Virus record (IMG/VR): IMGVR_UViG_3300028115_000009 | Coordinates: 1-64,000 of that record | Reading direction: 5' to 3' (one strand) | Source: a virus | DNA length: 64,000 bases | Shown: in pieces, positions 1-64,000 of the stretch | Layout: every line of letters begins with the position of its first letter | Numbering within the stretch: the stretch's first letter is position 1 | Translations under genes and position numbers: made by a program | Notes under the pieces: generated by a model | The model's input: the letters and a program-made list of their open reading frames with translations, nothing else | Databases searched by the model: none | What the model was told of the DNA's origin: nothing

Positions 1-127
1 CATCAACGTCGGAGTCATTGCTATTATCGTCAGTGCTAAAACCAAGGGCGCGACAACCCTCTCGAAAAGCATCAAAGACAGGTTTGCTATTAAGTGCGCC
101 ATATTGTGTCCATAAACTAAATTTCAT
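1..127 (-). CDS. Unidentified protein, 5' part only (window edge)
   Basis: Forty-two codons are open from an ATG at 127 to the window edge, beginning MKFSLWTQYGALNSKPVFDA and ending in an Asp/Asn/Ser-rich stretch. No family could be assigned from this fragment. It is transcribed away from the glycosyltransferase at 167, with a short AT-rich divergent spacer between them. Its position at the edge of the glycan island suggests a surface-sugar gene, but that is only context. Confidence 0.6.
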   Translation of the reverse strand, partial: MKFSLWTQYGALNSKPVFDAFREGCRALGFSTDDNSNDSDVD

Positions 128-129
128 CT

Positions 130-137
130 GTTAAATA
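130..137 (+). promoter_or_regulatory. T4-late-promoter-like box for the glycosyltransferase at 167
   Basis: GTTAAATA matches the NNTAAATA box seen before many genes of this phage. It predicts a start of transcription near 143 and a leader of about 24 nt, which carries a GAGGAA ribosome-binding site before the ATG at 167. Confidence 0.45.
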
Positions 138-147
138 CCATATAGCA

Positions 148-155
148 TATTTACA
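148..155 (-). promoter_or_regulatory. Possible late box for the leftward edge gene
   Basis: On the minus strand this reads TGTAAATA, about 20 nt before the ATG at 127. It would make the spacer a divergent promoter. No good ribosome-binding site accompanies it, so support is weak. Confidence 0.3.
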
Positions 156-166
156 CGAGGAACACA

Positions 167-1009
167 ATGTCAGCAATAACTGTGGTAACAACATTTCACC
201 CAGCAGGGTTAACAACATATGGACAAAGATTTTTAGATAGTTTTGCAGCAAAGGTTGACAAACGTATTAAATTATTAGTGTATGCAGAAGATTGTAAACC
301 AATTAATCCCGATCCAAGTCGTATTGAAATACTTGATGCCCGAACAGCACTTCCAAAATTAAATGCTTTTAAAGAACGCTGGAAAGATGTACCCAAGGCA
401 AACGGTATTCCGCCGGATGATATTAAAGCAAGGCGTCCTAGAGATTGGAACAAAGAATTTAAATGGAACGCTGTACGCTTTGCTAATAAGACATATGCAG
501 TGTATGACGCTTGTGAACGTAGCAAAGGATGGTGTGTATGGATGGATGCAGATAGCTTTATCCACAGTCCTTGGAGTTACGAAGAGTTTAAAGATCTACT
601 TCCTAGCAATGCTTATATTACATATGTTGGTAGAGGTAAAGGATCTCAGACTTGGCCGGAGTGTGGGTTCTACGGTATGAATCTAAATCATCCTGTGTGT
701 CATAGTTTCTTAGAAGACTTTGAGCGTATGTACGAAGATGCTGAGAACGGTATCTTTACCTTAGAAGAATGGCACGACAGTTATGTGTTCGGTGAGCTAC
801 TAAAGAAGTATAGTGAATTTCCATCGCATGATTACAGTGCAGAAATGTATCTTAAAGAAGCAAAGACTGGTGGAGGCGGACATCCGTTAATTAATGGTCC
901 ACTAGGCAAGTGGATGGACCATATGAAGGGTGTTCGTAAAGAAGAAGGTCGTAGTCGGTCAAAAGACATCATGGTAAATAGAACTGAAGACTACTGGAGT
1001 AATAAGTGA
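167..1009 (+). CDS. GT-A fold glycosyltransferase-like protein
   Basis: This is a 280-aa soluble protein. The segment GWCVWMDADSF (residues 121-131) has the hydrophobic strand followed by D-x-D (Asp127, Asp129) that binds metal and nucleotide-sugar in GT-A enzymes. The N-terminus (AITVVTTFHPAG) looks like the first strand of the donor-binding domain. The sugar and acceptor cannot be inferred. A GAGGAA site precedes the ATG. The downstream methyltransferase starts inside the stop codon (GTGA), so the two are probably cotranslated and act on the same glycan. Remote glycosyltransferase families are the alternative. Confidence 0.7.
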   Translation: MSAITVVTTFHPAGLTTYGQRFLDSFAAKVDKRIKLLVYAEDCKPINPDPSRIEILDARTALPKLNAFKERWKDVPKANGIPPDDIKARRPRDWNKEFKWNAVRFANKTYAVYDACERSKGWCVWMDADSFIHSPWSYEEFKDLLPSNAYITYVGRGKGSQTWPECGFYGMNLNHPVCHSFLEDFERMYEDAENGIFTLEEWHDSYVFGELLKKYSEFPSHDYSAEMYLKEAKTGGGGHPLINGPLGKWMDHMKGVRKEEGRSRSKDIMVNRTEDYWSNK

Positions 1010-1542
1010 AGCCAATTTTATTTAAAGTAATGGAAAGCATTATAGGCAATGCTAAGTGTGAATTCATTGGAGAGATCGGAACGCACAAGGGAGGTACTGC
1101 AAAACAATTTATTAATTTCTTTGCTCCTAGAGTTGAAAAACTAACGTACCATGGATATGATGTATTTGACTTTGGAATAGATAATGTTGAATTCCACAAA
1201 GGCGAACGCAATGGTAAAGCACCTGTAAAATTAACTACTGCAAATATTACTTTTGATAAAGTTAAACGAAAACATCAAAATATAGATATTAAATTGTTTA
1301 AAGGATTTACAACTGATACCTTAGAAACTACTATATTTGATTTTGTATATATTGACGGTGGTCATAGTTACGAAACTGTAAAGCACGATTATAGTAAAGT
1401 TAAAGACAGTAAAATTATTGTGTTTGACGATTGCAAGATTCCCGGAGTTCGGCAAGTAATTAATGAAATTAAAGAATCTGGAATAGACGTCGAAATGGTT
1501 ACTACTCCGTCAAAGCACATTTGGGCAGTTGTTAGGAATTAA
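1006..1542 (+). CDS. Class I SAM-dependent methyltransferase-like protein
   Basis: A 178-aa protein with a Rossmann-type methyltransferase pattern. The glycine-rich motif I is EIGTHKGGTA (residues 23-32). A later FVYIDGGHSYETV segment (113-125) matches the Methyltransf_24 family, which often methylates sugars. The start is GTG at 1006, overlapping the TGA of the glycosyltransferase and supported by TGGAG six bases upstream. An internal ATG at 1030 is a less likely start. The gene converges on the minus-strand gene ending at 1532 and overlaps it by 11 nt. Confidence 0.65.
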   Translation: MKPILFKVMESIIGNAKCEFIGEIGTHKGGTAKQFINFFAPRVEKLTYHGYDVFDFGIDNVEFHKGERNGKAPVKLTTANITFDKVKRKHQNIDIKLFKGFTTDTLETTIFDFVYIDGGHSYETVKHDYSKVKDSKIIVFDDCKIPGVRQVINEIKESGIDVEMVTTPSKHIWAVVRN

Positions 1543-2461
1543 CGTACTGCCTCATATGACGCCAGGCACTGCCGTCTTCTAGTTCACTGAACTTCCAATG
1601 AAACATACTAATACGTTCTAGCCAATGCTGTCTGTCAAACTGTTGTGGTGATTCTAACTTCTCAAATCCAAGATGTGCTACTTCGGCACATTGACTTTTA
1701 GTAGCGTCTGTAATAAATGCGCTGTATCCCATAATAATAGGTCCAACAATGCTACTGCTATTATGATTAACAACAGCATGACAATTTTGTAAATCTTCTA
1801 CTATTGTTCGGTTAATAGGGCTTACGGTAACATGTTTAATTTGATTTAATAATCGCTGTATTTGAGGAGATCTTCTATTAGTTTGATTATCACTAGGATG
1901 CAATCTTACAATAATAGGTCTGTCAGAATGCACTCGTATTTTCTTACAAGTATCTAAAAGCCATGTATCTAAATTTACCTTACCCATGCTCCATCCGCCG
2001 TTGCGTTGAGCACAAATAAGAATATGCCTACCGCTAACTTTTGTATCTTCTATTTTGATGTTTAAGTCTTTAGATATTTGTTGCCAACGACTAGAGTCTA
2101 TACTATCATCAAAATAGTTTCCTGTATTAGGAAACACTCCATCAAAACTGTATCTTAAATAATGGTGGTTGTTTTGATTATTAGCGTAAAGAAATAAATT
2201 AGAATCAGCAGTACATACGTGTGTATTGTCAGTGCGATCAATTACACGCTGTCTTAATTGTAAGTGAGGTAAATTTTTTCCGTGCTCGTGCTGCCAACCT
2301 TGTATCATGCCTACATCACAATGCTGTAAATTAAATCCCCGATGTAATATTCCTGTATCGCCTGCTGCATTTACACCTTGTGTAAATTTTTTTAAGATAT
2401 TAAATTTTTCTTCGCTTTTGTTTTTAGCAGGAATTACATTGTAATAACTAACGACCTTCAT
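1532..2461 (-). CDS. Capsule-polysaccharide-type GT-B-like protein (copy 1)
   Basis: 309 aa. Its C-terminal half has the pattern DRPIIVRLHPSD (180-191) followed by CHAVVNHNSSSIVGPIIMG (227-245). This matches the nucleotide-binding half of capsule biosynthesis and CDP-glycerol-type glycosyltransferases: an R-x-HP motif, then an N-x-SSxxxxP/EA helix. The same signature occurs in the C-terminal part of the gene at 2448-4148 and in the gene at 5520-6428, so the three are paralogues. It overlaps the upstream gene by 14 nt, which suggests translational coupling. The donor and acceptor are unknown. Confidence 0.6.
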   Translation of the reverse strand: MKVVSYYNVIPAKNKSEEKFNILKKFTQGVNAAGDTGILHRGFNLQHCDVGMIQGWQHEHGKNLPHLQLRQRVIDRTDNTHVCTADSNLFLYANNQNNHHYLRYSFDGVFPNTGNYFDDSIDSSRWQQISKDLNIKIEDTKVSGRHILICAQRNGGWSMGKVNLDTWLLDTCKKIRVHSDRPIIVRLHPSDNQTNRRSPQIQRLLNQIKHVTVSPINRTIVEDLQNCHAVVNHNSSSIVGPIIMGYSAFITDATKSQCAEVAHLGFEKLESPQQFDRQHWLERISMFHWKFSELEDGSAWRHMRQYVNS

Positions 2462-4148
2462 TGACTATGCTCCAAGCATACCCGTTCATCATCTCAGCTC
2501 GACTAAATTGACAATAGCTAAGATGTGCCATTAATGCAGTCATTTCATCTTTATCTGGAATATGCAATTTTTCAACATCAGCTAGACTAGTATTGCATAC
2601 CATAGACGCACAATTAGGTCCTAGTGTAATAGCAGGCTTTCCTACCATTAGTGCTTCTAGTGCTGCAATACTATTGTATGTAATTAAGCAATGAACATTT
2701 TGATCAAGAGCTGCTTCTAAAGAATTATTTGCAATTCGATCTGTACGCACCGGTTTAAGTCTAACTTCAATTGGTCGATCAGTATATTGTTTTAACTGTT
2801 CAGTTACAGATTGAATCCATTCTTCTGGACTAGGTTGATTAAATAATTTCATTACTTTGTCACTTGGCGGAACTAATAAAATTTTCTTGCCATCTCTAAA
2901 CTTCTTATATTTCCAACTAAGCAATCTATCGTGCGGGCGTTCAATAATAGGTCCTAGATTTTGTAAGTTATTCTTTGTAACTCTGTGCCAACCTTTTGAT
3001 TTGCTTTTACTGTTTCCAAAGTATCCAGTATCAATGGCATAAAAATCTCTACCAGTATTCCAGCAATGGACTACTGCTTCTCTGCTGCTTTTACCAACAC
3101 CTCTAATAATCAATGGTGACGATGTATTTTGTTCAGCCTCCCATGTACTTAATTTTCCGTTAACACCAATGCTTAACGCTTCTAAATATTCATCGTATAC
3201 ATAAGATTTATTATTGTAATTTAAATCATCGTTAAATATTGCAGCAACTTTATGTGTCTTACTTTCTTGAAATTTGTTTTGGATAATTGCCATTGCCTGT
3301 TCCTCTGTGTATCCGTAATATTGACCAGTGGGATCAATTGTTGAATATGCTAATGCTTTGATTGGTTCTTTTAAATGATCAGGCAACGTTAAATCCATAA
3401 CTGTTTTAGTACCTGTACGTTCATTTACTAATTTTACTGCTGTATTATGTTCTTCTTTTAATAGGTATTGTCTTTCGGCACGATAATATTCACTTGCATA
3501 TTCACAATCATAATATTCTTTAAACCAAGGACCACCTTCTGTGTAGTGTAAGAACTTTGGCTTGCCGTCTTTAGGTTCTTTATACCAGCCTACTAACCAA
3601 TTCCATTCGTGGCTTAAACTACCTATTTCGCTATCTTTTAACCAACTAAATCTATGCAAATACTTGCCATCTATCTTTGGATCATTAACAAATTCTTTAG
3701 TAAGTACACTATTGCTAGGATGTGAACAATTGATTAACATCATACTTGACCAATTTTTACGTGGATATACTGTTTGCTTTTGCCCATCCATTTTAACTCC
3801 TTCTTTAGGAGTGTAGTCGTGATGCGCACACATTACAGCAAACTTATCATTGCGTTGGGCAAATAATTTTTTAACGTCTTCTAATGCCACAAAGTCACAA
3901 TCAATAAACAATGCCCATCCATTAAATCCCATCATCTCAGGTACAAGGAATCGTGTAAATGTAAATTCCGTGCTAGCTAGTTTATCTTCGTCTCTCCAAT
4001 ATATACGATTTCTTTCACGTAACTCTTTTTGTTTTAACGGAATAACTTCAATAGGAACACTTGCAGTCTCAAGTAAACTGTACTTGCAGGTTTGGTATGC
4101 TATATCTTCTCTGCTGTCCCAGCCTACGAAAATCTTTAAAGGTTCCAT
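2448..4148 (-). CDS. Two-domain glycosyltransferase: GT-A N-terminus plus capsule-type GT-B C-terminus
   Basis: 566 aa. Residues 1 to about 230 look like a GT-A domain: IFVGWDSRED at the N-terminus and ALFIDCDFVALED (79-91) with D83-x-D85. Residues from about 300 to the end are the capsule-type GT-B module, with RPIEVRLKP (458-466) and LITYNSIAALEALMVGKPAI (491-510), paralogous to the adjacent genes. Joining two folds in one protein suggests two successive sugar transfers, or transfer coupled to chain assembly. The gene abuts the cytidylyltransferase-cupin gene (shared base at 4148). No signal peptide or membrane segment is visible. Confidence 0.65.
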   Translation of the reverse strand: MEPLKIFVGWDSREDIAYQTCKYSLLETASVPIEVIPLKQKELRERNRIYWRDEDKLASTEFTFTRFLVPEMMGFNGWALFIDCDFVALEDVKKLFAQRNDKFAVMCAHHDYTPKEGVKMDGQKQTVYPRKNWSSMMLINCSHPSNSVLTKEFVNDPKIDGKYLHRFSWLKDSEIGSLSHEWNWLVGWYKEPKDGKPKFLHYTEGGPWFKEYYDCEYASEYYRAERQYLLKEEHNTAVKLVNERTGTKTVMDLTLPDHLKEPIKALAYSTIDPTGQYYGYTEEQAMAIIQNKFQESKTHKVAAIFNDDLNYNNKSYVYDEYLEALSIGVNGKLSTWEAEQNTSSPLIIRGVGKSSREAVVHCWNTGRDFYAIDTGYFGNSKSKSKGWHRVTKNNLQNLGPIIERPHDRLLSWKYKKFRDGKKILLVPPSDKVMKLFNQPSPEEWIQSVTEQLKQYTDRPIEVRLKPVRTDRIANNSLEAALDQNVHCLITYNSIAALEALMVGKPAITLGPNCASMVCNTSLADVEKLHIPDKDEMTALMAHLSYCQFSRAEMMNGYAWSIVNEGR

Positions 4149-4924
4149 TAATCTCTTCTCTCTATATCATCTTCTGTGAGTGTTACACCCATCCAAACTT
4201 CTACAACTCTAGCAGTTACATCGCCTATGTTAGTTGCCTTGTGCCATGTTCTATGAGGAATATCAATACTGCTTCCGGGATAGTATGTTTTAGATTTAGT
4301 ATCTCCATTTTGGTACTCTAAATCCATACGTATAATACCTTCAACAACATGCCAGTGCTCTGAGCGTTTAGAATGGCGTTGGTCGCTTAGTGCTTTGCCT
4401 GCGTCAAATTCAAGTTGTTTAACTTGCCAACCATCGCCTTTGTCTAGCACAGTGTATCTGCCCCATGCACGTTCTGTAGTAGGTTGGCCCCATTCTTTAA
4501 GAATCCAACTACTTGAATTTTTCTTATCCTGGCCGCCTACTCCGTAAGCAAAACTAACTTGGCCTTCGTCATAGTAATGGCGCTCTTCAGGAACATTACC
4601 TTGCTTGCGATCGCCACCGTTAGCAAATATAACTCGTAGATCAGGATCGTAGTCTCGGTCTCTTAACACTTGTTCAATTGCATTTGATGCTGTTCCGTCA
4701 CTATCGTCAAATGCAATTACTTCGTCTACCATTGACAAATTGCCAACAATGGCAGCACGTTCTTGCCAAGGCATAAAAGGACGACCCTTCTTTTGAGTAA
4801 GCCAATTATCGGAATTTAATCCAACTACTAAACGATCGCCTAGTGCTTTTGCTGCTTTGAAGTAGGCAAGGTGCCCGCTATGTAAAGGGTCAAACCCTCC
4901 TGTGACTAATACTACATTGTTCAT
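4148..4924 (-). CDS. Fusion of a cytidylyltransferase-like domain with a mannose-6-P-isomerase-type cupin
   Basis: 258 aa. The N-terminal 120 residues are a nucleotidyltransferase of the RfaE/TagD type: VTGGFDPLHSGHLAYF with the H-x-G-H motif at 15-18, then VVGLNSDNW. The C-terminal 110 residues are a cupin with SEHWHVVEG and SSIDIPHRTWHKATN, resembling the C-terminal domain of type II phosphomannose isomerases. Together they could activate a sugar phosphate with CTP or ATP and isomerise it, a plausible donor supply for the neighbouring transferases. The exact nucleotide and sugar are unknown. The ATG lies 5 nt after a TATAAATA box, so the mRNA may be leaderless. Confidence 0.7.
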   Translation of the reverse strand: MNNVVLVTGGFDPLHSGHLAYFKAAKALGDRLVVGLNSDNWLTQKKGRPFMPWQERAAIVGNLSMVDEVIAFDDSDGTASNAIEQVLRDRDYDPDLRVIFANGGDRKQGNVPEERHYYDEGQVSFAYGVGGQDKKNSSSWILKEWGQPTTERAWGRYTVLDKGDGWQVKQLEFDAGKALSDQRHSKRSEHWHVVEGIIRMDLEYQNGDTKSKTYYPGSSIDIPHRTWHKATNIGDVTARVVEVWMGVTLTEDDIERRD

Positions 4925-4929
4925 GTAGA

Positions 4930-4937
4930 TATTTATA
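4930..4937 (-). promoter_or_regulatory. Late promoter box (TATAAATA), leaderless geometry
   Basis: The minus strand reads TATAAATA, identical to the T4 late promoter, followed by five bases and the ATG at 4924. With the T4 spacing the transcript would start on the A of the ATG. Confidence 0.65.
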
Positions 4938-4986
4938 TGCGTAGTTTATATAAATTATTTTTTATGAAAATTATTTTCTACAAGTT

Positions 4987-5523
4987 TCATTTTTTAAAAA
5001 CCAATCCGTATTTTTTAAAAAATTTACGTTTCATTGAACTCTTTTTTCTAAGTTCTTTTGTTAGTCTTTGATTAAAAGTAAATCCGTATTTTTCAAATAT
5101 TGCTATCCAGTATTCTTCCGTATTGCAGTTTACATGATGATGCCCTGGAGTATTAGGAGGAGCAAATGTCATGCAAACAGTTTTTCCTGAAGAAAAAGTT
5201 TGCATAAAATTATCTAGATATTTTTCTTCCACATGCTCAACAAACTCACAACTCCAAACTAAATCGAAACTTTTATCAAATGTCAAAGGGCCGTTTGTAT
5301 AATCGTGTATGCAAACTTTATTTGGATTTTTTCTTTCAACTTTAAAGTCTCCATCTACTCCTTGCACATCATATCCCAACGATAACGCTTCGTCAAGCAT
5401 GCCTCCTGGACCGCAACCAATATCTAAATAAGATGTAGCACCAGCTTTTTTAAAATACTCTAAAATGTTTTTATCGATGTGAGTTATGCCGCAATGGCCT
5501 CCTAAATGTGTTGGTAAATTCAT
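4987..5523 (-). CDS. Class I SAM-dependent methyltransferase (Methyltransf_11-like)
   Basis: 178 aa from the chosen start. TSYLDIGCGPGGMLDEA is a textbook motif I (D-x-G-C-G-x-G), followed by GVDGDF as motif II and SFDLVWSCEFVEHV as the post-motif acidic loop. The start at 5523 was preferred over an in-frame ATG at 5547. It overlaps the upstream stop as ATGA and has AAAGGAAG a few bases upstream. The substrate is probably a sugar or a glycan-linked group, judged from the glycosyltransferase neighbours. The family also includes small-molecule methyltransferases. Confidence 0.75.
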   Translation of the reverse strand: MNLPTHLGGHCGITHIDKNILEYFKKAGATSYLDIGCGPGGMLDEALSLGYDVQGVDGDFKVERKNPNKVCIHDYTNGPLTFDKSFDLVWSCEFVEHVEEKYLDNFMQTFSSGKTVCMTFAPPNTPGHHHVNCNTEEYWIAIFEKYGFTFNQRLTKELRKKSSMKRKFFKKYGLVFKK

Positions 5524-6428
5524 AATACTTCCTTTAAATGACTCCACATCAAGCCGTTTGTAATTTCTTCATTATTCCAAATTGTGTATGCAATTTTATT
5601 ACACCAAGTACTTATGTCAATATTATAATCCAGGGATTCAATTTTCGATAAATCCTTGTGTCCTATATCATATGCACTTGAGGTAGAACTTAATGTAAAA
5701 ATAGGGATTCCTTTTTCAACTGCTTCAACTGCACTATTACTGCTATAGGTAACAACACAATATGCATTATTTAGATCTTCTTCTAATCCTTTGCCGCCAT
5801 TTAATGTAGTCGTAGAATTATAATTTTTACTAACACTTATATTTTTATATGCATTGTTTAAATTCTCTTCTAACGCATAAAAAGTTTTTGCACCAACCGG
5901 ATGAGGTCTAACTACAATAGGTCTGTCAGTATACCGTCTAATAATTTTAATTTGCTCAATTATATAACTATCGAACGAATTGTATCCTGCATTATACATT
6001 TCTATTAATGCACTGTCTTTCTCTAATTGTCCCATTATAAGAATACTGTCTCCAGGACTATTCCAGTCAGCAAAAGATATGCCTGTATCTTTTTGTATTT
6101 TGTTCCAGCGATAATCATCTACATTGTTATTGTTAAAATTACCAATGCCGTTTTTATAACTGGTCCAGCCCCAACGTTTATAATTTGGCAGTTGTCTTAC
6201 CGCACCCTCTTCGCATACTAAAAAAGGTTTGTTAGAATCCAGTATAAATTTATAGATAGGGTTAAGTTTATTATTAAGATAAGGGTTATAAATGTTAAAC
6301 TGCACATATACATCTATATTAGCAGAAGTATATCTATTAGAGGTCATTAATGTATCCGGGCTAAATCCTTTTGCCCAACCTTCTAAAATTTTTCCTTTGT
6401 TTAATTTTTTAGTATTAAAAATTATCAT
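5520..6428 (-). CDS. Capsule-polysaccharide-type GT-B-like protein (copy 3)
   Basis: 302 aa. Like the proteins at 1532-2461 and 2448-4148, it carries TDRPIVVRPHPVG followed by AYCVVTYSSNSAVEAVEKGI. It also ends with the shared tail pattern of an acidic or Asn-rich stretch, NGLMW and H. The N-terminal half is divergent. The gene overlaps the upstream glycosyltransferase by 14 nt and the downstream methyltransferase by an ATGA junction, so the three are likely made together. Base composition is strikingly AT-rich, more so than in the structural genes. Confidence 0.6.
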   Translation of the reverse strand: MIIFNTKKLNKGKILEGWAKGFSPDTLMTSNRYTSANIDVYVQFNIYNPYLNNKLNPIYKFILDSNKPFLVCEEGAVRQLPNYKRWGWTSYKNGIGNFNNNNVDDYRWNKIQKDTGISFADWNSPGDSILIMGQLEKDSALIEMYNAGYNSFDSYIIEQIKIIRRYTDRPIVVRPHPVGAKTFYALEENLNNAYKNISVSKNYNSTTTLNGGKGLEEDLNNAYCVVTYSSNSAVEAVEKGIPIFTLSSTSSAYDIGHKDLSKIESLDYNIDISTWCNKIAYTIWNNEEITNGLMWSHLKEVL

Positions 6429-7074
6429 TTAACAAAGTTTTAATTAATTTATCACCGTGATTAGAAATCCAATCTTTGTATAACTTTCGATCAGTTTCCA
6501 TATTAGAATTAACTTGGTTATAAGTTTCATCTAAAGATGTTTTTCCTGTTGACCAGTGTACGTGTTCAACTACAATATCTTCACGTAATACAATACAATT
6601 TAATCCTTCGCCGATGTATTGCCAGCTGTCATCTAAGAAAAAATGTTTAGTAGCAGGATGCCCAAACCAACCAACTGCTCTTACTAAATCTCCGCCACAA
6701 ACAGGATGTGTGGGCAAATGTTTCTTTTTCTGTTTACCTAAGTCATCAGGATGGGCAATTTTACGTAAGCCTGCTTCTTCAACAAGCTGTTTGTCCCAGT
6801 AGTTAGTACGAGGAACAATATCATCTGCTCCTAATCCGTACCAATCTTCGTTAGGATACTTATGAAACATTTCTTCCATTGCTGCTTTAAGTCCTTCCCT
6901 AGGACCAACAACTACTTCAAATGTATTAGGATAATCTAACGCAAGATATTCTTCTAACTTAGGATCATCGTCGTCTAATCTAACGTAGACTTTGCTACTG
7001 CCTTTAGTTGCAATATATGCTTCTATAAATCTTTTTAAGTTGTGAGGACGACCTCTAGTTGGTAAACTCCACAT
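6415..7074 (-). CDS. GT-A (family 2-like) glycosyltransferase
   Basis: 219 aa. It starts MWSLPTRGRPHNLKRFIEAY, the typical opening of family-2-like glycosyltransferases. It then has VYVRLDDDDP (29-38) and GLGADDIVPRTNYWD, the acidic loops that bind metal and donor. There are no membrane segments, so it is cytoplasmic. It shares one base with the upstream GT25 stop (TAATG) and overlaps the downstream capsule-type gene by 14 nt, placing it in a coupled glycan operon. The sugar specificity is not deducible. Confidence 0.65.
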   Translation of the reverse strand: MWSLPTRGRPHNLKRFIEAYIATKGSSKVYVRLDDDDPKLEEYLALDYPNTFEVVVGPREGLKAAMEEMFHKYPNEDWYGLGADDIVPRTNYWDKQLVEEAGLRKIAHPDDLGKQKKKHLPTHPVCGGDLVRAVGWFGHPATKHFFLDDSWQYIGEGLNCIVLREDIVVEHVHWSTGKTSLDETYNQVNSNMETDRKLYKDWISNHGDKLIKTLLNDNF

Positions 7075-7760
7075 TATAATAACCCCGGGTTTGCTGTTAA
7101 ACTTGCAGTACTGATATTGTTACCTTCTGCATAAAATGGATGCAATCTTGCTATAGTCGGCACTGTAGTCTTAAGATTAACTATCCTTGAATTAATTTGT
7201 TGATCTGCAGGACGATGACCGTTTACATTAATAAAATTAATAAGTTTTTTAGCAGCGTGAGGCTTTATTATATAAGAGTATGCACCTTTAAAATAATCTC
7301 TTAATCCGTATTTTACTACCTTTATAGGATTATTAGTATAATCTTCTACAGTTACTTTTAGATCTTTTTCTAAATCTAAATCACTATTATAAGTTCTGCT
7401 ATACGGATCCAGTCTATCTAATTTTAGTACATCATCAAACTGATCTAATAATAGCGGATCAATCGGTCGTATTAAGTAACCGTCATGTTCTAGAATAACA
7501 ATAGGTTCATTTAACTCTATACACTTTTGCCAAAGATAGTAATGGCTAAAAAAACATCCAACTACACCTAGTCTATCTTTTTTAAATTTTCCGTGTTTTT
7601 TTATATTTGTGTTCTTGTAATGAAACTCTGCATCATTGCCGTTTATTGCTTTAAAATATTCAGGGCGAAGTCCATATTTTACAGCTTGAAGCAAACATTC
7701 TTCTGCCATTTGACAAGAATGTTTGTTTTCTTCTAAGCGAATAATAAAACTCTTGATCAC
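7074..7760 (-). CDS. Glycosyltransferase family 25 (LPS biosynthesis) protein
   Basis: 228 aa. The N-terminus SFIIRLEENKHSCQMAEECL and the block GVVGCFFSHYYLWQKCIELN followed by EPIVILEHDG match the GT25 family. That family transfers galactose or related sugars in LPS outer-core synthesis. The E-H-D triad corresponds to the usual E-D-D acidic site, with the middle residue changed to His. The start codon is GTG at 7760 and forms a GTGA overlap with the uvsY stop, tying this sugar gene to the recombination operon. The acceptor could be host LPS or a virion glycan. Confidence 0.75.
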   Translation of the reverse strand: MIKSFIIRLEENKHSCQMAEECLLQAVKYGLRPEYFKAINGNDAEFHYKNTNIKKHGKFKKDRLGVVGCFFSHYYLWQKCIELNEPIVILEHDGYLIRPIDPLLLDQFDDVLKLDRLDPYSRTYNSDLDLEKDLKVTVEDYTNNPIKVVKYGLRDYFKGAYSYIIKPHAAKKLINFINVNGHRPADQQINSRIVNLKTTVPTIARLHPFYAEGNNISTASLTANPGLL

Positions 7761-8212
7761 AGACTTGCGTCTTCCATTCCTGCTACACGTAGTTTAACTA
7801 CGTTTGTAATCTGCCATTGCTTTTGATCAAGTGCTTTAAGAACGCCTAACCACTTGTTGCGCATTAGTGCAAATTCGTTAATAATCTTTTCATAGTCAAC
7901 AACATCTGCTTCGCCATCGACATAACGTTCTACGTCACGACTTGACAAAGCACGTTGATAGTTTTCAAGATATTTTTTAAAATACGAGCTACGCAACCTA
8001 CGTAGCTCGATATTTAAATAGTTGAGGATAGCTTCAATCTCTTGAAGTTGATTAAAGCGTTGTTCAACAATGCCTGGCATTTCAGCCGCCGCACGTTCTA
8101 CATTACCTTTGAGTTTTACCTCTTGTTTTGCAGATAACAATTCGTTTTCATAATGCGCTACTGCATCAGGAATTTTAGAAATGTCACGCGATACGTCTGA
8201 ATACCAGCCCAT
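7757..8212 (-). CDS. uvsY: UvsY-like recombination mediator
   Basis: 151 aa (T4 UvsY is 137). UvsY loads the UvsX recombinase onto gp32-coated ssDNA. The conserved core is present: helical N-terminus, then LRRLRSSYFKKYLENYQRAL with SRDVERYVDGEADVV, and a C-terminal helix with NKWLGVLKALDQKQWQITNV. The gene sits downstream of uvsX and a small gene, the order seen in marine T4-like phages. The ATG is preceded by GAGG. Its stop overlaps the GTG start of the GT25 gene. Confidence 0.85.
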   Translation of the reverse strand: MGWYSDVSRDISKIPDAVAHYENELLSAKQEVKLKGNVERAAAEMPGIVEQRFNQLQEIEAILNYLNIELRRLRSSYFKKYLENYQRALSSRDVERYVDGEADVVDYEKIINEFALMRNKWLGVLKALDQKQWQITNVVKLRVAGMEDASL

Positions 8213-8214
8213 TA

Positions 8215-8451
8215 TTAGTCCTCATCTTCCCATGGATCATCTTGTTCGTAATTTTCTTCATCAATGTCTAAGAAGTAATTAATTGCACCGTCTAGTACTG
8301 CATCTGAACCTAGCGTACTAGTTAGTGTATCATCTGCTACACCGTAGTCAGCTAACAAATCAACGAACCGCTCGGCTGCAAGTTCTTGATTCTTTTTATC
8401 AATGTACTCTTTAAATAAAGTCCACACTTCTACAATTTGACTTTCATCCAT
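8215..8451 (-). CDS. Small acidic protein between uvsX and uvsY
   Basis: 78 aa, mostly helical, ending in a very acidic tail (EENYEQDDPWEDED). No function is recognised. A small gene in this position is, from memory, also found between uvsX and uvsY in marine T4-like phages. That argues for a role linked to recombination or replication. A GAGGAA site six bases before the ATG and the tight packing (3 bases after uvsX, 2 before uvsY) support it as a real gene. The acidic tail could mimic DNA or contact gp32 or UvsX; that is speculation. Confidence 0.75.
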   Translation of the reverse strand: MDESQIVEVWTLFKEYIDKKNQELAAERFVDLLADYGVADDTLTSTLGSDAVLDGAINYFLDIDEENYEQDDPWEDED

Positions 8452-8454
8452 GGA

Positions 8455-9540
8455 TTATTCCTCGTAAGTTTCTTCGATTAAATCAGTTGTATCATTTTCT
8501 ACAACATCGTCGGTATTTACCACTGCTGCTGTTTTTTCATTGTACTCTGACATAATCATGTCCAATTTAGGACCGATCCATTGCTTACGATAATCAAGAT
8601 GTTCAACGCCTGCTAAGTCAACGTACTTGAGTCGATTGCCTTGCTTTTCTAACAAGCCTTTCTTCTCAAACAATTCAACTAGACCTGAATAAGGATTCAT
8701 ACCAGTTTCATAAGGAATCTTAACCTGCACACCTTCGAACGGTTTTGCATAGCGTGTCTTCATTACTTTACAACCAGCACGGATGCCCATTACTTCTGAG
8801 ATCTTATTGCCGTCTTCATCTTCTTTCAACTTCATCTTCTTCATTGCAACAACAATACTTGATGCATAGATAAAGCCTGAGCCGCCGCTGATCTTATCGT
8901 CTGGATCAAACATATCTTGTGAAGCATATGTGTGGTTAGTACAAACTAAGCCTACATTGTAGCTACCAATCATGTTTACAGTATTGCGGACTAATGAAGT
9001 TAGTGCTTTAGGCTTACGGCCCATATCACCCTTCATATCACCCTTTTGGAACTGATCAACGTCAGTAGGCGTTAACAGCATACCAAGTGAGTCAATTACA
9101 AACAATACTTTAGGACGATCTTCTTCAGCCATTGCTTTGTAATCTGTCATGAAAGTTGAGATAGTTTTCGCTACATCATCAATCATTGCCATATTAAGTT
9201 TAAGCAATTTATCTTCGCCTGTTTGCACACCTAGTGCATGCAACCAAGTTTCATCAAGTGCATTCTCTGAGTCAATTAGAACTACAAAGATACCTTGATC
9301 TTGTGCGTGTTTGATAATGTTTCCTGAACAGAAATAACTCTTACCTGCTCCTGATTCACCTGCAAACACAGTTACCTTACCTAGCGGAACACCTTTGTGA
9401 AAGTCGCCACTGATAAGAAAGTTTAATGCGTATGATCCTGTTGAAATCCAATCAGTAGGATCGTTAAATCCAGCACTCACGCCTGAGATACTTTTAGTCA
9501 AGTCCTTACGAAACTTGCTAACGTCAAATGATTTAGCCAT
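8455..9540 (-). CDS. uvsX: UvsX RecA-like recombinase
   Basis: 361 aa. UvsX is the T4-type strand-exchange protein used in recombination-dependent replication and repair. Walker A is GESGAGKS (61-68), Walker B is VLFVIDS (145-151), and a RecA-like region follows (VGLVCTNHTYAS). The C-terminus is acidic, as in RecA-family proteins. The start MAKSFDVSKF at 9540 was chosen because TAGGAG lies a few bases upstream. The longer frame from 9567 adds nine residues that include the ribosome-binding site. A hairpin terminator separates it from gp32. Confidence 0.93.
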   Translation of the reverse strand: MAKSFDVSKFRKDLTKSISGVSAGFNDPTDWISTGSYALNFLISGDFHKGVPLGKVTVFAGESGAGKSYFCSGNIIKHAQDQGIFVVLIDSENALDETWLHALGVQTGEDKLLKLNMAMIDDVAKTISTFMTDYKAMAEEDRPKVLFVIDSLGMLLTPTDVDQFQKGDMKGDMGRKPKALTSLVRNTVNMIGSYNVGLVCTNHTYASQDMFDPDDKISGGSGFIYASSIVVAMKKMKLKEDEDGNKISEVMGIRAGCKVMKTRYAKPFEGVQVKIPYETGMNPYSGLVELFEKKGLLEKQGNRLKYVDLAGVEHLDYRKQWIGPKLDMIMSEYNEKTAAVVNTDDVVENDTTDLIEETYEE

Positions 9541-9569
9541 GTTTTCTCCTAATATAAAAAGCGGCAAAG

Positions 9570-9605
9570 GCTGTAGACTTGTTTTTAAAAATACAAGCCT
9601 ACAGC
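9570..9605 (-). terminator. Hairpin between gp32 and uvsX
   Basis: On the minus strand a 13-bp stem (GCTGTAGGCTTGT pairing with ACAAGTCTACAGC, one G-U pair) closes a 10-nt AT-rich loop. A U-rich stretch follows after a short gap. It probably attenuates or ends gp32 transcripts before uvsX, or stabilises the gp32 mRNA 3' end. Confidence 0.65.
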
Positions 9606-9612
9606 GTTGTTT

Positions 9613-10620
9613 TTACTGACCTTGACGTGCGCGGATCATTGCTAGAATGTCTTGTGCGCCGCCGGCTGCTGGTGCTGCTGCTGGAGCAGATTCTGCCGCT
9701 ACTTCTTCGTTAGACTTAAAAGGAACGTCATCTTCTACTGCTGGAGCAGGTGCTGCTTGTGCTACTGGAGCACTTTGACTCACAGCAGTTGCGCCTGCGC
9801 TTGCTGCTACTTGCGGATCACCAGTACGAGCTGCCATACCGCTTGGACGGAAGTATTGACTCCAGCGATCTGCATCATATGCTTCACCGTCTACTGACGC
9901 TTCAAACATTTCTTTGATCACTTTAAGTGCAACTTCATCTGGCTTCTTAGGAAGGAAGTCATTCATGTTGTACAAGCCATGTGTGTTAATTGCTTGCATT
10001 TCTGCATCACTCAGTGGACGCTCACGACGTGCCCAATTGCTTGTGCCGTAGTCTGCGTAGCCACCTTTAGATGTCTTGTTAAGACGGAAGTCAACACCAG
10101 CAGTGTAATCTGTTGGCAATTCTTCCATATCTGGATCCATCAAAGCTGCTTTGATGATCTGGAATACTTGAGGACCAATAATGAATCGACGAATTGGATT
10201 CTCTGGCTTTTCTTCTTGTAACGGATTGTCAGTTACAAAACCTTGGAAAATGTATGAACGCTTTTTCCAGTACTTACGACCCATATCTTCCAATGAAGGA
10301 TCTTTAAACCAACCACGTACTTCTGAAAGGATTGGGCAAGACTCTCCGTACATTTCCATACATGGAACTTGTACTTGTACAGGGCGTGAATCAGTTTCAC
10401 CTTTAATACCTGCAAATGGAAGTTTGATAATCAAACGCTCTTTCCAGAAGAAAGTGTTTTCAGTATCGCCATCTGGAAGGAAACGCATCGTTGCTGATTC
10501 GCCTTCTTTAATATTCCAAAATGGGTAAATTGCGTTGTCGCCGCCGGACGATTGTCCGTTGCCGCCTGTGCGGGCTTCTTGTTCTTTGAGCTTTGCTCGG
10601 ATTTCTGCTAATGATGCCAT
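9613..10620 (-). CDS. gp32: gp32 single-stranded DNA-binding protein
   Basis: 335 aa (T4 gp32 is 301). It coats ssDNA in replication, recombination and repair. The N-terminal LAST-like basic helix (residues 5-17) is present, followed by the core with FWNIKEGESATMRFLPDGD, WKERLIIKLPFAG and YIFQGFVTDNP. T4 binds zinc through one His and three Cys. Here only Cys87 and Cys95 (CMEMYGESCP) remain, so the zinc site is incomplete. The tail is Ala/Pro-rich with acidic patches, unlike the strongly acidic T4 tail. A sigma70-like promoter and a hairpin in a ~75-nt leader suggest early expression with possible translational control. Confidence 0.9.
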   Translation of the reverse strand: MASLAEIRAKLKEQEARTGGNGQSSGGDNAIYPFWNIKEGESATMRFLPDGDTENTFFWKERLIIKLPFAGIKGETDSRPVQVQVPCMEMYGESCPILSEVRGWFKDPSLEDMGRKYWKKRSYIFQGFVTDNPLQEEKPENPIRRFIIGPQVFQIIKAALMDPDMEELPTDYTAGVDFRLNKTSKGGYADYGTSNWARRERPLSDAEMQAINTHGLYNMNDFLPKKPDEVALKVIKEMFEASVDGEAYDADRWSQYFRPSGMAARTGDPQVAASAGATAVSQSAPVAQAAPAPAVEDDVPFKSNEEVAAESAPAAAPAAGGAQDILAMIRARQGQ

Positions 10621-10654
10621 AGTATATGCCTCCTAAAATGTTATGCCTATGTGC

Positions 10655-10672
10655 AGTAGCGTTATTGCTACT
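10655..10672 (-). promoter_or_regulatory. Hairpin in the gp32 mRNA leader
   Basis: The minus-strand leader contains AGTAGC-AATAAC-GCTACT, a 6-bp stem with a 6-nt loop, about 35 nt before the gp32 ATG. T4 gp32 represses its own translation by binding a structured leader. This element is a candidate for the same role, though no pseudoknot is obvious. Confidence 0.35.
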
Positions 10673-10701
10673 AGTGCCTTTAAGTGTATAGCACAGTATT
10701 A

Positions 10702-10730
10702 AGTATACTGCAAACTATACAAAGTGTCAA
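10702..10730 (-). promoter_or_regulatory. Consensus sigma70-type promoter for gp32
   Basis: The minus strand has TTGACA (10730-10725), 17 bases, then TATACT (10707-10702). A perfect -35 and near-perfect -10 at optimal spacing indicate transcription by unmodified host RNA polymerase, as for early genes. Confidence 0.8.
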
Positions 10731-10759
10731 GTCTTTTCTTGAAAAAACTTAGAAAATCA

Positions 10760-10779
10760 ACTAGGTATTTCAACCTAGT
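10760..10779 (-). terminator. Hairpin after the LysM protein gene
   Basis: A 7-bp perfect stem (ACTAGGT / ACCTAGT) with a 6-nt loop lies about 20 bases beyond the stop of the gene at 10797. It is followed on the minus strand by TGATTTTC. It is a modest terminator separating the structural block from the gp32 promoter. Confidence 0.45.
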
Positions 10780-10796
10780 AAATTATTTATGCCTTT

Positions 10797-13106
10797 TTAT
10801 AGTCCAGCTAATTTTTTAATACTTGTTAAGTCTTCCGATTCTCTTCTTAGAGCTCTTAGTGGTGCATCATCATACGTACTACCTGTATTGCCTTGGCGTC
10901 TAGTTTGACGTGGCAAGCTAAATCCTTTCCCGTCATCTTTCTCTGCGCCTGCTTTCTTGCCCTTCATCAACTCGGATGGTGTAGGTGATCCTGCTGCTTT
11001 CCATGCATTGATATTTGGTGTACCATCTGGATTAAAAAACTGAGGAGCAAGTTTCATCATTTCTGCTCTATGCTCTTTTTCTGCTCGAGCATTTCTAGCG
11101 TCTTGATCTTTCCAACGTTTTTGATTTCTTGTTGCTAAGTCTGCATTAAACTCTTTACGTTTTGCTGCTAAATCTGACGGGCGTCTAATACCATATTTTT
11201 TAGCTAACAAATTTCTACGCATCTCTTGTTCACTACTAAACGAAGTCATGCCCATAAGTGCTTCTAATTCGTCAAACTCGTTTTTATAATCATCATTGTA
11301 TGTACCGTTATTTGAATAACTAGGACGTCTATAACTAGCATCACGCTCCGGGTCACGACCAGGTCGATAATTAACACGCACATCATCGATACCGCCCTCG
11401 TCTATTTCCTCGTCTTGTTCAACTGTTGGTTCCATTACGGTTCCTGTCTCTTCAAATCCAAAATCGTCAACTATCGGATTGCTTTGAACATTTAATTCTT
11501 CATACTTTGCATTGATTGCTTCGATGAATGCCTTCGCTGGAGTAATATACTGTTCGCCATAGTCTTTTTCTACTGCTGTTAATATTGCTGTTTCACCTTT
11601 TGGAAACTGTCCAGTTTCACGATCAAACATACTAAGAACAAATTCAGTAACTGGAGTCTTTTGTTCTTCCACAGCCTTTTCTTCTTCAACTTCGCTATCC
11701 TTAGATTCAGCAAACTGACCCATTAGCTCATCAAAACTATCTTCTAGTTGTGATTCATAGCTTTTAAAACCACCTGGAGGTAAGCCACGTGTTCCGCCAC
11801 TTTGCATATCGCCCATGAAGTAACCAATTTCTAGTTTCTGACCCGGCTTTAATGATCTTGGATCAGTGATGCCGTTTAATTCTAAAATATCTTTTGCACC
11901 CGCTTTAGTATCACCGTCATAGTTGCTATCAGCAAATCTATCAGCGATTGACCAAATTGTGTCACCTGGCTTAACTACATATGAATCAGCAGGTTGTGTG
12001 TTACCTAAATCTGACGGACGAGCTTTTGGACGAGGACTTGTTGCAGGTGCGCTTGCGCCATCAACATCTTGTGGAATTTCCATACCGTCTTGATAAATGC
12101 CGCCGTCTTCTTCACCTAGTAAATCAGCAGCAGTTAGCTCTTTAGCTTTAGTTGCTTCACTTACTAATTTGTAAATGTATGGGAACACATCTGATAATTC
12201 TTCATTAAACTGTTTAATAGTTAACTGGTCGATCCAATTTTCTTTTACATCTGCAGGAACATCTTCCATTACTGCTGCTTCAAATGAACCAATTGCTTCT
12301 GCATAATAGCTAGGCTTCTGAAGGCTTTCAATTGTCTTTTTAACTGATTTAATACGGTCATTTACAACGTCAGTGTATCCAGCTAAACTTTCTGCCATTA
12401 CAGCACTGCGGCCCATGTAATTCTTGAACTTGCGGAGTTTGTTCATTTCTTCACTTAGACTAACAATATGTGTACCAAACTCATCAAATGGTTTGCCACC
12501 TTCTGCAACGTGACGTGCCATTGCTCTTGCACCACTTAGGTGTTTGAATGGATACATGAATCGTTCGCCGTCTGCGCTCTCAATGTATATCTTTCCAATG
12601 CTGCGTGTGCGTCCGCCTGCAATTTCTGTGTTAACGCTTTCAGTGTGCTTAACAACTAGCCTTGCGCCATCTACCTTTTGATAGCTTACACGGTTCGTTC
12701 CGTACATCTTTGATTCACTCATTGTTTCTTCTCCGCGATTTTGTGCTAAAAATTTATAATCTCTTTTGTCAAGATTAGACTTGTTGATGTTACGTGTATC
12801 AAATGTCATTAATCGTTTCTTGCTAAACTGTCTCATTTCCTTTAAGAAATTGTACCAATTCTCTTTTGTAACGTCATCTTGTTCTGATACAAAACTATCA
12901 CTGTACATAATTTCGACGCTGTTTTCGCCTAAACTTACACTTACTTTTCCTAAGTTTATATCACCTTCTTTGTAATCAAAATCAAAGAATCGTGCATCTG
13001 TAGGAACGTTGGTAACTTTGCCTTCAGCATCACCTAAGGTAACACTTGGAAAACGTCCACGTATCTTATTAAAAAGTTCTTCTGCTATTAGATCTAAATT
13101 TTTCAT
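10797..13106 (-). CDS. Large LysM-containing structural-type protein
   Basis: 769 aa, conserved-looking but without assigned function. Residues 1 to about 320 form a mixed globular and helical region. Residues 372-430 are a LysM module (SYVVKPGDTIWSIADRF, then NGITDPRSLKPGQKLEIG), which in other proteins binds peptidoglycan. The remainder is charged and low-complexity. The N-terminus MKNLDLIAE resembles the T4 capsid-targeting sequence with a candidate I-A-E prohead-protease site. It lies beside the terminase, so an internal head or ejected protein is plausible but unproven. A GATAAATA box overlaps the upstream terminase stop. Confidence 0.7.
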   Translation of the reverse strand: MKNLDLIAEELFNKIRGRFPSVTLGDAEGKVTNVPTDARFFDFDYKEGDINLGKVSVSLGENSVEIMYSDSFVSEQDDVTKENWYNFLKEMRQFSKKRLMTFDTRNINKSNLDKRDYKFLAQNRGEETMSESKMYGTNRVSYQKVDGARLVVKHTESVNTEIAGGRTRSIGKIYIESADGERFMYPFKHLSGARAMARHVAEGGKPFDEFGTHIVSLSEEMNKLRKFKNYMGRSAVMAESLAGYTDVVNDRIKSVKKTIESLQKPSYYAEAIGSFEAAVMEDVPADVKENWIDQLTIKQFNEELSDVFPYIYKLVSEATKAKELTAADLLGEEDGGIYQDGMEIPQDVDGASAPATSPRPKARPSDLGNTQPADSYVVKPGDTIWSIADRFADSNYDGDTKAGAKDILELNGITDPRSLKPGQKLEIGYFMGDMQSGGTRGLPPGGFKSYESQLEDSFDELMGQFAESKDSEVEEEKAVEEQKTPVTEFVLSMFDRETGQFPKGETAILTAVEKDYGEQYITPAKAFIEAINAKYEELNVQSNPIVDDFGFEETGTVMEPTVEQDEEIDEGGIDDVRVNYRPGRDPERDASYRRPSYSNNGTYNDDYKNEFDELEALMGMTSFSSEQEMRRNLLAKKYGIRRPSDLAAKRKEFNADLATRNQKRWKDQDARNARAEKEHRAEMMKLAPQFFNPDGTPNINAWKAAGSPTPSELMKGKKAGAEKDDGKGFSLPRQTRRQGNTGSTYDDAPLRALRRESEDLTSIKKLAGL

Positions 13107-13113
13107 TATAATA

Positions 13114-13121
13114 TATTTATC
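13114..13121 (-). promoter_or_regulatory. Late box for the LysM protein gene
   Basis: Minus-strand GATAAATA ends seven bases before the ATG at 13106. It overlaps the terminase stop codon, so a promoter is embedded in the end of gp17. The predicted transcript would have a leader of about 2 nt. Confidence 0.5.
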
Positions 13122-14700
13122 AATAGTTTGTGCTAATGAAGATCGGCATTGGTGCTTCGTAATCTTCTATATTTTCGGCTTGCGTAAATGTATTGTAGAT
13201 TCTTGGATCCCAATCTTTTAATACTGCCATCATTCTTAATGCAAGTAATGTAGCACTTATTAAATCATCTGACTGGCCTAGTTTTGCTTGGTAACTAGAT
13301 CCTGTTGCTACATAGTTTTTAAGCTCTGATATAAATGGCTTACTGTGTATAATCATTTTATCATTTTCAAGCATAGTTTTAAGTCTACTACAGGCAGTAA
13401 TTTTGCTGCCGTGCGTAGTATTGAAACCTTTACGGAATTTCCTGACGTGTCCTTTTCTAATTGGTTCGCTCACAAATAGACCTGGAATATTCTCTTCACC
13501 GAAATCGTTTATAACGAGAAGTGCTGCTTCGCCGATACCGTTGTTTTCAACACTCCAGTAAATTCCGTTCTGGTTTCCTGTTTCCTGCGCAAGATACTTA
13601 CAGATATCTGCAAGCACTCTTATCTGCCCGGGAATAGCAGTCTGATTATGTTGCCACTCTGCAACTTGTTCGTAACTTGGTAATTCAAATACTTGTATAG
13701 CAGCATTATCGCCGCCTGTTCCCATACTAGGATCAAGTGCTACTGCATATGTGTATTCCGAAGTTGGCTTTTTATACCAACGTGTTTGGCCCATATTAAC
13801 TAATGGTGTGTCACCTGCCATAACAGCAAGTTTAATACTGCTAATTAGCGTTTCGTCAAATACTAGGAATTCACAATCATATTCACGACGGAAACGTTCT
13901 TCACCAATGCGGCCAAGTTCTTCTTGTTTCCATTGTTCGTCGCGATCTGGATGTTCTGTCCAATAACTACGGAAACTATGGAAACCATTAATTCCTACTT
14001 CTTGTTCGTTACCGTGTTCATCAAACTTATCTTCTGCTTGTTTCCAAATAGTAGCAAATGTGTCTTCGTCACTGTTTGGTGTGCTTGTAAGAATTGCACG
14101 ACCACCAGTTGCTAGTGTAGGAGATATTGAAGTCCAAAAGTCTGTAGCTACGTTAGGCTGTACAAACGCAAACTCGTCACAGTATAGTAGTGATATAGAC
14201 ATACCACGTCCTGTATTACCAGTTGTAGTAGCACTAACAATACGACTTCCATTTTCAAATTCAATTGAGCCTTTGTTGTAGTTTGTAACACCTGCTCTAA
14301 TATGATCTGGACACAATTCGTAAATATAACGAATACGTTGCATAATCTCTTGCGCACCTGTATACTTGTGTGCAGCAATAAGAATAGTTTGATCCGGATT
14401 AAACATTGCGTACCATGCTAGATAAACAGCAGCACAAGTAGTCTTGCCTGTTTGTCTAGGCAACATGTTGATGTTAAAGCGGAAATTGTGATAACTTTTT
14501 AGCAAGCGTTCTTGATATTCAAATGGATCAAATAACAACTTACCTTTTACTGGATGTTGTATGTAAGCAAACTTTCGTGCAAAGTACATATACCCATCAA
14601 GAGGATCCATACACTTCATGAGGTCAGCAATCTGCGCCTCGGTAAATGTTTCCTTCTTATTTGCTTTCTTAATTAATACGCCGTCTAATGCTTTTGCCAT
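13120..14700 (-). CDS. gp17: gp17 terminase large subunit (packaging ATPase and nuclease)
   Basis: 526 aa (T4 gp17 is 610). The motor threads DNA into the prohead and cuts concatemers. ATPase domain: PRQTGKTT Walker A (81-88), LLYCDEFAF Walker B with Asp175-Glu176, and LTSTPNS coupling motif (204-210). Nuclease domain: VALDPSMGTGGDNAA with the first catalytic Asp at 323, followed by later acidic residues. The ATG sits five bases after an AGTAAATA box with no ribosome-binding site, implying a leaderless message. A UUCG-loop terminator lies just upstream, isolating it from the preceding gene. Confidence 0.95.
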   Translation of the reverse strand: MAKALDGVLIKKANKKETFTEAQIADLMKCMDPLDGYMYFARKFAYIQHPVKGKLLFDPFEYQERLLKSYHNFRFNINMLPRQTGKTTCAAVYLAWYAMFNPDQTILIAAHKYTGAQEIMQRIRYIYELCPDHIRAGVTNYNKGSIEFENGSRIVSATTTGNTGRGMSISLLYCDEFAFVQPNVATDFWTSISPTLATGGRAILTSTPNSDEDTFATIWKQAEDKFDEHGNEQEVGINGFHSFRSYWTEHPDRDEQWKQEELGRIGEERFRREYDCEFLVFDETLISSIKLAVMAGDTPLVNMGQTRWYKKPTSEYTYAVALDPSMGTGGDNAAIQVFELPSYEQVAEWQHNQTAIPGQIRVLADICKYLAQETGNQNGIYWSVENNGIGEAALLVINDFGEENIPGLFVSEPIRKGHVRKFRKGFNTTHGSKITACSRLKTMLENDKMIIHSKPFISELKNYVATGSSYQAKLGQSDDLISATLLALRMMAVLKDWDPRIYNTFTQAENIEDYEAPMPIFISTNY

Positions 14701-14705
14701 ACTAC

Positions 14706-14713
14706 TATTTACT
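14706..14713 (-). promoter_or_regulatory. Late box for gp17, leaderless geometry
   Basis: Minus-strand AGTAAATA, then GTAGT, then the ATG at 14700. The predicted transcript start coincides with the A of the start codon. Confidence 0.55.
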
Positions 14714-14714
14714 C

Positions 14715-14741
14715 AAAAAAATAGCGTCCGAAGACGCTATT
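14715..14741 (-). terminator. Rho-independent terminator with UUCG loop
   Basis: On the minus strand AATAGCGTC and GACGCTATT form a perfect 9-bp stem closed by a TTCG tetraloop, followed by a run of Ts. It ends transcripts of the gene at 14763-16892 before the gp17 promoter. Confidence 0.9.
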
Positions 14742-14762
14742 GAGTTAGCCTCTTTACGGGCT

Positions 14763-16892
14763 TTAGTTTTTCTTAGCAAGCGCTTCTTCAAGTGCTTTGC
14801 GTAAGTCTGATTTAATAGCTTCAACTGCCATTGCATTGTCACCGTCTTGTGCTTTAGCATATGCTTTCTTAGAACGATTAATACCACCTGACAAGTCTTG
14901 TGTCATATAGTTGTGATCTTTATATTCTTCTTCTGGAGTATTATCCCATTCAGCAACAACTTCGTCATACTCTGAAGTGTCTTCAACTGCTTCTTCGCTT
15001 GCTAATTGCATCATGTGAATCATATCGTCGTGATCGTTTGATGGACCTACGTGCATATCTGCAACTGGAGCAGCTTGCTTTGCACCTGCCAATTGCATCA
15101 TGCGAAGCAATTCTTGTACATGTTGCTCGCCACTTGCATTAAGTGTTACATTCATTGATACCGGAGTACCTTGTTGTTGAGGCATAGAAGGCATAGGACC
15201 ACACTCATCTAAGTTTGTATTCTCTGTTAAATTGTTTTTCATACTAAAGTCCTTGCTTGCGTTTTGTTTCGTCTTATTGCCACCGAATAAATTCCTAATT
15301 GAATTCCAGTTTTTATCACCTTGTGCCTTACGTGCATCAATAGCCTTTTGTGCTTGAGCGTCACCTGGAAACGGTTTTCCTTGCATGTTCTGATCCCACC
15401 ATATTTGGTTATCGGAACGTGCTCTTACTGGAGTACCGTCACCTGATTTTATAACATTACCACTGCCGTCTCGCCATACCTTTTGCTCTGGTTCAGGCTT
15501 TGGCTGTGCTGGTACTTTGATGTCTCTCATTGCTGTAGGGTCTTGACTTCCACCAAAAGCACCAAGTGCTTTTGCATCTGCATCGGCTTGTACTTTTTTG
15601 TTTAGTGCTTCTTGATCTCTTGCTTGCTTTGCAAAGTCTGGCTGTGCCGGCTTGCCTGCATCTGCATTTGCAGGAGTTGGATTTCCAGATCCTGTAGTCG
15701 GCGCTGCTGATACTGGTTCAACTTTATTATTAGGTGTCTTAGCTTGATCTAACGGCTTCGGCGAAGTTGACGGTGTCGGAGCTCCTGAACCAGTTTGTGG
15801 TCCTGAGGCTGCAACTGCTGCTTCTGCTCTTGACAATAATTCTTTATTAAAATTAGGATTGCCTTTGTGTTTAGTAATTAATGATTTTAATTCTTCTACT
15901 TCTGCTGGTTCTAACTTTGCTTCTAATAATTTACCTTCAGTAATAGCAATTAAATGTCTAAAATCAATACTTGCATTTTGTTGTTCAGGTGCAGCTAATT
16001 TATCAAGTAACTGAGTAATTCGTGCTTCGTCAGTTGCAGTTGCTTGTTGTACTGCTGCTTGCGCTGCTGCTTCATCGCCTGCACCAGATTGTGCTGCTGG
16101 CTGCTGTGCTGCTGGAACTTCGGCTCCTACTCCAGGATCTGCTGCCGGTGCTGCTGCGCCGCCTAATTTTTCTATCATCTTCTTGATAGTATTTGGACCA
16201 ACTTGTCCGTCAACGGTTAGGCCGTTTGCCTTTTGAAATTCTTGTACTGCTTTAAATGTTCCAGGACCATATTTTCCATCTAATCCGTTTGGATCATGAC
16301 CTAAACGTGATAGTGCAGTTTGAACATCTTTAACTTGTGCCATAGGCTTCTTGCCACCGGTATTATAATCTTTCATCAAGTTAGCTGATTTAATTTGTCC
16401 TAATTTAGCAGGCAATCCGCTAGTTTGCTGACCTGGCTGCGCAGGTGCTGCTGGACGTCCACCTTGTGCTGACATAGGAGTTGGACTACCTGATGTATTT
16501 GTGTCTGGTTCTGCTGTAGTTGCAGGTGCTTCATCTGGATTATTTCCTGCTGGTTGTGTAGGTGCTGCTGTTGTTGCATCTGCTTCATCTGGATTATTTC
16601 CTGCTGGTTGTTCTGGCGCAGTATCAGCTGCTGGTGCTACTGGCTTTGCAGGTGTGGCTGTAGTTGCAGGTGCTTCGTCTGGATTATTTCCTGCTGGTTG
16701 TGCAGGTGCAGTATCAGTAGTCGGTGCTACTGGTTTTGCTGGTGCATTAGAATCTACTTCTGGTGCTACTTCTGCTGCTGCATCTACTGCTGCCTTAGCT
16801 TGGTCGTCGTTCCATCCAAACGTGTCTCTTAACTTTTTCGCATCAGCTTCTGCATCTTCGACTAGATTAATTAATTTTCTAAAATCATTCAC
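14763..16892 (-). CDS. Ala/Pro-rich repeat protein with peptidoglycan-binding domain
   Basis: 709 aa. Layout: a short N-terminal helix (MNDFRKLINLVE, capsid-targeting-like with L-V-E); a low-complexity Ala/Pro/Thr segment with three copies of QPAGNNPDEA (about residues 65-135); a PG_binding_1 domain at 182-242 (VQTALSRLGHDPNGLDGKYG and TFKAVQEFQKANGLTVDGQV); more Ala/Gln-rich linkers; and an acidic helical C-terminus. The start is GTG at 16892, overlapping the upstream TGA, with GGAGAAG upstream. The composition suggests a flexible internal or core virion protein with a cell-wall-binding module. Function is not established. Confidence 0.65.
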   Translation of the reverse strand: MNDFRKLINLVEDAEADAKKLRDTFGWNDDQAKAAVDAAAEVAPEVDSNAPAKPVAPTTDTAPAQPAGNNPDEAPATTATPAKPVAPAADTAPEQPAGNNPDEADATTAAPTQPAGNNPDEAPATTAEPDTNTSGSPTPMSAQGGRPAAPAQPGQQTSGLPAKLGQIKSANLMKDYNTGGKKPMAQVKDVQTALSRLGHDPNGLDGKYGPGTFKAVQEFQKANGLTVDGQVGPNTIKKMIEKLGGAAAPAADPGVGAEVPAAQQPAAQSGAGDEAAAQAAVQQATATDEARITQLLDKLAAPEQQNASIDFRHLIAITEGKLLEAKLEPAEVEELKSLITKHKGNPNFNKELLSRAEAAVAASGPQTGSGAPTPSTSPKPLDQAKTPNNKVEPVSAAPTTGSGNPTPANADAGKPAQPDFAKQARDQEALNKKVQADADAKALGAFGGSQDPTAMRDIKVPAQPKPEPEQKVWRDGSGNVIKSGDGTPVRARSDNQIWWDQNMQGKPFPGDAQAQKAIDARKAQGDKNWNSIRNLFGGNKTKQNASKDFSMKNNLTENTNLDECGPMPSMPQQQGTPVSMNVTLNASGEQHVQELLRMMQLAGAKQAAPVADMHVGPSNDHDDMIHMMQLASEEAVEDTSEYDEVVAEWDNTPEEEYKDHNYMTQDLSGGINRSKKAYAKAQDGDNAMAVEAIKSDLRKALEEALAKKN
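16501..16742 (-). repeat. In-gene tandem repeats encoding QPAGNNPDEA units
   Basis: Three near-identical 27-base units lie at 16531, 16585 and 16675, embedded in Ala/Pro/Thr codon runs. Unequal spacing (54 and 90 bases) points to slippage or unequal exchange, so copy number may vary between relatives. Confidence 0.8.
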
Positions 16893-17410
16893 GCTACTTC
16901 TCCTTTAGGTGCTCCTGCCATAGGATCAATTTCGCGCTCTTTACGGGCTACTTCAAGTTCCTTTAACAAACTCATAATACGATCTGAACCAACTGCTTCC
17001 TGTGCGCTTTCGCCGCCCATGTCTTCGGTTGCTAAAAGTGCTTCATATGGCTTTTCATCTTTATTTGCTTCGTCTTGCTGAACTTCAATTGGTTCGCCTT
17101 CTGCACGTACAATAAGTTGATCATGTGTAATACTGCAATTGTCAACTAGGTATTGTGCAAGTACTTGACTGGTTGCAGGATACTTTAATTCTACATCGTA
17201 GTGCGTAACTTCCATATTTTGTAATTTTGGAAAGTCTAATGGTCTTTCGCTGATAGGTGTAGTTTTACCTGCGCTAAGTTTTACTACTTCGTACTTAGAT
17301 AAGTTAGACTTCATACGTTCTGCAAAACCTTCCGGTAATTCGCCTGCTACGCGGACTTTAAATTTGTAAGTCTTTGCAGATTCTGTTAAAAATTCTTTAA
17401 ATGATTTCAT
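16889..17410 (-). CDS. Conserved-looking protein with capsid-targeting-like N-terminus
   Basis: 173 aa, function unknown. The first ten residues, MKSFKEFLTE, are very close to the T4 internal-protein capsid-targeting sequence MKTYQEFIAE and end at an L-x-E prohead-protease consensus. The rest has an alpha/beta look (YKFKVRVAGELPEGFAERM, then THYDVELKYPATSQVLAQYL) and an acidic C-terminal third. It sits between gp16 and the PG-binding repeat protein. It is likely a head-interior or assembly protein; that is an inference. AGGGAA precedes the ATG. Confidence 0.7.
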   Translation of the reverse strand: MKSFKEFLTESAKTYKFKVRVAGELPEGFAERMKSNLSKYEVVKLSAGKTTPISERPLDFPKLQNMEVTHYDVELKYPATSQVLAQYLVDNCSITHDQLIVRAEGEPIEVQQDEANKDEKPYEALLATEDMGGESAQEAVGSDRIMSLLKELEVARKEREIDPMAGAPKGEVA

Positions 17411-17431
17411 GACATGGGTTCCCTGTTGTTA

Positions 17432-17935
17432 TTATTTATCCATGTTTTTAAGTTTTTCAAGTAAACTGTTACGGTCTGATACTACATATCCGTCGCCGTT
17501 TACTATGTCGCCATCTGGATTTGAATTGGCTTTCTGATCGATTGCTTGCTTTTTAAGTTGCAATTCAACCATTTTTAATTTTTTATCTAGTTTAGCAACC
17601 TTGGCATCTAAACTGGTTTTAAGCATGCCGCCTGCAACTTCAAACACTCTACTAGCATAACGACTTTCTACATTCATACCTAAGTCCATTAAGTCTTCGT
17701 ATGAAGCTAATGCTTTCTCGGCAATGTCGTTGAGTTCATCGTCAGCCATGTCACCTAAGCCTTTTACTTTAGGTAATGCTGCTGTAATTTTGTCAAACTC
17801 TGCAATGTCGCGAAAAGTATCATGTTGTTCTACTACAGCAACTTTTGCTCTGCTCTTTTTTTCTTCTACCTTTGCATCATCTACAATTGTCTTAGATTCA
17901 GGCAAATTTAAAAGTTCTTCAAGTTTTTTCGTCAT
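17432..17935 (-). CDS. gp16: gp16-like terminase small subunit
   Basis: 167 aa (T4 gp16 is 164). The small subunit recognises packaging substrates and stimulates gp17 ATPase. The central helical region DELNDIAEKALASYEDLMDL followed by YASRVFEVAGGMLKTSLDAKVAKLDKKL matches the long antiparallel coiled-coil hairpin of this family. The flanks are flexible and charged. It lies upstream of gp17 but is separated from it by two other genes, unlike the adjacent pair in T4. AAGGAA precedes the ATG and a GCTAAATA late box is present. Confidence 0.8.
   Translation of the reverse strand: MTKKLEELLNLPESKTIVDDAKVEEKKSRAKVAVVEQHDTFRDIAEFDKITAALPKVKGLGDMADDELNDIAEKALASYEDLMDLGMNVESRYASRVFEVAGGMLKTSLDAKVAKLDKKLKMVELQLKKQAIDQKANSNPDGDIVNGDGYVVSDRNSLLEKLKNMDK
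17433..17440 (-). promoter_or_regulatory. Late box for the gene at 16889-17410
   Basis: Minus-strand GATAAATA is formed by the last codons and stop of gp16 (Asp-Lys-stop). It predicts a 16-nt leader with AGGGAA. Confidence 0.5.
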
Positions 17936-17963
17936 GCAGGTATTGTTCCTTTATATACACACT

Positions 17964-17971
17964 TATTTAGC
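17964..17971 (-). promoter_or_regulatory. Late box for gp16
   Basis: Minus-strand GCTAAATA, predicting a leader of about 23 nt with an AAGGAA ribosome-binding site before the ATG at 17935. It lies at the gp4 end. Confidence 0.5.
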
Positions 17972-17974
17972 GTG

Positions 17975-18409
17975 TTAACGTCTACCGTTGTGAAAAATGT
18001 CGTGTTCAGTTACGATGCGGAATTTGATTTTGTTTTGCTTGCAATATGCATTTGCTGCTTCCCATTTAGCAGCATTAACTACACTGTGTAATTGATTGTG
18101 TCTACTACGTCCTGCTTCTTTCAAACTAGTTTGATTTGCAGGCTTAACTTCAATTAATTCTACGTGCTGTTTTCCAGTTGCATCAACATATGCCATAAAA
18201 AAGTCTGGCACATAAATTGTCATTTTGCCGGTTAATGGATTACGATAAGGAATGCGTATTGCTTCACTAGCCCATTGTGTAACACTTGGATGCTCATCGC
18301 AAAACTTCATAAATGCAAATTCCCACCCCGAACGATATGTTGGAACTTTACCACCTATATATTTTGCTGGGTTTTTAGGATTAAACTTACCTTGAGCAAA
18401 CCTAGCCAT
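17975..18409 (-). CDS. gp4: gp4-like head completion protein (PD-(D/E)xK nuclease fold)
   Basis: 144 aa (T4 gp4 is about 150). In T4, gp4 (with gp50) is needed to complete filled heads before tail joining. The nuclease-like core is visible: Glu30 in the RSGWEFAFMKF helix, then YVPDFF (Asp69) and ELIEVKP (Glu87, Lys89), the P-D...E-x-K signature. The N-terminus FAQGKFNPKNPAKYIGG is typical of the family. It is adjacent to gp16 and the tail genes. Confidence is good for the family, less for active cleavage. Confidence 0.8.
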   Translation of the reverse strand: MARFAQGKFNPKNPAKYIGGKVPTYRSGWEFAFMKFCDEHPSVTQWASEAIRIPYRNPLTGKMTIYVPDFFMAYVDATGKQHVELIEVKPANQTSLKEAGRSRHNQLHSVVNAAKWEAANAYCKQNKIKFRIVTEHDIFHNGRR

Positions 18410-18410
18410 A

Positions 18411-18779
18411 TTACACCGCTATGTTTCGTTTTTCCAAGGTAACTGTACTTGTAGTATTTTTAAATCCGAGAACACTAGTATTCAATCTATTGTAGTTTAG
18501 TACTTCAGCTACTACAGTACTTAATTTAGCTTCATCGAATCCTTTAAGAGTATCTAATAACACAAATACTTTAATACCATCTAGTTTAGCTTGTTGCAAT
18601 AAAATAGATCCAGTACTAATAGCTGCTGTTCTTTCAAACCCTCTTTTTTCAAAGAATGCAATTACTGCATCAACTTCGTTAGACGCAAATTCTAATTTTG
18701 CTGTAAAATACTTGTCAAAGAATGCAGTTACACGCTTATCATTTGTTTGTGCAGGAGTTGGTAAACTACTGTTAATCAT
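18411..18779 (-). CDS. Conserved-looking protein between gp4 and the tube-like protein
   Basis: 122 aa, no known domain recognised. The pattern DKRVTAFFDKYF and VDAVIAFFEKRGFERTAAIS, then LLQQAKLDGIKVFVLLDTLKG, suggests a compact helical protein. The close packing (1 base from gp4, directly abutting the upstream stop) and position among virion genes suggest a small structural or assembly protein. T4 gp3 was considered, but no convincing match could be seen. Confidence 0.7.
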   Translation of the reverse strand: MINSSLPTPAQTNDKRVTAFFDKYFTAKLEFASNEVDAVIAFFEKRGFERTAAISTGSILLQQAKLDGIKVFVLLDTLKGFDEAKLSTVVAEVLNYNRLNTSVLGFKNTTSTVTLEKRNIAV

Positions 18780-20063
18780 TTATAATCCTAATTGTTTGTC
18801 TAATGCAGCCATAGCACTTGGATTAGATCTAGTTGCTTCATACGCTGCTCTTCCTTCTGCTGCGGATCCGCCGCCTGCTGCTTGGAAATTTTTAATTGAT
18901 TGGCGTTGTCTTGCGCTATCTAGTGCTGCTGGATTATTTTTAAGGAAGCTAGGAGAGTTAGCTACAGCTGAAACAATTCCCACGCCAGCTGCTGCTATTA
19001 ATAAATCTTTTGCGCCTCCGCTTCCGCCACTTTTAGGAAAAAATGTTTGTGCTACGCCACTAACATTGATGCCGGTTGCTTTTCCAATAGCTCCTGTAAG
19101 GATATTAATACCTTCTTGACGTATGCCTTCTTTAGATAGGTTTCTAACATTACCGATTAGTTGCGCACCCTGTAAAATAGTAAGTAATGGGTTATTATAT
19201 GCTTCGCCGCTTGCAATAAACTCATACAAATCTACAGCACTCGAAATAGTACCGCCGAGTCCTAGTCTGCCGCCACCTTCAAGTGATATAGGACTCGGAG
19301 TAGTGTCATAATGGTCTTGTCCAAAGCCAATAGGTTCGCCTTGCGGGCCAGTAGTAATACTATTTTGATTATAGAACACAGCTTCGTATGCTACTTGTAT
19401 ACTATTACTCATAGTGCCTTGGCCATCACTATTATCAACGTTGTCGTGGCTCCAACTCATTAATATAGGATTAACAAGTGTATAAGTTGTATATTCGCCT
19501 CTTGTTAGAGTGCTTATTTTAATACTTTTAAAGAATGGCACACCTGGGTTATTTACATCCATACCAAACTTGTAATTGTTTCGTGATTCTCCTTCATATG
19601 TACTATGAGGATTAACAGCATATGCTCTACCTGAATCCTTTTGCTGATTACCATCAGCAAAATAATATCTATAATATGCTTGTAATAGTGCAGTAGTTAT
19701 ACCTTCATTATCATCATGCAATTCTATATTAACAGGCTCGTAAGTAATTGCCGTTTGAATATTTTTTACTCTGTTATATTTTTTCTTTGTTTCTATTTGA
19801 GCACTAAACTTAGGCAAGTCTGCACGTTTTACTAACATGCCTATTTCATTTAGTGTTGATCCAGAAAATAGTTTTGGAGCAATACCTTTTGCTACATCTG
19901 AAACTTCAAACTGTACATGATATAAAAACTTAGTCTTAGGCGCAAGGGCCATATCTCTATCAGTGTAAAGTCGTGCGGCATGCTGCCAATCAGCAAGATT
20001 GCCTTTTGGACTTAATATGCCATTTGCTACTGAATCTAATAAACCGTTAAACTTATTTGCCAT
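18780..20063 (-). CDS. Tail-tube-like baseplate/tube protein (gp54/gp48-type candidate)
   Basis: 427 aa. The N-terminal two-thirds (FLYHVQFEVSD, ADLPKFSAQIETKKKYNR, then ITYEPVNIELHDDNEG) follow the beta-rich pattern of tail tube proteins of the gp19/gp54 type. The C-terminal third is Gly/Ala-rich and hydrophobic (LLIAAAGVGIVSAVA), with a helical tail. T4 gp54 and gp48 are larger tube-related proteins that start the tube on the baseplate, so such a role is likely. Immediately upstream is gp19. The ATG lies five bases after GATAAATA and has no ribosome-binding site. Confidence 0.5.
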   Translation of the reverse strand: MANKFNGLLDSVANGILSPKGNLADWQHAARLYTDRDMALAPKTKFLYHVQFEVSDVAKGIAPKLFSGSTLNEIGMLVKRADLPKFSAQIETKKKYNRVKNIQTAITYEPVNIELHDDNEGITTALLQAYYRYYFADGNQQKDSGRAYAVNPHSTYEGESRNNYKFGMDVNNPGVPFFKSIKISTLTRGEYTTYTLVNPILMSWSHDNVDNSDGQGTMSNSIQVAYEAVFYNQNSITTGPQGEPIGFGQDHYDTTPSPISLEGGGRLGLGGTISSAVDLYEFIASGEAYNNPLLTILQGAQLIGNVRNLSKEGIRQEGINILTGAIGKATGINVSGVAQTFFPKSGGSGGAKDLLIAAAGVGIVSAVANSPSFLKNNPAALDSARQRQSIKNFQAAGGGSAAEGRAAYEATRSNPSAMAALDKQLGL

Positions 20064-20068
20064 ACAAA

Positions 20069-20076
20069 TATTTATC
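20069..20076 (-). promoter_or_regulatory. Late box for the tube-like protein, leaderless geometry
   Basis: Minus-strand GATAAATA, five bases (TTTGT), then the ATG at 20063. The predicted start of transcription is the A of the ATG. Confidence 0.55.
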
Positions 20077-20104
20077 CTTTACAATTAAGTGCTAACATAA
20101 AGGT

Positions 20105-20127
20105 AAAGGGAGCCGAAGCTCCCTTTT
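20105..20127. terminator. Terminator downstream of gp19
   Basis: A perfect 9-bp stem AAAGGGAGC / GCTCCCTTT encloses a TTCG loop on the minus strand, about 30 bases after the gp19 stop. The minus-strand T tract is short, TTT then ACC, so termination may be partial. Confidence 0.8.
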
Positions 20128-20152
20128 GTAGTTAGACTAAATGTAGATAGTA

Positions 20153-20782
20153 TTAAACGCCGCCGCCAGTAACTGAAGTATTAACTGTACGTCCAATTGC
20201 TGTACCAATACCTGTGCCTTGTGGGCTCTGGATAGCATTGTCATAACGGATGTTTAGTGTAACACTAACTGGATCAGTTGAGTTAGAATATGCTAAACTG
20301 TTGTAGTTTGCACTTTCTACATAGCAACCATATAGTTCAAATGTTTCTAGTACATTAGGTGTGTTAGCGCCGTTGCCGCCGTCTAAGATTTCAATACGTG
20401 TAACGAATTTATAATCTTGTCCACTTGCTGCACTTGACTGTTCATAAAAGTCGAACTGCTTCTGTAGCTGTTCGCCAACAAGTTTCTGCACATTGTTGTT
20501 AACGTCTTCACGCAAGTTAAGCGTAATTGGTTCCCAGCTGTGTTTGCCTGCTAGATATACTCTTGAGTTATATACGTCAATAGTCATTTGTTCAAAACTT
20601 ACATTAGGACGAGTTACGTCAATAACTTGTTTTGTAAGTTCTGTAGTTGGTGTACTAACACCAAAGTTTTCCAGCGACACTCTAAAGCGATACTGGAGTT
20701 TTGGCATTAAAAGTCCTTGGCTGCTAGCGGAATCTCCGCTAGCAAGTGGAACTGTAATCTTTGATAATGTTGAAATAGCCAT
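20153..20782 (-). CDS. gp19: gp19 tail tube protein
   Basis: 209 aa (T4 gp19 is 163). It polymerises as hexameric rings to form the inner tail tube for DNA passage. Family features: PKLQYRFRVSLENFG near the N-terminus, TRPNVSFEQMTIDVYNSRVY in the middle, and FELYGCYVESANYNSLAYSN followed by a beta strand with SVTLNIRYDNA. It lies between gp18 and a tube-like protein. It has a GCTAAATA late box, and a strong terminator follows, so it can be made as a short abundant message. Confidence 0.88.
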   Translation of the reverse strand: MAISTLSKITVPLASGDSASSQGLLMPKLQYRFRVSLENFGVSTPTTELTKQVIDVTRPNVSFEQMTIDVYNSRVYLAGKHSWEPITLNLREDVNNNVQKLVGEQLQKQFDFYEQSSAASGQDYKFVTRIEILDGGNGANTPNVLETFELYGCYVESANYNSLAYSNSTDPVSVTLNIRYDNAIQSPQGTGIGTAIGRTVNTSVTGGGV

Positions 20783-20806
20783 TTAGTCTGCTCCTGTTTC
20801 TATATG

Positions 20807-20814
20807 TATTTAGC
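20807..20814 (-). promoter_or_regulatory. Late box for gp19
   Basis: Minus-strand GCTAAATA located in the short gp18-gp19 spacer, predicting a 19-nt leader with AGGAG before the ATG at 20782. Confidence 0.55.
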
Positions 20815-20816
20815 GT

Positions 20817-23800
20817 TTAAAGACCTGCAATCTCACCGGTGTTTTTCAAGCGTAGTGGGATGTAGATAAATTCAACTGCTTTAACAGGTTCAATAGCAAT
20901 ATCTAAATATAGTTCATTTCTATCAATTCTGCTTGGTGTGTTATTTGATTCGTCACATACAACTAGATAGTCATAAAGACCGCGTTGTCCAACTAATTCA
21001 AGTAACAAACTTTCTGCTGCTTGTTTAATCTCGTTACGAGTGATTGTATCATTCGGTTCAAAGATGTAAGGCTTAGCAAGTGTGTTTAGCTGACTACGTA
21101 AGTAGATAACCAAACGTGCTACGTTAATACGATCTAATGCACTTGCACCTCTTGCACGAGTTTTCTGACCAAAGTTAACAAGACCAGCACCACTAATAAA
21201 CGTAATTGGGTTTATGTTGTTGCTGTACAATGTGTCACGTTGACCTTCGTTAAGTGATACACTTACAAATTCGCCTTCGCTGCTAATGTAACCAGTTGAA
21301 CTTGCGTTAGTAATGCCGCCACGTCTTGTACCTGCTGGTGCAAACCATGGGTAGCTAACTTGATCGCTTAGTGCAATAGTACGTAGCATCATGTGTGACG
21401 CCGGAACTACTACGTTGTTACCAAAGTTGTCACTAGTGTAACCACATGGGTAGAATATACCCAAGTATTCATCGCGGCTAACAAGACCGTCGTCGTTATC
21501 CTCAACTGCTTGATTAACGTTAGTTGCCCATTCATTTAATGAAGTTGCATCTGGTGTTAAGCGGAACGGACTATCGCCTAAGATAAATGCTGTTAAACCT
21601 CTATCATAGTTTAAGCTAATCATTTCGCCGATTAGTTCTGGATATCCTGGGCACGCCATTAAGTTAAACAAGCGTGATTCGTCATCACGGATTGCATCGT
21701 TGTTGTTAACAACTGCTTGTAGCGCCTGGACAACAACCTTACGCTGTGCTTTACGTCCGAAGCTACCTGCACCATTTTCTTGGTTTCCTGATTCAGTAAC
21801 CCAACGATGTGGATAATAACCAGACATTGGTGCATCGCCTGCATCACCCATGCGTAGGTTATCTGCGCTTGTATCAATGTAGTTACGCTCAAAACGCTTA
21901 ACGTTAAAGCCGCTTCTACGTAGGTTCCATAGTAACATACCTTTTGGATATAGTGCTGGATCTGGAGCATCTGGATCCAGATAGTTACTGACACGCAATT
22001 CTGCAATTGTAGCATCAGTCATAACATCTGTTGTTCCGCCACTTACGCTCCAACGTGCATCTGCAAATAGAACGCCTTCTTCAGTTGTTTGGTCTGCTGT
22101 GTCTAATGGTGAGCCCCATTTCTGTGCAGTAGTGCCTGCAATGTTATTGTTGTAACGATAAATTGTTGGATAGTTTTCTAAGTCTGCTGTGCTAATCCAC
22201 AAATCACCAGTTACTAGTGAACTACCATTAGATTGTGCAACTGGCATACTTGCTGAAACAATTGGACCTTCTGCGTCAGCATCCGGGAACGCTGTTGCAT
22301 CATTATAACCTACCCAAGTTGTACCATTATGGTACATCATGTCAACTTCGTCTACAATTGAATTGTACCATAGTTGTCCAGCATCAGCTAATGAGCTAGG
22401 TGTTGTACCACTAGCAGTATATGTTAGAACACGCCAGTTAGTAGCAACAAATTGCTTTGGAGATGTTGCACTAGTAGTACCGTCAGCATATGCTAAGTTA
22501 GGAGTACTGCTTGATACACTTGCAACAAAAGGAGTAAATCCAATGTTGTTTAATAAGTTATCAGTGTCAACAAAATTAATTTCGCCGCCCGTTGCATGTG
22601 AAATTACAACTTTATTTTGTGCATCAACTGTTGCGCTTACGTTAGCAACACCAGCTGCTGTTATAGCACTTGCAATTGCAATTGCATCACCGCTTGCACT
22701 TCCGCTTGTAGTAACACTTACTGTTGCTGGAGTACTCATTGCTGCACTGCCGGCAACACTTGCTGACATAGTAAATGTCCATGATGCTGAGCCAACTGCA
22801 TCTGTAATTACTGCGCTTCGAACAACAGTAGCACCGCTTGCTTGTCTACGATAGATAGTAAATGTGCCTAATGGCTGTATGTCATTTGCAACATTTGTTT
22901 TGACAAATAATTCACCAATTGCTAAGTTTGCGCCGCCGCCTGTGCTATCTAAGCCGTATAATGCTGCTGCATTATTGCTGTACATAAGAGCCGGTTTTGT
23001 ATCCCATAATAGTGTTTCTGCATTCCATTGCTTAACACTAAGATTTCCGCCGCCGTTTGGAGCAGTAGTTTTAATCCAGACACTGCCAGTTGGACGACTA
23101 ATAGTATCTGCAATTTTAAATTCAGGAACACTAGTGTGTGCTGATACTTGTACTGCTGGAGGATAATATGTCCCAGCAGTAAGACCTAATTCTGCTAATT
23201 TATCAGTATCTCCGCCAATTGCAATTGGGCCGCCGCTTGTACTGTCTTCTGCACCTGAGCTAGTACCATCACTGTAAATTTCTAAAAATCCATCAACGTT
23301 TGCTGCTGAAATTCCTACAGTTGCTAAGAAACTAGTAATAGAACTTGCAACATCAGTAACTGTATTTGCACCAACTGAAATAGCAGTACCGTTGATTGTA
23401 ATATCAGCAGCTGGGCTAGTTAGTGTAGGATTTGCTACTGTACTTTTAACTGTTGGCCAGCTGCGTGTCCATTCGTCACTTCCTACTTCAACCCAGTCAC
23501 CTAATGAATTCTTATACCAAGTATGATTTAATGTAGTTACTGCAACAATTGCATAATCACCAATAGCACCTGTACTTGCAAGTGGAGTATAATCGCCGCC
23601 GTCAAAATCTACAACACCGTCAGTAGTAGTAATTACAATAGGAGTCTTAGTTGTAAATGTTTGGCCGCCAGTTGTAGTAACTGGTGCTCCGTTCCATTGT
23701 TGAATACCGTAACGTGAACTTGTGGTATCAAACCAATAAGTTCCTGCTAATGGGTCTGCACTAGGAGCAGTAGCAGTTGGTTCCAATTCGCCTAAGTCAA

Positions 23801-24140
23801 TGTCTGCACGTACTACCCACGCTCTGTTGCTAACACCTAACAAACTGTATGCTGCCTGCAAGCCGTATTCATTAAGTTCGCCACCGTGAATTGGATTGTT
23901 GTTTGCATCAATTTGGAACAGTGGATCACCAAATGTGTCCGCTAAATCTCGTTGTGATGTGAGCAAGTAAGGTTTACCTGCGTTAGCTGCTAGTGTACCT
24001 TGTGCGGTTCCTGTTCCAGCTGCATTAGTTTTATTACTTGCAGTTGCAACAAATACCATTGGTACTGTACCTGGTTCAGCCGGAGTGTAGAAACTCTCGT
24101 CAATTACGCTAACCTGTACGCCTGGTGATGTCAATGCCAT
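20817..24140 (-). CDS. gp18: gp18 tail sheath protein, enlarged by a long insertion
   Basis: 1,107 aa from the chosen start, against 659 in T4. The N-terminus (ALTSPGVQVSVIDESFY) and the C-terminal ~400 residues (from LYPKGMLLWNLRRSGFNVKR to the polymerisation domain ending in VKAVEFIYIPLRLKNTGE) are sheath-like. Between them is a ~500-residue Ser/Thr/Ala-rich insertion with repeated modules of pattern G-x-L/Y-W-x-x..Y..W-x-G, such as AGTYWFDTTSSRYGIQQWNG and GQLWYNSIVDEVDMMYHNGT. These are likely surface-exposed sheath decorations. The start at 24140 has GGAG eight bases upstream; the frame open to 24182 runs through the promoter region. Confidence 0.9.
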   Translation of the reverse strand: MALTSPGVQVSVIDESFYTPAEPGTVPMVFVATASNKTNAAGTGTAQGTLAANAGKPYLLTSQRDLADTFGDPLFQIDANNNPIHGGELNEYGLQAAYSLLGVSNRAWVVRADIDLGELEPTATAPSADPLAGTYWFDTTSSRYGIQQWNGAPVTTTGGQTFTTKTPIVITTTDGVVDFDGGDYTPLASTGAIGDYAIVAVTTLNHTWYKNSLGDWVEVGSDEWTRSWPTVKSTVANPTLTSPAADITINGTAISVGANTVTDVASSITSFLATVGISAANVDGFLEIYSDGTSSGAEDSTSGGPIAIGGDTDKLAELGLTAGTYYPPAVQVSAHTSVPEFKIADTISRPTGSVWIKTTAPNGGGNLSVKQWNAETLLWDTKPALMYSNNAAALYGLDSTGGGANLAIGELFVKTNVANDIQPLGTFTIYRRQASGATVVRSAVITDAVGSASWTFTMSASVAGSAAMSTPATVSVTTSGSASGDAIAIASAITAAGVANVSATVDAQNKVVISHATGGEINFVDTDNLLNNIGFTPFVASVSSSTPNLAYADGTTSATSPKQFVATNWRVLTYTASGTTPSSLADAGQLWYNSIVDEVDMMYHNGTTWVGYNDATAFPDADAEGPIVSASMPVAQSNGSSLVTGDLWISTADLENYPTIYRYNNNIAGTTAQKWGSPLDTADQTTEEGVLFADARWSVSGGTTDVMTDATIAELRVSNYLDPDAPDPALYPKGMLLWNLRRSGFNVKRFERNYIDTSADNLRMGDAGDAPMSGYYPHRWVTESGNQENGAGSFGRKAQRKVVVQALQAVVNNNDAIRDDESRLFNLMACPGYPELIGEMISLNYDRGLTAFILGDSPFRLTPDATSLNEWATNVNQAVEDNDDGLVSRDEYLGIFYPCGYTSDNFGNNVVVPASHMMLRTIALSDQVSYPWFAPAGTRRGGITNASSTGYISSEGEFVSVSLNEGQRDTLYSNNINPITFISGAGLVNFGQKTRARGASALDRINVARLVIYLRSQLNTLAKPYIFEPNDTITRNEIKQAAESLLLELVGQRGLYDYLVVCDESNNTPSRIDRNELYLDIAIEPVKAVEFIYIPLRLKNTGEIAGL

Positions 24141-24172
24141 ATCGTTTTCTCCTATTGGATTGTTATTGTTAG

Positions 24173-24180
24173 TATTTAGC
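24173..24180 (-). promoter_or_regulatory. Late box for gp18
   Basis: Minus-strand GCTAAATA in the divergent gp18/HNH spacer. It predicts a ~27-nt leader with AGGAGAAAAC before the ATG at 24140. Confidence 0.55.
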
Positions 24181-24235
24181 ATACTACAATAAATTTATAC
24201 GAGTTATAGCGGTATAAAAGGGGCCGAAAAGGTGA

Positions 24236-24243
24236 GGTAAATA
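24236..24243 (+). promoter_or_regulatory. Late-like box for the HNH gene
   Basis: GGTAAATA ends four bases before the ATG at 24248, close to the leaderless arrangement of other genes here. A GTGAGG upstream could be a weak ribosome-binding site if an earlier promoter is used. Confidence 0.35.
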
Positions 24244-24247
24244 CAAT

Positions 24248-24583
24248 ATGAGACCATTATGCAAGTGCGGCCAGCGTCCTGCGGCTATAAATTACAAGAA
24301 AGACGGTAAAATATATTATCGTAAATTATGCGAACGTTGCTTGCGCAATGGAGTTAGCCACGGCGTACCTAAATGGAAGCAGCGTGGCTATAAAAAGAAA
24401 GACTTTTGTGAAAAATGTGGATTCAAAAGTAAACACGCCGAACAATTCAACGTGTTTCACATAGACGGCGATCTAAATAATTGCAGTCCTACTAATCTTA
24501 AGACAATATGTGCGAACTGTCAACGTCTGTTGCAGAAGGAAGGTATCCGTTGGAAACAGGGAGACTTAGTCCCTGATTTTTAA
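24248..24583 (+). CDS. HNH endonuclease-like zinc protein
   Basis: 111 aa. Two Cys clusters are seen: CKCGQ near the N-terminus with CERC, and CEKCGF ... VFHIDGDLNNCSPTNLKTIC ... C. The central His-Asp and the Asn-Leu pair fit an HNH or endonuclease-VII-like treble clef. It may be a free-standing homing or DNA-processing nuclease. It stands alone on the plus strand between gp18 and the kinase gene, and its last 86 bases overlap the kinase gene antiparallel. It could be mobile, or a fixed phage gene; the sequence does not decide. Confidence 0.7.
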   Translation: MRPLCKCGQRPAAINYKKDGKIYYRKLCERCLRNGVSHGVPKWKQRGYKKKDFCEKCGFKSKHAEQFNVFHIDGDLNNCSPTNLKTICANCQRLLQKEGIRWKQGDLVPDF

Positions 24584-25076
24584 AGATAGTGCGTATTAAT
24601 ACTTCTACGTTGTTTTTAAGTCTTGCTAGATCGCCATTGTTGTCAATAGTGTAATCACACATCCATTGCTCAATACTCATTGAACTAGGATCTTCTTTTG
24701 GCAAATGATCACACCGATCGACCCAAATAGCATAATCAAAAATTTCTTCATTTTGCATTGCGAAGAATTCTCTACGATTACGTAAGCCACAATAAATTTG
24801 ATGATCTTTAAACAGGTTACGCCCCAGTCTTGCTAAATCGTCCTTGCAGTAATCATGAATCATATTGTACCATTCAGTACGATGATTATGTCGGTCTGCA
24901 TAACACTCTTCTTCGTTAGCATATCCGTATTTGTCTTTTAGTTCGTTAAAGATAAACAGCTCTGAACAGAACTTTGAACTTGATTCAAACTTATAACCGT
25001 AATCTTGTAAAATTTCACAAACGGTATCTTTGCCATGTCTGCCATGACCAACTATTAATAATTTAGGTAAACGCAT
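24498..25076 (-). CDS. P-loop deoxynucleoside-monophosphate-kinase-like protein
   Basis: 192 aa. The P-loop GHGRHGKDT (residues 10-18) near the N-terminus matches the dNMP kinase (T4 gp1-like) and adenylate-kinase-like group. It would phosphorylate dNMPs for phage DNA synthesis. Middle region: DDLARLGRNLF and FDYAIWVDRCDHL, the lid and base-contact area. The last ~28 residues are read antisense to the HNH gene and may not be conserved. A sigma70-like promoter upstream suggests early expression. Substrate is unproven. Confidence 0.7.
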   Translation of the reverse strand: MRLPKLLIVGHGRHGKDTVCEILQDYGYKFESSSKFCSELFIFNELKDKYGYANEEECYADRHNHRTEWYNMIHDYCKDDLARLGRNLFKDHQIYCGLRNRREFFAMQNEEIFDYAIWVDRCDHLPKEDPSSMSIEQWMCDYTIDNNGDLARLKNNVEVLIRTIFKNQGLSLPVSNGYLPSATDVDSSHILS

Positions 25077-25104
25077 TATTATTTAGAACTCCATTGTTCT
25101 AAAC

Positions 25105-25133
25105 AGTATATACTAAATTATTATAAATGTCAA
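25105..25133 (-). promoter_or_regulatory. Sigma70-type promoter for the dNMP-kinase-like gene
   Basis: The minus strand carries TTGACA (25133-25128), a 17-base spacer and TATACT (25110-25105). Start of transcription near 25098 leaves a ~22-nt leader with GGAG. It has the same -35, spacing and -10 as the gp32 promoter. Confidence 0.75.
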
Positions 25134-25140
25134 CTATTTT

Positions 25141-25890
25141 TTATCCGATTAAGAATCCGTATCCATTGCCGCCGGCCATTGCCATTGAAATTTCAGTTTC
25201 GAGCTTTTCCATTTCAGCCTGTGCTTCTGATTTTAAACTTGACCCGTTTAAACTTGTTCCGCCTTGTGGTCCTGCAATAGTAGCAAACTTTTCTCTTGCT
25301 TCGCCTAGCATATATTTGCAAGTTGCAAGAGTATAATCTTTAATCCATTGTACTGCCATGTAGTCTGATAACAGTTGCTCATCTGGACGATAATTGTACA
25401 CATATAACATTAGTGTTTCTTCTGTTCTAGGACGCTGAAGAATTGTTAACTTTTTAGTAGTGCTATTCCAACTAAATTCAATAAAACTACCGAACATACG
25501 TCCTACAAGTTCTTGATATTGTGAAAACATATCGTATGTAGCAAGGCCGCCCATGTTACTAGAACTCAACAAGTATGTATTTGTGTACGCCATGTTAAAC
25601 GGCTCGAATACTGTACCGCCGTCTCCGCCGCCAGTTCGCGATCCAATGCTTCTACGGAAAATTTGACGAACTTCAACAACTTCTCGGGGTAATGTATATT
25701 CGTTTTGATCTACTACTGTAGGCATAAACAAATAGCTCTCTTCTACTGAATTTTCAGTACGTTGTCTATAGCGTGTCAGTGCTTTCTTTAATGCAGTTTC
25801 GTAGTGGATCGGATCGAGTTCAACATCGACCATTCCACCGCCTAGTAGCGTGTGTACGTAATCATATACTTCTTGTTTTGTAGTTGCCAT
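25141..25890 (-). CDS. gp13: gp13-like neck protein
   Basis: 249 aa (T4 gp13 is 309). With gp14 it closes the filled head and joins it to the tail. The N-terminus QEVYDYVHTLLGGGMVDVEL followed by HYETALKKALTRYRQRTENS, then a beta strand YTLPREVVEVRQIFRRS, is the pattern of this neck family. The C-terminus is helical with EAQAEMEKLETEISMAMAGG. The gene is divergent from gp14, whereas in T4 they are colinear. Assignment as gp13 rather than another neck or adaptor protein is moderately sure. Confidence 0.7.
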   Translation of the reverse strand: MATTKQEVYDYVHTLLGGGMVDVELDPIHYETALKKALTRYRQRTENSVEESYLFMPTVVDQNEYTLPREVVEVRQIFRRSIGSRTGGGDGGTVFEPFNMAYTNTYLLSSSNMGGLATYDMFSQYQELVGRMFGSFIEFSWNSTTKKLTILQRPRTEETLMLYVYNYRPDEQLLSDYMAVQWIKDYTLATCKYMLGEAREKFATIAGPQGGTSLNGSSLKSEAQAEMEKLETEISMAMAGGNGYGFLIG

Positions 25891-25909
25891 GTTTTAATGT
25901 CTCCATTAG

Positions 25910-25917
25910 TATTTATC
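25910..25917 (-). promoter_or_regulatory. Late box for gp13
   Basis: Minus-strand GATAAATA; predicted 14-nt leader with ATGGAGAC before the ATG at 25890. It is paired with an oppositely oriented box for gp14 seventeen bases away. Confidence 0.6.
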
Positions 25918-25933
25918 GTAACTGCTGCAAGAC

Positions 25934-25941
25934 GCTAAATA
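25934..25941 (+). promoter_or_regulatory. Late box for gp14, leaderless geometry
   Basis: GCTAAATA, then TGTAT, then ATG at 25947. The box overlaps an in-frame ATG at 25941, which therefore should not be transcribed as a start if the T4 spacing applies. Confidence 0.55.
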
Positions 25942-25946
25942 TGTAT

Positions 25947-27080
25947 ATGCCACGATTAAGTTTATATAAACCGCAAAAAGGTAACGACTACCACTTTATA
26001 GACAAGCAAGTGCTTGAGATGTTTACTGTTGGCGGTACTGACCTTCATGTACACAAATACTTGGGTACAGAGAATCCTACTGATGCAGATGCAACAGCAG
26101 ATAAACCCCAATATGATAGTGTAAAACCTACTAACATACAAGATCTACTATTCCTTGAAAATAGAGATAGAAAATATGATCCTGACGTATACACGTTGCG
26201 TGGAATTTATAATGTACAAGACATTGACTTTAATATGAGTCAATTTGGTTTATTCTTAAGCAACGATACATTGATGCTTACTGTGCATATAAACAGTAGT
26301 GTAAAAACTATAGGCAGAAAGATTATTGCAGGCGATGTAATTGAATTGCCGCACTTAAAAGACGAATACGCATTAAATGACTATAGCGTAGCACTTAAAA
26401 GATTTTATGTTGTAGAAGATGTAAATCGTGCAAGTGAAGGATTTAGCCAGACTTGGTATCCGCATTTGTATCGTTTAAAATTAAAACAAATAGTAGACAG
26501 CCAAGAGTTTAAAGAAATTCTTGACTTACCTGCAGAAGAAGAAAATCCAGGTGGAAATACATTGCGTGATTTGCTTTCAACATATGATAAAGAAATGCAA
26601 ATTAATCAGGCAATTATTAATCAAGCAGAAGCTGATGCAGCGAAATCAGGATATGACACAAATCATTACTTTAGTTTGCAATTAGATGCAAACGGCAATA
26701 CTGAATTAGTTGATACTGATGCTGATGGTGTTCCTGACACTATGCAAACAGTTGACCGTCCAGGATATAACGGTTATCTGTTAGGCGACGGTATCCCTAC
26801 AAACGGTGAAGCATTTGGGTTTGGTATTACATTTGCAGCAGATCCACAAACTGGAGATTTCTTTCTACGTACAGATTTTTCACCAAACAGATTATTTAGA
26901 TACGACGGCACACGCTGGGTTAAACAAGAAGATAATGTACGTATGACATTGAGTAATACTGACACTCGTAGCACTCAGAAAGGTACGTTTGTTAATAATA
27001 CTAATACTAGTACAATTGCCGGTGATACTATTATTGAGCGCCAGAGCTTGTCAAACGCATTGAGACCTAAGGCAGATTAA
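25947..27080 (+). CDS. gp14: gp14-like neck protein
   Basis: 377 aa (T4 gp14 is 256). It probably forms the lower neck ring between head and tail. The N-terminal part PRLSLYKPQKGNDYHFIDKQ, then LFLENRDRKYDPDVYTLRGI and QFGLFLSNDTLMLTVHI, is the conserved core. GDVIELPHLKDEYALND and WYPHLYRLKLKQIVDSQEFK follow. The C-terminal ~120 residues are an added domain with DAGDTDADGVPDT-like calcium-loop spacing (VDTDADGVPDTMQ) and an FRYDGTRWVKQ motif, as in adhesive tail modules. The start at 25947 is preferred from the promoter position; ATG 25941 is the alternative. Confidence 0.7.
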   Translation: MPRLSLYKPQKGNDYHFIDKQVLEMFTVGGTDLHVHKYLGTENPTDADATADKPQYDSVKPTNIQDLLFLENRDRKYDPDVYTLRGIYNVQDIDFNMSQFGLFLSNDTLMLTVHINSSVKTIGRKIIAGDVIELPHLKDEYALNDYSVALKRFYVVEDVNRASEGFSQTWYPHLYRLKLKQIVDSQEFKEILDLPAEEENPGGNTLRDLLSTYDKEMQINQAIINQAEADAAKSGYDTNHYFSLQLDANGNTELVDTDADGVPDTMQTVDRPGYNGYLLGDGIPTNGEAFGFGITFAADPQTGDFFLRTDFSPNRLFRYDGTRWVKQEDNVRMTLSNTDTRSTQKGTFVNNTNTSTIAGDTIIERQSLSNALRPKAD

Positions 27081-27082
27081 TT

Positions 27083-28048
27083 ATGAAATATAGAGATATA
27101 AAGTTATCCGAAGTTAACATTAACGAAGTGGCAGATAAACCAACAGAATTGTGCAGGGCATTACAACGTGCTGCCCGTGAACAAAGACCTGTTGCTTTAA
27201 GACTTGCACGTACTCAAATGGACAGATATTTGGCACGTTATCCTGAATGGCGCGACTATTTAGAAAATTGTCTCGGTAGTGTTGGAGGCAGTGACGGAAC
27301 AGGATTATCAGGTGACGGACCAGGTTCTGGAACAACAGGATCTGGTCAAGCAGCCGGCGGCAACGGAGATGGTGTTGCATCAGGAACAACAGGCGACGGA
27401 CCAGGAGGAGATACTGCTGGTACAGGTCGTAAAGGCGATGCTGGTGAAAGTCCGGGCGCAGGAAGTGGTTCTAAATCTAATAGCGGCGTTCCTGATGGTG
27501 ATGAAGCAGGAACAGGAACGGATCAACCAAGTACTTCAGATAAAGCTGCACAAGATGCTGCTAATCAAGCTGCCGCTGAAGCTGCCGAAAGAGAGGCTGC
27601 TGCCCGAAGGGCTGAAGAAGCTGCTGCTGAAGAAAAACGTGCAGCTGATGCTAGAGCTGAAGAAGCTGCTGCTGAGGCAAAACGTGCAGCTGATCGAGCT
27701 GCAAGAGAAGAAGCTGAACGTGCTGCACAAGAAGCTGAACGAGCTGCTGCTGCTGAACGTGCTGCACAAGAATCTGCAAGAGCAGCAGCAGCTGAAAAAG
27801 AAGCTGCTGAACGTGCAGCGGAAGCAAGAGCTGCTGAGATTGCTGCTGAAGAACGTAAAAGAATCGAAGCTGAAAAAGAAGCTGCTGCAAGAGAAGCAGA
27901 ACGAGTAGCAGCAGAAGAAGCTGCTGCTGAAGCTAAAGCAGAAGCAGACAAAGCTGCGCAAGAAGCGGCAAGAGCTAGTGAAACTCCAGCAACGCCTGAT
28001 GGATCTGCTACTCCAGGTGGCAGTATCAAGTGGGGAGACTTAGAATGA
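27083..28048 (+). CDS. Gly-rich / Ala-Glu coiled-coil protein with capsid-targeting-like N-terminus
   Basis: 321 aa. Residues 1-65 are a small globular domain starting MKYRDIKLSE (L-S-E site). Residues 66-155 are Gly/Ser/Asp-rich and disordered. Residues 158-300 are an uninterrupted Ala/Glu/Arg helix built from repeats such as AAEEKRAADARAEEAAAEAK, resembling TolA-type rods or a scaffold core. A short conserved-looking end SIKWGDLE follows. It may be a head core or internal protein, or a tail-length or fibre linker. The next gene starts within its stop codon (ATGA). Confidence 0.6.
   Translation: MKYRDIKLSEVNINEVADKPTELCRALQRAAREQRPVALRLARTQMDRYLARYPEWRDYLENCLGSVGGSDGTGLSGDGPGSGTTGSGQAAGGNGDGVASGTTGDGPGGDTAGTGRKGDAGESPGAGSGSKSNSGVPDGDEAGTGTDQPSTSDKAAQDAANQAAAEAAEREAAARRAEEAAAEEKRAADARAEEAAAEAKRAADRAAREEAERAAQEAERAAAAERAAQESARAAAAEKEAAERAAEARAAEIAAEERKRIEAEKEAAAREAERVAAEEAAAEAKAEADKAAQEAARASETPATPDGSATPGGSIKWGDLE
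27541..27972 (+). repeat. Ala/Glu/Arg codon repeats (GCTGCTGAA-type)
   Basis: Imperfect short tandem repeats encode the long helix of the preceding gene. They open spurious long frames on both strands, so apparent antisense genes here should be ignored. Confidence 0.75.
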
Positions 28049-28698
28049 GATTTAACGAATTTAAATCAATAATTAAAGAAGCTGCTGATACACAGTCTAT
28101 AACTGTACATTTTGCAGATGGCACAACTAAAGCCATCACTGATATTCCAATAACAGTATTTAATTCTTCAAATTTTGAACAGTCTCTTAGAGATAAGATG
28201 AATAGGAATTTTCCTAATTCAGAATATAGTAGATTTACTGTCAAAGTAGATTTCGAACCAACTGCTGATGAAAAACAGCAAATGGAAAATGTTAATAATT
28301 TATATGATCTCATAAGAAGAGAGATTGCAAAACTATTTACTGCTGATGGTGCAAATACACCTTTTCCGGATAATATTTCTTTTTCTTACAGGGTAGGCGA
28401 TTCTAATAATTCAATACCCGACGTTAAAGAAGCATTTGATATTACAACATACAATAATACTAGAGATCCTAAGTCTGACAAATATGGAGCAATTCACGAA
28501 GAAGGTTGGCCAGTATCAGTCGGCGATTTTGATGATCTAAAACAAAAGATAATTGATAAACTTGAAGCAGGAGATGTGATTGCATTAGGTTCGGCTCCAA
28601 ACGAAGCACAACAGGATGGGTCATACAGGATTACTATTGCTCCTAATTCATTCCAATATAAACGAGAATTAGATATGTATAACGGAGGCAGTAAATGA
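28045..28698 (+). CDS. Paired paralogue A with capsid-targeting-like N-terminus
   Basis: 217 aa, unknown function. It begins MRFNEFKSIIKE-A, resembling a capsid-targeting sequence with an I-K-E cleavage site. Residues about 16-70 (SITVHFADGTTKAITDIPI followed by VFNSSNFEQSLRDKM) form a small beta-alpha domain also present in the next gene. The C-terminal part is alpha/beta without known motifs. The start at 28045 forms ATGA with the upstream stop, and GGGGAG lies upstream. A longer frame from 28030 is rejected on that ground. Confidence 0.65.
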   Translation: MRFNEFKSIIKEAADTQSITVHFADGTTKAITDIPITVFNSSNFEQSLRDKMNRNFPNSEYSRFTVKVDFEPTADEKQQMENVNNLYDLIRREIAKLFTADGANTPFPDNISFSYRVGDSNNSIPDVKEAFDITTYNNTRDPKSDKYGAIHEEGWPVSVGDFDDLKQKIIDKLEAGDVIALGSAPNEAQQDGSYRITIAPNSFQYKRELDMYNGGSK

Positions 28699-29603
28699 GA
28701 TATAAAGAATTTAGAGTATCGTTATCGGAACAAACAGCTCCAGGTACAGTAAGTGTCATGGTGTATTTTGAAGATAACACAACACAAGTCATTGATGATA
28801 TTCCTTTATCAGTTTTCAATAGTCCTGATTTTATGTCTCAACTTAGAGAAAGACTATTAAGAAAATACAATAAAATTGTTGTAAGGTATGCAAAAGTAGG
28901 TGATACTAATACACAAGGCAATCCAGATGGTAATACACCTGATACTGAAATTCCTACAACGTTAACTACTAAGCAAGATAAGGATATTGAAATTCAACAA
29001 CGTCCTGATGAGGTACAAGCGCCTGTAGATGATTCTGATAGAACAACCTGGTCCGGAGTTACTATATTATCTCAGTCTGAGGTTGCTGCGATGTACAATG
29101 CGCGAGCAGATAGACTTGACGCTGATAGAGATAACAAAGATGATGAAACTGGTGAAGAAGTTCTAAGACAAGATAACCAAGGTAACTGGGTAGACGCCCA
29201 AGGAAATCCAGCAGGACCTACTATTTCAGTTCCAAAACTAGGCGGCGGCAGCGCAGGTGCAGAAGGCGAAGGAGGCGAAGAAGGCCAAGAAGGTGGACCA
29301 GGAAGCATAATAGGCGATTTATACGATGCTATAACTGGACCCGGTACTAATGAAACTAAATTAATCGATGCTCTAAAAAGAATTAAGTCTCCCGCACAGT
29401 TAACTCAAGTGGTTAGATCTTATAAAGAAGCACATAACAGTAGTTTACCTGACGATATAATAAATGAGTTTTTTTACGATCTCGGAAATAATACACCATC
29501 AGTTGTTGAAGAAGTTAATAATGTAATGGTTCCGTTAGGTTGGAGAATAGTAGGTAATAGATACTCAACCCTTAGATGGGAAAAAGTAACAGGTAATTCA
29601 TAA
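28695..29603 (+). CDS. Paired paralogue B with an annexin-like C-terminal repeat
   Basis: 302 aa. The N-terminus MRYKEFRVSLSE-Q resembles a capsid-targeting sequence. Residues about 15-70 (VSVMVYFEDNTTQVIDDIPL with VFNSPDFMSQLRERLLRKY) are paralogous to the preceding gene. A disordered middle contains a Gly/Glu-rich stretch (about 190-212). The C-terminus has GPGTNETKLIDALKRI followed by LTQVVRSYKEAHNSSLPDDI, resembling one annexin repeat (G-x-G-T then a helix bundle). Function is unknown. Start and stop overlaps (ATGA upstream, TAATG downstream) place it in the gp14-gp15 operon. Confidence 0.65.
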   Translation: MRYKEFRVSLSEQTAPGTVSVMVYFEDNTTQVIDDIPLSVFNSPDFMSQLRERLLRKYNKIVVRYAKVGDTNTQGNPDGNTPDTEIPTTLTTKQDKDIEIQQRPDEVQAPVDDSDRTTWSGVTILSQSEVAAMYNARADRLDADRDNKDDETGEEVLRQDNQGNWVDAQGNPAGPTISVPKLGGGSAGAEGEGGEEGQEGGPGSIIGDLYDAITGPGTNETKLIDALKRIKSPAQLTQVVRSYKEAHNSSLPDDIINEFFYDLGNNTPSVVEEVNNVMVPLGWRIVGNRYSTLRWEKVTGNS

Positions 29604-31078
29604 TGCAACATTTTTACGACGGTCAAATCCGCAGATATATTACACAAATAGTTCGCTTGATGAGTAACTTTAGTTACAAAGATGGCAAAGGCAACTTGAC
29701 ACAGATTCCAGTAATGTATGGAGATTTGACCCGTCAAGTTGCTAACATTATTAGAGAAAACAGCGAAAACAAAATTCCAAGTGCGCCTCGCATGGCGGTG
29801 TATATCACTGGTCTGGAACTTGATACTAATCGCCTAAGCGATAGTAGTTATGTTAATAAAATGAACATTAGAGAACGTGCATACGATGCTAATGGTCAAG
29901 AGTATTTAAATACCGAAGGTAAGAATTATACAGTAGAACGTCTAATGCCTACTCCGTATACACTAACAGTAAATGTAGATATATGGAGTTCAAATACAGA
30001 TCAAAAGCTACAAATATTAGAACAAATATTAATGTTGTTTAATCCAAGTTTAGAAATTCAAACAACTGATAACTATGTCGACTGGACAAGTTTAAGTGTA
30101 GTAAATTTAACTGGGACAGTTTTTAGTAGTAGATCGATACCTACAGGAACTGAGAGCGACATTGATATTGCTACATTAACTTTTACAACTCCAATCTATA
30201 TTAGTCCACCTGTTAAAGTTAAACGTCTCGGAGTTGTTACGCAAGTCATTAATAGCATCTTTAACGATACCAGAGGTGAGATTGATCTTGATTTATCACG
30301 AGTAGCAGCAGCTGATATTAGAACTCAAGTAGTAGTTGCAAATACAGGCGAAATACAAGAAAAAATCGACAATGAAGGTACATTTATTAATGGAGTTGAC
30401 ATTGCAATTTCGTCCGGTCATGACAACTACGGATTGCTAGTAATGGGAACAACTGCTAAATTAGTCAGAAAAGGCATAGTAGGCGCAGAAACTTGGCCAG
30501 GGTATTTAACATCTATGCCATTTGTATTTGATGCAGGCGTTACTGAATTAAGACTTAATCGCAGAGATTTAGATAACGAAGTTGTGGGCACTGTTGTAGT
30601 TAATCCATTAGATCCATACGAATTATCAATTGTATGGGACGCTGACACGCTACCTGCAGATACAGTTATTAGTGGCCCGAATGGTGATCGTAACAAAATT
30701 GATTATATTATTAATCCGTATAAAACTAATCCTACAGATTTAAAATCAAGTAATCCTCGTATATTAATACTTCTTGATATTAATAATAGTGAAAACGTCG
30801 GGCAAGATGCAGGGTACGAAACCCCTGATAATTTTGCATACGACGGACCAGATGCTTGGAAAAATGCAGACGGTTCTGATTTTGTAGCAGGCGCTAACGA
30901 CATTATTGAATGGGATGGCACTAACTGGATTGTAGTATTTGATGCTAGCGCTCAAGACGACACAGTTATATATACTTCTAATCTTAATACTGGCAAACAA
31001 TATAAATTTGAAAACGGCGAATGGATATTAGCATACGACGGTGAATATCCAAACGGCACTTGGAGACTCGCATACTAA
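29603..31078 (+). CDS. gp15: gp15-like tail sheath stabiliser / tail completion protein
   Basis: 491 aa (T4 gp15 is 272). gp15 caps the tail and binds the neck. The N-terminal 230 residues match the family: MQHFYDGQIRRYITQIVRLM, IPVMYGDLTRQVANI, ERLMPTPYTLTVNVDIWSSN, QILEQILMLFNPSLEIQ and LTFTTPIYISPPVKV. The C-terminal ~250 residues are an extension with beta-rich modules, including IIEWDGTNWIVVFD and YKFENGEWILAYDGEY, similar to those in the sheath insertion and fibres. The start overlaps the previous stop (TAATG). Confidence 0.82.
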   Translation: MQHFYDGQIRRYITQIVRLMSNFSYKDGKGNLTQIPVMYGDLTRQVANIIRENSENKIPSAPRMAVYITGLELDTNRLSDSSYVNKMNIRERAYDANGQEYLNTEGKNYTVERLMPTPYTLTVNVDIWSSNTDQKLQILEQILMLFNPSLEIQTTDNYVDWTSLSVVNLTGTVFSSRSIPTGTESDIDIATLTFTTPIYISPPVKVKRLGVVTQVINSIFNDTRGEIDLDLSRVAAADIRTQVVVANTGEIQEKIDNEGTFINGVDIAISSGHDNYGLLVMGTTAKLVRKGIVGAETWPGYLTSMPFVFDAGVTELRLNRRDLDNEVVGTVVVNPLDPYELSIVWDADTLPADTVISGPNGDRNKIDYIINPYKTNPTDLKSSNPRILILLDINNSENVGQDAGYETPDNFAYDGPDAWKNADGSDFVAGANDIIEWDGTNWIVVFDASAQDDTVIYTSNLNTGKQYKFENGEWILAYDGEYPNGTWRLAY

Positions 31079-31091
31079 GATAATTATTAGT

Positions 31092-31532
31092 ATGAAGACT
31101 GATAAGATTATTTGCAGTGGTGCAATCGTATATGCCCTTAATACTAAACGTTTTTTATTCTTACATAGGGTAAAAGGACGCTCTGGTAATTTGTGGGGGC
31201 TTGTCGGTGGCACTAATGAAGGATGCGAATCACCATGGGAAGGTCTTAAACGTGAGATCTTTGAAGAGATTGGTGAAATCTCTATTATAAAAACAATGCC
31301 GTTAGAAACGTTTATTAGTAATGATAGCCGATTCCATTTTCATACATACCTAAGTGTAGTCGATCAAGAGTTTATGCCTTTGCTCAACGAAGAGCATGAC
31401 GGGTATGCATGGGTTGAATTCGGTAAATGGCCAAAACCTTTACACCACGGACTAAAAAACACACTTCAAAATAAAGTTAATTTAAGCAAATTAGAAACAG
31501 TGTTTAAAGTAATTGATTTACTTGACAAATAA
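31092..31532 (+). CDS. Nudix hydrolase
   Basis: 146 aa. A complete Nudix box runs GGTNEGC-E-SPWEGLK-RE-IFEEIGE (G-x5-E-x7-R-E-U-x-E-E-x-G). The enzyme would cleave a nucleoside diphosphate linked to another group, possibly a sugar nucleotide, given that it directly precedes the ADP-heptose operon. The N-terminus CSGAIVYALNTKRFLFLHRV is typical. The start at 31092 follows the gp15 stop. A GTG-initiated frame from 31041 inside gp15 is less likely. The end of the gene contains the hldE promoter. Confidence 0.85.
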   Translation: MKTDKIICSGAIVYALNTKRFLFLHRVKGRSGNLWGLVGGTNEGCESPWEGLKREIFEEIGEISIIKTMPLETFISNDSRFHFHTYLSVVDQEFMPLLNEEHDGYAWVEFGKWPKPLHHGLKNTLQNKVNLSKLETVFKVIDLLDK

Positions 31533-31550
31533 CTTAAGAGATAGTATAAT
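31522..31550 (+). promoter_or_regulatory. Perfect consensus sigma70 promoter for the hldE operon
   Basis: TTGACA, 17 bases, TATAAT: both hexamers are exact consensus with ideal spacing. The -35 lies in the last codons of the Nudix gene. The expected transcript start (7 bases on) is the A of the hldE ATG at 31557, so the message may be leaderless. Confidence 0.9.
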
Positions 31551-31556
31551 TTAAAC

Positions 31557-32699
31557 ATGAAAGTTTTAGTTCTTGGTGATATAATCATCGACAAATACAT
31601 CTACGGAACCAGCACAAGATTAAGTCCAGAGGCTCCTGTCCCTGTAGTTAAGTATCTGCGTGAAGTTGAAACAATAGGCGGCGCAGGTCTAGTATATGAA
31701 AATCTTAAAAGTTTAGGTGTTGATGTTGAACTGTTTAAAACAGATAATGCTAGCAGTATCAAAACTAGAGTAATTTGCGACGGTCATTATATCACACGCA
31801 TTGATGATGACAAACACGCCAACGGCAATGTAGTGCTAGACACTATACGAGCAACTGATTTCTCGCAGTACAACTATGTTATTCTCAGTGACTATAACAA
31901 AGGTGTGTTAGATCGTTCTTTAGAAATTATAGAACATCTTAATAGTTTTGGCTGTAAAGTTATTGTAGATCCTAAACGTCATTCTAGTTATTATAAAGGC
32001 GCATGGTTAGTTAAACCTAATAACAAAGAATATCGTGAGTTAGGATTTGATACTTGGCTAGGTAACATTATTACAACTCACGCACATGACGCAGTACATG
32101 CTAAGATTGACAATGCTGATTATACCGCAATTGTAGATCAAGTCGAAGTATCAGATGTTACTGGAGCAGGTGATTGTTTCTTAGCAGCATTTGTATACGG
32201 TATTGACATTGGAAAAAATTACGCAACTTGTTTGCAAATGGCTGTTGACGCAGCAACTGAAAGTGTAAAACATGCAGGTACATATGTCTTAAGTAAAAAA
32301 GATTTTGAACAATCTATAGTGTTTACTAATGGCGTATTTGATATACTACACAAAGGACATTTTGAACTATTAAAACAAGCTCGCAGTTTAGGTACTAAAC
32401 TTGTAGTAGGTATTAACAGTGACGCAAGTGTTAAAAGGCTTAAAGGCGACAGTCGACCGATTAATGATGAACAAACTAGAATAGAGCAACTTGAAGCATT
32501 GCCTTGGGTAGATGAAGTGTTTGTGTTTAACGACGACACTCCGTATAACTTAATTAAAAGATTAAACCCTGCTCTTATTGTTAAGGGCGGAGATTATACT
32601 GTAGAAACTGTAGTAGGGCATGACTTAGCACCTGTGCATATTGTGCCTACAGTAGAAGGTTACAGTACAACAAGAATTATAGAGGCAAGCAATGCATAA
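31557..32699 (+). CDS. hldE: HldE-like heptose-7-P kinase / heptose-1-P adenylyltransferase
   Basis: 380 aa, against about 477 in E. coli HldE. The N-terminal PfkB-type kinase domain (1 to about 245) has VLVLGDIIIDKYIYG, SPEAPVPVV with GGAG, and the anion-hole signature VTGAGDCFLAAF (about 200-211). The C-terminal adenylyltransferase has FTNGVFDILHKGHFELL with H-x-G-H, then VGINSDASVKRLKG. HldE phosphorylates D-glycero-D-manno-heptose 7-phosphate and later adenylates the 1-phosphate. The kinase part is about 70 residues shorter than usual. The next gene overlaps by 8 bases. Confidence 0.88.
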   Translation: MKVLVLGDIIIDKYIYGTSTRLSPEAPVPVVKYLREVETIGGAGLVYENLKSLGVDVELFKTDNASSIKTRVICDGHYITRIDDDKHANGNVVLDTIRATDFSQYNYVILSDYNKGVLDRSLEIIEHLNSFGCKVIVDPKRHSSYYKGAWLVKPNNKEYRELGFDTWLGNIITTHAHDAVHAKIDNADYTAIVDQVEVSDVTGAGDCFLAAFVYGIDIGKNYATCLQMAVDAATESVKHAGTYVLSKKDFEQSIVFTNGVFDILHKGHFELLKQARSLGTKLVVGINSDASVKRLKGDSRPINDEQTRIEQLEALPWVDEVFVFNDDTPYNLIKRLNPALIVKGGDYTVETVVGHDLAPVHIVPTVEGYSTTRIIEASNA

Positions 32700-34128
32700 C
32701 ACAGTAAACAATATAACAATAGTAGGTGGCGGAACAAGTGGATGGCTAACTGCTGCTTATCTTTTAAAGAATACAGCCTGTAATATAACTGTTGTTGACA
32801 AAGAAGTTGGAACGCCTGTTGGAGTTGGAGAAGGCACGTTATTAGGTTTTAAACATTTCTTAGCAGAATGCGGATTTAAACAAGAAGAATGGTTTGATGC
32901 TATCGATGCAACATACAAAGCAGGCATTTTGTTCCCTCAATTTAATGGCGATAAAAACTTAGTATGGCATCCGTTTACATTAAATATGGATTATAGCAAA
33001 TACGATGCCAATGTCTACGAAGCGTTAACATATATTGAACAAGAAAAAATTAACGAATTAATGATGTTTTTTAATATAAGTTTAGAAAACAAAGTAGACA
33101 TTAATAATTTGAATTCTGCATATGCAATGCACATCGATTGCAGTAAGTTAGTTATTTGGTTACAAGAAAAAATATTATCACGTATTACTTTAATTAAATC
33201 TGAAGTAGTTGCTATTAATCGTACAGACAATATCATTAATCATCTTACTCTTAAAAACGGTGATACAATTAATTCTGACTTGTTTGTAGATTGTACAGGA
33301 TTTAATCAAGTACTACAACATAGTCCACAACGAACCGATCTTACTAATAGACTGTTTTGTGACACTGCTGTAGCCGGTCATGTTCCTTACATAGATGCAG
33401 AAGTCGAATGTATGCCTTATGTAGAATGTCCAGCAGTCGACCATGGATGGATTTGGAAAATTCCTGTCCGATCGCGAACAGGAACTGGTTTAGTGTTCAA
33501 TAGAAGTATAACAAGCATTGACGAGGCGAAACAATATCTATGCAAGCATTGGAATGATAGAATCACTCCAGATGATTTAAAAGTAATAGACTGGACCCCG
33601 TATTATAACAAAAATATGTGGGACGGTAATGTTGTTGCTATAGGCCTAAGTGGCGGATTTATTGAACCGTTAGAATCTACTGGTATAGGATCTATTACTA
33701 ATGCTATTGTATATTTGACGCATAGTATTAATACAGGATATTATAATGAATATGATATCGAAATATTTAATAGTACAATGAATGCGCTATATGAAGACAC
33801 TATTGATTTTGTTAATATGCATTACATTTATACAGATAAAAATACACCTTTTTGGAATCATGTTAAAGAAAATATCATTCCGTCAGAAACATATTTGTAT
33901 TACAAAAATATAATAGAAGCCGGAACACCTATTAACTATAACGGAAAGGGTTATTTGTTTGGCGGCGCAAATTGGATTTGTTGGCTGCTGCAATTTGAAA
34001 AGAATATAGGAAAAAATAAAAACATCGATGATGATATTGCAAATGAAATATTATCAAATTGGAGCGAGACTATTTCCGACGTTGATAATAGTCAATATAT
34101 TATTTCTCACTTACAGGCAATTAAATGA
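32692..34128 (+). CDS. Flavin-dependent (tryptophan) halogenase-like protein 1
   Basis: 478 aa. The FAD-binding GGGTSG is at 12-17. The candidate catalytic lysine lies in ATYKAGILF (Lys76), corresponding to Lys79 of PrnA. The family motif W-x-W-x-I-P is intact as GWIWKIP (about 251-257), and EPLESTGIG holds the Glu-Ser pair of the active site. It should generate HOX from FADH2, O2 and halide and halogenate a substrate. Marine phage halogenases are known, including cyanophage VirX1, which iodinates. It lies inside the ADP-heptose operon, overlapping hldE by 8 and hldD by 4 bases. The substrate is unknown. Confidence 0.82.
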   Translation: MHNTVNNITIVGGGTSGWLTAAYLLKNTACNITVVDKEVGTPVGVGEGTLLGFKHFLAECGFKQEEWFDAIDATYKAGILFPQFNGDKNLVWHPFTLNMDYSKYDANVYEALTYIEQEKINELMMFFNISLENKVDINNLNSAYAMHIDCSKLVIWLQEKILSRITLIKSEVVAINRTDNIINHLTLKNGDTINSDLFVDCTGFNQVLQHSPQRTDLTNRLFCDTAVAGHVPYIDAEVECMPYVECPAVDHGWIWKIPVRSRTGTGLVFNRSITSIDEAKQYLCKHWNDRITPDDLKVIDWTPYYNKNMWDGNVVAIGLSGGFIEPLESTGIGSITNAIVYLTHSINTGYYNEYDIEIFNSTMNALYEDTIDFVNMHYIYTDKNTPFWNHVKENIIPSETYLYYKNIIEAGTPINYNGKGYLFGGANWICWLLQFEKNIGKNKNIDDDIANEILSNWSETISDVDNSQYIISHLQAIK

Positions 34129-34934
34129 AAATATTAATAACAGGTCACGAAGGATTTATTGGTAAAAATTTAGCGCCATTTCTTGACAAAGATAATGAGT
34201 TATTCGGATATGAATGGAATCCAGCCGCGTTGCCTGATGTATCTCAATATGATTGGGTTATACATTTAGGAGCAATTAGTGCAACTACTGAACGCGACAT
34301 AGATAAAGTAATGTTGCAAAATTATGAATTTTCAAAGTGGTTGTTTAATGAGTGTAACACCAACGGAGTAAATCTACAATACGCTTCGAGCGCAAGTGTA
34401 TACGGCTCTAACACTGATTTTAGAGAAGACGCACCAAAGCAGCCCCAGAGCTATTATGCAACAAGCAAGTACTTGTTTGACCGTTGGGTTATGCAACAAA
34501 AGCACGACATTATAGTACAAGGATTTCGTTACTTTAATGTATACGGACCGTATGAAGATCACAAAGGAAATCAAGCAAGCCCTATAACCAAGTTCTTTAA
34601 ACAAGCAAAAGAAGAAGGCGTTATTACACTGTTTGAAAATAGTGACAAGTATCTAAGAGACTTTATATATGTAGGTGATTGTTGTAACATACATCGTTAC
34701 ATGCTCACAACATCTGAGAAAGGTATATTTAATATCGGTACCGGAGTTGCAACAAGTTTTCAAACTATTGCAGAATTAGTTGCAAAACGATTTAAAGCTA
34801 AGATTGAATATATTCCAATGCCTGATAATCTTAAAGGACAATATCAAGAATACACATGTGCAAACATAGAACGTTTAAGTAATATAGTAAACATTAACTT
34901 CACAACACCAAAGGATTTTATAAATGGAAAATAA
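34125..34934 (+). CDS. hldD: HldD-like ADP-heptose 6-epimerase (NAD-dependent SDR)
   Basis: 269 aa (E. coli HldD about 310). The extended-SDR fold shows GHEGFIG (7-13), WVIHLGAISATTERD, SSASVYG (88-94) and Y-x3-K (Tyr111, Lys115). HldD-specific blocks are RYFNVYGPYEDHKGNQASP, RDFIYVGDC and LKGQYQEYTCANIERL. It converts ADP-D-glycero- to ADP-L-glycero-beta-D-manno-heptose. It is coupled by ATGA to the halogenase-like gene and overlaps the cupin gene by 11 bases. Other sugar epimerases are possible, but the HKGNQAS and GQYQ blocks favour HldD. Confidence 0.83.
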   Translation: MKILITGHEGFIGKNLAPFLDKDNELFGYEWNPAALPDVSQYDWVIHLGAISATTERDIDKVMLQNYEFSKWLFNECNTNGVNLQYASSASVYGSNTDFREDAPKQPQSYYATSKYLFDRWVMQQKHDIIVQGFRYFNVYGPYEDHKGNQASPITKFFKQAKEEGVITLFENSDKYLRDFIYVGDCCNIHRYMLTTSEKGIFNIGTGVATSFQTIAELVAKRFKAKIEYIPMPDNLKGQYQEYTCANIERLSNIVNINFTTPKDFINGK

Positions 34935-35316
34935 ACAGCCAACACGGTTAAGCGGCGCAGTACAAAAAGGCTGGGGCTACGAATTAATTTGGGCTACTAA
35001 CGACAAGTACTGTGGAAAGATTATGTTTTTTAATAAAGAAGGCATGAAGACCAGCATGCATTTTCACAAAGAAAAAGACGAAACATGGTTTATAAATAGC
35101 GGAAAATTTAAAGTACGTTATATTGATACTGCTGATTCGATGCTATATGAAAAAGAATTAAATGAAGGCGATGTTTGGCATAACCCGCCATTAATGCCGC
35201 ACCAATTAGTAGCAATGCAAGATGAATCGAGTCTAACCGAAGTGAGTACTCCAGATAGCGTAGAAGATAATTTTCGTATCGGCCCAGGAGACAGCCAGAC
35301 TGCGAGTAGCAAATGA
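34924..35316 (+). CDS. Small cupin protein in the heptose operon
   Basis: 130 aa single cupin domain. The metal-site residues are in MHFHKEKDETWFINSG (H-x-H, then E) and PPLMPHQLVAM (His). It opens with WGYELIWATNDKYCGKIMF, as in phosphomannose-isomerase-type and sugar-binding cupins. It could isomerise or epimerise a sugar phosphate, and a GmhA-like step is otherwise missing from this operon. That link is speculative, as GmhA is an unrelated SIS-domain protein. It overlaps hldD by 11 bases and gmhB by 4 bases (ATGA). Confidence 0.7.
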   Translation: MENKQPTRLSGAVQKGWGYELIWATNDKYCGKIMFFNKEGMKTSMHFHKEKDETWFINSGKFKVRYIDTADSMLYEKELNEGDVWHNPPLMPHQLVAMQDESSLTEVSTPDSVEDNFRIGPGDSQTASSK

Positions 35317-35960
35317 GTAATTATAACATAGTATGGAGCAACGAAGTTAAGAAACAAGAGTATGTTCCTGTATATGACAATATACATAACATTGCTCCTA
35401 AGTGTGTTGTAGGGTTAGATCGAGACGGTGTAATTAATGTCGACAGAGGTACTTACACGTATCGTCCTGAAGATTTCAAACCTATAGACGGTAGCTTAGA
35501 AGCAATTGCTAAACTAAGACGAATGGGTCACAAAATTGCCATTATTACAAATCAAGGCGGAATTGGTAAAGGGCTATACACAGAGTCAGATGTTGACAAA
35601 GTTCATGAGTATATGTTTCAATTGTTAGGCGAAGCAGGTTGTCCAAGTATTGATGCATTATACTATAGCACTACAAGTTTGCGAGAAGACAATTTTGCAA
35701 AACCCAATACTGGAATGTTCAAACGATGCCAGGACGAGTTCAAATACATTAAATTCAAACACGGATACTTTGTAGGCGATAAAATATCCGATCTTAAAGC
35801 TGCATTTAAAATGAGCGCAGTACCAGTCCTTGTACGCACAGGACACGGTGAAGAAACTATCAAAGAACTAAACAAATTCAGTAATCAAAAGATAAAGAAA
35901 AAGACCATCATTTTTGACGATCTTTCTCAGTTTGTTGATTGGTTGGAAAAGAAAAATTAA
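35313..35960 (+). CDS. gmhB: GmhB-like heptose-1,7-bisphosphate 7-phosphatase (HAD family)
   Basis: 215 aa. HAD motifs: GLDRDGVIN (34-42, nucleophile Asp36, acid Asp38), IITNQGGIGKG (78-87), KPNTGMF with the motif III Lys, and YFVGDKISDLKAAF (motif IV). It would remove the 7-phosphate between the two HldE steps. The usual GmhB zinc loop (C-x-H...C-x-C) is replaced by STTSLREDNFA with no Cys, so it appears zinc-free. It is longer at the N-terminus by about 30 residues. It converges on the minus-strand gene at 35957 with a 4-base overlap. Confidence 0.82.
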   Translation: MSNYNIVWSNEVKKQEYVPVYDNIHNIAPKCVVGLDRDGVINVDRGTYTYRPEDFKPIDGSLEAIAKLRRMGHKIAIITNQGGIGKGLYTESDVDKVHEYMFQLLGEAGCPSIDALYYSTTSLREDNFAKPNTGMFKRCQDEFKYIKFKHGYFVGDKISDLKAAFKMSAVPVLVRTGHGEETIKELNKFSNQKIKKKTIIFDDLSQFVDWLEKKN

Positions 35961-36532
35961 AAAGTTATTGCAAAGTTTGCACTAATTGTAACTCTTGTAG
36001 CTTGGGTTTGATTATACGTTACATAATGATCCAAGCTACTCGGAAACAATACAACACTTCCTTCTGTCATTTCTGGCACATACTTGTTACCATATATTTC
36101 TGTTTGTAAATTAACCTTTTGAAAAAAGTCATTGCTTGATTTATAGAAAACAAAATCACCACTATTTTCTGGTTTTTCTAACATATACGCACAACTAATA
36201 ACATTTGATCCATTAGAGTGGGCATGCACTTCTTGATGTTGTCCATAGTTGTATCTATTCATCCAAGCCTGGCATCCAATGGAATATTGTCCTATTCCGC
36301 CAATGTCGTTTACATATTTTTCAACTAACGGTAACACACTATTAAAAAACTTATCCCACGGCATTCCTGCAATCGGTTCGTTGCCAAATGTAGAATCTGC
36401 ATTGCAACTCCATCCTACAGGAGTTGCAAAATTAGCATCGTCTACCGAAAATGGAAGAAAGGCTTCTTTAAGCCTTTCGTGGTCTGGCATCTTGCATTCG
36501 TAAATTGGAGTTGAGAAGATCTCATTAATCAT
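35957..36532 (-). CDS. Fe(II)/2-oxoglutarate oxygenase-like protein 1 (TIGR02466 type)
   Basis: 191 aa. The pattern EIFSTPIYECKMP at the N-terminus, WMNRYNYGQHQEVHAHSNGS with candidate metal His103 and His105, and VVLFPSSLDHYVTYN with the distal His169 followed by Arg180, is that of phage and marine putative 2OG oxygenases of the TIGR02466 family. Such enzymes hydroxylate proteins, sugars or small molecules. The substrate is unknown. It overlaps the carbamoyltransferase gene by 8 bases and converges on gmhB. Confidence 0.7.
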   Translation of the reverse strand: MINEIFSTPIYECKMPDHERLKEAFLPFSVDDANFATPVGWSCNADSTFGNEPIAGMPWDKFFNSVLPLVEKYVNDIGGIGQYSIGCQAWMNRYNYGQHQEVHAHSNGSNVISCAYMLEKPENSGDFVFYKSSNDFFQKVNLQTEIYGNKYVPEMTEGSVVLFPSSLDHYVTYNQTQATRVTISANFAITF

Positions 36533-38345
36533 TTTTAATAGTTACCAGTTTGTTATACTCAGGTAGATACAAATATTCAATATCGCTACTTGCTAATGTT
36601 CTAAATGCATCATCTAATGTCTCAACTAATGGCTCGCCTCCTAAGTTAAAACTTGTATTAAATACAATCGGTACTCCTGTTTGCTTATAAAGTTCTTTAA
36701 TCAAATCGTAGTAATGCGGATTTTGTTCACGCTTGACTGTTTGGATACGACATGTACCGTCTACGTGAATAATGCTTGGAATTTTTTCTGCAATACCTTC
36801 TTGACAATTCATAGCATACATCATATGCGGAGATTCTTCTAGGCCGCGCATATCAAACCATTCATGTGCATGCTCATGCAAAATAGATCCTGCAAACGGA
36901 CGGAAGTACTCTCTACGTTTAACTTTATTAACAAAGTCTTTACCATTAGGATCAGTTGGGTCATACATGATACTTCTATTTCCTAATGCACGAGGACCAT
37001 TTTCTGATTTACCTTGGAACAAAGTAACAATATTTCTTTCACCGTTTGTTTTACCAGTCATAAGATTAATGACTTCTGTGTTAGTAATATCAGATAATTC
37101 TGCATTATATTTTTCTGCTAACGTATTAATTTCTTCGTCAGTATAGTTGTATTGCGGGCCTAAATATAAGCTGTCTGCAAATGCTCGCTGAGTGTCATCG
37201 TTAGTTAACATATGATAGCCAAATAATGCTGCGCCAATGCACGTACCTGCATCGCTACTTATTGGTTCAACATAAAAGTTTATGCCTTCGCCTTCTAATT
37301 CTTTTAAGTACCAGTAGTTAGCAACACAATTTAAGCCATAACCTCCGCTTAATACAATGTTTTTAATTCCTGTATCTGCAACTGCTTTTCGAATTAAACG
37401 CAGTACTTCTGATTGACTTTGTGTTTGTACTGCGTATGCCATATCACGACGATTCTGCAAATACGTTAATTCGTCTTTGTCTTGAATGTCAGTAGGTGTA
37501 AGTAGATATTCGTAACGACCTTCGTTAATAACAGCGCCGTTTGGATATGTAGGAATAACTAAATTCCTATCAGTTGTACGCCACATGCCGCCATTGCCGT
37601 CTGAGTAAATAGCAGGAACATTGTCGTTTTTCTCTCCGTACGGGAACAGTCCCATAGTCTTACCAGCCTCAATCGGCGACCAACCGCAGTATTGCGTAAC
37701 CGCTTCATATGCCTTTGTAATGCCTGCTGTGTCGTCTATTATTAACTCGTGAGTTTCGCCAGTTTCGCCAAAATTATCACTTGGCATATCTTCAATATGT
37801 GCAGCAGGCCAAGGGCCTCTTCCTCCTTGATGTTTATACACTGTTTTAAAATTAGCAGGGTATCTACAAGTAAAGATAGATTCTAATTCCCAGGTCATTT
37901 CAGTAGTTTCACCCATTTGCATAGGAATAAATGTTCCTGCACCATCTACAATAAGTGCCACTGCATTATCAAAACCTGATCTATAAAATGCACATGCTGC
38001 ATGAAGTTTATGATGCATGTGTGCTAAATCAATTACTTGTGGATGATTATATGGATCTTCTGTTCGAGAAATTAATCCCAACTTACGAGCTAATCCTGTA
38101 TAAACATCGTCACCTGTAAAATCAACAGTTCCTGCTGTTTCTTTTAAAGGCTGTGTATGTGCGATAAACAAGTAATCTAATTTATCAGTGTAATCTAATA
38201 TTTTAAGCATTGATGCGTAAGGGCCGCCGTCGTACTTATGTCTACTTAATCGTTCTTCTTCGATTGCAAAAACAATTTCGCCATCTTTTAATAAGCAAAC
38301 GCCTGAATTATGGCCCCTTGCTATTGCTGCTATCCACTGTGCCAT
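36525..38345 (-). CDS. Carbamoyltransferase (NodU/CmcH/TobZ family)
   Basis: 606 aa, full family length. The N-terminal Kae1-like domain shows ARGHNSGVCLLKDG, HMHHKLHAACAFYRSGFDNA (metal His111/His115) and IVDGAGTF. The C-terminal YrdC-like-related part has SENGPRALGNRSIMYDPTDP and REYFRPFAGSILHEHAHEWF. These enzymes move a carbamoyl group from carbamoyl phosphate and ATP to a hydroxyl, typically on a sugar of an antibiotic, Nod factor or polysaccharide. Its place between putative oxygenases and near a GT9 suggests carbamoylation of a heptose-containing glycan, which is inference. Confidence 0.88.
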   Translation of the reverse strand: MAQWIAAIARGHNSGVCLLKDGEIVFAIEEERLSRHKYDGGPYASMLKILDYTDKLDYLFIAHTQPLKETAGTVDFTGDDVYTGLARKLGLISRTEDPYNHPQVIDLAHMHHKLHAACAFYRSGFDNAVALIVDGAGTFIPMQMGETTEMTWELESIFTCRYPANFKTVYKHQGGRGPWPAAHIEDMPSDNFGETGETHELIIDDTAGITKAYEAVTQYCGWSPIEAGKTMGLFPYGEKNDNVPAIYSDGNGGMWRTTDRNLVIPTYPNGAVINEGRYEYLLTPTDIQDKDELTYLQNRRDMAYAVQTQSQSEVLRLIRKAVADTGIKNIVLSGGYGLNCVANYWYLKELEGEGINFYVEPISSDAGTCIGAALFGYHMLTNDDTQRAFADSLYLGPQYNYTDEEINTLAEKYNAELSDITNTEVINLMTGKTNGERNIVTLFQGKSENGPRALGNRSIMYDPTDPNGKDFVNKVKRREYFRPFAGSILHEHAHEWFDMRGLEESPHMMYAMNCQEGIAEKIPSIIHVDGTCRIQTVKREQNPHYYDLIKELYKQTGVPIVFNTSFNLGGEPLVETLDDAFRTLASSDIEYLYLPEYNKLVTIKND

Positions 38346-38353
38346 ATTATCTC

Positions 38354-38884
38354 CTAATTATATTCAAAATCTATTACAAAAACTTTACGTTCGTTAATTG
38401 CAGGATAAGATCCGTGATGTATCCCGCCGTCCATTATTATTACATTGCCTGCTTTTGGTTCCCATTCTTTATATCCAATCGCATTCGACATAGAATATAA
38501 ATTTCCAGCATGTGGCCATTTTCTAATCCATTCATAATCTGATAAAAATAATATTGCACTAAATCTACGACTTTGTATATGTTGATGTGCCACAGAATAC
38601 GATCCTGGCGGATAATCAATCCACCAACTACTTGCATATGTTGCATCTTGTAATGTAGTACTTACACTATTTCTTAGAAAGGTAAGGTAATCTTTGGCAG
38701 GATCAACTTCAGTGGGGTATCCGTAATCCCATTTATAAAACATTGTTGATCCACCACGTTCTAAATGATGCTGACAAGACACATCTTTATTATATAAATT
38801 TAAAAATCTTTCATATTCTGGATAATATGTTTCAGTTATCCAATGAAAATTAGTTTGATCAAAAAAAGGTAAATCTATATTCAT
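38354..38884 (-). CDS. Fe(II)/2-oxoglutarate oxygenase-like protein 2
   Basis: 176 aa. WWIDYPPGSYSVAHQHIQSR with His100 and His102, the strand FSAILFLSDYE, then GNVIIMDGGIHHGSYPAINE with a distal His156 or 157 and Arg166, fit the double-stranded beta-helix oxygenase pattern. The paralogue directly upstream shares GGSTxxYK, AWWVDYP and HGTYP segments, so the two arose by tandem duplication. The start overlaps the stop of that paralogue as ATGA. Target unknown. Confidence 0.65.
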   Translation of the reverse strand: MNIDLPFFDQTNFHWITETYYPEYERFLNLYNKDVSCQHHLERGGSTMFYKWDYGYPTEVDPAKDYLTFLRNSVSTTLQDATYASSWWIDYPPGSYSVAHQHIQSRRFSAILFLSDYEWIRKWPHAGNLYSMSNAIGYKEWEPKAGNVIIMDGGIHHGSYPAINERKVFVIDFEYN

Positions 38885-39405
38885 ACTGCTAACCTATATG
38901 TAAAATCACACACAAACACTTTTCTCGGCTGTAATGTTGGATATGTTCCGTGCCACACAGTGCCATCAAATATATGAAGATTTCCAGCAACTGGACGATA
39001 CTCATTATAATCGCCATTATTTAAAGAATATAAAAATCCTTCATGCGGATTATAATCATCAACTTCTGATGTTGTTAGAAAAAGTACAGAAGTTAGTTGA
39101 GGTCCTGGATTGTGCGAATGAAATCCGTTATAAGAGTGTAGTGGATAATCTACCCACCACGCCTTAGAAAACTCTACATCTTGTAGGAAAGGATATACAG
39201 TTAATGACTGTTTTACAAAATTAATATAATTGTTATTAGTATCAATTTCGTAAGGGTATTTAAATTCGTCTTTATAATAAACTGTTGATCCGCCGCTGTC
39301 TCTATGACTATTTTCATTTAATGAAAAACAATCTAATATATGTCTGTAGTCATTGTAATGCAAATCTAATGCAAACGAACTGTATATTTCAGACAAATAA
39401 TTCAT
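38881..39405 (-). CDS. Fe(II)/2-oxoglutarate oxygenase-like protein 3 (paralogue of the next)
   Basis: 174 aa from MNYLSEIY at 39405. SKAWWVDYPLHSYNGFHSHN supplies the proximal His pair, LTSVLFLTTSEVDDYNPHEG the core strand, and LHIFDGTVWHGTYPTLQPRK the distal His and Arg/Lys. Start 39405 was chosen because it begins just after the GT9 stop. The frame open to 39450 would overlap GT9 by 44 bases without a ribosome-binding site. Tandem duplicate of the gene at 38354. Confidence 0.62.
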   Translation of the reverse strand: MNYLSEIYSSFALDLHYNDYRHILDCFSLNENSHRDSGGSTVYYKDEFKYPYEIDTNNNYINFVKQSLTVYPFLQDVEFSKAWWVDYPLHSYNGFHSHNPGPQLTSVLFLTTSEVDDYNPHEGFLYSLNNGDYNEYRPVAGNLHIFDGTVWHGTYPTLQPRKVFVCDFTYRLAV

Positions 39406-39406
39406 A

Positions 39407-40402
39407 TTATACTGAGCAGCAACTATTGTCTTCTTCGTTAGGAGGAACATACTGTCCAGTAAATTTTGTAGATCTTCCTAAGCGTTTTCTTACACTATGC
39501 AATACTGCTTGTGTTTGTTCTTTATTCATATCCATTACAGCATCATTTGCTCTATTAACTTCATCTTCCATAGTAAGACGAATAGGATCATATACACGTT
39601 TTCCTTCACCAATGTCAATGATATCAAATGTATCCGAACCAGGGTAGCTAATATTGACAGGGAACGTAGATCCTGTAATCACCGTTGCTGTTTTTCCTAA
39701 GCTCTTTGCAATATGTTGACCGACACTGTCTACTCCTAAAAAGTGATCTGAACAATCTATAACACTCGACCATACACGTAGATCTGGAATCTGAGGCATT
39801 GCTACAGGAAACTTTCCAGTATCTTTTTCTTCAAATGCTACAGGAAATTCGCTCATTAAAATAATTGCATATTCTTTTTTAAGATCGTTTACTATATTAA
39901 TAACACTGTTTAAATGCATGCTTCGAGCAGTAGGATCAATTGTCATTTCTCCCATATTTTGAATTCCGCGACCAAACGGCTGTACTACTAATACTTTATC
40001 AAAACCAGTCTTTGCACGTACTTCTTGTACAATGTTAAAACCTGATACCATCTCTATTTGATTTAAAACAATTTTAGGGTCTTGTAATTCTCTTACACCT
40101 TTATTGTTAATAGCAATGTCAAATGCTTGAGCAAGATTACATTTTTGATTATAATACTCCCAAACACGATATGGTTCTGGGCTTACAATATCACGATGTT
40201 TTAAGTGTTCTTGAAACAGTCCTTTGTGCCAATTATCGTATGCACGATTATGCAGTGTAGGATGTCCTTTGTAAAAGTCCATGCCGCCTTCGCATACAAT
40301 AATAAAATCTTCATCAGTTTCTGCAAGTTTTTCAAATGCAGGAATTGAACTGATAACGCGGCCTGCACCTCCGTTTATAAAATACGCCTTTGGTCTTGAC
40401 AT
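39407..40402 (-). CDS. Glycosyltransferase family 9 (heptosyltransferase-like) protein
   Basis: 331 aa. The C-terminal donor-binding half ends with CSDHFLGVDSVGQHIAKSLG and TATVITGSTFPVNISYPG, the family signature in which the S-V-G-x-x-H-x-A helix contacts ADP-heptose. The N-terminus KAYFINGGAGRVISSIPAFE mirrors the usual GxGDxxxxxPxxxxL. It could use the ADP-heptose made by the operon at 31.5-36 kb. The C-terminus has an unusual Asn/Glu/Cys-rich tail (EEDNSCCSV). It has its own leader with GGAG, and a -10 TATAAT upstream. Confidence 0.7.
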   Translation of the reverse strand: MSRPKAYFINGGAGRVISSIPAFEKLAETDEDFIIVCEGGMDFYKGHPTLHNRAYDNWHKGLFQEHLKHRDIVSPEPYRVWEYYNQKCNLAQAFDIAINNKGVRELQDPKIVLNQIEMVSGFNIVQEVRAKTGFDKVLVVQPFGRGIQNMGEMTIDPTARSMHLNSVINIVNDLKKEYAIILMSEFPVAFEEKDTGKFPVAMPQIPDLRVWSSVIDCSDHFLGVDSVGQHIAKSLGKTATVITGSTFPVNISYPGSDTFDIIDIGEGKRVYDPIRLTMEDEVNRANDAVMDMNKEQTQAVLHSVRKRLGRSTKFTGQYVPPNEEDNSCCSV

Positions 40403-40423
40403 TAGAACTCCTTAATTTTATTC

Positions 40424-40452
40424 ATTATAACACTATTAGATGTATAGAGCAA
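40424..40452 (-). promoter_or_regulatory. Likely sigma70-type promoter for the GT9 operon
   Basis: The minus strand has TTGCTC, 17 bases, then TGT-TATAAT, an extended -10 with exact consensus TATAAT. The -35 is weak (3 of 6). It lies 21 bases before the GT9 ATG. A separate TATAAATA box (40473-40466) also lies upstream. Confidence 0.5.
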
Positions 40453-40465
40453 GCATTTTCAAAAT

Positions 40466-40473
40466 TATTTATA
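40466..40473 (-). promoter_or_regulatory. Late-type TATAAATA box upstream of GT9
   Basis: A perfect TATAAATA on the minus strand, 63 bases before the GT9 ATG. Unlike the other boxes it would give a leader of about 58 nt. Confidence 0.4.
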
Positions 40474-40508
40474 AGGTATCGGGTTTACACTGTATAGATA
40501 TGGCTTCT

Positions 40509-40516
40509 TATAAATA
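40509..40516 (+). promoter_or_regulatory. Late promoter box (TATAAATA) for halogenase-like 2, leaderless geometry
   Basis: TATAAATA, five bases (TCAGT), then ATG at 40522. The predicted transcript start is the A of the ATG, and no ribosome-binding site is visible. Confidence 0.65.
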
Positions 40517-40521
40517 TCAGT

Positions 40522-42003
40522 ATGAATAAACATATAAACAGTATAACAGTACTCGGAGGCGGTACAGCTGGATTAGTATCTGCACTCATACTAAAGAAGT
40601 CATTTCCAGAAATTAATGTAACAGTTATACGATCATCTGATATCGGTATAATCGGTGTCGGTGAAGGATCAACAGAACACTGGTCTGAGTTTATGGAATT
40701 TATGAATATTAACGCACGTACTCTTATACAAGAAACAGATGCTACCTTTAAGTCAGGAATTATGTTTAAAAATTGGGGCGGCGAAGATTACTTACAAAGT
40801 ATCGGTGATGGATTTAATATTACTCACAATGGCTATCCTTATATGTACGGACATCAAATTAGTCAAAATAAAAGTCCAAAAGAGTTAGCAAGTCCGCTTG
40901 CTTGGCACAGTAGAGCAAATGTATGGTTCTTAGGACAAGAATCTACTCAAGTACAACAATATCATTTTAATACAAATAAACTTAATACATTCTTAGAAAA
41001 TTTAAGTAATGATTATAATATAAACATCATTGACGACGAAATTATTAATGTTAATTCAAACGAAAATGGAATTGTTAGTTTAGAAGGCAAACAACAATTA
41101 TACGAATCAGATTTTTTTATTGATTGTACTGGGTTTCGCCGAGTATTAATGAACGAGTTAGGGTGTGAATGGGAGTCATATTCTAAATACTTAAAAATGA
41201 AATCTGCAATAGTTTTTCCAATTGAATTTGAAAAAGATGAAGAAATACCTTTGTGGACACTTGCACAAGGAATGGATGCTGGGTGGATGTTTAGATTGCC
41301 AGTGTGGGGACGATACGGAAACGGTTATATATTTGATAGTGACTTTATCACAGCAGACGAAGCACATGCCGAAGTTAACAAATATTTTGGTCGAGAAATA
41401 GAAATTAGTAAACACATAAATTTTGATCCAGGAGCATTGAAAGATACATGGATTAAAAATTGTGTTGCAATCGGACTTAGTGCAAGTTTTGTAGAACCGT
41501 TAGAAGCAAGCTCTATCGGAACCTCAATACAACAAGCATTTTTGTTAACTGAACATCTTATAAATTACAACGATACCAGCATAAAAGATTATAATGCAGA
41601 TTGCAATGACATATTAACAAATATAAGAGATTTTGTTATTTTACATTATTTAGGAAATCGAACTGATACAGATTTTTGGAAAGCTGTATCAGAAACTGAA
41701 TTACCAGATTCACTGACTTCAAATCTTAGTAAATGGAAAAACACACTTCCTTCTGAAAAAGATTTTTCTAAAGTTACTGACAAAATATTGTTTAGTCATT
41801 TCCACTATATTTTAATAATGCACGGTTTAGGGTTATTCGACATTAATAATATTGCACATGAATATAAAATGCGAGTGCCGTATGACAAACAGTTAGAAGC
41901 AGAGCATACTATTACTGAAAACGCAAACGCACCGTATACTACTATACCGCATAAAACAATGTTAGAAGTATTACGGACTATGCGTACTTGGCCTAACTTT
42001 TAA
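40522..42003 (+). CDS. Flavin-dependent halogenase-like protein 2 (divergent active-site motif)
   Basis: 493 aa, paralogue of the protein at 32692. FAD-binding GGGTAG is at 12-17 and the candidate catalytic Lys77 lies in DATFKSGIMF. However W-x-W-x-I-P has become GWMFRLP, and the EPLES motif is EPLEASS, replacing the Ser of the active-site pair by Ala. It may have changed specificity or act as a flavin monooxygenase. It is monocistronic on the plus strand, divergent from GT9, and converges on the FkbM gene with an 11-base overlap. Confidence 0.72.
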   Translation: MNKHINSITVLGGGTAGLVSALILKKSFPEINVTVIRSSDIGIIGVGEGSTEHWSEFMEFMNINARTLIQETDATFKSGIMFKNWGGEDYLQSIGDGFNITHNGYPYMYGHQISQNKSPKELASPLAWHSRANVWFLGQESTQVQQYHFNTNKLNTFLENLSNDYNINIIDDEIINVNSNENGIVSLEGKQQLYESDFFIDCTGFRRVLMNELGCEWESYSKYLKMKSAIVFPIEFEKDEEIPLWTLAQGMDAGWMFRLPVWGRYGNGYIFDSDFITADEAHAEVNKYFGREIEISKHINFDPGALKDTWIKNCVAIGLSASFVEPLEASSIGTSIQQAFLLTEHLINYNDTSIKDYNADCNDILTNIRDFVILHYLGNRTDTDFWKAVSETELPDSLTSNLSKWKNTLPSEKDFSKVTDKILFSHFHYILIMHGLGLFDINNIAHEYKMRVPYDKQLEAEHTITENANAPYTTIPHKTMLEVLRTMRTWPNF

Positions 42004-42640
42004 AATACCAGTCTTCGTTTTCAGTATTAAAATCTGTAAAAAGGTTGTATCCGTTTTTAATCATTAAATCGTGAATCAATTGACGATTACTGGTAAATTC
42101 GTGTTCAATTGTAAAACATTTTACATTATATTTTTTAAAATCAAATGTTTTTAATATTTCGTATTCGCTGCCTTCGGTGTCAATACTAATATAGTTTATG
42201 TCTGTAGGGGCTTGATATAACGCTAATAAATCATTTAAAGTAATAGACAATACATTAATAGTCATAAAACTTTTATCAATATCTGTATCAATAGTGCCAA
42301 GATGCTTTTCTAATCCTGATCTAAAATTCCATCCGTAAAATTGGTTTTCATCTACACAAAACTTAAAAGGTAATATTTTACCAGTCTCGTTGTATACGCA
42401 CAATGTACTAACAAAGTTATCTCTACAGTTCATTAGGCTTTGCTGAAATGCAGGATTTGGATCTACACAAATACCTCTCCATTTGTAAAATTTTTCTAAG
42501 ATAAATGTATTACTTGCTGTAATACCATCTGATGCTCCGATATCTACAAAAAAACCATTTTCTGTATATGCACTACGATCAAGTGCAAAAAAATCTTGAC
42601 CATTTTCTGATATTTTTAAATTGCTGCCTTCTGGTCCCAT
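41993..42640 (-). CDS. FkbM-family methyltransferase
   Basis: 215 aa. It opens with SENGQDFFALDRS, then GFFVDIGASDGITASNT (motif I), LEKFYKWRGICVDPNPAF, and near the end YISIDTEGSEYEILKTFDF. All are diagnostic of FkbM O-methyltransferases, which often cap sugars in polysaccharides and LPS. It sits downstream of a putative oxygenase with one base between them. Cytoplasmic, no signal peptide. Confidence 0.85.
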   Translation of the reverse strand: MGPEGSNLKISENGQDFFALDRSAYTENGFFVDIGASDGITASNTFILEKFYKWRGICVDPNPAFQQSLMNCRDNFVSTLCVYNETGKILPFKFCVDENQFYGWNFRSGLEKHLGTIDTDIDKSFMTINVLSITLNDLLALYQAPTDINYISIDTEGSEYEILKTFDFKKYNVKCFTIEHEFTSNRQLIHDLMIKNGYNLFTDFNTENEDWYFKS

Positions 42641-42641
42641 T

Positions 42642-43241
42642 TTATTCTCCTTGATGTTTATTGCTAAAATTCATTGCTATCATTATTCGTTCATTATCAG
42701 TTTTTTGTTGATCAACTTTATGCAAAAGATAACTTGGAAATATTAATAGCATTCCTGTTTCTGGTTGTACACTAACTTGATTAGAATTAAACTCAGTTTT
42801 AATAGATTTAACTCCCATGCCCCAACCTGTATCGATAATATTTTTATTTAAAAAACATATAGGTGCATCAGTATGTTCTGCTTGTAGATAATATACGGCA
42901 CTCCACAAACAATCAGGATGCGTATGTGCTTCGTGATATCCGTACTTTTCTATAATACTAAACCAAGAATTTAGATAGTTAATTGGTTCTAAAAATCCAG
43001 CAAAGTTATTGACAGAATTCACTTCAGTTAAAATAAAATCTTTTACATCTTTTAATAGAGGATCGTCTATTATATTGTTATCGTTATAAAAATCAGTATA
43101 ATTTCCTAATGGTGCATTTTCCATTAATGAAATATCTTTTTTGCTTTTTAATTTGTTAATTATAGCATCTCGAGTATTATTTTCGATAGTAAAAAAAGAC
43201 CTAAACAATAATGATGAAAATATTTGTGCTGGTTCTGCCAT
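42642..43241 (-). CDS. Fe(II)/2-oxoglutarate oxygenase-like protein 4 (TIGR02466 type)
   Basis: 199 aa. NSWFSIIEKYGYHEAHTHPD with the HxHxD-type proximal residues, SAVYYLQAEHTDAPICFLNK, and ETGMLLIFPSYLLHKVDQQK followed by ERIMIAMNFS match the TIGR02466 family closely. The distal His is in LLHKV and the 2OG-binding Arg in ERIMI. It is flanked by FkbM and SGNH-like genes and is probably transcribed with them. Substrate unknown. Confidence 0.75.
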   Translation of the reverse strand: MAEPAQIFSSLLFRSFFTIENNTRDAIINKLKSKKDISLMENAPLGNYTDFYNDNNIIDDPLLKDVKDFILTEVNSVNNFAGFLEPINYLNSWFSIIEKYGYHEAHTHPDCLWSAVYYLQAEHTDAPICFLNKNIIDTGWGMGVKSIKTEFNSNQVSVQPETGMLLIFPSYLLHKVDQQKTDNERIMIAMNFSNKHQGE

Positions 43242-43246
43242 GTAAA

Positions 43247-44152
43247 TTATCGTCCTCTTAATAAATTGTTAACACCGATTACATCATTTGCAGTTAGTAG
43301 ATTAAAAAAACATTGCATATCAGTTCCTGCTTCTTCTTTTAAATCTTCTACATATAATGCTATACTTTCATTATTGTTTATATACTTTTCATCTATATTA
43401 AATAATTCGTATATCCCGTTATTTTTTAAGTAATTATGATACTGTAATGATGTTAGATGCGGTTCAGTATACGTAGTGTCAGATGTTTTAAAATAATCTA
43501 ATGCAGACAAATCTTGTTTGTCTATGTCAAACTGCCAATTTAAATCAGGGCTGTTCCATTTTTCTGTTAAGATAGGAGGAAACCAATGTTCGTTGTTATC
43601 TTCCCAAATTCGTTCTTTATAAGGAGTTAATGTAGGATCCATATCCCATAGACTTATACTATTATCTGTATCAGAATTTTCGTCTAAATGCCCTACTTTT
43701 AATCGATAATCTTGTAAATCAGTTGATGCTGTCATAAACCAATAGCAACCGATACCTTTTAATAGTTCTTGTACTAAAATAACATTATTCAATGTATGTA
43801 TATAGTAGGCAGGTTCGTTCCAGAAGGTATTGATCCATTTTTTATCAAACACTTTTGAATTCCAGGAAGAAAATATGTTACCACGAGTTTTCCACATTGT
43901 ACAATCAGCTGACGGAATATCAGGCCGTGCATAATCGTGACGCACATAACTCGACCATTGTACAATAACAAGATCATCTTTAGTAAATTTATATAATGCA
44001 TGTGCTTCAGCTATTCTTTCAGCAATTGCACGATTGCCTATACCCGGATGTCCCCAATTATAATATTGATCCCATCCTATATTAATAAAGTCTGCCCAAG
44101 TAGGCCAATTGTACTTAGTGAAACTACATCCAAATGTGAATAATCGAGTCAT
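43247..44152 (-). CDS. SGNH/GDSL-hydrolase-like protein
   Basis: 301 aa. LFTFGCSFTKYNWPTWADFI gives the GxS block I (candidate nucleophile Ser10). HPGIGNRAIAERIAEA offers the Gly-Asn of a middle block, and YTEPHLTSLQYHNYLKNN near residue 235 resembles the D-x-x-H block V. Here the His is preceded by Glu-Pro instead of Asp-x. Such enzymes de-esterify or transfer acyl groups, often acetyl on glycans. The unusual block V and absence of a signal peptide leave catalytic activity uncertain. Confidence 0.6.
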   Translation of the reverse strand: MTRLFTFGCSFTKYNWPTWADFINIGWDQYYNWGHPGIGNRAIAERIAEAHALYKFTKDDLVIVQWSSYVRHDYARPDIPSADCTMWKTRGNIFSSWNSKVFDKKWINTFWNEPAYYIHTLNNVILVQELLKGIGCYWFMTASTDLQDYRLKVGHLDENSDTDNSISLWDMDPTLTPYKERIWEDNNEHWFPPILTEKWNSPDLNWQFDIDKQDLSALDYFKTSDTTYTEPHLTSLQYHNYLKNNGIYELFNIDEKYINNNESIALYVEDLKEEAGTDMQCFFNLLTANDVIGVNNLLRGR

Positions 44153-44160
44153 ACACTGAC

Positions 44161-44859
44161 CTATATAAAAAACATTTGATTTAATCTATAAACATCGTCA
44201 TTATACATGTCATCAGTTATGTATGCTGCATGATAAATGTTTGCTTGATATATAACCATTCGATTATATTTCATTTCTGTCATGTGATGCATTTTCCAAT
44301 CACCCATATCACCATTTACATATATGTCGGTAGGTTTCCCGTTATCAGCTTTATATAAGCCAAATTCAGTTCCGCCTGTTTGCCCATCAAATGAATAAAA
44401 TCCTGTTCCACCTTTACATTCTTCCGGAGTATTTAAAAATACCATTGCTGCAAATGCTGTAGGATATGGGCAATCTATGTGCGGCGGGCGCGGCTCTAAA
44501 AATTTGGTATGCATAATATTAACAATAAATGTAGAATCACGAAACACATCGTTAATATGATTAGGAGGAAATTGAAAATGTTGTTCTGGATATACTGTTT
44601 GTAGTATATTGTCAAATATAGGTCCCATATGATCCATTAAGTAAAATGCATTTATCCTGGGACCAGGTAACCTTGTGCGAATTCTTTCATTTATAGACGG
44701 CGGAATTCTTAATGCTAAATCTCTAACTTGGTCTGGATTTTTATAAAAGTTATCTACAGTAACAACTTTAGTTTCATTTGGACCAAATGTTTCAACATTT
44801 ACTTTTAAATCTTCATTAACTGCAAACGTTTCTATTTCGTCTATAAAATATTTTTTCAT
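44161..44859 (-). CDS. Putative Fe(II)/2-oxoglutarate oxygenase-like protein 5 (DUF6445-like)
   Basis: 232 aa. PRPPHIDCPYPTAFAAMVFL with H127-x-D129, then GGTGFYSF, and NRMVIYQANIYHAAY with a distal His210 and Arg225, make a prolyl-4-hydroxylase-like jelly roll. The canonical H-x-D pair makes it the best-motif oxygenase in this cluster. It begins the run of modification genes upstream of FkbM, following a terminator. A weak leader with no clear ribosome-binding site follows a CATAAATA box. Confidence 0.65.
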   Translation of the reverse strand: MKKYFIDEIETFAVNEDLKVNVETFGPNETKVVTVDNFYKNPDQVRDLALRIPPSINERIRTRLPGPRINAFYLMDHMGPIFDNILQTVYPEQHFQFPPNHINDVFRDSTFIVNIMHTKFLEPRPPHIDCPYPTAFAAMVFLNTPEECKGGTGFYSFDGQTGGTEFGLYKADNGKPTDIYVNGDMGDWKMHHMTEMKYNRMVIYQANIYHAAYITDDMYNDDVYRLNQMFFI

Positions 44860-44884
44860 GTACTATCCAACTCTACTTATTGAG

Positions 44885-44892
44885 TATTTATG
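44885..44892 (-). promoter_or_regulatory. Late box for the putative oxygenase at 44161
   Basis: Minus-strand CATAAATA predicting a ~20-nt leader before the ATG at 44859. It lies directly after the terminator that closes the fibre block. Confidence 0.45.
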
Positions 44893-44914
44893 GAATATAG
44901 GATGTACATTCGTT

Positions 44915-44940
44915 AAAAAAGGAGAGCGGAGCCCTCCTTT
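44915..44940 (-). terminator. Terminator at the end of the tail-fibre block
   Basis: On the minus strand AAAGGAG and CTCCTTT pair around a GC-rich 9-nt loop, followed by six Ts. It separates the fibre genes from the modification genes. Confidence 0.8.
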
Positions 44941-44959
44941 TATTTATAGCAGTATAAGA

Positions 44960-45670
44960 TTATACTTCAGGATCATCCACAGGCATTGTAGGGAACATTT
45001 GTGCTGCAATATACGGAGGGAACTCTGCTAATGCAGTTGGCAAGTCTCTTAACAACTGTCTGTATGTTTTCCATCTATTTTTTAATTCTTCAGGCATATC
45101 GTCTGAAAACGCACCATCAGTATCTGCAAGTGCTTTGTTACGTACTTTTTTAATGTCGTCCCATGTCATATCTATTTTAATGTCTGTAGCCCAATCATGT
45201 ACTGGAACATGGAACTCTTTAGTATCAAAGTCGTATGTAATGTTAAATTCATCATATACGTCACGAGGTTCATATTCTGTTGGTTTTTCAATATTTAGAT
45301 ATCCTTCCGGGCTTGTGAAGTACGGAACCCAAGTACGGTTTGCTCTAAACTCAACTTGCGTCGAATCTCCCTGATCATTAGCTATTTCACATAGTAGACC
45401 GTTTTCTTCAAGTGAACAATCGATGCAAACTCTTTCAACATTAAGAGGAGTAGGCCTCTCGAGTTCTGCAGGATATACCAAACACCATCCGCTTTCTTTA
45501 CCTGTATCTTTGTCAATTTCAAATGTCAGGTAACGCGGGCCGCGATAAGTGAATGTATCAGTATAACCTTTTTCAAATGTGTTTTCTCTAAAATCGTCAG
45601 GGATTTTATAAGTGAAAGTTGTTTCACACATTTCAACTTCTGAGATTACTACTTCATTTTCTTCTGGCAT
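44960..45670 (-). CDS. Tail-fibre-assembly-like protein (chaperone candidate)
   Basis: 236 aa. The C-terminal third, IKKVRNKALADTDGAFSDDM with ELKNRWKTYRQLLRDLPTAL, resembles the R-N-x-x-L-x-x-TD ... W-x-x-YRQ-x-LRD-P signature of phage tail-fibre assembly proteins. The N-terminal 150 residues are beta-rich and unassigned. It sits immediately downstream of the three Cys-rich adhesin genes, the expected place for their chaperone or tip adaptor. A CATAAATA box and AAGGAG precede the ATG. Confidence 0.65.
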   Translation of the reverse strand: MPEENEVVISEVEMCETTFTYKIPDDFRENTFEKGYTDTFTYRGPRYLTFEIDKDTGKESGWCLVYPAELERPTPLNVERVCIDCSLEENGLLCEIANDQGDSTQVEFRANRTWVPYFTSPEGYLNIEKPTEYEPRDVYDEFNITYDFDTKEFHVPVHDWATDIKIDMTWDDIKKVRNKALADTDGAFSDDMPEELKNRWKTYRQLLRDLPTALAEFPPYIAAQMFPTMPVDDPEV

Positions 45671-45693
45671 TTTTTAACTCCTTAACATAGTTA

Positions 45694-45701
45694 TATTTAT
45701 G
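45694..45701 (-). promoter_or_regulatory. Late box for the assembly-like gene
   Basis: Minus-strand CATAAATA predicting an 18-nt leader with AAGGAG before the ATG at 45670. Confidence 0.45.
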
Positions 45702-45708
45702 TTTATCT

Positions 45709-46545
45709 TTAAGCATATGTAATTCTTACTATTCCTGAGCCGCCGCCCTGGCCGCCTGCACAACATTTTGCGTTATTACCACAATATGAGCTTAGGCCAC
45801 TCGTTCCACCTGTTCCTGGAGGTGCTGCGTAACAACCACAAGTACACCAAGATTCAGATGCGCCACTTGCTCCTGATAATCCAATAATCGGAGCTTGTCC
45901 TGTCCATTGCATAACCCTCCAACAGTGACACCCGCCGTGACCTGGTTTCATTCCGACAGTACCCATCATTCCAAAATCAGAGCCAAACATTCCGCAAATA
46001 TTACAGTTAGCACACCCCTGTGTATGATGTCTTGGTCCCCAAGCATCACCATTACACATCCATCCGCCACAACCACCAGTAACACAGAAGTTACTTAGAT
46101 TGTGTCCATTTACGTATGAACGACATCCCATACCTGCACTACAAGTATGCGATTTATTACAAGGCCAAGTTCCTCCAGCACACACGGTATATGTACATCC
46201 AGGGCTTGTTGATATCGTTCTAATGGCGTAGTTGCCTCCAGCGCCACCAATTGAGAACGAACAGCAGTTACAACAGGTGTGACCTGCTCCGCCGCCCCCA
46301 CCTGACCAAATTTCAAAAGTAACTCTACATACTTTTGATGGCACAGTAAATAAACAGCATGCGCCGCAATATTGACAACAACATCCTCCAGCGCTTGCAC
46401 ACTGGTGACATTGCATCATTCTACTATTATATATCCAAACAGTGTTATATCTAACACCTGCACCATTTGCTAATTGATTCGAATTAACAAAATTATCTGG
46501 TATTTGGTCTGTTTTTAGCTGTTTATAGCTGTCATACGTTGCCAT
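45709..46545 (-). CDS. Cys/Gly-rich tail adhesin-like protein, copy A
   Basis: 278 aa with 32 cysteines (about 11.5%) and abundant Gly. An N-terminal ~65-residue segment is followed by a TVPSKVCRVTFEIWSGGGGG core and CCNCCSFSIGGAGGNYAI. A long Gly/Cys-rich body follows, with WPCNKSHTC, GCRSYVNG and CNGDAWG motifs. The end GGGSGIVRITYA is shared by all three copies. Poly-Gly tips of T2/S16-type gp38 adhesins form stacked helices; this family may do so with added disulfides or metals. The middle segment around residues 165-235 differs most between copies. Ribosome-binding site AAGGAA. Confidence 0.72.
   Translation of the reverse strand: MATYDSYKQLKTDQIPDNFVNSNQLANGAGVRYNTVWIYNSRMMQCHQCASAGGCCCQYCGACCLFTVPSKVCRVTFEIWSGGGGGAGHTCCNCCSFSIGGAGGNYAIRTISTSPGCTYTVCAGGTWPCNKSHTCSAGMGCRSYVNGHNLSNFCVTGGCGGWMCNGDAWGPRHHTQGCANCNICGMFGSDFGMMGTVGMKPGHGGCHCWRVMQWTGQAPIIGLSGASGASESWCTCGCYAAPPGTGGTSGLSSYCGNNAKCCAGGQGGGSGIVRITYA
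46246..46314 (-). repeat. Near-identical 69-base core shared by three adhesin paralogues (copy A)
   Basis: The 69 bases encoding FEIWSGGGGGAG...CCSFSIGG are identical here and at 47100-47168, and differ by only a few bases at 47955-48023. The surrounding codons of the same proteins have diverged more. Confidence 0.85.
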
Positions 46546-46559
46546 TTATTTTTTCCTTG

Positions 46560-47399
46560 TTATGCATAAGTAATTTTTACTATTCCGCTTCCGCCTTGAC
46601 CTATGCCACCTGCACAACATTTTGCATTGTTATTACAGTACGAGCTTACGCCACTCATTCCGCCACCTGCTGGCCAGTTTACGTAACAACCACATGAACA
46701 CCATGCTTCTGTTGCTGCGGTGTGTTGCATTTTTCCAATAAGTGGTGCTGTTCCTGTAAAGCTACCGTCTGCTCCTCTACAGTGACAACCACCGTGACCT
46801 AATTTTCTTCCTGTTGTGCCCATTATTCCATAATCTGCACCAAATATTCCACAAATATTACAGTTAGCACATGAGTTCAACGTTCTTTCACCCCAAGCAT
46901 CACCATTACACATAATGCCTCCACAACCACCTGTAACACAGAAATTGCTTAGGTTACATCCTGTTACGTAAGAACGACATCCTTGTCCAGCAACACATGT
47001 ATGTGATTTTGAACAAGGCCACGAGCCCCCTGCACACACTGAGTAAGTCCAACCAGGACTCGTTGATATTGTTTTAATTGCGTAGTTGCCTCCGGCACCA
47101 CCAATTGAGAACGAACAGCAGTTACAACAGGTGTGACCTGCTCCGCCGCCCCCACCTGACCAAATTTCAAACGTAAGTTTTGTTACACCTGTAGGAACTG
47201 TAAATAAACAGCACCTGCCACATGCTTGGCATACACATCCGCCTGCATTAGAACATTCTTGACATGCAAATGCTCGTGAGCTATACACCCATAATATACC
47301 AGATTTATTTGCTGCGCCTGCTTGTAATTTTACCTGATCAATTGAATTATCCGGGATCATTGTCTGGCTAATTTTTCTATAACTTCCGTACGTTGCCAT
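46560..47399 (-). CDS. Cys/Gly-rich tail adhesin-like protein, copy B
   Basis: 279 aa, 30 cysteines. Same architecture as copy A: a variable N-terminus (here with KSGILWVYSSRAFAC), the conserved FEIWSGGGGG core, the CCNCCSFSIGG block, WPCSKSHTC, GCRSYVTG, CANCNICGIFGAD, CWCSCGCY-like and GSGIVKITYA segments. The region between GGCHC and AWCSC differs strongly from the other copies. Like copy A, it lacks a signal peptide, so it acts in the virion. AAGGGAAG precedes the ATG. Confidence 0.72.
   Translation of the reverse strand: MATYGSYRKISQTMIPDNSIDQVKLQAGAANKSGILWVYSSRAFACQECSNAGGCVCQACGRCCLFTVPTGVTKLTFEIWSGGGGGAGHTCCNCCSFSIGGAGGNYAIKTISTSPGWTYSVCAGGSWPCSKSHTCVAGQGCRSYVTGCNLSNFCVTGGCGGIMCNGDAWGERTLNSCANCNICGIFGADYGIMGTTGRKLGHGGCHCRGADGSFTGTAPLIGKMQHTAATEAWCSCGCYVNWPAGGGMSGVSSYCNNNAKCCAGGIGQGGSGIVKITYA
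47100..47168 (-). repeat. Near-identical 69-base core (copy B)
   Basis: Identical to 46246-46314 over 69 bases, a candidate site for recombination between the paralogues. Confidence 0.85.
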
Positions 47400-47414
47400 T
47401 ATCTATTTCTTCCC

Positions 47415-48254
47415 TTAATAATACGTTATTTTAACTAAGCCGCTGCCGCCTTGGCCGCTGCCGCCTGCGCAACATTTTGCGTAATTACCACAATAGCTGC
47501 TGCCGCCGCTTGCACCGCCGCCTGCTGGCCAATTCACATAACAACCACATGAACACCATGCTTCAGTATTTTGAGTACCGTCCCACTTACCAATGAATGG
47601 TGCAGTGCCGCTAAAACTTGTTACACCGGCACAACGACAAGAGGTTTGTCCCATTCTGCCACCGACAGAACCCATTATTCCCATATCTGCGCCAAATATT
47701 CCACAAATATTACAGTTAGCACAACCGCTTGTATGATGTCTTGGTCCCCAAGCATCACCATTACACATCCAACCACCACAACCGCCTGTTACACAGAAAT
47801 TGCTTAGATTATTGCCTGTTACGTAAGAACGACATCCCATAGCTGCACTACAAGTATGTGATTTTGAACAGGGCCAGCTTCCGCCGGCACATGCTGTGTA
47901 TGTCCAGCCTGGAGTTACAGCGATCGTTTTAATTGCGTAGTTACCACCTGCTCCGCCAATTGAGAACGAACAGCAGTTACAACAGGTGTGACCTGCTCCG
48001 CCGCCTCCACCTGACCAAATTTCGAATGTAGCACGAGTTACATTTGCAGGCACTGTCCATAGACAGCATCTTCCACATGCTTGGCATACACAACCACCAG
48101 CGTTTGCACACTGGTGACATGCAAATGCTCGTGAGCTATACACCCAAGTAACTCCGTATTGTAAACCTGTACCTGGAGATAGCTTTGCTTCAGATACTAT
48201 GCCGTTATCGACTTGGTCTGATATAATTCGTTTATAACTTGAATATGATGCCAT
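47415..48254 (-). CDS. Cys/Gly-rich tail adhesin-like protein, copy C
   Basis: 279 aa, 29 cysteines. It is collinear with copies A and B. The segment between GSVGGRMGQTSCRCAG and AWCSCGC differs from both. C-terminus GGSGLVKITYY. Its N-terminus (ASYSSYKRIISDQVDNGIVS) is the part expected to attach to the fibre. Being first in the transcription direction after the 665-aa fibre gene, it may be the original copy. AAGGAT lies upstream of the ATG. Confidence 0.72.
   Translation of the reverse strand: MASYSSYKRIISDQVDNGIVSEAKLSPGTGLQYGVTWVYSSRAFACHQCANAGGCVCQACGRCCLWTVPANVTRATFEIWSGGGGGAGHTCCNCCSFSIGGAGGNYAIKTIAVTPGWTYTACAGGSWPCSKSHTCSAAMGCRSYVTGNNLSNFCVTGGCGGWMCNGDAWGPRHHTSGCANCNICGIFGADMGIMGSVGGRMGQTSCRCAGVTSFSGTAPFIGKWDGTQNTEAWCSCGCYVNWPAGGGASGGSSYCGNYAKCCAGGSGQGGSGLVKITYY
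47955..48023 (-). repeat. Near-identical 69-base core (copy C)
   Basis: Aligns base for base with 46246-46314 and 47100-47168 with only one or two differences. Confidence 0.8.
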
Positions 48255-48272
48255 ATTATATTGTATCCTTCA

Positions 48273-50270
48273 TTAGACTGAGAAGATTCTCCATCCGTAA
48301 GTTGTACCGTGCCATATAAGATCAAATGCAGCACCCTCTGTATTTACTGTTAAGTTGGCCGCGTCGCCTTGAATCGGATTACCGTTTCGTGCAATAGTTA
48401 GTGCGTTTGAATCAAATGTTTTTCTTAAATCTAAGAATCTAATAGTATCACCTTTGATAAGTCCTGAAGAACCTGGTAGTGTAATAGTTCTTGCCGCTGC
48501 TGAAGTATCAACGAAGTAACAGTTCCAAATAGCTGCTGTTATGTTTGATGTTACATCACTGTAGTAGAAACCTTGTCCTGCTGCACGCCATGACGTTCCG
48601 TCACTAAATTCAATACAATCAATATCTGTGTTGTAACGTAAAGCACCGTCTACACCAGTTCCGCGTTGTGCTGTAGTACCACGGGCAATTTGAGTATACC
48701 CTGTAACGTTGTGATTAAATCCACTTGAAATTGTTAAACTACCGTTAACTGTATGACTATCAGATGTAGCATTACCTAAGGTTACGTTACCATTTGCACT
48801 TAATGTGCCGCTAACGCTTACGTTACTAGTAAATGTGCCTGATGTAAATCTACCAGTAGAAGCAGTTGTAGCACCAATGCTCATGTTGTTGATTGAGCCG
48901 CCACCTGCTGGTGATAGTGTTACAGTACCTGATCCTGTTGGACTTAGTGTAACGTTTGCACCCGGGCTTAGTGTAACTGTTGAACTTGCAGTTAGTGTTG
49001 TAAATGCACCAGTGTTTGCACTAACGTTACCTACAGCACCTTGGAAACCGCCACCAGCGTATATACGTTTAGCAACAGCAACACCACCGTCAATTTGAAC
49101 TGCACCAACTGTTGTGCTACTTGCTTCTGTTGTTGCGGTAAAGTCTACAGTTGAGTTTGATGCAAGTGTAGTAAATGCACCGCTATTACGTGAAGTATTA
49201 CCAATTGGAGTATTTTGAATACTACCTGCATAAATTGCGCCACTTACACCCAATCCACCTGTTACAACAAGTGTACCACTTGTAGTGTTAGTTGATGCAG
49301 TGTTAGCTGTAAAACCTACACTACTGTTTGCTTCTATGCTTGTAAAGAAACCTGCATTACGAGTATTTTGACCAACTGTTCCTGTAAAGTCTGATGCATT
49401 TATGCGGCCGCCTACACCTAATCCACCTGTTACAATTAATGCACCAGATGATGTACTTGTTGATGCACCAGAACTTGTAGCAGTAATAGTTGGAGCAGTA
49501 ACTGACGTAAATGCACCAGTACTAGGATTAGTACTACCGATACTCATGTTACTAATTGTGCCAAGTGTAGTAGAACTAATAGTTAATGTTCCGCCTGCAT
49601 CAATACTAGTATTGCCAGCTGGATCGATAGTTACGCTACTGCCTGCTCCTGTTGGACTTAATGTTACTGTTTGCGCATTTGATATTGCACTAATATTACC
49701 AAGCATAGTTGTAGTCTTACCTACATCACCTACACTAACTGTGCCGCTTGCTGAACTAATGCTAGCATTGCCAGTTGGTCTAATAGTAACTTGTGCACCA
49801 GGTTGGATCGATACTGAACTTTGTGGACTAATGTCAACTAAACCTGTCCCAGTTGGTTTGATTTCAACATTGTTATCTAACGGATTAAGTTCTACTTTGC
49901 CATCTGCGTTTAGTAAATCATTAAATGTTACTGGTAATTCAAACGTAGTAGGACCCGACAATGCACTTGTTAAAACATAGTTAGTGCCATCCGAAGTTAA
50001 AGTATAAGTAGAGTTAGTTGGAATCTCAATGCTAACGCCAATTGTAACACCGTTACCAATAATTTGTCCTGCTGCTGTTTCTAGTGTAATACTACCAGCA
50101 GTTGCATTGTAAAATGTTTGCTTACTACCGGGGAAGAATACTGGACTAACAAGCGTTACAGTATAGCCCGGGGTACCAGTTAAGGAAATTATTCCTCCGG
50201 TAAATGCGTAAGTAAATGTCTGCGCACCCGTAACTTCTAATGTTTGAGGTGCTGTATTATAACGTGCCAT
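48273..50270 (-). CDS. Repetitive tail fibre protein
   Basis: 665 aa. Ser/Thr/Gly-rich and built from beta-repeats. Motifs such as ATTSTGAFTTLTASSTV-like units recur: TGAFTSVTAPTITATSS, AGFFTSIEANSSVGFTA, SGAFTTLASNSTVDFTA and TGAFTTLTASSTVTLSP. Blocks of the type GTLVVTGGLGVSGAIYAG recur as well. This is typical of phage fibre shafts (trimeric beta-solenoid). The C-terminus (TLPGSSGLIKGDTIRFLDLR then WHGTTYGWRIFSV) looks like a globular head. It is cotranscribed with the adhesins below and is likely the shaft that carries them. Confidence 0.72.
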   Translation of the reverse strand: MARYNTAPQTLEVTGAQTFTYAFTGGIISLTGTPGYTVTLVSPVFFPGSKQTFYNATAGSITLETAAGQIIGNGVTIGVSIEIPTNSTYTLTSDGTNYVLTSALSGPTTFELPVTFNDLLNADGKVELNPLDNNVEIKPTGTGLVDISPQSSVSIQPGAQVTIRPTGNASISSASGTVSVGDVGKTTTMLGNISAISNAQTVTLSPTGAGSSVTIDPAGNTSIDAGGTLTISSTTLGTISNMSIGSTNPSTGAFTSVTAPTITATSSGASTSTSSGALIVTGGLGVGGRINASDFTGTVGQNTRNAGFFTSIEANSSVGFTANTASTNTTSGTLVVTGGLGVSGAIYAGSIQNTPIGNTSRNSGAFTTLASNSTVDFTATTEASSTTVGAVQIDGGVAVAKRIYAGGGFQGAVGNVSANTGAFTTLTASSTVTLSPGANVTLSPTGSGTVTLSPAGGGSINNMSIGATTASTGRFTSGTFTSNVSVSGTLSANGNVTLGNATSDSHTVNGSLTISSGFNHNVTGYTQIARGTTAQRGTGVDGALRYNTDIDCIEFSDGTSWRAAGQGFYYSDVTSNITAAIWNCYFVDTSAAARTITLPGSSGLIKGDTIRFLDLRKTFDSNALTIARNGNPIQGDAANLTVNTEGAAFDLIWHGTTYGWRIFSV

Positions 50271-50284
50271 ATTCTTCTAATCCC

Positions 50285-50605
50285 TTATGTAGTTGATGTT
50301 TCAATGCCGTATACAGTACACCCAACGTTCGCTTGTGTTGAATACACAACTAAGTTTAATCCGCCCTGCATTACTAAACCTGTACGCTCAAATACACCAT
50401 TTGGAATTAATACAGTGTTGTACTCAATCCATTCTTGATCGGTGGGCGTAGCAGTTGTTGCCATTGCTACACGTATATTTACCGAAGTTGTATTCCTGTT
50501 TGTTAGTGAGATATTTGCCACAGCGTAGGTTCCTACTGGAACTGTATACGCTGTAGTATTTGTTGTTGCAGGTATATCTACGTTACCTAGTCTTCCTGTT
50601 GCCAT
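50285..50605 (-). CDS. Small beta-rich fibre-accessory protein
   Basis: 106 aa, no named domain. TTNTTAYTVPVGTYAVANIS and SVNIRVAMATTATPTDQEWI suggest an immunoglobulin or jelly-roll strand pattern. It lies between the giant fibre and the 665-aa fibre with ~15-base gaps, so it is part of the tail-fibre operon. It may form a collar or joint. Ribosome-binding site GGAG precedes the ATG. Confidence 0.65.
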   Translation of the reverse strand: MATGRLGNVDIPATTNTTAYTVPVGTYAVANISLTNRNTTSVNIRVAMATTATPTDQEWIEYNTVLIPNGVFERTGLVMQGGLNLVVYSTQANVGCTVYGIETSTT

Positions 50606-50620
50606 TTGTTTTCTCCGTTG

Positions 50621-53600
50621 TTATCTTGCTAAGAAGAATCCTAGTGCAACTGGAGCACCATCAATTCCACCTGTAAAGTTCATCTTCGCTTTAATATTTA
50701 GCTGTCCGCCGTTGGTAGTTGTTATTTCATCGTTTGCAATAAACACAACACCTGAAGTTAGTGTGTTAACGTTCAAACTAGACTGACCGCCACCAATCTG
50801 TGCAGTAATGTACGATTTAATCGCACGTTGCGTTGGAACAATGTTATCACTATTTGCAGTAAAGAATGGATCTGTACTGAACTGAGTAATAACAGCTGAA
50901 CCAATACCAAGTCCAATACCGTTAAGCTGCAACGATTGTAGACCTGCTAAGTTAAACGCATCTGCATCCAATGTCGCTGTACCAGTACTCTGTTGAACAC
51001 CGAACAATCCACCAACGTTAAAGTTACCGTCTTGGTCAGTACTTGTAAAGAACACTCGTCCGCCACCACTTGATAGCTGTTGCACATCTTGGTTAGCTGT
51101 AGTAATATCAACATACGGATAGTTAGTATCAGCTTGGTTACCAGTACCAATGTACAAGAAGTCATGTCCTGTTAGACGTACTTGCGAGTACTTATTAGTT
51201 GTAGTAACTAATGTACCGTCTAGAGGTGCATCAAGTATAGTTAATGCAGGACTAATTTGGAAAGTTGCATTATAGTTGCCTTGACTTCCAAGTATGCCGC
51301 TCACTGCTACTAGTTTGTACCAAGTACCAGTTTTGCTTGCAAACACAATGTTTGAACCAGGTATCGGTAAGTCAAACAATCCGCGTACAGCAATAAATGT
51401 ACTTGCCTGGAACAAGTCTGAATAGCCATCGCCTGCTACTTCAACTGTTGCTGTTTGATAACCTGAACCTCTGTTAGTGAAGCTTGGGTTAGCAAGTGCG
51501 CCATTGCCTTGTCTTGCATGAACCGGAGCATCAATAGTTGAGTTAGGATCAGTAATAGTTGCAATCGGCCCTGCTTTAAATGTTGCTCCAGTTAATGTAG
51601 TAGTTTCAATAGCAACCGGTGTGCCACTACCTGCAATTAGACTTACAGTAATAGTTGTTCCACTTGGTATAGTGTTAATATAGTATGGTGTTTCATTTAC
51701 TAATCCTGAATCAGTAACATTAGTAAATGTAATTGGTTGATTCTGTACTAAACGTGCTGTTGAATCTAAAGTGATTGTGTTCGCACTAGTAGTACTTACT
51801 ACTGTTCCGTTTGGATAACCTGAACCAGGTTCAACCATTCTAGTCGAAATAATAGAACCATCAGTTTCTACTAGTCTACCTAATGCTTTAGCACCAGTTT
51901 CAACATAGTTAACAACATTATTTGCTGCATTAGTAAATGCTGCCCAGATTGGCTTGCTATTTGGATTACCAAACACTAGCCCGTTCCACGCTGCGCTTGA
52001 ACCAAGTGCTTGTTCATTCCATGTAATACCGTCTGTACTTGTTGCACACACCGCAGTACCTTCGGCTACTGCTATGAACAAACCTTGTCCATATTTAACT
52101 TTAGACCAGTTGCCTGCTGTTGGTAATCCTGCTGGTGATGCAACCCAAGTTGCACCTTTGTCGTAACTAACTGCAACTTCTCTGCTACCTGTTGCAATAG
52201 CAACAAATCTACCATTTCCGTATGCAACACTAGCCCAAGTATTTGAGGATGGTAATGTACCACCTTCTGCCCAAGTAATGCCGTTAGCACTTTTTGCTAC
52301 TTTATTGCCACCTGTGTTGATTGCAACATAAGTAGCTGCGCCATATGCTACACCGCTAAATGTACCAGCACTTAATGTAATGTTAGTTCTTGAAACCCAA
52401 GCACTGCCATCTGTTGATGTTGCAGCACTTCCTGATCCGCCTGCGCCGCCTACTGCAACATACACTCCGTCACCATAAGTTACAGAAGTAAAGTTGCTGT
52501 TTGGCAATGCAGTTCCTGCACTCCATGTATTGTCTGACTTAGCATTAGCAAGTGTTATGTTAGCGTTACTTGTACTACCGTTTGCAATAGCTACAAACTT
52601 GGCGCTTGCATCAATAATTTCAATAGTAGGAACACTAGTGTATCCAGCGCCTACTGTATCAATAGTGATACTTGCTACGCCTTCGTTATCCATAACTGCT
52701 GTTGCTGTTGCAGATTCTGATGCGCCTCCGCCACTAATTGTAACAGTAGGTGTAGTTTTGTAACCATTACCAAACGAGTCAACAATGATTTCAGTAACTT
52801 TATCAGTTTCAGCAGTAATAGTTGGAACTGCGCCATAACCAGCACCTGTACTTGTCATGATTACTTCTTGAATCACTCCATTAAGAACTGTACATACTGC
52901 ACTTGCGCCACCGCCGCCTGATGTTGGAGTAATAGTTATCGTTGGAGCACTTGAGAAACCTTTACCGCCATTAATAACATTAATCTGTTTAATCTGCGTC
53001 GGTCCTGGTAAGCCAATGCTGTTTAATTCTCCTAGTTCGGCCTCAAGCACTGCGCCTGATCCGCCTAATCCACCAATAATAACACGAGCTGTTGCTCCTG
53101 TGCCGCCACCAAACGCAACATCTGCCCAGTTAGCACTTGTACTTAATGCACCACTTGATGTCCAAGTTTTGCCATCAGCAGATGCATAAGTAGCTGTTCC
53201 GCCATTCTGTAGAGCAACAAAGTGTCCATCAGCATATGATGCAGCTCTAATTGATTCTGTACCACTTGTAGTTGTTGCTGTAGCAACATAGCCTGGACCT
53301 GTAAACTTAATGCGAGGCTCAATTGTGTAGCCAGATGTTAGATCTAGACCAGCAGCAATTGGAGTTCCTGGAATAACATGATCCCATCCCGCAGCATATA
53401 GTGTTACACTACCTGTAGCAGTTGACAGCGTTACATCTGCTCCGCCTTCTTCGTCGCTAACTGTAAACTGTGTTCCACTTGTTATAGCAGTTACATAGTA
53501 ATCATTAGCAGCAGTTAATCCACCAATGTCATCGCTTAGATAAATTGGCATATCAACATACAATGATGCTGTGCTTGCAACTGTTAATACATTTGTAGTA

Positions 53601-56600
53601 ACTGTAGTGTTAGTAACTGTTAAGTTTTCAAAGCTGTCTTTATAAACTTTAGCAACTTTAAGACCGTTGTTATATGTTAAAATGTTACCATATTGTCCTA
53701 CGCCAGTACCTGCTGTAATCTGAATGCGCATACCGTTGTATGCCCCAAGCAATGCTGTATCAGTAGCAGCAATAGTAGCACTAATTAAGTCACCGCCCTG
53801 TGCAACGTTTTTAGCAGTTACATAATCTGCACCACCTGTCTCGTTACCGTCATCTAAGTCAATTAAGCGTGTTTCAAATATTGCACCGTCACGTGTTTCA
53901 TCAGCAATAGTTGTTGCGTTAAAGCCTGATCCACTAATTGCATATTGTGCGTTAGTGTAATCGCGACCAGCGTTATCAAATTCGAAGCGGAATACTTGTT
54001 GATCACCATCAGTAATAACTTCTGATATGTATGCTTCTTGTGACAAGTTATCAACTTCACAGTACAATGGAACTTCACCGGTATCTGTGCCTTCAGCAAT
54101 CGTACCATATGTACCATATGAACTGTTACCGTTTGTAGCACGAATACGTCCACCTAAGTCGGCTAAGTATCCTGAATAGTTGTAGTATGCGAACACAGAC
54201 ACAAGTTCTGTTAGTGAGTTATTACCGCTACACCATACACCGATACCATCTGATAGTACTTGTGTAAAGTCGTTGCTAACTGTTGATCTGTTGCCGCCAG
54301 CGTGTAATGCACCATCAATCTTGTTACCAACACAACCAACACCAAAGTTAGTTACGTTCTGAATGTATGGAGATTTATTAGTAATCCATGCTTCTGTATC
54401 CCATGGACCAAATCCTGGATCAAGCGATACATATGCACCTGCTGTTGGACGTCTTGTACCAAACTCATTAAGTTCAGTTAAGTTTCCTCTTAGACCGCTT
54501 AGTGTCATATTACGAACACCAGTTGAGTTACGTACATAGAACATGTCTGAGCGCTCTGAACCTTCTACTGCATTCAAGTACAATATTGCAGCTCTTAATG
54601 CATGGTGGTTTCCTGGATACTGTAGATCATGTGCTACAGCTTCAACATAACGAATCATGTCTCTACGGCATGCAACAGGATCAAACGAGTATGTAACTGT
54701 AGCTTCTGTTACTCCGCCTGTTACAATAGTTACTTCTGTGCCACCAATAGTTGTGCTTACAGTGAATTGCTCAGGTGCTAATATCGCCTTTACATAATAA
54801 GTAATGCCCGGAGTCAATTCATCAATTGTATCACTAAACACTACAGGATCATTAACTGCTAAATTATGTGCCGTTGATGTTTGAACTGCGTTATTACCAT
54901 TTGACACTGCTGTAACTGTATTACTAAATGTTTGTGTTACCCAAGCAGTTGCTTCATTTGCTAAGAAATTTTTGTTAGCTTTAAGAATTTCAACACCTTT
55001 TGCAACTTCAACGTTGTTGTAGTAGGCAATAGTGCCAGTAGTTTCCGGAGTTTCATTAACACCTTTGTCAAGCATATTAATGATAATATCCATTAAGCTA
55101 TTTGCTCGTTTTACTGCTGTTGGAGAAGCGGTAATATATGATGCTATTTTATTTTTAAGTTCTCTGTATGATTGTACAGTTGCAGTTTTCTGAGCACCTA
55201 GTACTAGATCTGCTTGCGCACCGCGATAATATGCACTTGCTGCTGCAATTGTGCGATAGTTACTATCGACCATCATATCGTAACCAATAGCATCAACAAT
55301 GTAGCCAACGTCTCTTGCACACTTATCTTCGTCGTACACTAGTGTTGGATAATTATCTGCAATATATTGAGTAATAGCAGTTTTAATAATTTCCTTAGAT
55401 CCTGATAAGTTGAGATTTTGTTGCTTAATGACAGCATTAACACTACTAATATCTGGATTACTTTTATTAACTATTAGTGTTTCTGTACTAGTACTATCTG
55501 ATAGTACATGTGTTGTACCATTAAATGTTTCTGATATTGTAAAAGTAGTAGTATTTGGAACACTCTTAATATAATAAATTTGACCGCCTGTGACTGTATC
55601 AAATCCGCTCACTGATGATACTTCATCGCCTATTTTAAAGTTATGTTCTGCATCTGACGTTAATACATTAGATGTTACGTCAACAATTGTAACTGTGTCA
55701 AATGCTGAAACACCGTCATTAATAAGTGCAATAGCATAATCCATTAGTGCTACGACTCTTAATGCTGAGTTAGCATCACCAATAATTTGTACATTTTCGT
55801 CTCTAAATACAGGTGTTACTTCAGTTTGAATTGCATAAGGACTTCCTACTTGGTTTATTGCTAAATCACTTGCTAAGAATTTAACCCATTCGTAGGCTGC
55901 GATTGTTGCAACTTTATCGTTTTCGTCAATTTGTAACGTTGTGCCTACGTAGTATGCCATTGCTGCTTCTTGAGTTGCAGAAGTTCCGCCGTATACTAAG
56001 TCGTAACGTAATGCATCGATTAATAGTCCTACGTCACGAATACATTTTTCTTGACTAAATTCTACTAATGGATATTCAGCTGCAATAAATGCAAGAACTT
56101 CTGCTTGTATAAACTCTTTGTTATCCCAAATAGTTATAGCAGCCGCAGCATCATTTTCGTCAACTGTTGATAACGCTTTAATTCTAAGTGTAGGTTTCTT
56201 ACCGCCGTCAATGTATGCTGTAATGTCATTAATAATAAGTTCTGCATGTGCAGACGCTGTTGTTGCTGCTATGTGTTTAACTTTTTGTTTCAAGAAGTTA
56301 ACAGCACCTACTGATGCATCTAACTGGTTGTTTGTAACAATTGCAGTTGATGCAAGTATTCTGTAGTATGCCATTCCTGCTTTAATTGAAGCAAAGTTTG
56401 AACCAGTTAACATGTCACGTATTACTGCATCAGTCATTAGACCGGTGTCTCTACGACAAGTTTCTTGATTGTATTGTAGTTTCTGCCAGTTCTTCTCTAC
56501 CCAGTAAACTGTATCTTCAATAATTTCATATCTACGTGAAACTAATGCATCATAAGATGTTTTAACTTCAAGGCCAGCCCAATCAGTTGCAATTTCAATA

Positions 56601-59600
56601 GTAGCATTTGGCTCACCGTTGTTAATCCAATCTAATACATCGTCAACACGATCTTCAGCAAATTCAATAGATGCTGCATTACCAGCAGTTCCACTAACAT
56701 CTTGTGTTAAAGTATTGCCAGGTGACTTAGTCCATGAACCTGTGTCTTCTGCAATAACCCAACCAATAACATCGCGCATTCTATCGTATGCACCTAGTGT
56801 TGCTGGAAGTTCGTTGGCACCAATTGTTAATACAAAGTTTGAGTAGTATGCACTACCTGCAATTAACGACTGTGTGTTACCACCGTATGTTAGATCGTAG
56901 CGGATAGCATCAATAATGTAACCAACATCGCGGATACACTTATCTTGTGCGTCTGCGCCTAGTGTAGCCCAGAATGTATCAAAACCGTTATTGCTATCTT
57001 CTAACCACTTGCGTACTTCTAATTGAATAAACGCACTGTTTACTGCTAATTGATCAGCTGCATTACCGTATGTAGTAGTAACACCAGTTGTGTTGCTAGT
57101 AGTTGCATATGCAGTATCTACTAGGTTAGCAGTGTTATAATTTGTCGGAGTCGGCAACACATAAGCCGGAACAGCAGTTAATCCACTTTGAACAACTGTT
57201 TTAATTGTTTCTGCTTTTGATGCTACTGCAAGTGCTGCTGTTGTTGTACCAACTTCACTTGTTGAGCCTTCCGTAAGCTGTGTAAGTGCTTCATCAATAA
57301 AGCTAATAGTACTTAATGTTGCTGCTAATTGATTGTCAATGACATATTCCGTTGATGTAATACCTCTACGGTATGCCATACCTGCTTTTGCACTACGGAA
57401 ATCACTACCAAATAGTACGTCATATGCAATTGCGTCAACAATGTAGCCAACGTCTCTTGCACACTTAGCTTCATCGTAAGTTAAGTCTGGATAGATAAAG
57501 TTAATGTAATCAATTGCACCCTGTTGTATAACAGAACGTCTAGCATCGATTACAGATTTTAGATCTACCAATGCACTATCAACCCATGTTAGCGACGGAC
57601 TAATTAATGCAGGTGTATCACCTGTATCAATTGTATTATAAATTTCGTTAATGCGATCTTGAGCAAATGCTGCTGCGCCTGCACTACCTGCTGTTCCAGT
57701 AATGTCTTGCGTTGCTGCGTTGCTTGATGACTTTGTCCAACCAGCAGTGTTACCGATAGCAATGTTATCAATGATGTCTGCTAAACGTGCTTGTACAGCT
57801 AGTGCAGCAGTCTTTTGATCGCTTGGTTCTTGGAATACTCCATCAACATAGTAAGCTCTAGCAGCAACAATAGTTTCTAAGTTACCACGATATGTTAAGT
57901 CATACTCAAGTGCATCTAGAATGTATTCCATGTCACGTAAGCATGATGCTTTCTGATCTGAATCTAAGCTAATCCATAATGCATTGTAGTTGTCAGTCAT
58001 GTATGCTTCAACTTCTGCAACTAGGAAATCTTTGTTTAATTTAATTAAACGTCTTGCATTAAAGAATCCAGTATCATATCCTGTTGGATCAGGAATTACA
58101 AAACTTGTCGGTATTGAACCAGATCCATTTTCTAAGATATCAGCGATAAGTGCAGTACTTTCAGCTACTTTAGTAGTACCTGTAGTAATAGCTTTGATTT
58201 GCTCTCTAACATAATCAATAGAACCGATAGTAGGTTCTAGCTGGCTGTCAAGAACTATTCCTGTAGAAGCAATGCCTCTACGATATGCCATACCTGCTTT
58301 GAGTGAACGGAAGTCACTACCGAACATAATGTCGTAACGTAGTGCGTCAATAATATATCCTAAATCACGTGAACACTTAGCTTCATCGTATGTTAAGTCT
58401 GGATAATTTTCATTAATCCAACTAATTGCGCCTGCTTGAATTGTTGCTTTTGCAGCTACGATTGCTGTATTAACTGTAGTCAATGTAGTAGGCACCCATG
58501 TAATGTCAGCAGCAACTTCAGAAGCAAGTGTACCGTCTGTATCAATGGTGTCATAAACTTCTTGTACTAATGCTTCTGCTTTCGATGCTGCGCCTGCGCT
58601 GCCTGCATCATTATCTTTATTTTGTAATTCGCCATTATCTGGACTTAATACAACATCAGTTTCAAGAATAACTTCGCCTACAATAGTTTTCAAACGTGCA
58701 TAAGCAGCAAGTGTTTCGTCTTTTTCGCCAGCGCCGTAAACAGGACTACCTTCTACAAAATAAGCTCTTGCAGCTACAGTAGTTTCTAAATTTCCGCCGT
58801 ATGTTAAATCGTAAATGATTGCATCAATAATGTAACCAGTATCTCTAGCACATGCTACTGCATCGTAAGTAAATGCCGATGTAAATGGTGCAGTTTCATT
58901 TAATACTTGATCTGCAATCCAAGCTGTAATTTCTGCTTGTAAAAATGCCTTGTTAGCTGTTAACTGTGTTACTGCATTTGCGTAGCCACTGTCACTGGCA
59001 TTACCAGTTCCGCTTGTCGGTGTAGGATTAGATACTTCGTAAGCATTTGCAACAGATATACCATTTTCAAGAATATCTGATATTAATTCAATGCCAGTGT
59101 TTAGTCTGTTAGTTGAAGTTGTTGTACCGCCATAACCGTTAATATACGCTTGAGAAGCAGTGTTTCCTGATGTTGGAGCAATTGCAATATTTTGCATTAG
59201 ATCAGGAATTAAATCTTTAATTCTGTTCAAAGCACTTGTAGTTTTAGATTTATCATTAACAAGTAACGGAACTGCCGGAGCAGGCTGTATTACAGAAGTA
59301 CGTAATTCGTCACCAACGATTGCAGTGTATTCTGGTACAATAATTGGAAGTATTTCATTGTAAGTACCAGTTTTAATAAACACTGTTGTATTTGGATTTG
59401 TTACAGTAGGTATAGCTGTTGCAGAACCTGCACTAATACCAGTTGTAATAATATCAATAAGATTAGCTGCTTTAGAAATTCCAGTTGCTTCAGCTTCTAA
59501 TGTAAAGTCGATGATTTGTACAGATCTATCTTCAAGTGCAACACCGTTTAAAGATTGGTAGCTAAGTGGTTGCTCATTTGACAGTACTGATGCTACTATA

Positions 59601-61789
59601 CTTTTTAGATATGTGTATGCTTGTACTGTTTGCAGTGCTTGAGATCCGAAAGTACCATTAATATATTCGTTACCTGCAGGAGTGAAATACGACTTAGCTG
59701 CTGTTACAGTTTTTAATGTGCCGCCTCTTGAAATATCATAAATTAAAGCGTCAACTATGTAACCTGTATCTCTCTCACATTTAACTGTGTCATATGCAAG
59801 ATTACCTTGCATAGTTCCAGTTCCGTTTGTTAACACACGAGGAATACCGCTGTTCTGAACGTCACTGATTCTAAACTCAGTGTCAGACACAGCAGATTCA
59901 ACATAATAGATTGTTCCTGCTGTAACGCCGCCCAAAGTGCCATTGAATACAATCGGCATTCCTGGATCTAAGTTAGCAGTTGATGTTGTTGTAAAGACCT
60001 GTGTTCCAGATGTAGCTGCGGTAATGTTAACTCTGTAATTGTAACTAATCCAGTTAGTTACTTCCTTCATTAAGAATTCTTTGTTATTTTGTAAAATATG
60101 CTTTGCTTGCGGATTTAAATATCCGTCACGTACTTGCTCTAGTGCATAACGTACACTTGCCCAAGGTTTGTCAACTGTTAAGCCTGAAGCTGGTGCAGGT
60201 TCATTAGCACCTAATGGTCCAACATAAACAACGTTGTCGATTAGACCGTAGTTTGCCCAAGCTGGGAAGCCATCAGTTGCACGTAGAATCTGTCCATCGA
60301 CACCAATTGGCAATCTTGTAGGACCGTTCTCACCGTAGTAAACTAAGTCGCCTTCTGTAGTTAATGATAGTGCTTCTGAACCTAATGTTAGTAGGTTCCA
60401 GTAGTCTGCTGTTAAATCATTGTCTGGACGATTTCCTGTTGCTGCTGTATGCTTTGTTACAGCAATAAAACTACTTGCTCCGTATATTACAACATCGCCT
60501 ACATGATAGTCAGTACCAGTTTTCCAAGTAGACGAATAACCTGTCCAAGAAACACTAGTAACTGTACCGCCGCTTACACCAGTAACAGTAACTTCTGCAT
60601 CGTTTGCTGGACTTGTGCCGCCAATTGACGAGCCAAGTAGTTTAATAACATCGTTTGTAGCATAGCCAGTTCCTGCAAATCCTGTTGACACCGTAATAGT
60701 GTAAACTGATTTTGATTTAACAACGTCAAACCTAGCACCAGAACCTGAACCTACAACGTTACTACCTTGTACTTGTAAGAATGTTTCTGTGCTATATGTC
60801 CAATTAATACCGCTGTTTAATCTGCTCCAGTATGTAGCATCTGGTGGCTCATTACCTGTATTGTCAGTAAGTGCAACATAAGTTGATCCGCCTAAGCGAA
60901 CTACGTCGCCTACTTTGTAACTAGATAAGACGGTCCAATCACCTTGGAAACTAAATCCAGTTGTAAATACATCCCAATCATCTGGATTAGAAGTAGGTTG
61001 ACTGTTTGTGTTATTTGTTTTAGCAACATAAACATAACCACCATAAGTAACAGTGTCACCTATTTGATAGTTAGATATATTGTTCCATGAATCTTCGAAC
61101 TGGAATCCTTCAACAAATGCTTCCCAATTTGATTCATCTGCTTCAAAGTTAGATGATGTATGTGCAGTAGTAGCAATCCAAATGTTACCACCGTACTTGA
61201 TAAGATCGTTAATGCGGTATCTAGTAGCAGTTACCCATTCACCTGTGTAAACAATACCGTCGCTAAATAATGTCCAGTTGGCTTGGTCATTTTCTAAACC
61301 TAAGATTGATGTTGCAGCTGATACGTGAGCAGTGTTACATACATAAACATAGCCGCCGTAACGAACTAAGTCGCTAAGTTTATATCTTGTTGAAGTTGCC
61401 CAATCACCTTTAAAGTCGAATGATGTAGCAAATTCTGTCCAGTCAGCTAAGTTTTCTTCTAGGCCTAAAAATGTAGGAGAATCAAAAGTTGCAGATACGT
61501 GTCCATTTTCACAAATATAAACGTTTGCACCGTACTTGACAACGTCACCTGGAGCATATTCTACTTCTGGCTCCCAATCACCTTGCCAGCTTGTTCCGTC
61601 GGAAACAATTTCCCATTTTGGAATTACATCAGTGAAATCTGTGTTGAATTCCGTAGAAGAAGTATGGTTTTTAACACATATATACGATTTACCGCCGAAA
61701 CTAATAACATCGTCTGCAACATATGTTGTACTAGCAACCCAGTCACCTTGCCATACAAATCTAATTCTACCTAGTTTAAATTCTGCCAT
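50621..61789 (-). CDS. Giant repetitive tail fibre / adhesion protein (3,722 aa)
   Basis: 3,722 aa. Seven modules of pattern W-x-GDW...Y-x-x-GD-x-V-x-YGG-x-x-Y lie in residues ~10-475, like carbohydrate-binding CBM5/12-type folds. Ten copies of a ~150-190-residue module marked C-x-RD-x-GYI-(I/V)-DA-x-x-YD-(L/I)-x-YG(G/S) span ~600-2400. A beta-helix-like region follows (about 2400-2720), then a GWDHVIPGT block and W..S-DG-x-x-W propeller-like repeats to ~3330. The C-terminal ~390 residues are shared with the next gene. No protease or lyase signature was recognised. It is likely a long side fibre or tail structure contacting the host. GGAG precedes the ATG. Confidence 0.75.
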   Translation of the reverse strand: MAEFKLGRIRFVWQGDWVASTTYVADDVISFGGKSYICVKNHTSSTEFNTDFTDVIPKWEIVSDGTSWQGDWEPEVEYAPGDVVKYGANVYICENGHVSATFDSPTFLGLEENLADWTEFATSFDFKGDWATSTRYKLSDLVRYGGYVYVCNTAHVSAATSILGLENDQANWTLFSDGIVYTGEWVTATRYRINDLIKYGGNIWIATTAHTSSNFEADESNWEAFVEGFQFEDSWNNISNYQIGDTVTYGGYVYVAKTNNTNSQPTSNPDDWDVFTTGFSFQGDWTVLSSYKVGDVVRLGGSTYVALTDNTGNEPPDATYWSRLNSGINWTYSTETFLQVQGSNVVGSGSGARFDVVKSKSVYTITVSTGFAGTGYATNDVIKLLGSSIGGTSPANDAEVTVTGVSGGTVTSVSWTGYSSTWKTGTDYHVGDVVIYGASSFIAVTKHTAATGNRPDNDLTADYWNLLTLGSEALSLTTEGDLVYYGENGPTRLPIGVDGQILRATDGFPAWANYGLIDNVVYVGPLGANEPAPASGLTVDKPWASVRYALEQVRDGYLNPQAKHILQNNKEFLMKEVTNWISYNYRVNITAATSGTQVFTTTSTANLDPGMPIVFNGTLGGVTAGTIYYVESAVSDTEFRISDVQNSGIPRVLTNGTGTMQGNLAYDTVKCERDTGYIVDALIYDISRGGTLKTVTAAKSYFTPAGNEYINGTFGSQALQTVQAYTYLKSIVASVLSNEQPLSYQSLNGVALEDRSVQIIDFTLEAEATGISKAANLIDIITTGISAGSATAIPTVTNPNTTVFIKTGTYNEILPIIVPEYTAIVGDELRTSVIQPAPAVPLLVNDKSKTTSALNRIKDLIPDLMQNIAIAPTSGNTASQAYINGYGGTTTSTNRLNTGIELISDILENGISVANAYEVSNPTPTSGTGNASDSGYANAVTQLTANKAFLQAEITAWIADQVLNETAPFTSAFTYDAVACARDTGYIIDAIIYDLTYGGNLETTVAARAYFVEGSPVYGAGEKDETLAAYARLKTIVGEVILETDVVLSPDNGELQNKDNDAGSAGAASKAEALVQEVYDTIDTDGTLASEVAADITWVPTTLTTVNTAIVAAKATIQAGAISWINENYPDLTYDEAKCSRDLGYIIDALRYDIMFGSDFRSLKAGMAYRRGIASTGIVLDSQLEPTIGSIDYVREQIKAITTGTTKVAESTALIADILENGSGSIPTSFVIPDPTGYDTGFFNARRLIKLNKDFLVAEVEAYMTDNYNALWISLDSDQKASCLRDMEYILDALEYDLTYRGNLETIVAARAYYVDGVFQEPSDQKTAALAVQARLADIIDNIAIGNTAGWTKSSSNAATQDITGTAGSAGAAAFAQDRINEIYNTIDTGDTPALISPSLTWVDSALVDLKSVIDARRSVIQQGAIDYINFIYPDLTYDEAKCARDVGYIVDAIAYDVLFGSDFRSAKAGMAYRRGITSTEYVIDNQLAATLSTISFIDEALTQLTEGSTSEVGTTTAALAVASKAETIKTVVQSGLTAVPAYVLPTPTNYNTANLVDTAYATTSNTTGVTTTYGNAADQLAVNSAFIQLEVRKWLEDSNNGFDTFWATLGADAQDKCIRDVGYIIDAIRYDLTYGGNTQSLIAGSAYYSNFVLTIGANELPATLGAYDRMRDVIGWVIAEDTGSWTKSPGNTLTQDVSGTAGNAASIEFAEDRVDDVLDWINNGEPNATIEIATDWAGLEVKTSYDALVSRRYEIIEDTVYWVEKNWQKLQYNQETCRRDTGLMTDAVIRDMLTGSNFASIKAGMAYYRILASTAIVTNNQLDASVGAVNFLKQKVKHIAATTASAHAELIINDITAYIDGGKKPTLRIKALSTVDENDAAAAITIWDNKEFIQAEVLAFIAAEYPLVEFSQEKCIRDVGLLIDALRYDLVYGGTSATQEAAMAYYVGTTLQIDENDKVATIAAYEWVKFLASDLAINQVGSPYAIQTEVTPVFRDENVQIIGDANSALRVVALMDYAIALINDGVSAFDTVTIVDVTSNVLTSDAEHNFKIGDEVSSVSGFDTVTGGQIYYIKSVPNTTTFTISETFNGTTHVLSDSTSTETLIVNKSNPDISSVNAVIKQQNLNLSGSKEIIKTAITQYIADNYPTLVYDEDKCARDVGYIVDAIGYDMMVDSNYRTIAAASAYYRGAQADLVLGAQKTATVQSYRELKNKIASYITASPTAVKRANSLMDIIINMLDKGVNETPETTGTIAYYNNVEVAKGVEILKANKNFLANEATAWVTQTFSNTVTAVSNGNNAVQTSTAHNLAVNDPVVFSDTIDELTPGITYYVKAILAPEQFTVSTTIGGTEVTIVTGGVTEATVTYSFDPVACRRDMIRYVEAVAHDLQYPGNHHALRAAILYLNAVEGSERSDMFYVRNSTGVRNMTLSGLRGNLTELNEFGTRRPTAGAYVSLDPGFGPWDTEAWITNKSPYIQNVTNFGVGCVGNKIDGALHAGGNRSTVSNDFTQVLSDGIGVWCSGNNSLTELVSVFAYYNYSGYLADLGGRIRATNGNSSYGTYGTIAEGTDTGEVPLYCEVDNLSQEAYISEVITDGDQQVFRFEFDNAGRDYTNAQYAISGSGFNATTIADETRDGAIFETRLIDLDDGNETGGADYVTAKNVAQGGDLISATIAATDTALLGAYNGMRIQITAGTGVGQYGNILTYNNGLKVAKVYKDSFENLTVTNTTVTTNVLTVASTASLYVDMPIYLSDDIGGLTAANDYYVTAITSGTQFTVSDEEGGADVTLSTATGSVTLYAAGWDHVIPGTPIAAGLDLTSGYTIEPRIKFTGPGYVATATTTSGTESIRAASYADGHFVALQNGGTATYASADGKTWTSSGALSTSANWADVAFGGGTGATARVIIGGLGGSGAVLEAELGELNSIGLPGPTQIKQINVINGGKGFSSAPTITITPTSGGGGASAVCTVLNGVIQEVIMTSTGAGYGAVPTITAETDKVTEIIVDSFGNGYKTTPTVTISGGGASESATATAVMDNEGVASITIDTVGAGYTSVPTIEIIDASAKFVAIANGSTSNANITLANAKSDNTWSAGTALPNSNFTSVTYGDGVYVAVGGAGGSGSAATSTDGSAWVSRTNITLSAGTFSGVAYGAATYVAINTGGNKVAKSANGITWAEGGTLPSSNTWASVAYGNGRFVAIATGSREVAVSYDKGATWVASPAGLPTAGNWSKVKYGQGLFIAVAEGTAVCATSTDGITWNEQALGSSAAWNGLVFGNPNSKPIWAAFTNAANNVVNYVETGAKALGRLVETDGSIISTRMVEPGSGYPNGTVVSTTSANTITLDSTARLVQNQPITFTNVTDSGLVNETPYYINTIPSGTTITVSLIAGSGTPVAIETTTLTGATFKAGPIATITDPNSTIDAPVHARQGNGALANPSFTNRGSGYQTATVEVAGDGYSDLFQASTFIAVRGLFDLPIPGSNIVFASKTGTWYKLVAVSGILGSQGNYNATFQISPALTILDAPLDGTLVTTTNKYSQVRLTGHDFLYIGTGNQADTNYPYVDITTANQDVQQLSSGGGRVFFTSTDQDGNFNVGGLFGVQQSTGTATLDADAFNLAGLQSLQLNGIGLGIGSAVITQFSTDPFFTANSDNIVPTQRAIKSYITAQIGGGQSSLNVNTLTSGVVFIANDEITTTNGGQLNIKAKMNFTGGIDGAPVALGFFLAR
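54590..59990 (-). repeat. Ten tandem modules inside the giant fibre
   Basis: Each module ends in a motif C-x-RD-x-GYIIDA-x-x-YD, found ten times with roughly 150-190 residue spacing. The modules are diverged, so copy number is old, but alternation of YGGN and FGSD types suggests pairwise duplication. Confidence 0.7.
60380..61760 (-). repeat. CBM-like modules at the N-terminus of the giant fibre
   Basis: Six tandem ~50-residue modules and one more further on share W-x-GDW...Y...GDVV-x-YGG-x-x-Y and H-T/V-S. The pattern resembles carbohydrate-binding modules. Confidence 0.65.
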
Positions 61790-61817
61790 TTTAGCTCCAT
61801 CAATTCTTTACTATTGT

Positions 61818-61825
61818 TATTTATC
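61818..61825 (-). promoter_or_regulatory. Late box for the giant fibre gene
   Basis: Minus-strand GATAAATA predicting a 23-nt leader with ATGGAGC before the ATG at 61789. Confidence 0.55.
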
Positions 61826-61837
61826 CAATTACATATA

Positions 61838-64000
61838 TCAGCGTGTTGGATCGACAAATGTCTTCATAAAATACGCCATTGCAAGGCCATCGCCTGCCCA
61901 TGCCGCAGTTGGTCCAGAAACATTTGCCTTTGTCCCTATTTCAACTTGCCATCCTTCAGCACCTTCTGGAACTGTTGATGTAATTTCATCAGGTCCGCCA
62001 ACTTTAACTGTACCTGCTGTTAGCAAGCCAGTAAATGTATCTGAGCCACCTTGCGATAGTCGACTTGTTAAGTATGTTTTAATTGCCTTCTGTGTTGGTA
62101 CAAGGTTATTTGAGTTTGCAACAAACGTACCGTCTGTTGAGAACGCTGTAATAACTACCGGTGATCCACCAAGAGCAACACCACCAATTTCAAGTTGATC
62201 AAGACCTTGTAGACCAAATTCATCTGCACTCAAAGTAACAATACCAGTTGCCTGTTCAACCGCAAACAAGTCACCAACTCTAAAGTTACCATCTTGGTCT
62301 GTTGAACTGTAGAACACACGCCCGTTGTTAGTTTCTTGAACTTCGTCTTGTGGTTCTAAGTTAGTTGTAATCGGTAAGTTAGGATAATTAGATTGAATCT
62401 GGTTACCGAAACCAATGTTCAAGAAGTCATGATTGGTTAAACGTACTTGACTAAATCTTGAACGTATTGTTAACGGATCATCGTGTGCAGGTGATAAATC
62501 TTGTGTTAAGCCCGGTGAAAGTTGAATTTCACATTCTAAGAATGGCACTTCTGTTCCACGTAATATCGTTGCTTTTGCTACCCTGTATACTTCGCCGTTA
62601 CCTGTAAATTCTAAGTTATCTCCAGGTTGTGGCAATCTTGTTAAGTTTTTAACAACAATGCGTAGCCCAGTTTGGAATTCGTCAGCATAGCCTCCGCCAT
62701 TAATACTAATAGATGTTGAAGTTGTATTGTAACCTTGTCCATAATTTACAAACGTAGGCGAGCTTAATACTCCGTTACCTACACGAACCTGGAATGCAGC
62801 ATCTTGCGAATTGTTAGGATCAAATATATCTATAGTCGGAGAAGTAGTATATCCTGATCCTGCCTGGAACATGTTTACACTTGTAATAGTACTATCAGTA
62901 ATAGTTACCCTTGCTTGTGCTCTTGAACCAGTTGAGATTTTATGTGTAACTCCAAGATCAGATATTGCTAAGAACCATCCGTCTTTATTAATATTATCAA
63001 AAGTAAATCCTAATGCTCTATATGGAGATATTTCTCCATCAAGAATCTTCCAATTAAATCCATCTTCTGATTGGCAACAAATTCCGTCTTCGACATTTAT
63101 TAATACAAATACACCATTGCCGTATTCAAAAATCGTTCCTTTAACAGCTAAGTTTGACTGGTACCAAGTAATACCATCGAAGCTGTAAACTGACGGTTTT
63201 TCATCTGAAGACACTGCAACGAATCTTCCGTTACCAAATTTAATTTGTGTCCAGTTACCTGCTGTAGAATCTAAAGAAGTATCAAGTGTAGATTCTGCCC
63301 AAGTGGCACCATTATCTATGCTATATTTTACAGCATGACTATCTCCTGATATAGCAACAAACGTGTTTCGTCCATAATCAATATCAATCCATTTATCATC
63401 GTCAATTGATTGATCAACTTCTGTCCAAGTACTGCCGTTGTTAGCCGAATATGCAGAAATTGAACTATCTGAAACTGCAACAAATCTTCCGTTACCATAA
63501 GTAATTGCAGTGTAGTTTCCTGTGCTTAAAGTTGGAAGTGACGACGATAACCAAGTTACACCATCTGAAACAGAGTATAGGACATCGCCAGTTTTAGAAA
63601 TAAGTACCCAAGTATTATTGCCGTAACAAGCATCAACCCATCCGCCGTTATAATCTGGGTTAGGAATTAATGTTCCAAATCCGTCATCGATCTCTGGAGC
63701 ATCATCAGCGCCTTTTGGAAGTATAATATCGATATCCCAATTCTCATAATCTGATGTACTTACTGCGTTAAATCCGTTAATTGGAAATGCTATTGGATAA
63801 AATCCATTTGATGCAATTATACTGTATTCAGATATATTTATATGTGGAATATCGTTCATTGCTATTTGTGTAAAGGTCGGGGCACCATATTTAACTCTTG
63901 GCTCAATAGTGTATACTGAAGTAGAGTCAAACGTATTAACTAATAGTGTACCTGGGTTAATATGATCCCATCCTACAGCATTTAATTGCATTGAACCTGT
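61838..64000 (-). CDS. Tail fibre paralogue of the giant fibre C-terminus (5' end outside window)
   Basis: At least 720 residues; the frame stays open to the right edge, so the true start is outside. It repeats the end of the giant fibre: GWDHINPGTLLVNTFD, YTIEPRVKYGAPTF, several YGNGRFVAV ... S-DG-x-x-W propeller-like units, and RLTNHDFLNIGFGNQIQSNY with RVFYSSTDQDGNFRVGDLFA. The C-terminal ~80 residues differ (WQVEIGTKANVSGPTAAWAG). The two genes therefore arose by duplication of the C-terminal part. Function is likely fibre or baseplate attachment. Confidence 0.75.
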   Translation of the reverse strand, partial: TGSMQLNAVGWDHINPGTLLVNTFDSTSVYTIEPRVKYGAPTFTQIAMNDIPHINISEYSIIASNGFYPIAFPINGFNAVSTSDYENWDIDIILPKGADDAPEIDDGFGTLIPNPDYNGGWVDACYGNNTWVLISKTGDVLYSVSDGVTWLSSSLPTLSTGNYTAITYGNGRFVAVSDSSISAYSANNGSTWTEVDQSIDDDKWIDIDYGRNTFVAISGDSHAVKYSIDNGATWAESTLDTSLDSTAGNWTQIKFGNGRFVAVSSDEKPSVYSFDGITWYQSNLAVKGTIFEYGNGVFVLINVEDGICCQSEDGFNWKILDGEISPYRALGFTFDNINKDGWFLAISDLGVTHKISTGSRAQARVTITDSTITSVNMFQAGSGYTTSPTIDIFDPNNSQDAAFQVRVGNGVLSSPTFVNYGQGYNTTSTSISINGGGYADEFQTGLRIVVKNLTRLPQPGDNLEFTGNGEVYRVAKATILRGTEVPFLECEIQLSPGLTQDLSPAHDDPLTIRSRFSQVRLTNHDFLNIGFGNQIQSNYPNLPITTNLEPQDEVQETNNGRVFYSSTDQDGNFRVGDLFAVEQATGIVTLSADEFGLQGLDQLEIGGVALGGSPVVITAFSTDGTFVANSNNLVPTQKAIKTYLTSRLSQGGSDTFTGLLTAGTVKVGGPDEITSTVPEGAEGWQVEIGTKANVSGPTAAWAGDGLAMAYFMKTFVDPTR

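Follow-up and report, generated by a model that had tools for sequence, protein, structure and literature searches.

The window, which is the whole 64,000-nt stretch of DNA analysed and belongs to an 87.6-kb virus record, carries on its minus strand a gene for a single protein in which a nucleotidyltransferase domain is followed by a cupin of the mannose-6-phosphate isomerase (PMI) type (Table 1). The gene lies in a block (167-7760) composed mostly of glycosyltransferase- and methyltransferase-like genes, and its stop codon overlaps the start codon of the GT8-like gene downstream in the sequence TAATG at 4146-4150. Just upstream of the fusion gene, the T4 late-promoter-like sequence TATAAATA was noted at 4930-4937 (-), and further copies lie at 40509-40516 (+), 40466-40473 (-) and 44941-44948 (-). 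Of the six copies in the window, these four each precede a start codon on their own strand by no more than about 100 nt, and in two cases the distance to an ATG is exactly 5 nt. Because the sequence shows no overall enrichment across the 64,000-nt window (6 found against 9.2 expected), no promoter role is claimed for it.

Table 1. Coordinates of the fusion gene, its domains and motifs, the surrounding genes and the four-domain relative.
Feature	Position	Strand	Basis
Nucleotidyltransferase-PMI cupin fusion gene, 258 aa	4148-4924	-	ORF; 125 distinct full-length relatives
N-terminal HxGH nucleotidyltransferase domain, residues 1-146, HldC/HldE-domain-II-like	4487-4924	-	PF01467; TIGR02199; model against 5xf2
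C-terminal cupin, type II PMI family, residues 148-258	4151-4483	-	PF01050; model against 7zvm
HSGH motif, residues 15-18	4871-4882	-	H15, G17 and H18 kept in 125/125
SSSW, residues 137-140, second nucleotide-binding motif	4505-4516	-	Invariant in 125/125
PMI motif S180-x-Q182-x-H184-xx-R187-x-E189-x-W191	4352-4387	-	125/125 fusions, 25/25 bacterial yardsticks
H228, expected last metal ligand of the cupin	4241-4243	-	125/125 fusions, 25/25 bacterial yardsticks
GT8-like glycosyltransferase (N-terminal, phrog_28018), DxD motif, 566 aa, downstream gene	2448-4148	-	phrog match and weak PDB GT8 match
Methyltransferase gene, directly upstream of the fusion in the same block	4987-5547	-	Pfam
Phage glycosyltransferase family phrog_14945, same block	6415-7074	-	phrog match
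GT25-family glycosyltransferase, same block	7074-7760	-	GT25 domain also in the 711-aa fusion of a relative
711-aa four-domain protein	L065:4047-6182; L067:3289-5424; L069:5880-8015		

In Pfam, MannoseP_isomer (PF01050) matched residues 150-256 of the 258-aa fusion (E 2.2e-20; 73.4 bits against a cut-off of 23.6) and CTP_transf_like (PF01467) matched residues 7-104 (E 1.4e-13; 51.7 bits against a cut-off of 21). As both domains are well over their cut-offs, the pair is not a product of chance, and the proposal of the sequence-only reading that an HxGH nucleotidyltransferase and a PMI cupin share one chain was borne out. Among the NCBIfam profiles, the best for the N domain was TIGR02199 (HldE domain II), with 74.9 bits and below its cut-off of 181.5, and TIGR01518 (glycerol-3-phosphate cytidylyltransferase) gave 46 bits, also below its cut-off (165.4); both scores fall too far short for a substrate to be assigned from them. 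TIGR01479 (GMP_PMI) matched the cupin part of the fusion only, with 65.8 bits against a cut-off of 372.95. The earlier label of cytidylyltransferase agrees with the family name of PF01467 but could be kept only in part, as the results do not favour CTP above ATP or GTP and the nearest profile and structure are those of heptose-1-phosphate adenylyltransferases.

The AlphaFold model of the whole fusion had a pLDDT of 92 and a pTM of 0.59, indicating that the domains are well modelled but that their mutual orientation is uncertain. Comparison of the cupin with the PDB by sequence gave weak matches, and a structural search was needed; the cupin model was found to be close to the PMI of Thermococcus barophilus (7zvm; TM 0.89 by target length, 1.6 A), a match picked among cupins of similar size, with many other cupins matching too, as expected for the fold. 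Because the fold search with the whole protein was dominated by cupins, the N domain was modelled separately (pLDDT 87), and its nearest solved structure was HldC from Burkholderia pseudomallei (5xf2; TM 0.68-0.69 by query, 34-35% identity), with glycerol-3-phosphate cytidylyltransferases as the next structural neighbours. Since HldC and the archaeal PMI both handle manno-configured sugar phosphates, the two domains appear from these models to point independently to substrates of this kind. The N domain could instead be a genuine cytidylyltransferase acting on a phosphate other than that of a sugar (glycerol phosphate, ethanolamine phosphate or a phosphonate), with a cupin that binds or modifies an unrelated ligand, and cytidylyltransferases for glycerol 3-phosphate, ethanolamine phosphate and phosphonates are indeed among its next neighbours in structure and sequence. 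Such a role is distinctly unlikely, given that HldC is the closest structure, that the full PMI motif is kept in the fused cupin and that the coupled gene encodes a glycosyltransferase.

Other proteins with this domain pair were found mainly in viral contigs. A first scan of these contigs returned 109 relatives of the fusion, of which 80 were retained, and a second scan, performed with an alignment, returned at least 594. The retained loci yielded 125 distinct full-length proteins with both domains, almost all of 248-284 aa and one of them a bacterial copy; as this recovery favours full-length matches, it does not count architectures without bias. With 125 distinct proteins of this kind, chance or an assembly artefact was ruled out as the source of the fusion. 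No place covering both domains was found in 34 named-phage records, in which the parts occur separately, and no place covering 80% of the fusion query was found in a plasmid collection. Relatives of the N domain alone, about 54% identical, of 153-156 aa and sharing the NSSSW motif but having no cupin, are present in the cyanophages S-SSM7 and P-TIM68 and in the marine virus AG-345-D19, and stand-alone cupins are present in the marine viruses AG-345-L05, AG-345-E15 and AG-345-D19.

The bacterial copy comes from a Porticoccaceae MAG (L084:5995-6765), where it is flanked by the gene of a DEAD-box helicase on one side and a phosphatase-like gene on the other; no gene of obvious phage type lies within about 6 kb, and it is apparently carried by the bacterium itself. 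Among the matches listed for 299 genomes of the phylum of this MAG, the pair was seen only in that MAG. The other listed matches were confined to the cupin, and most lay in ORFs of 450-550 aa, which agrees with type II PMI. When 35 fusion cupins were placed in a tree with 25 bacterial cupins and 3 phage stand-alone cupins, the fusions all fell on one side of a branch with an SH-aLRT of 100, a pattern that fits a single origin of the fusion cupins; the tree was built on few columns, and its inner forks are unsure.

Across the 125 proteins, the N domain was found to keep H15-x-G-H18, K45-K46, R56, G103-G104-D105-R106, K134 and N136-S-S-S-W140 without exception, the SSSW stretch having been equated with the ISTT/CSTT motif of relatives by inspection of its position. 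In the cupin, S180, Q182, H184, R187, E189, W191, H228, N232, E242, D253 and R256 are likewise invariant and are the same letters in all 25 bacterial yardstick cupins; S, Q, H and R have been named as important PMI residues (PMC9602691). The metal and PMI residues hold across fusion proteins as divergent as about 46-50% identity (n = 125). The fusion cupins do not have H186, the pocket residues R229 and Y248 or the DxYGR tail, all of which are constant in the 25 bacterial type II PMI yardsticks, and have in W227 an invariant residue of their own, so the sugar of the fusion may differ from that of type II PMI. Loss of the same four features, together with the occurrence in cyanophages of close relatives of the N domain by itself (54% identity), would also suit a protein in which only the nucleotidyltransferase is catalytic and the cupin serves for binding, regulation or scaffolding, or in which the cupin has switched to a different isomerisation or epimerisation. 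This is very unlikely, as metal and PMI residues invariant in 125 divergent proteins are hard to explain without catalysis.

In type II PMI, two domains of one protein perform the first and last steps to GDP-mannose, and a phosphomutase performs the middle one. The fusion has in common with these PMI/GDP-mannose pyrophosphorylases (ManC/AlgA/PslB; TIGR01479) the PF01050 cupin, the PMI motif and the placing of an isomerase and a nucleotidyltransferase on one chain. It differs from them in its nucleotidyltransferase, which is of the HxGH type (PF01467) rather than a GMP, in its length (258 aa compared with about 470) and in its cupin, which is without the DxYGR tail and the other constant residues and falls outside the type II sample in the tree. 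Since the defining GDP-mannose pyrophosphorylase domain is missing, the fusion stands outside the type II PMI family, although it would work in the same manner, and the earlier statement that the pairing departs from the usual one, with its GMP of a different fold, held true. HldC and HldE domain II share the HxGH fold and supply both the closest structure (TM about 0.7) and the best NCBIfam profile, but the fusion is far below the curated cut-off and has a PMI cupin attached, whereas those domains stand alone or are fused to a PfkB kinase. Phage-borne cupins of the type II-like PMI kind are also represented by the cyanophage MPIs of PMC9602691, all of which were reported to be monofunctional, and by the AG-345 cupins; neither group has a nucleotidyltransferase, whereas both domains are present in 125/125 fusions. 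Each part was thus already known. The possibility that the pair itself was already well described was looked into, and no description of it as a conserved virus family was found in the literature searched, which had little coverage of subscription journals; as such a family, the pair is provisionally regarded as new.

In 55 of the 125 fusion loci, the gene directly downstream on the strand of the fusion is GT8-like and has a conserved D-x-D, the assignment coming from weak Pfam and PDB matches plus this motif, and most of these 55 genes overlap the fusion by a 4-nt or 1-nt stop/start. Such a gene is found within 3 kb downstream in 13 more loci and nearby otherwise in 3; 4 loci are cut off too early to show one, and 49 of the 125 contain none in the stretch examined, some loci being short or truncated. 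The coupling extends to a 711-aa protein, identical on three contigs, that joins the nucleotidyltransferase, the PMI cupin, a GT8-like domain and a GT25 domain. Neighbours of the relatives also include methyltransferases and members of the NAD-dependent epimerase and UDP-glucose/GDP-mannose dehydrogenase families. The fusion is carried by many aquatic bacterial viruses, which would most likely use it to make sugar donors for their own glycosyltransferases.

From the domain pair, the conserved motifs, the fold matches, the gene coupling and the joining to glycosyltransferases, the fusion is proposed, with a probability of roughly 0.6, to be a phage bifunctional nucleotide-sugar synthesis enzyme that feeds the neighbouring glycosyltransferases. 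The metal-dependent cupin would interconvert the phosphates of a ketose and of a manno-configured aldose, in the simplest case fructose 6-phosphate to mannose 6-phosphate, and a host phosphomutase would shift the phosphate to C1 (mannose 6-phosphate to mannose 1-phosphate). The HldC-like N domain would then couple the sugar 1-phosphate to a nucleotide with release of pyrophosphate (mannose 1-phosphate + NTP to NDP-mannose), and the donor would be used by the adjacent GT8-like (and GT25) glycosyltransferases to decorate a glycan of the phage or of its host. Both activities and the order of the steps are putative, as are the sugar, nucleotide and acceptor; the scheme would follow the logic of type II PMI, with first and last steps on one chain and an unrelated nucleotidyltransferase fold. 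The phosphomutase domain PF02878 was found in 0 of 40 related virus records and in 14 of 14 control genomes, which fits supply of the middle step by the host. The compact two-step donor-sugar enzyme suggested by the sequence-only reading is accordingly the best-supported reading in view of intact sites in 125/125 proteins, the HldC and PMI neighbours and the glycosyltransferase coupling, but it was supported only in part, and its two steps are probably not consecutive, since, just as for type II PMI, the conversion that separates them requires a phosphomutase, or a kinase plus a phosphatase. More tentatively, the fusions may form a virus-specific enzyme class, convergent with type II PMI and sometimes joined to its glycosyltransferases in a single multidomain machine, that starts from central metabolites and makes an unusual NDP-manno-sugar, e.g. 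ADP- or CDP-mannose, independently of host GDP-mannose.

Mannose is slightly favoured over heptose as the sugar. In a manno-heptose pathway, the cupin would replace GmhA (sedoheptulose 7-phosphate to D-glycero-D-manno-heptose 7-phosphate), HldE-kinase- and GmhB-like enzymes would act between the two domains, and the N domain would make NDP-heptose, the isomerase chemistry being the same with one more carbon. This would suit the HldC/HldE-II-like N domain and the presence in the window's virus of HldE-, HldD- and GmhB-like proteins (31557-35960), with GmhA found neither in the 87.6-kb record nor in any of 40 related records. It is nonetheless unlikely: among the 40 related records, which are fragments, only 7 have an HldE-kinase-like and 3 a GmhB-like sequence, the HldE-like protein of the window has a nucleotidyltransferase domain of its own, and a separate small cupin (34924-35316) in the same cluster could be the isomerase. 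On these counts, a heptose pathway was rejected as a general partner of the fusion. GDP-mannose dehydratase was over its cut-off in 3 of 41 virus records and just below it in 3 more, and HldD-like sequences were present in 9 of 41 (7 over 200 bits, including the window's own), counts too low to decide the sugar. Strong HldD-like matches (>200 bits, 7 records) and GDP-mannose dehydratase (6 records) never occurred in the same record of the 41, although these numbers are small.

If the function proposed for the fusion is correct, aquatic phages of a widespread group carry a short route of their own to an activated sugar, coupled to glycosyltransferases by gene overlap and, by fusion, in one protein. 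This would provide a concrete handle on phage self-glycosylation or host-surface remodelling, and a case in which one two-step logic has been assembled from unrelated parts.

Elsewhere in the window, a UvsX-like gene (8455-9567) has its best named relatives in large phages, e.g. Sinorhizobium phage Phosso and Agrobacterium phage Atu_ph07; labels such as gp32 and uvsY for genes near it would come from position and sequence resemblance and carry no weight here. The cluster at 31557-35960 (+) encodes an HldE-like kinase/nucleotidyltransferase, a tryptophan-halogenase-like flavoprotein, an HldD-like epimerase, the small cupin, which could stand in for GmhA, and a GmhB-like phosphatase. A NodU-type carbamoyltransferase (36525-38345, -) and a second tryptophan-halogenase-like flavoprotein (40522-42003, +) point to further modification enzymes in the phage. 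Three tandem proteins of 278-279 aa (45709-46545, 46560-47399 and 47415-48254, all -) are apparently paralogous, each with a Cys-rich stretch like CxQCxxAGGCxCQxC, and a single ORF of 3722 aa at 50621-61789 (-) may, judged from its size and position alone, encode a giant tail or fibre protein.
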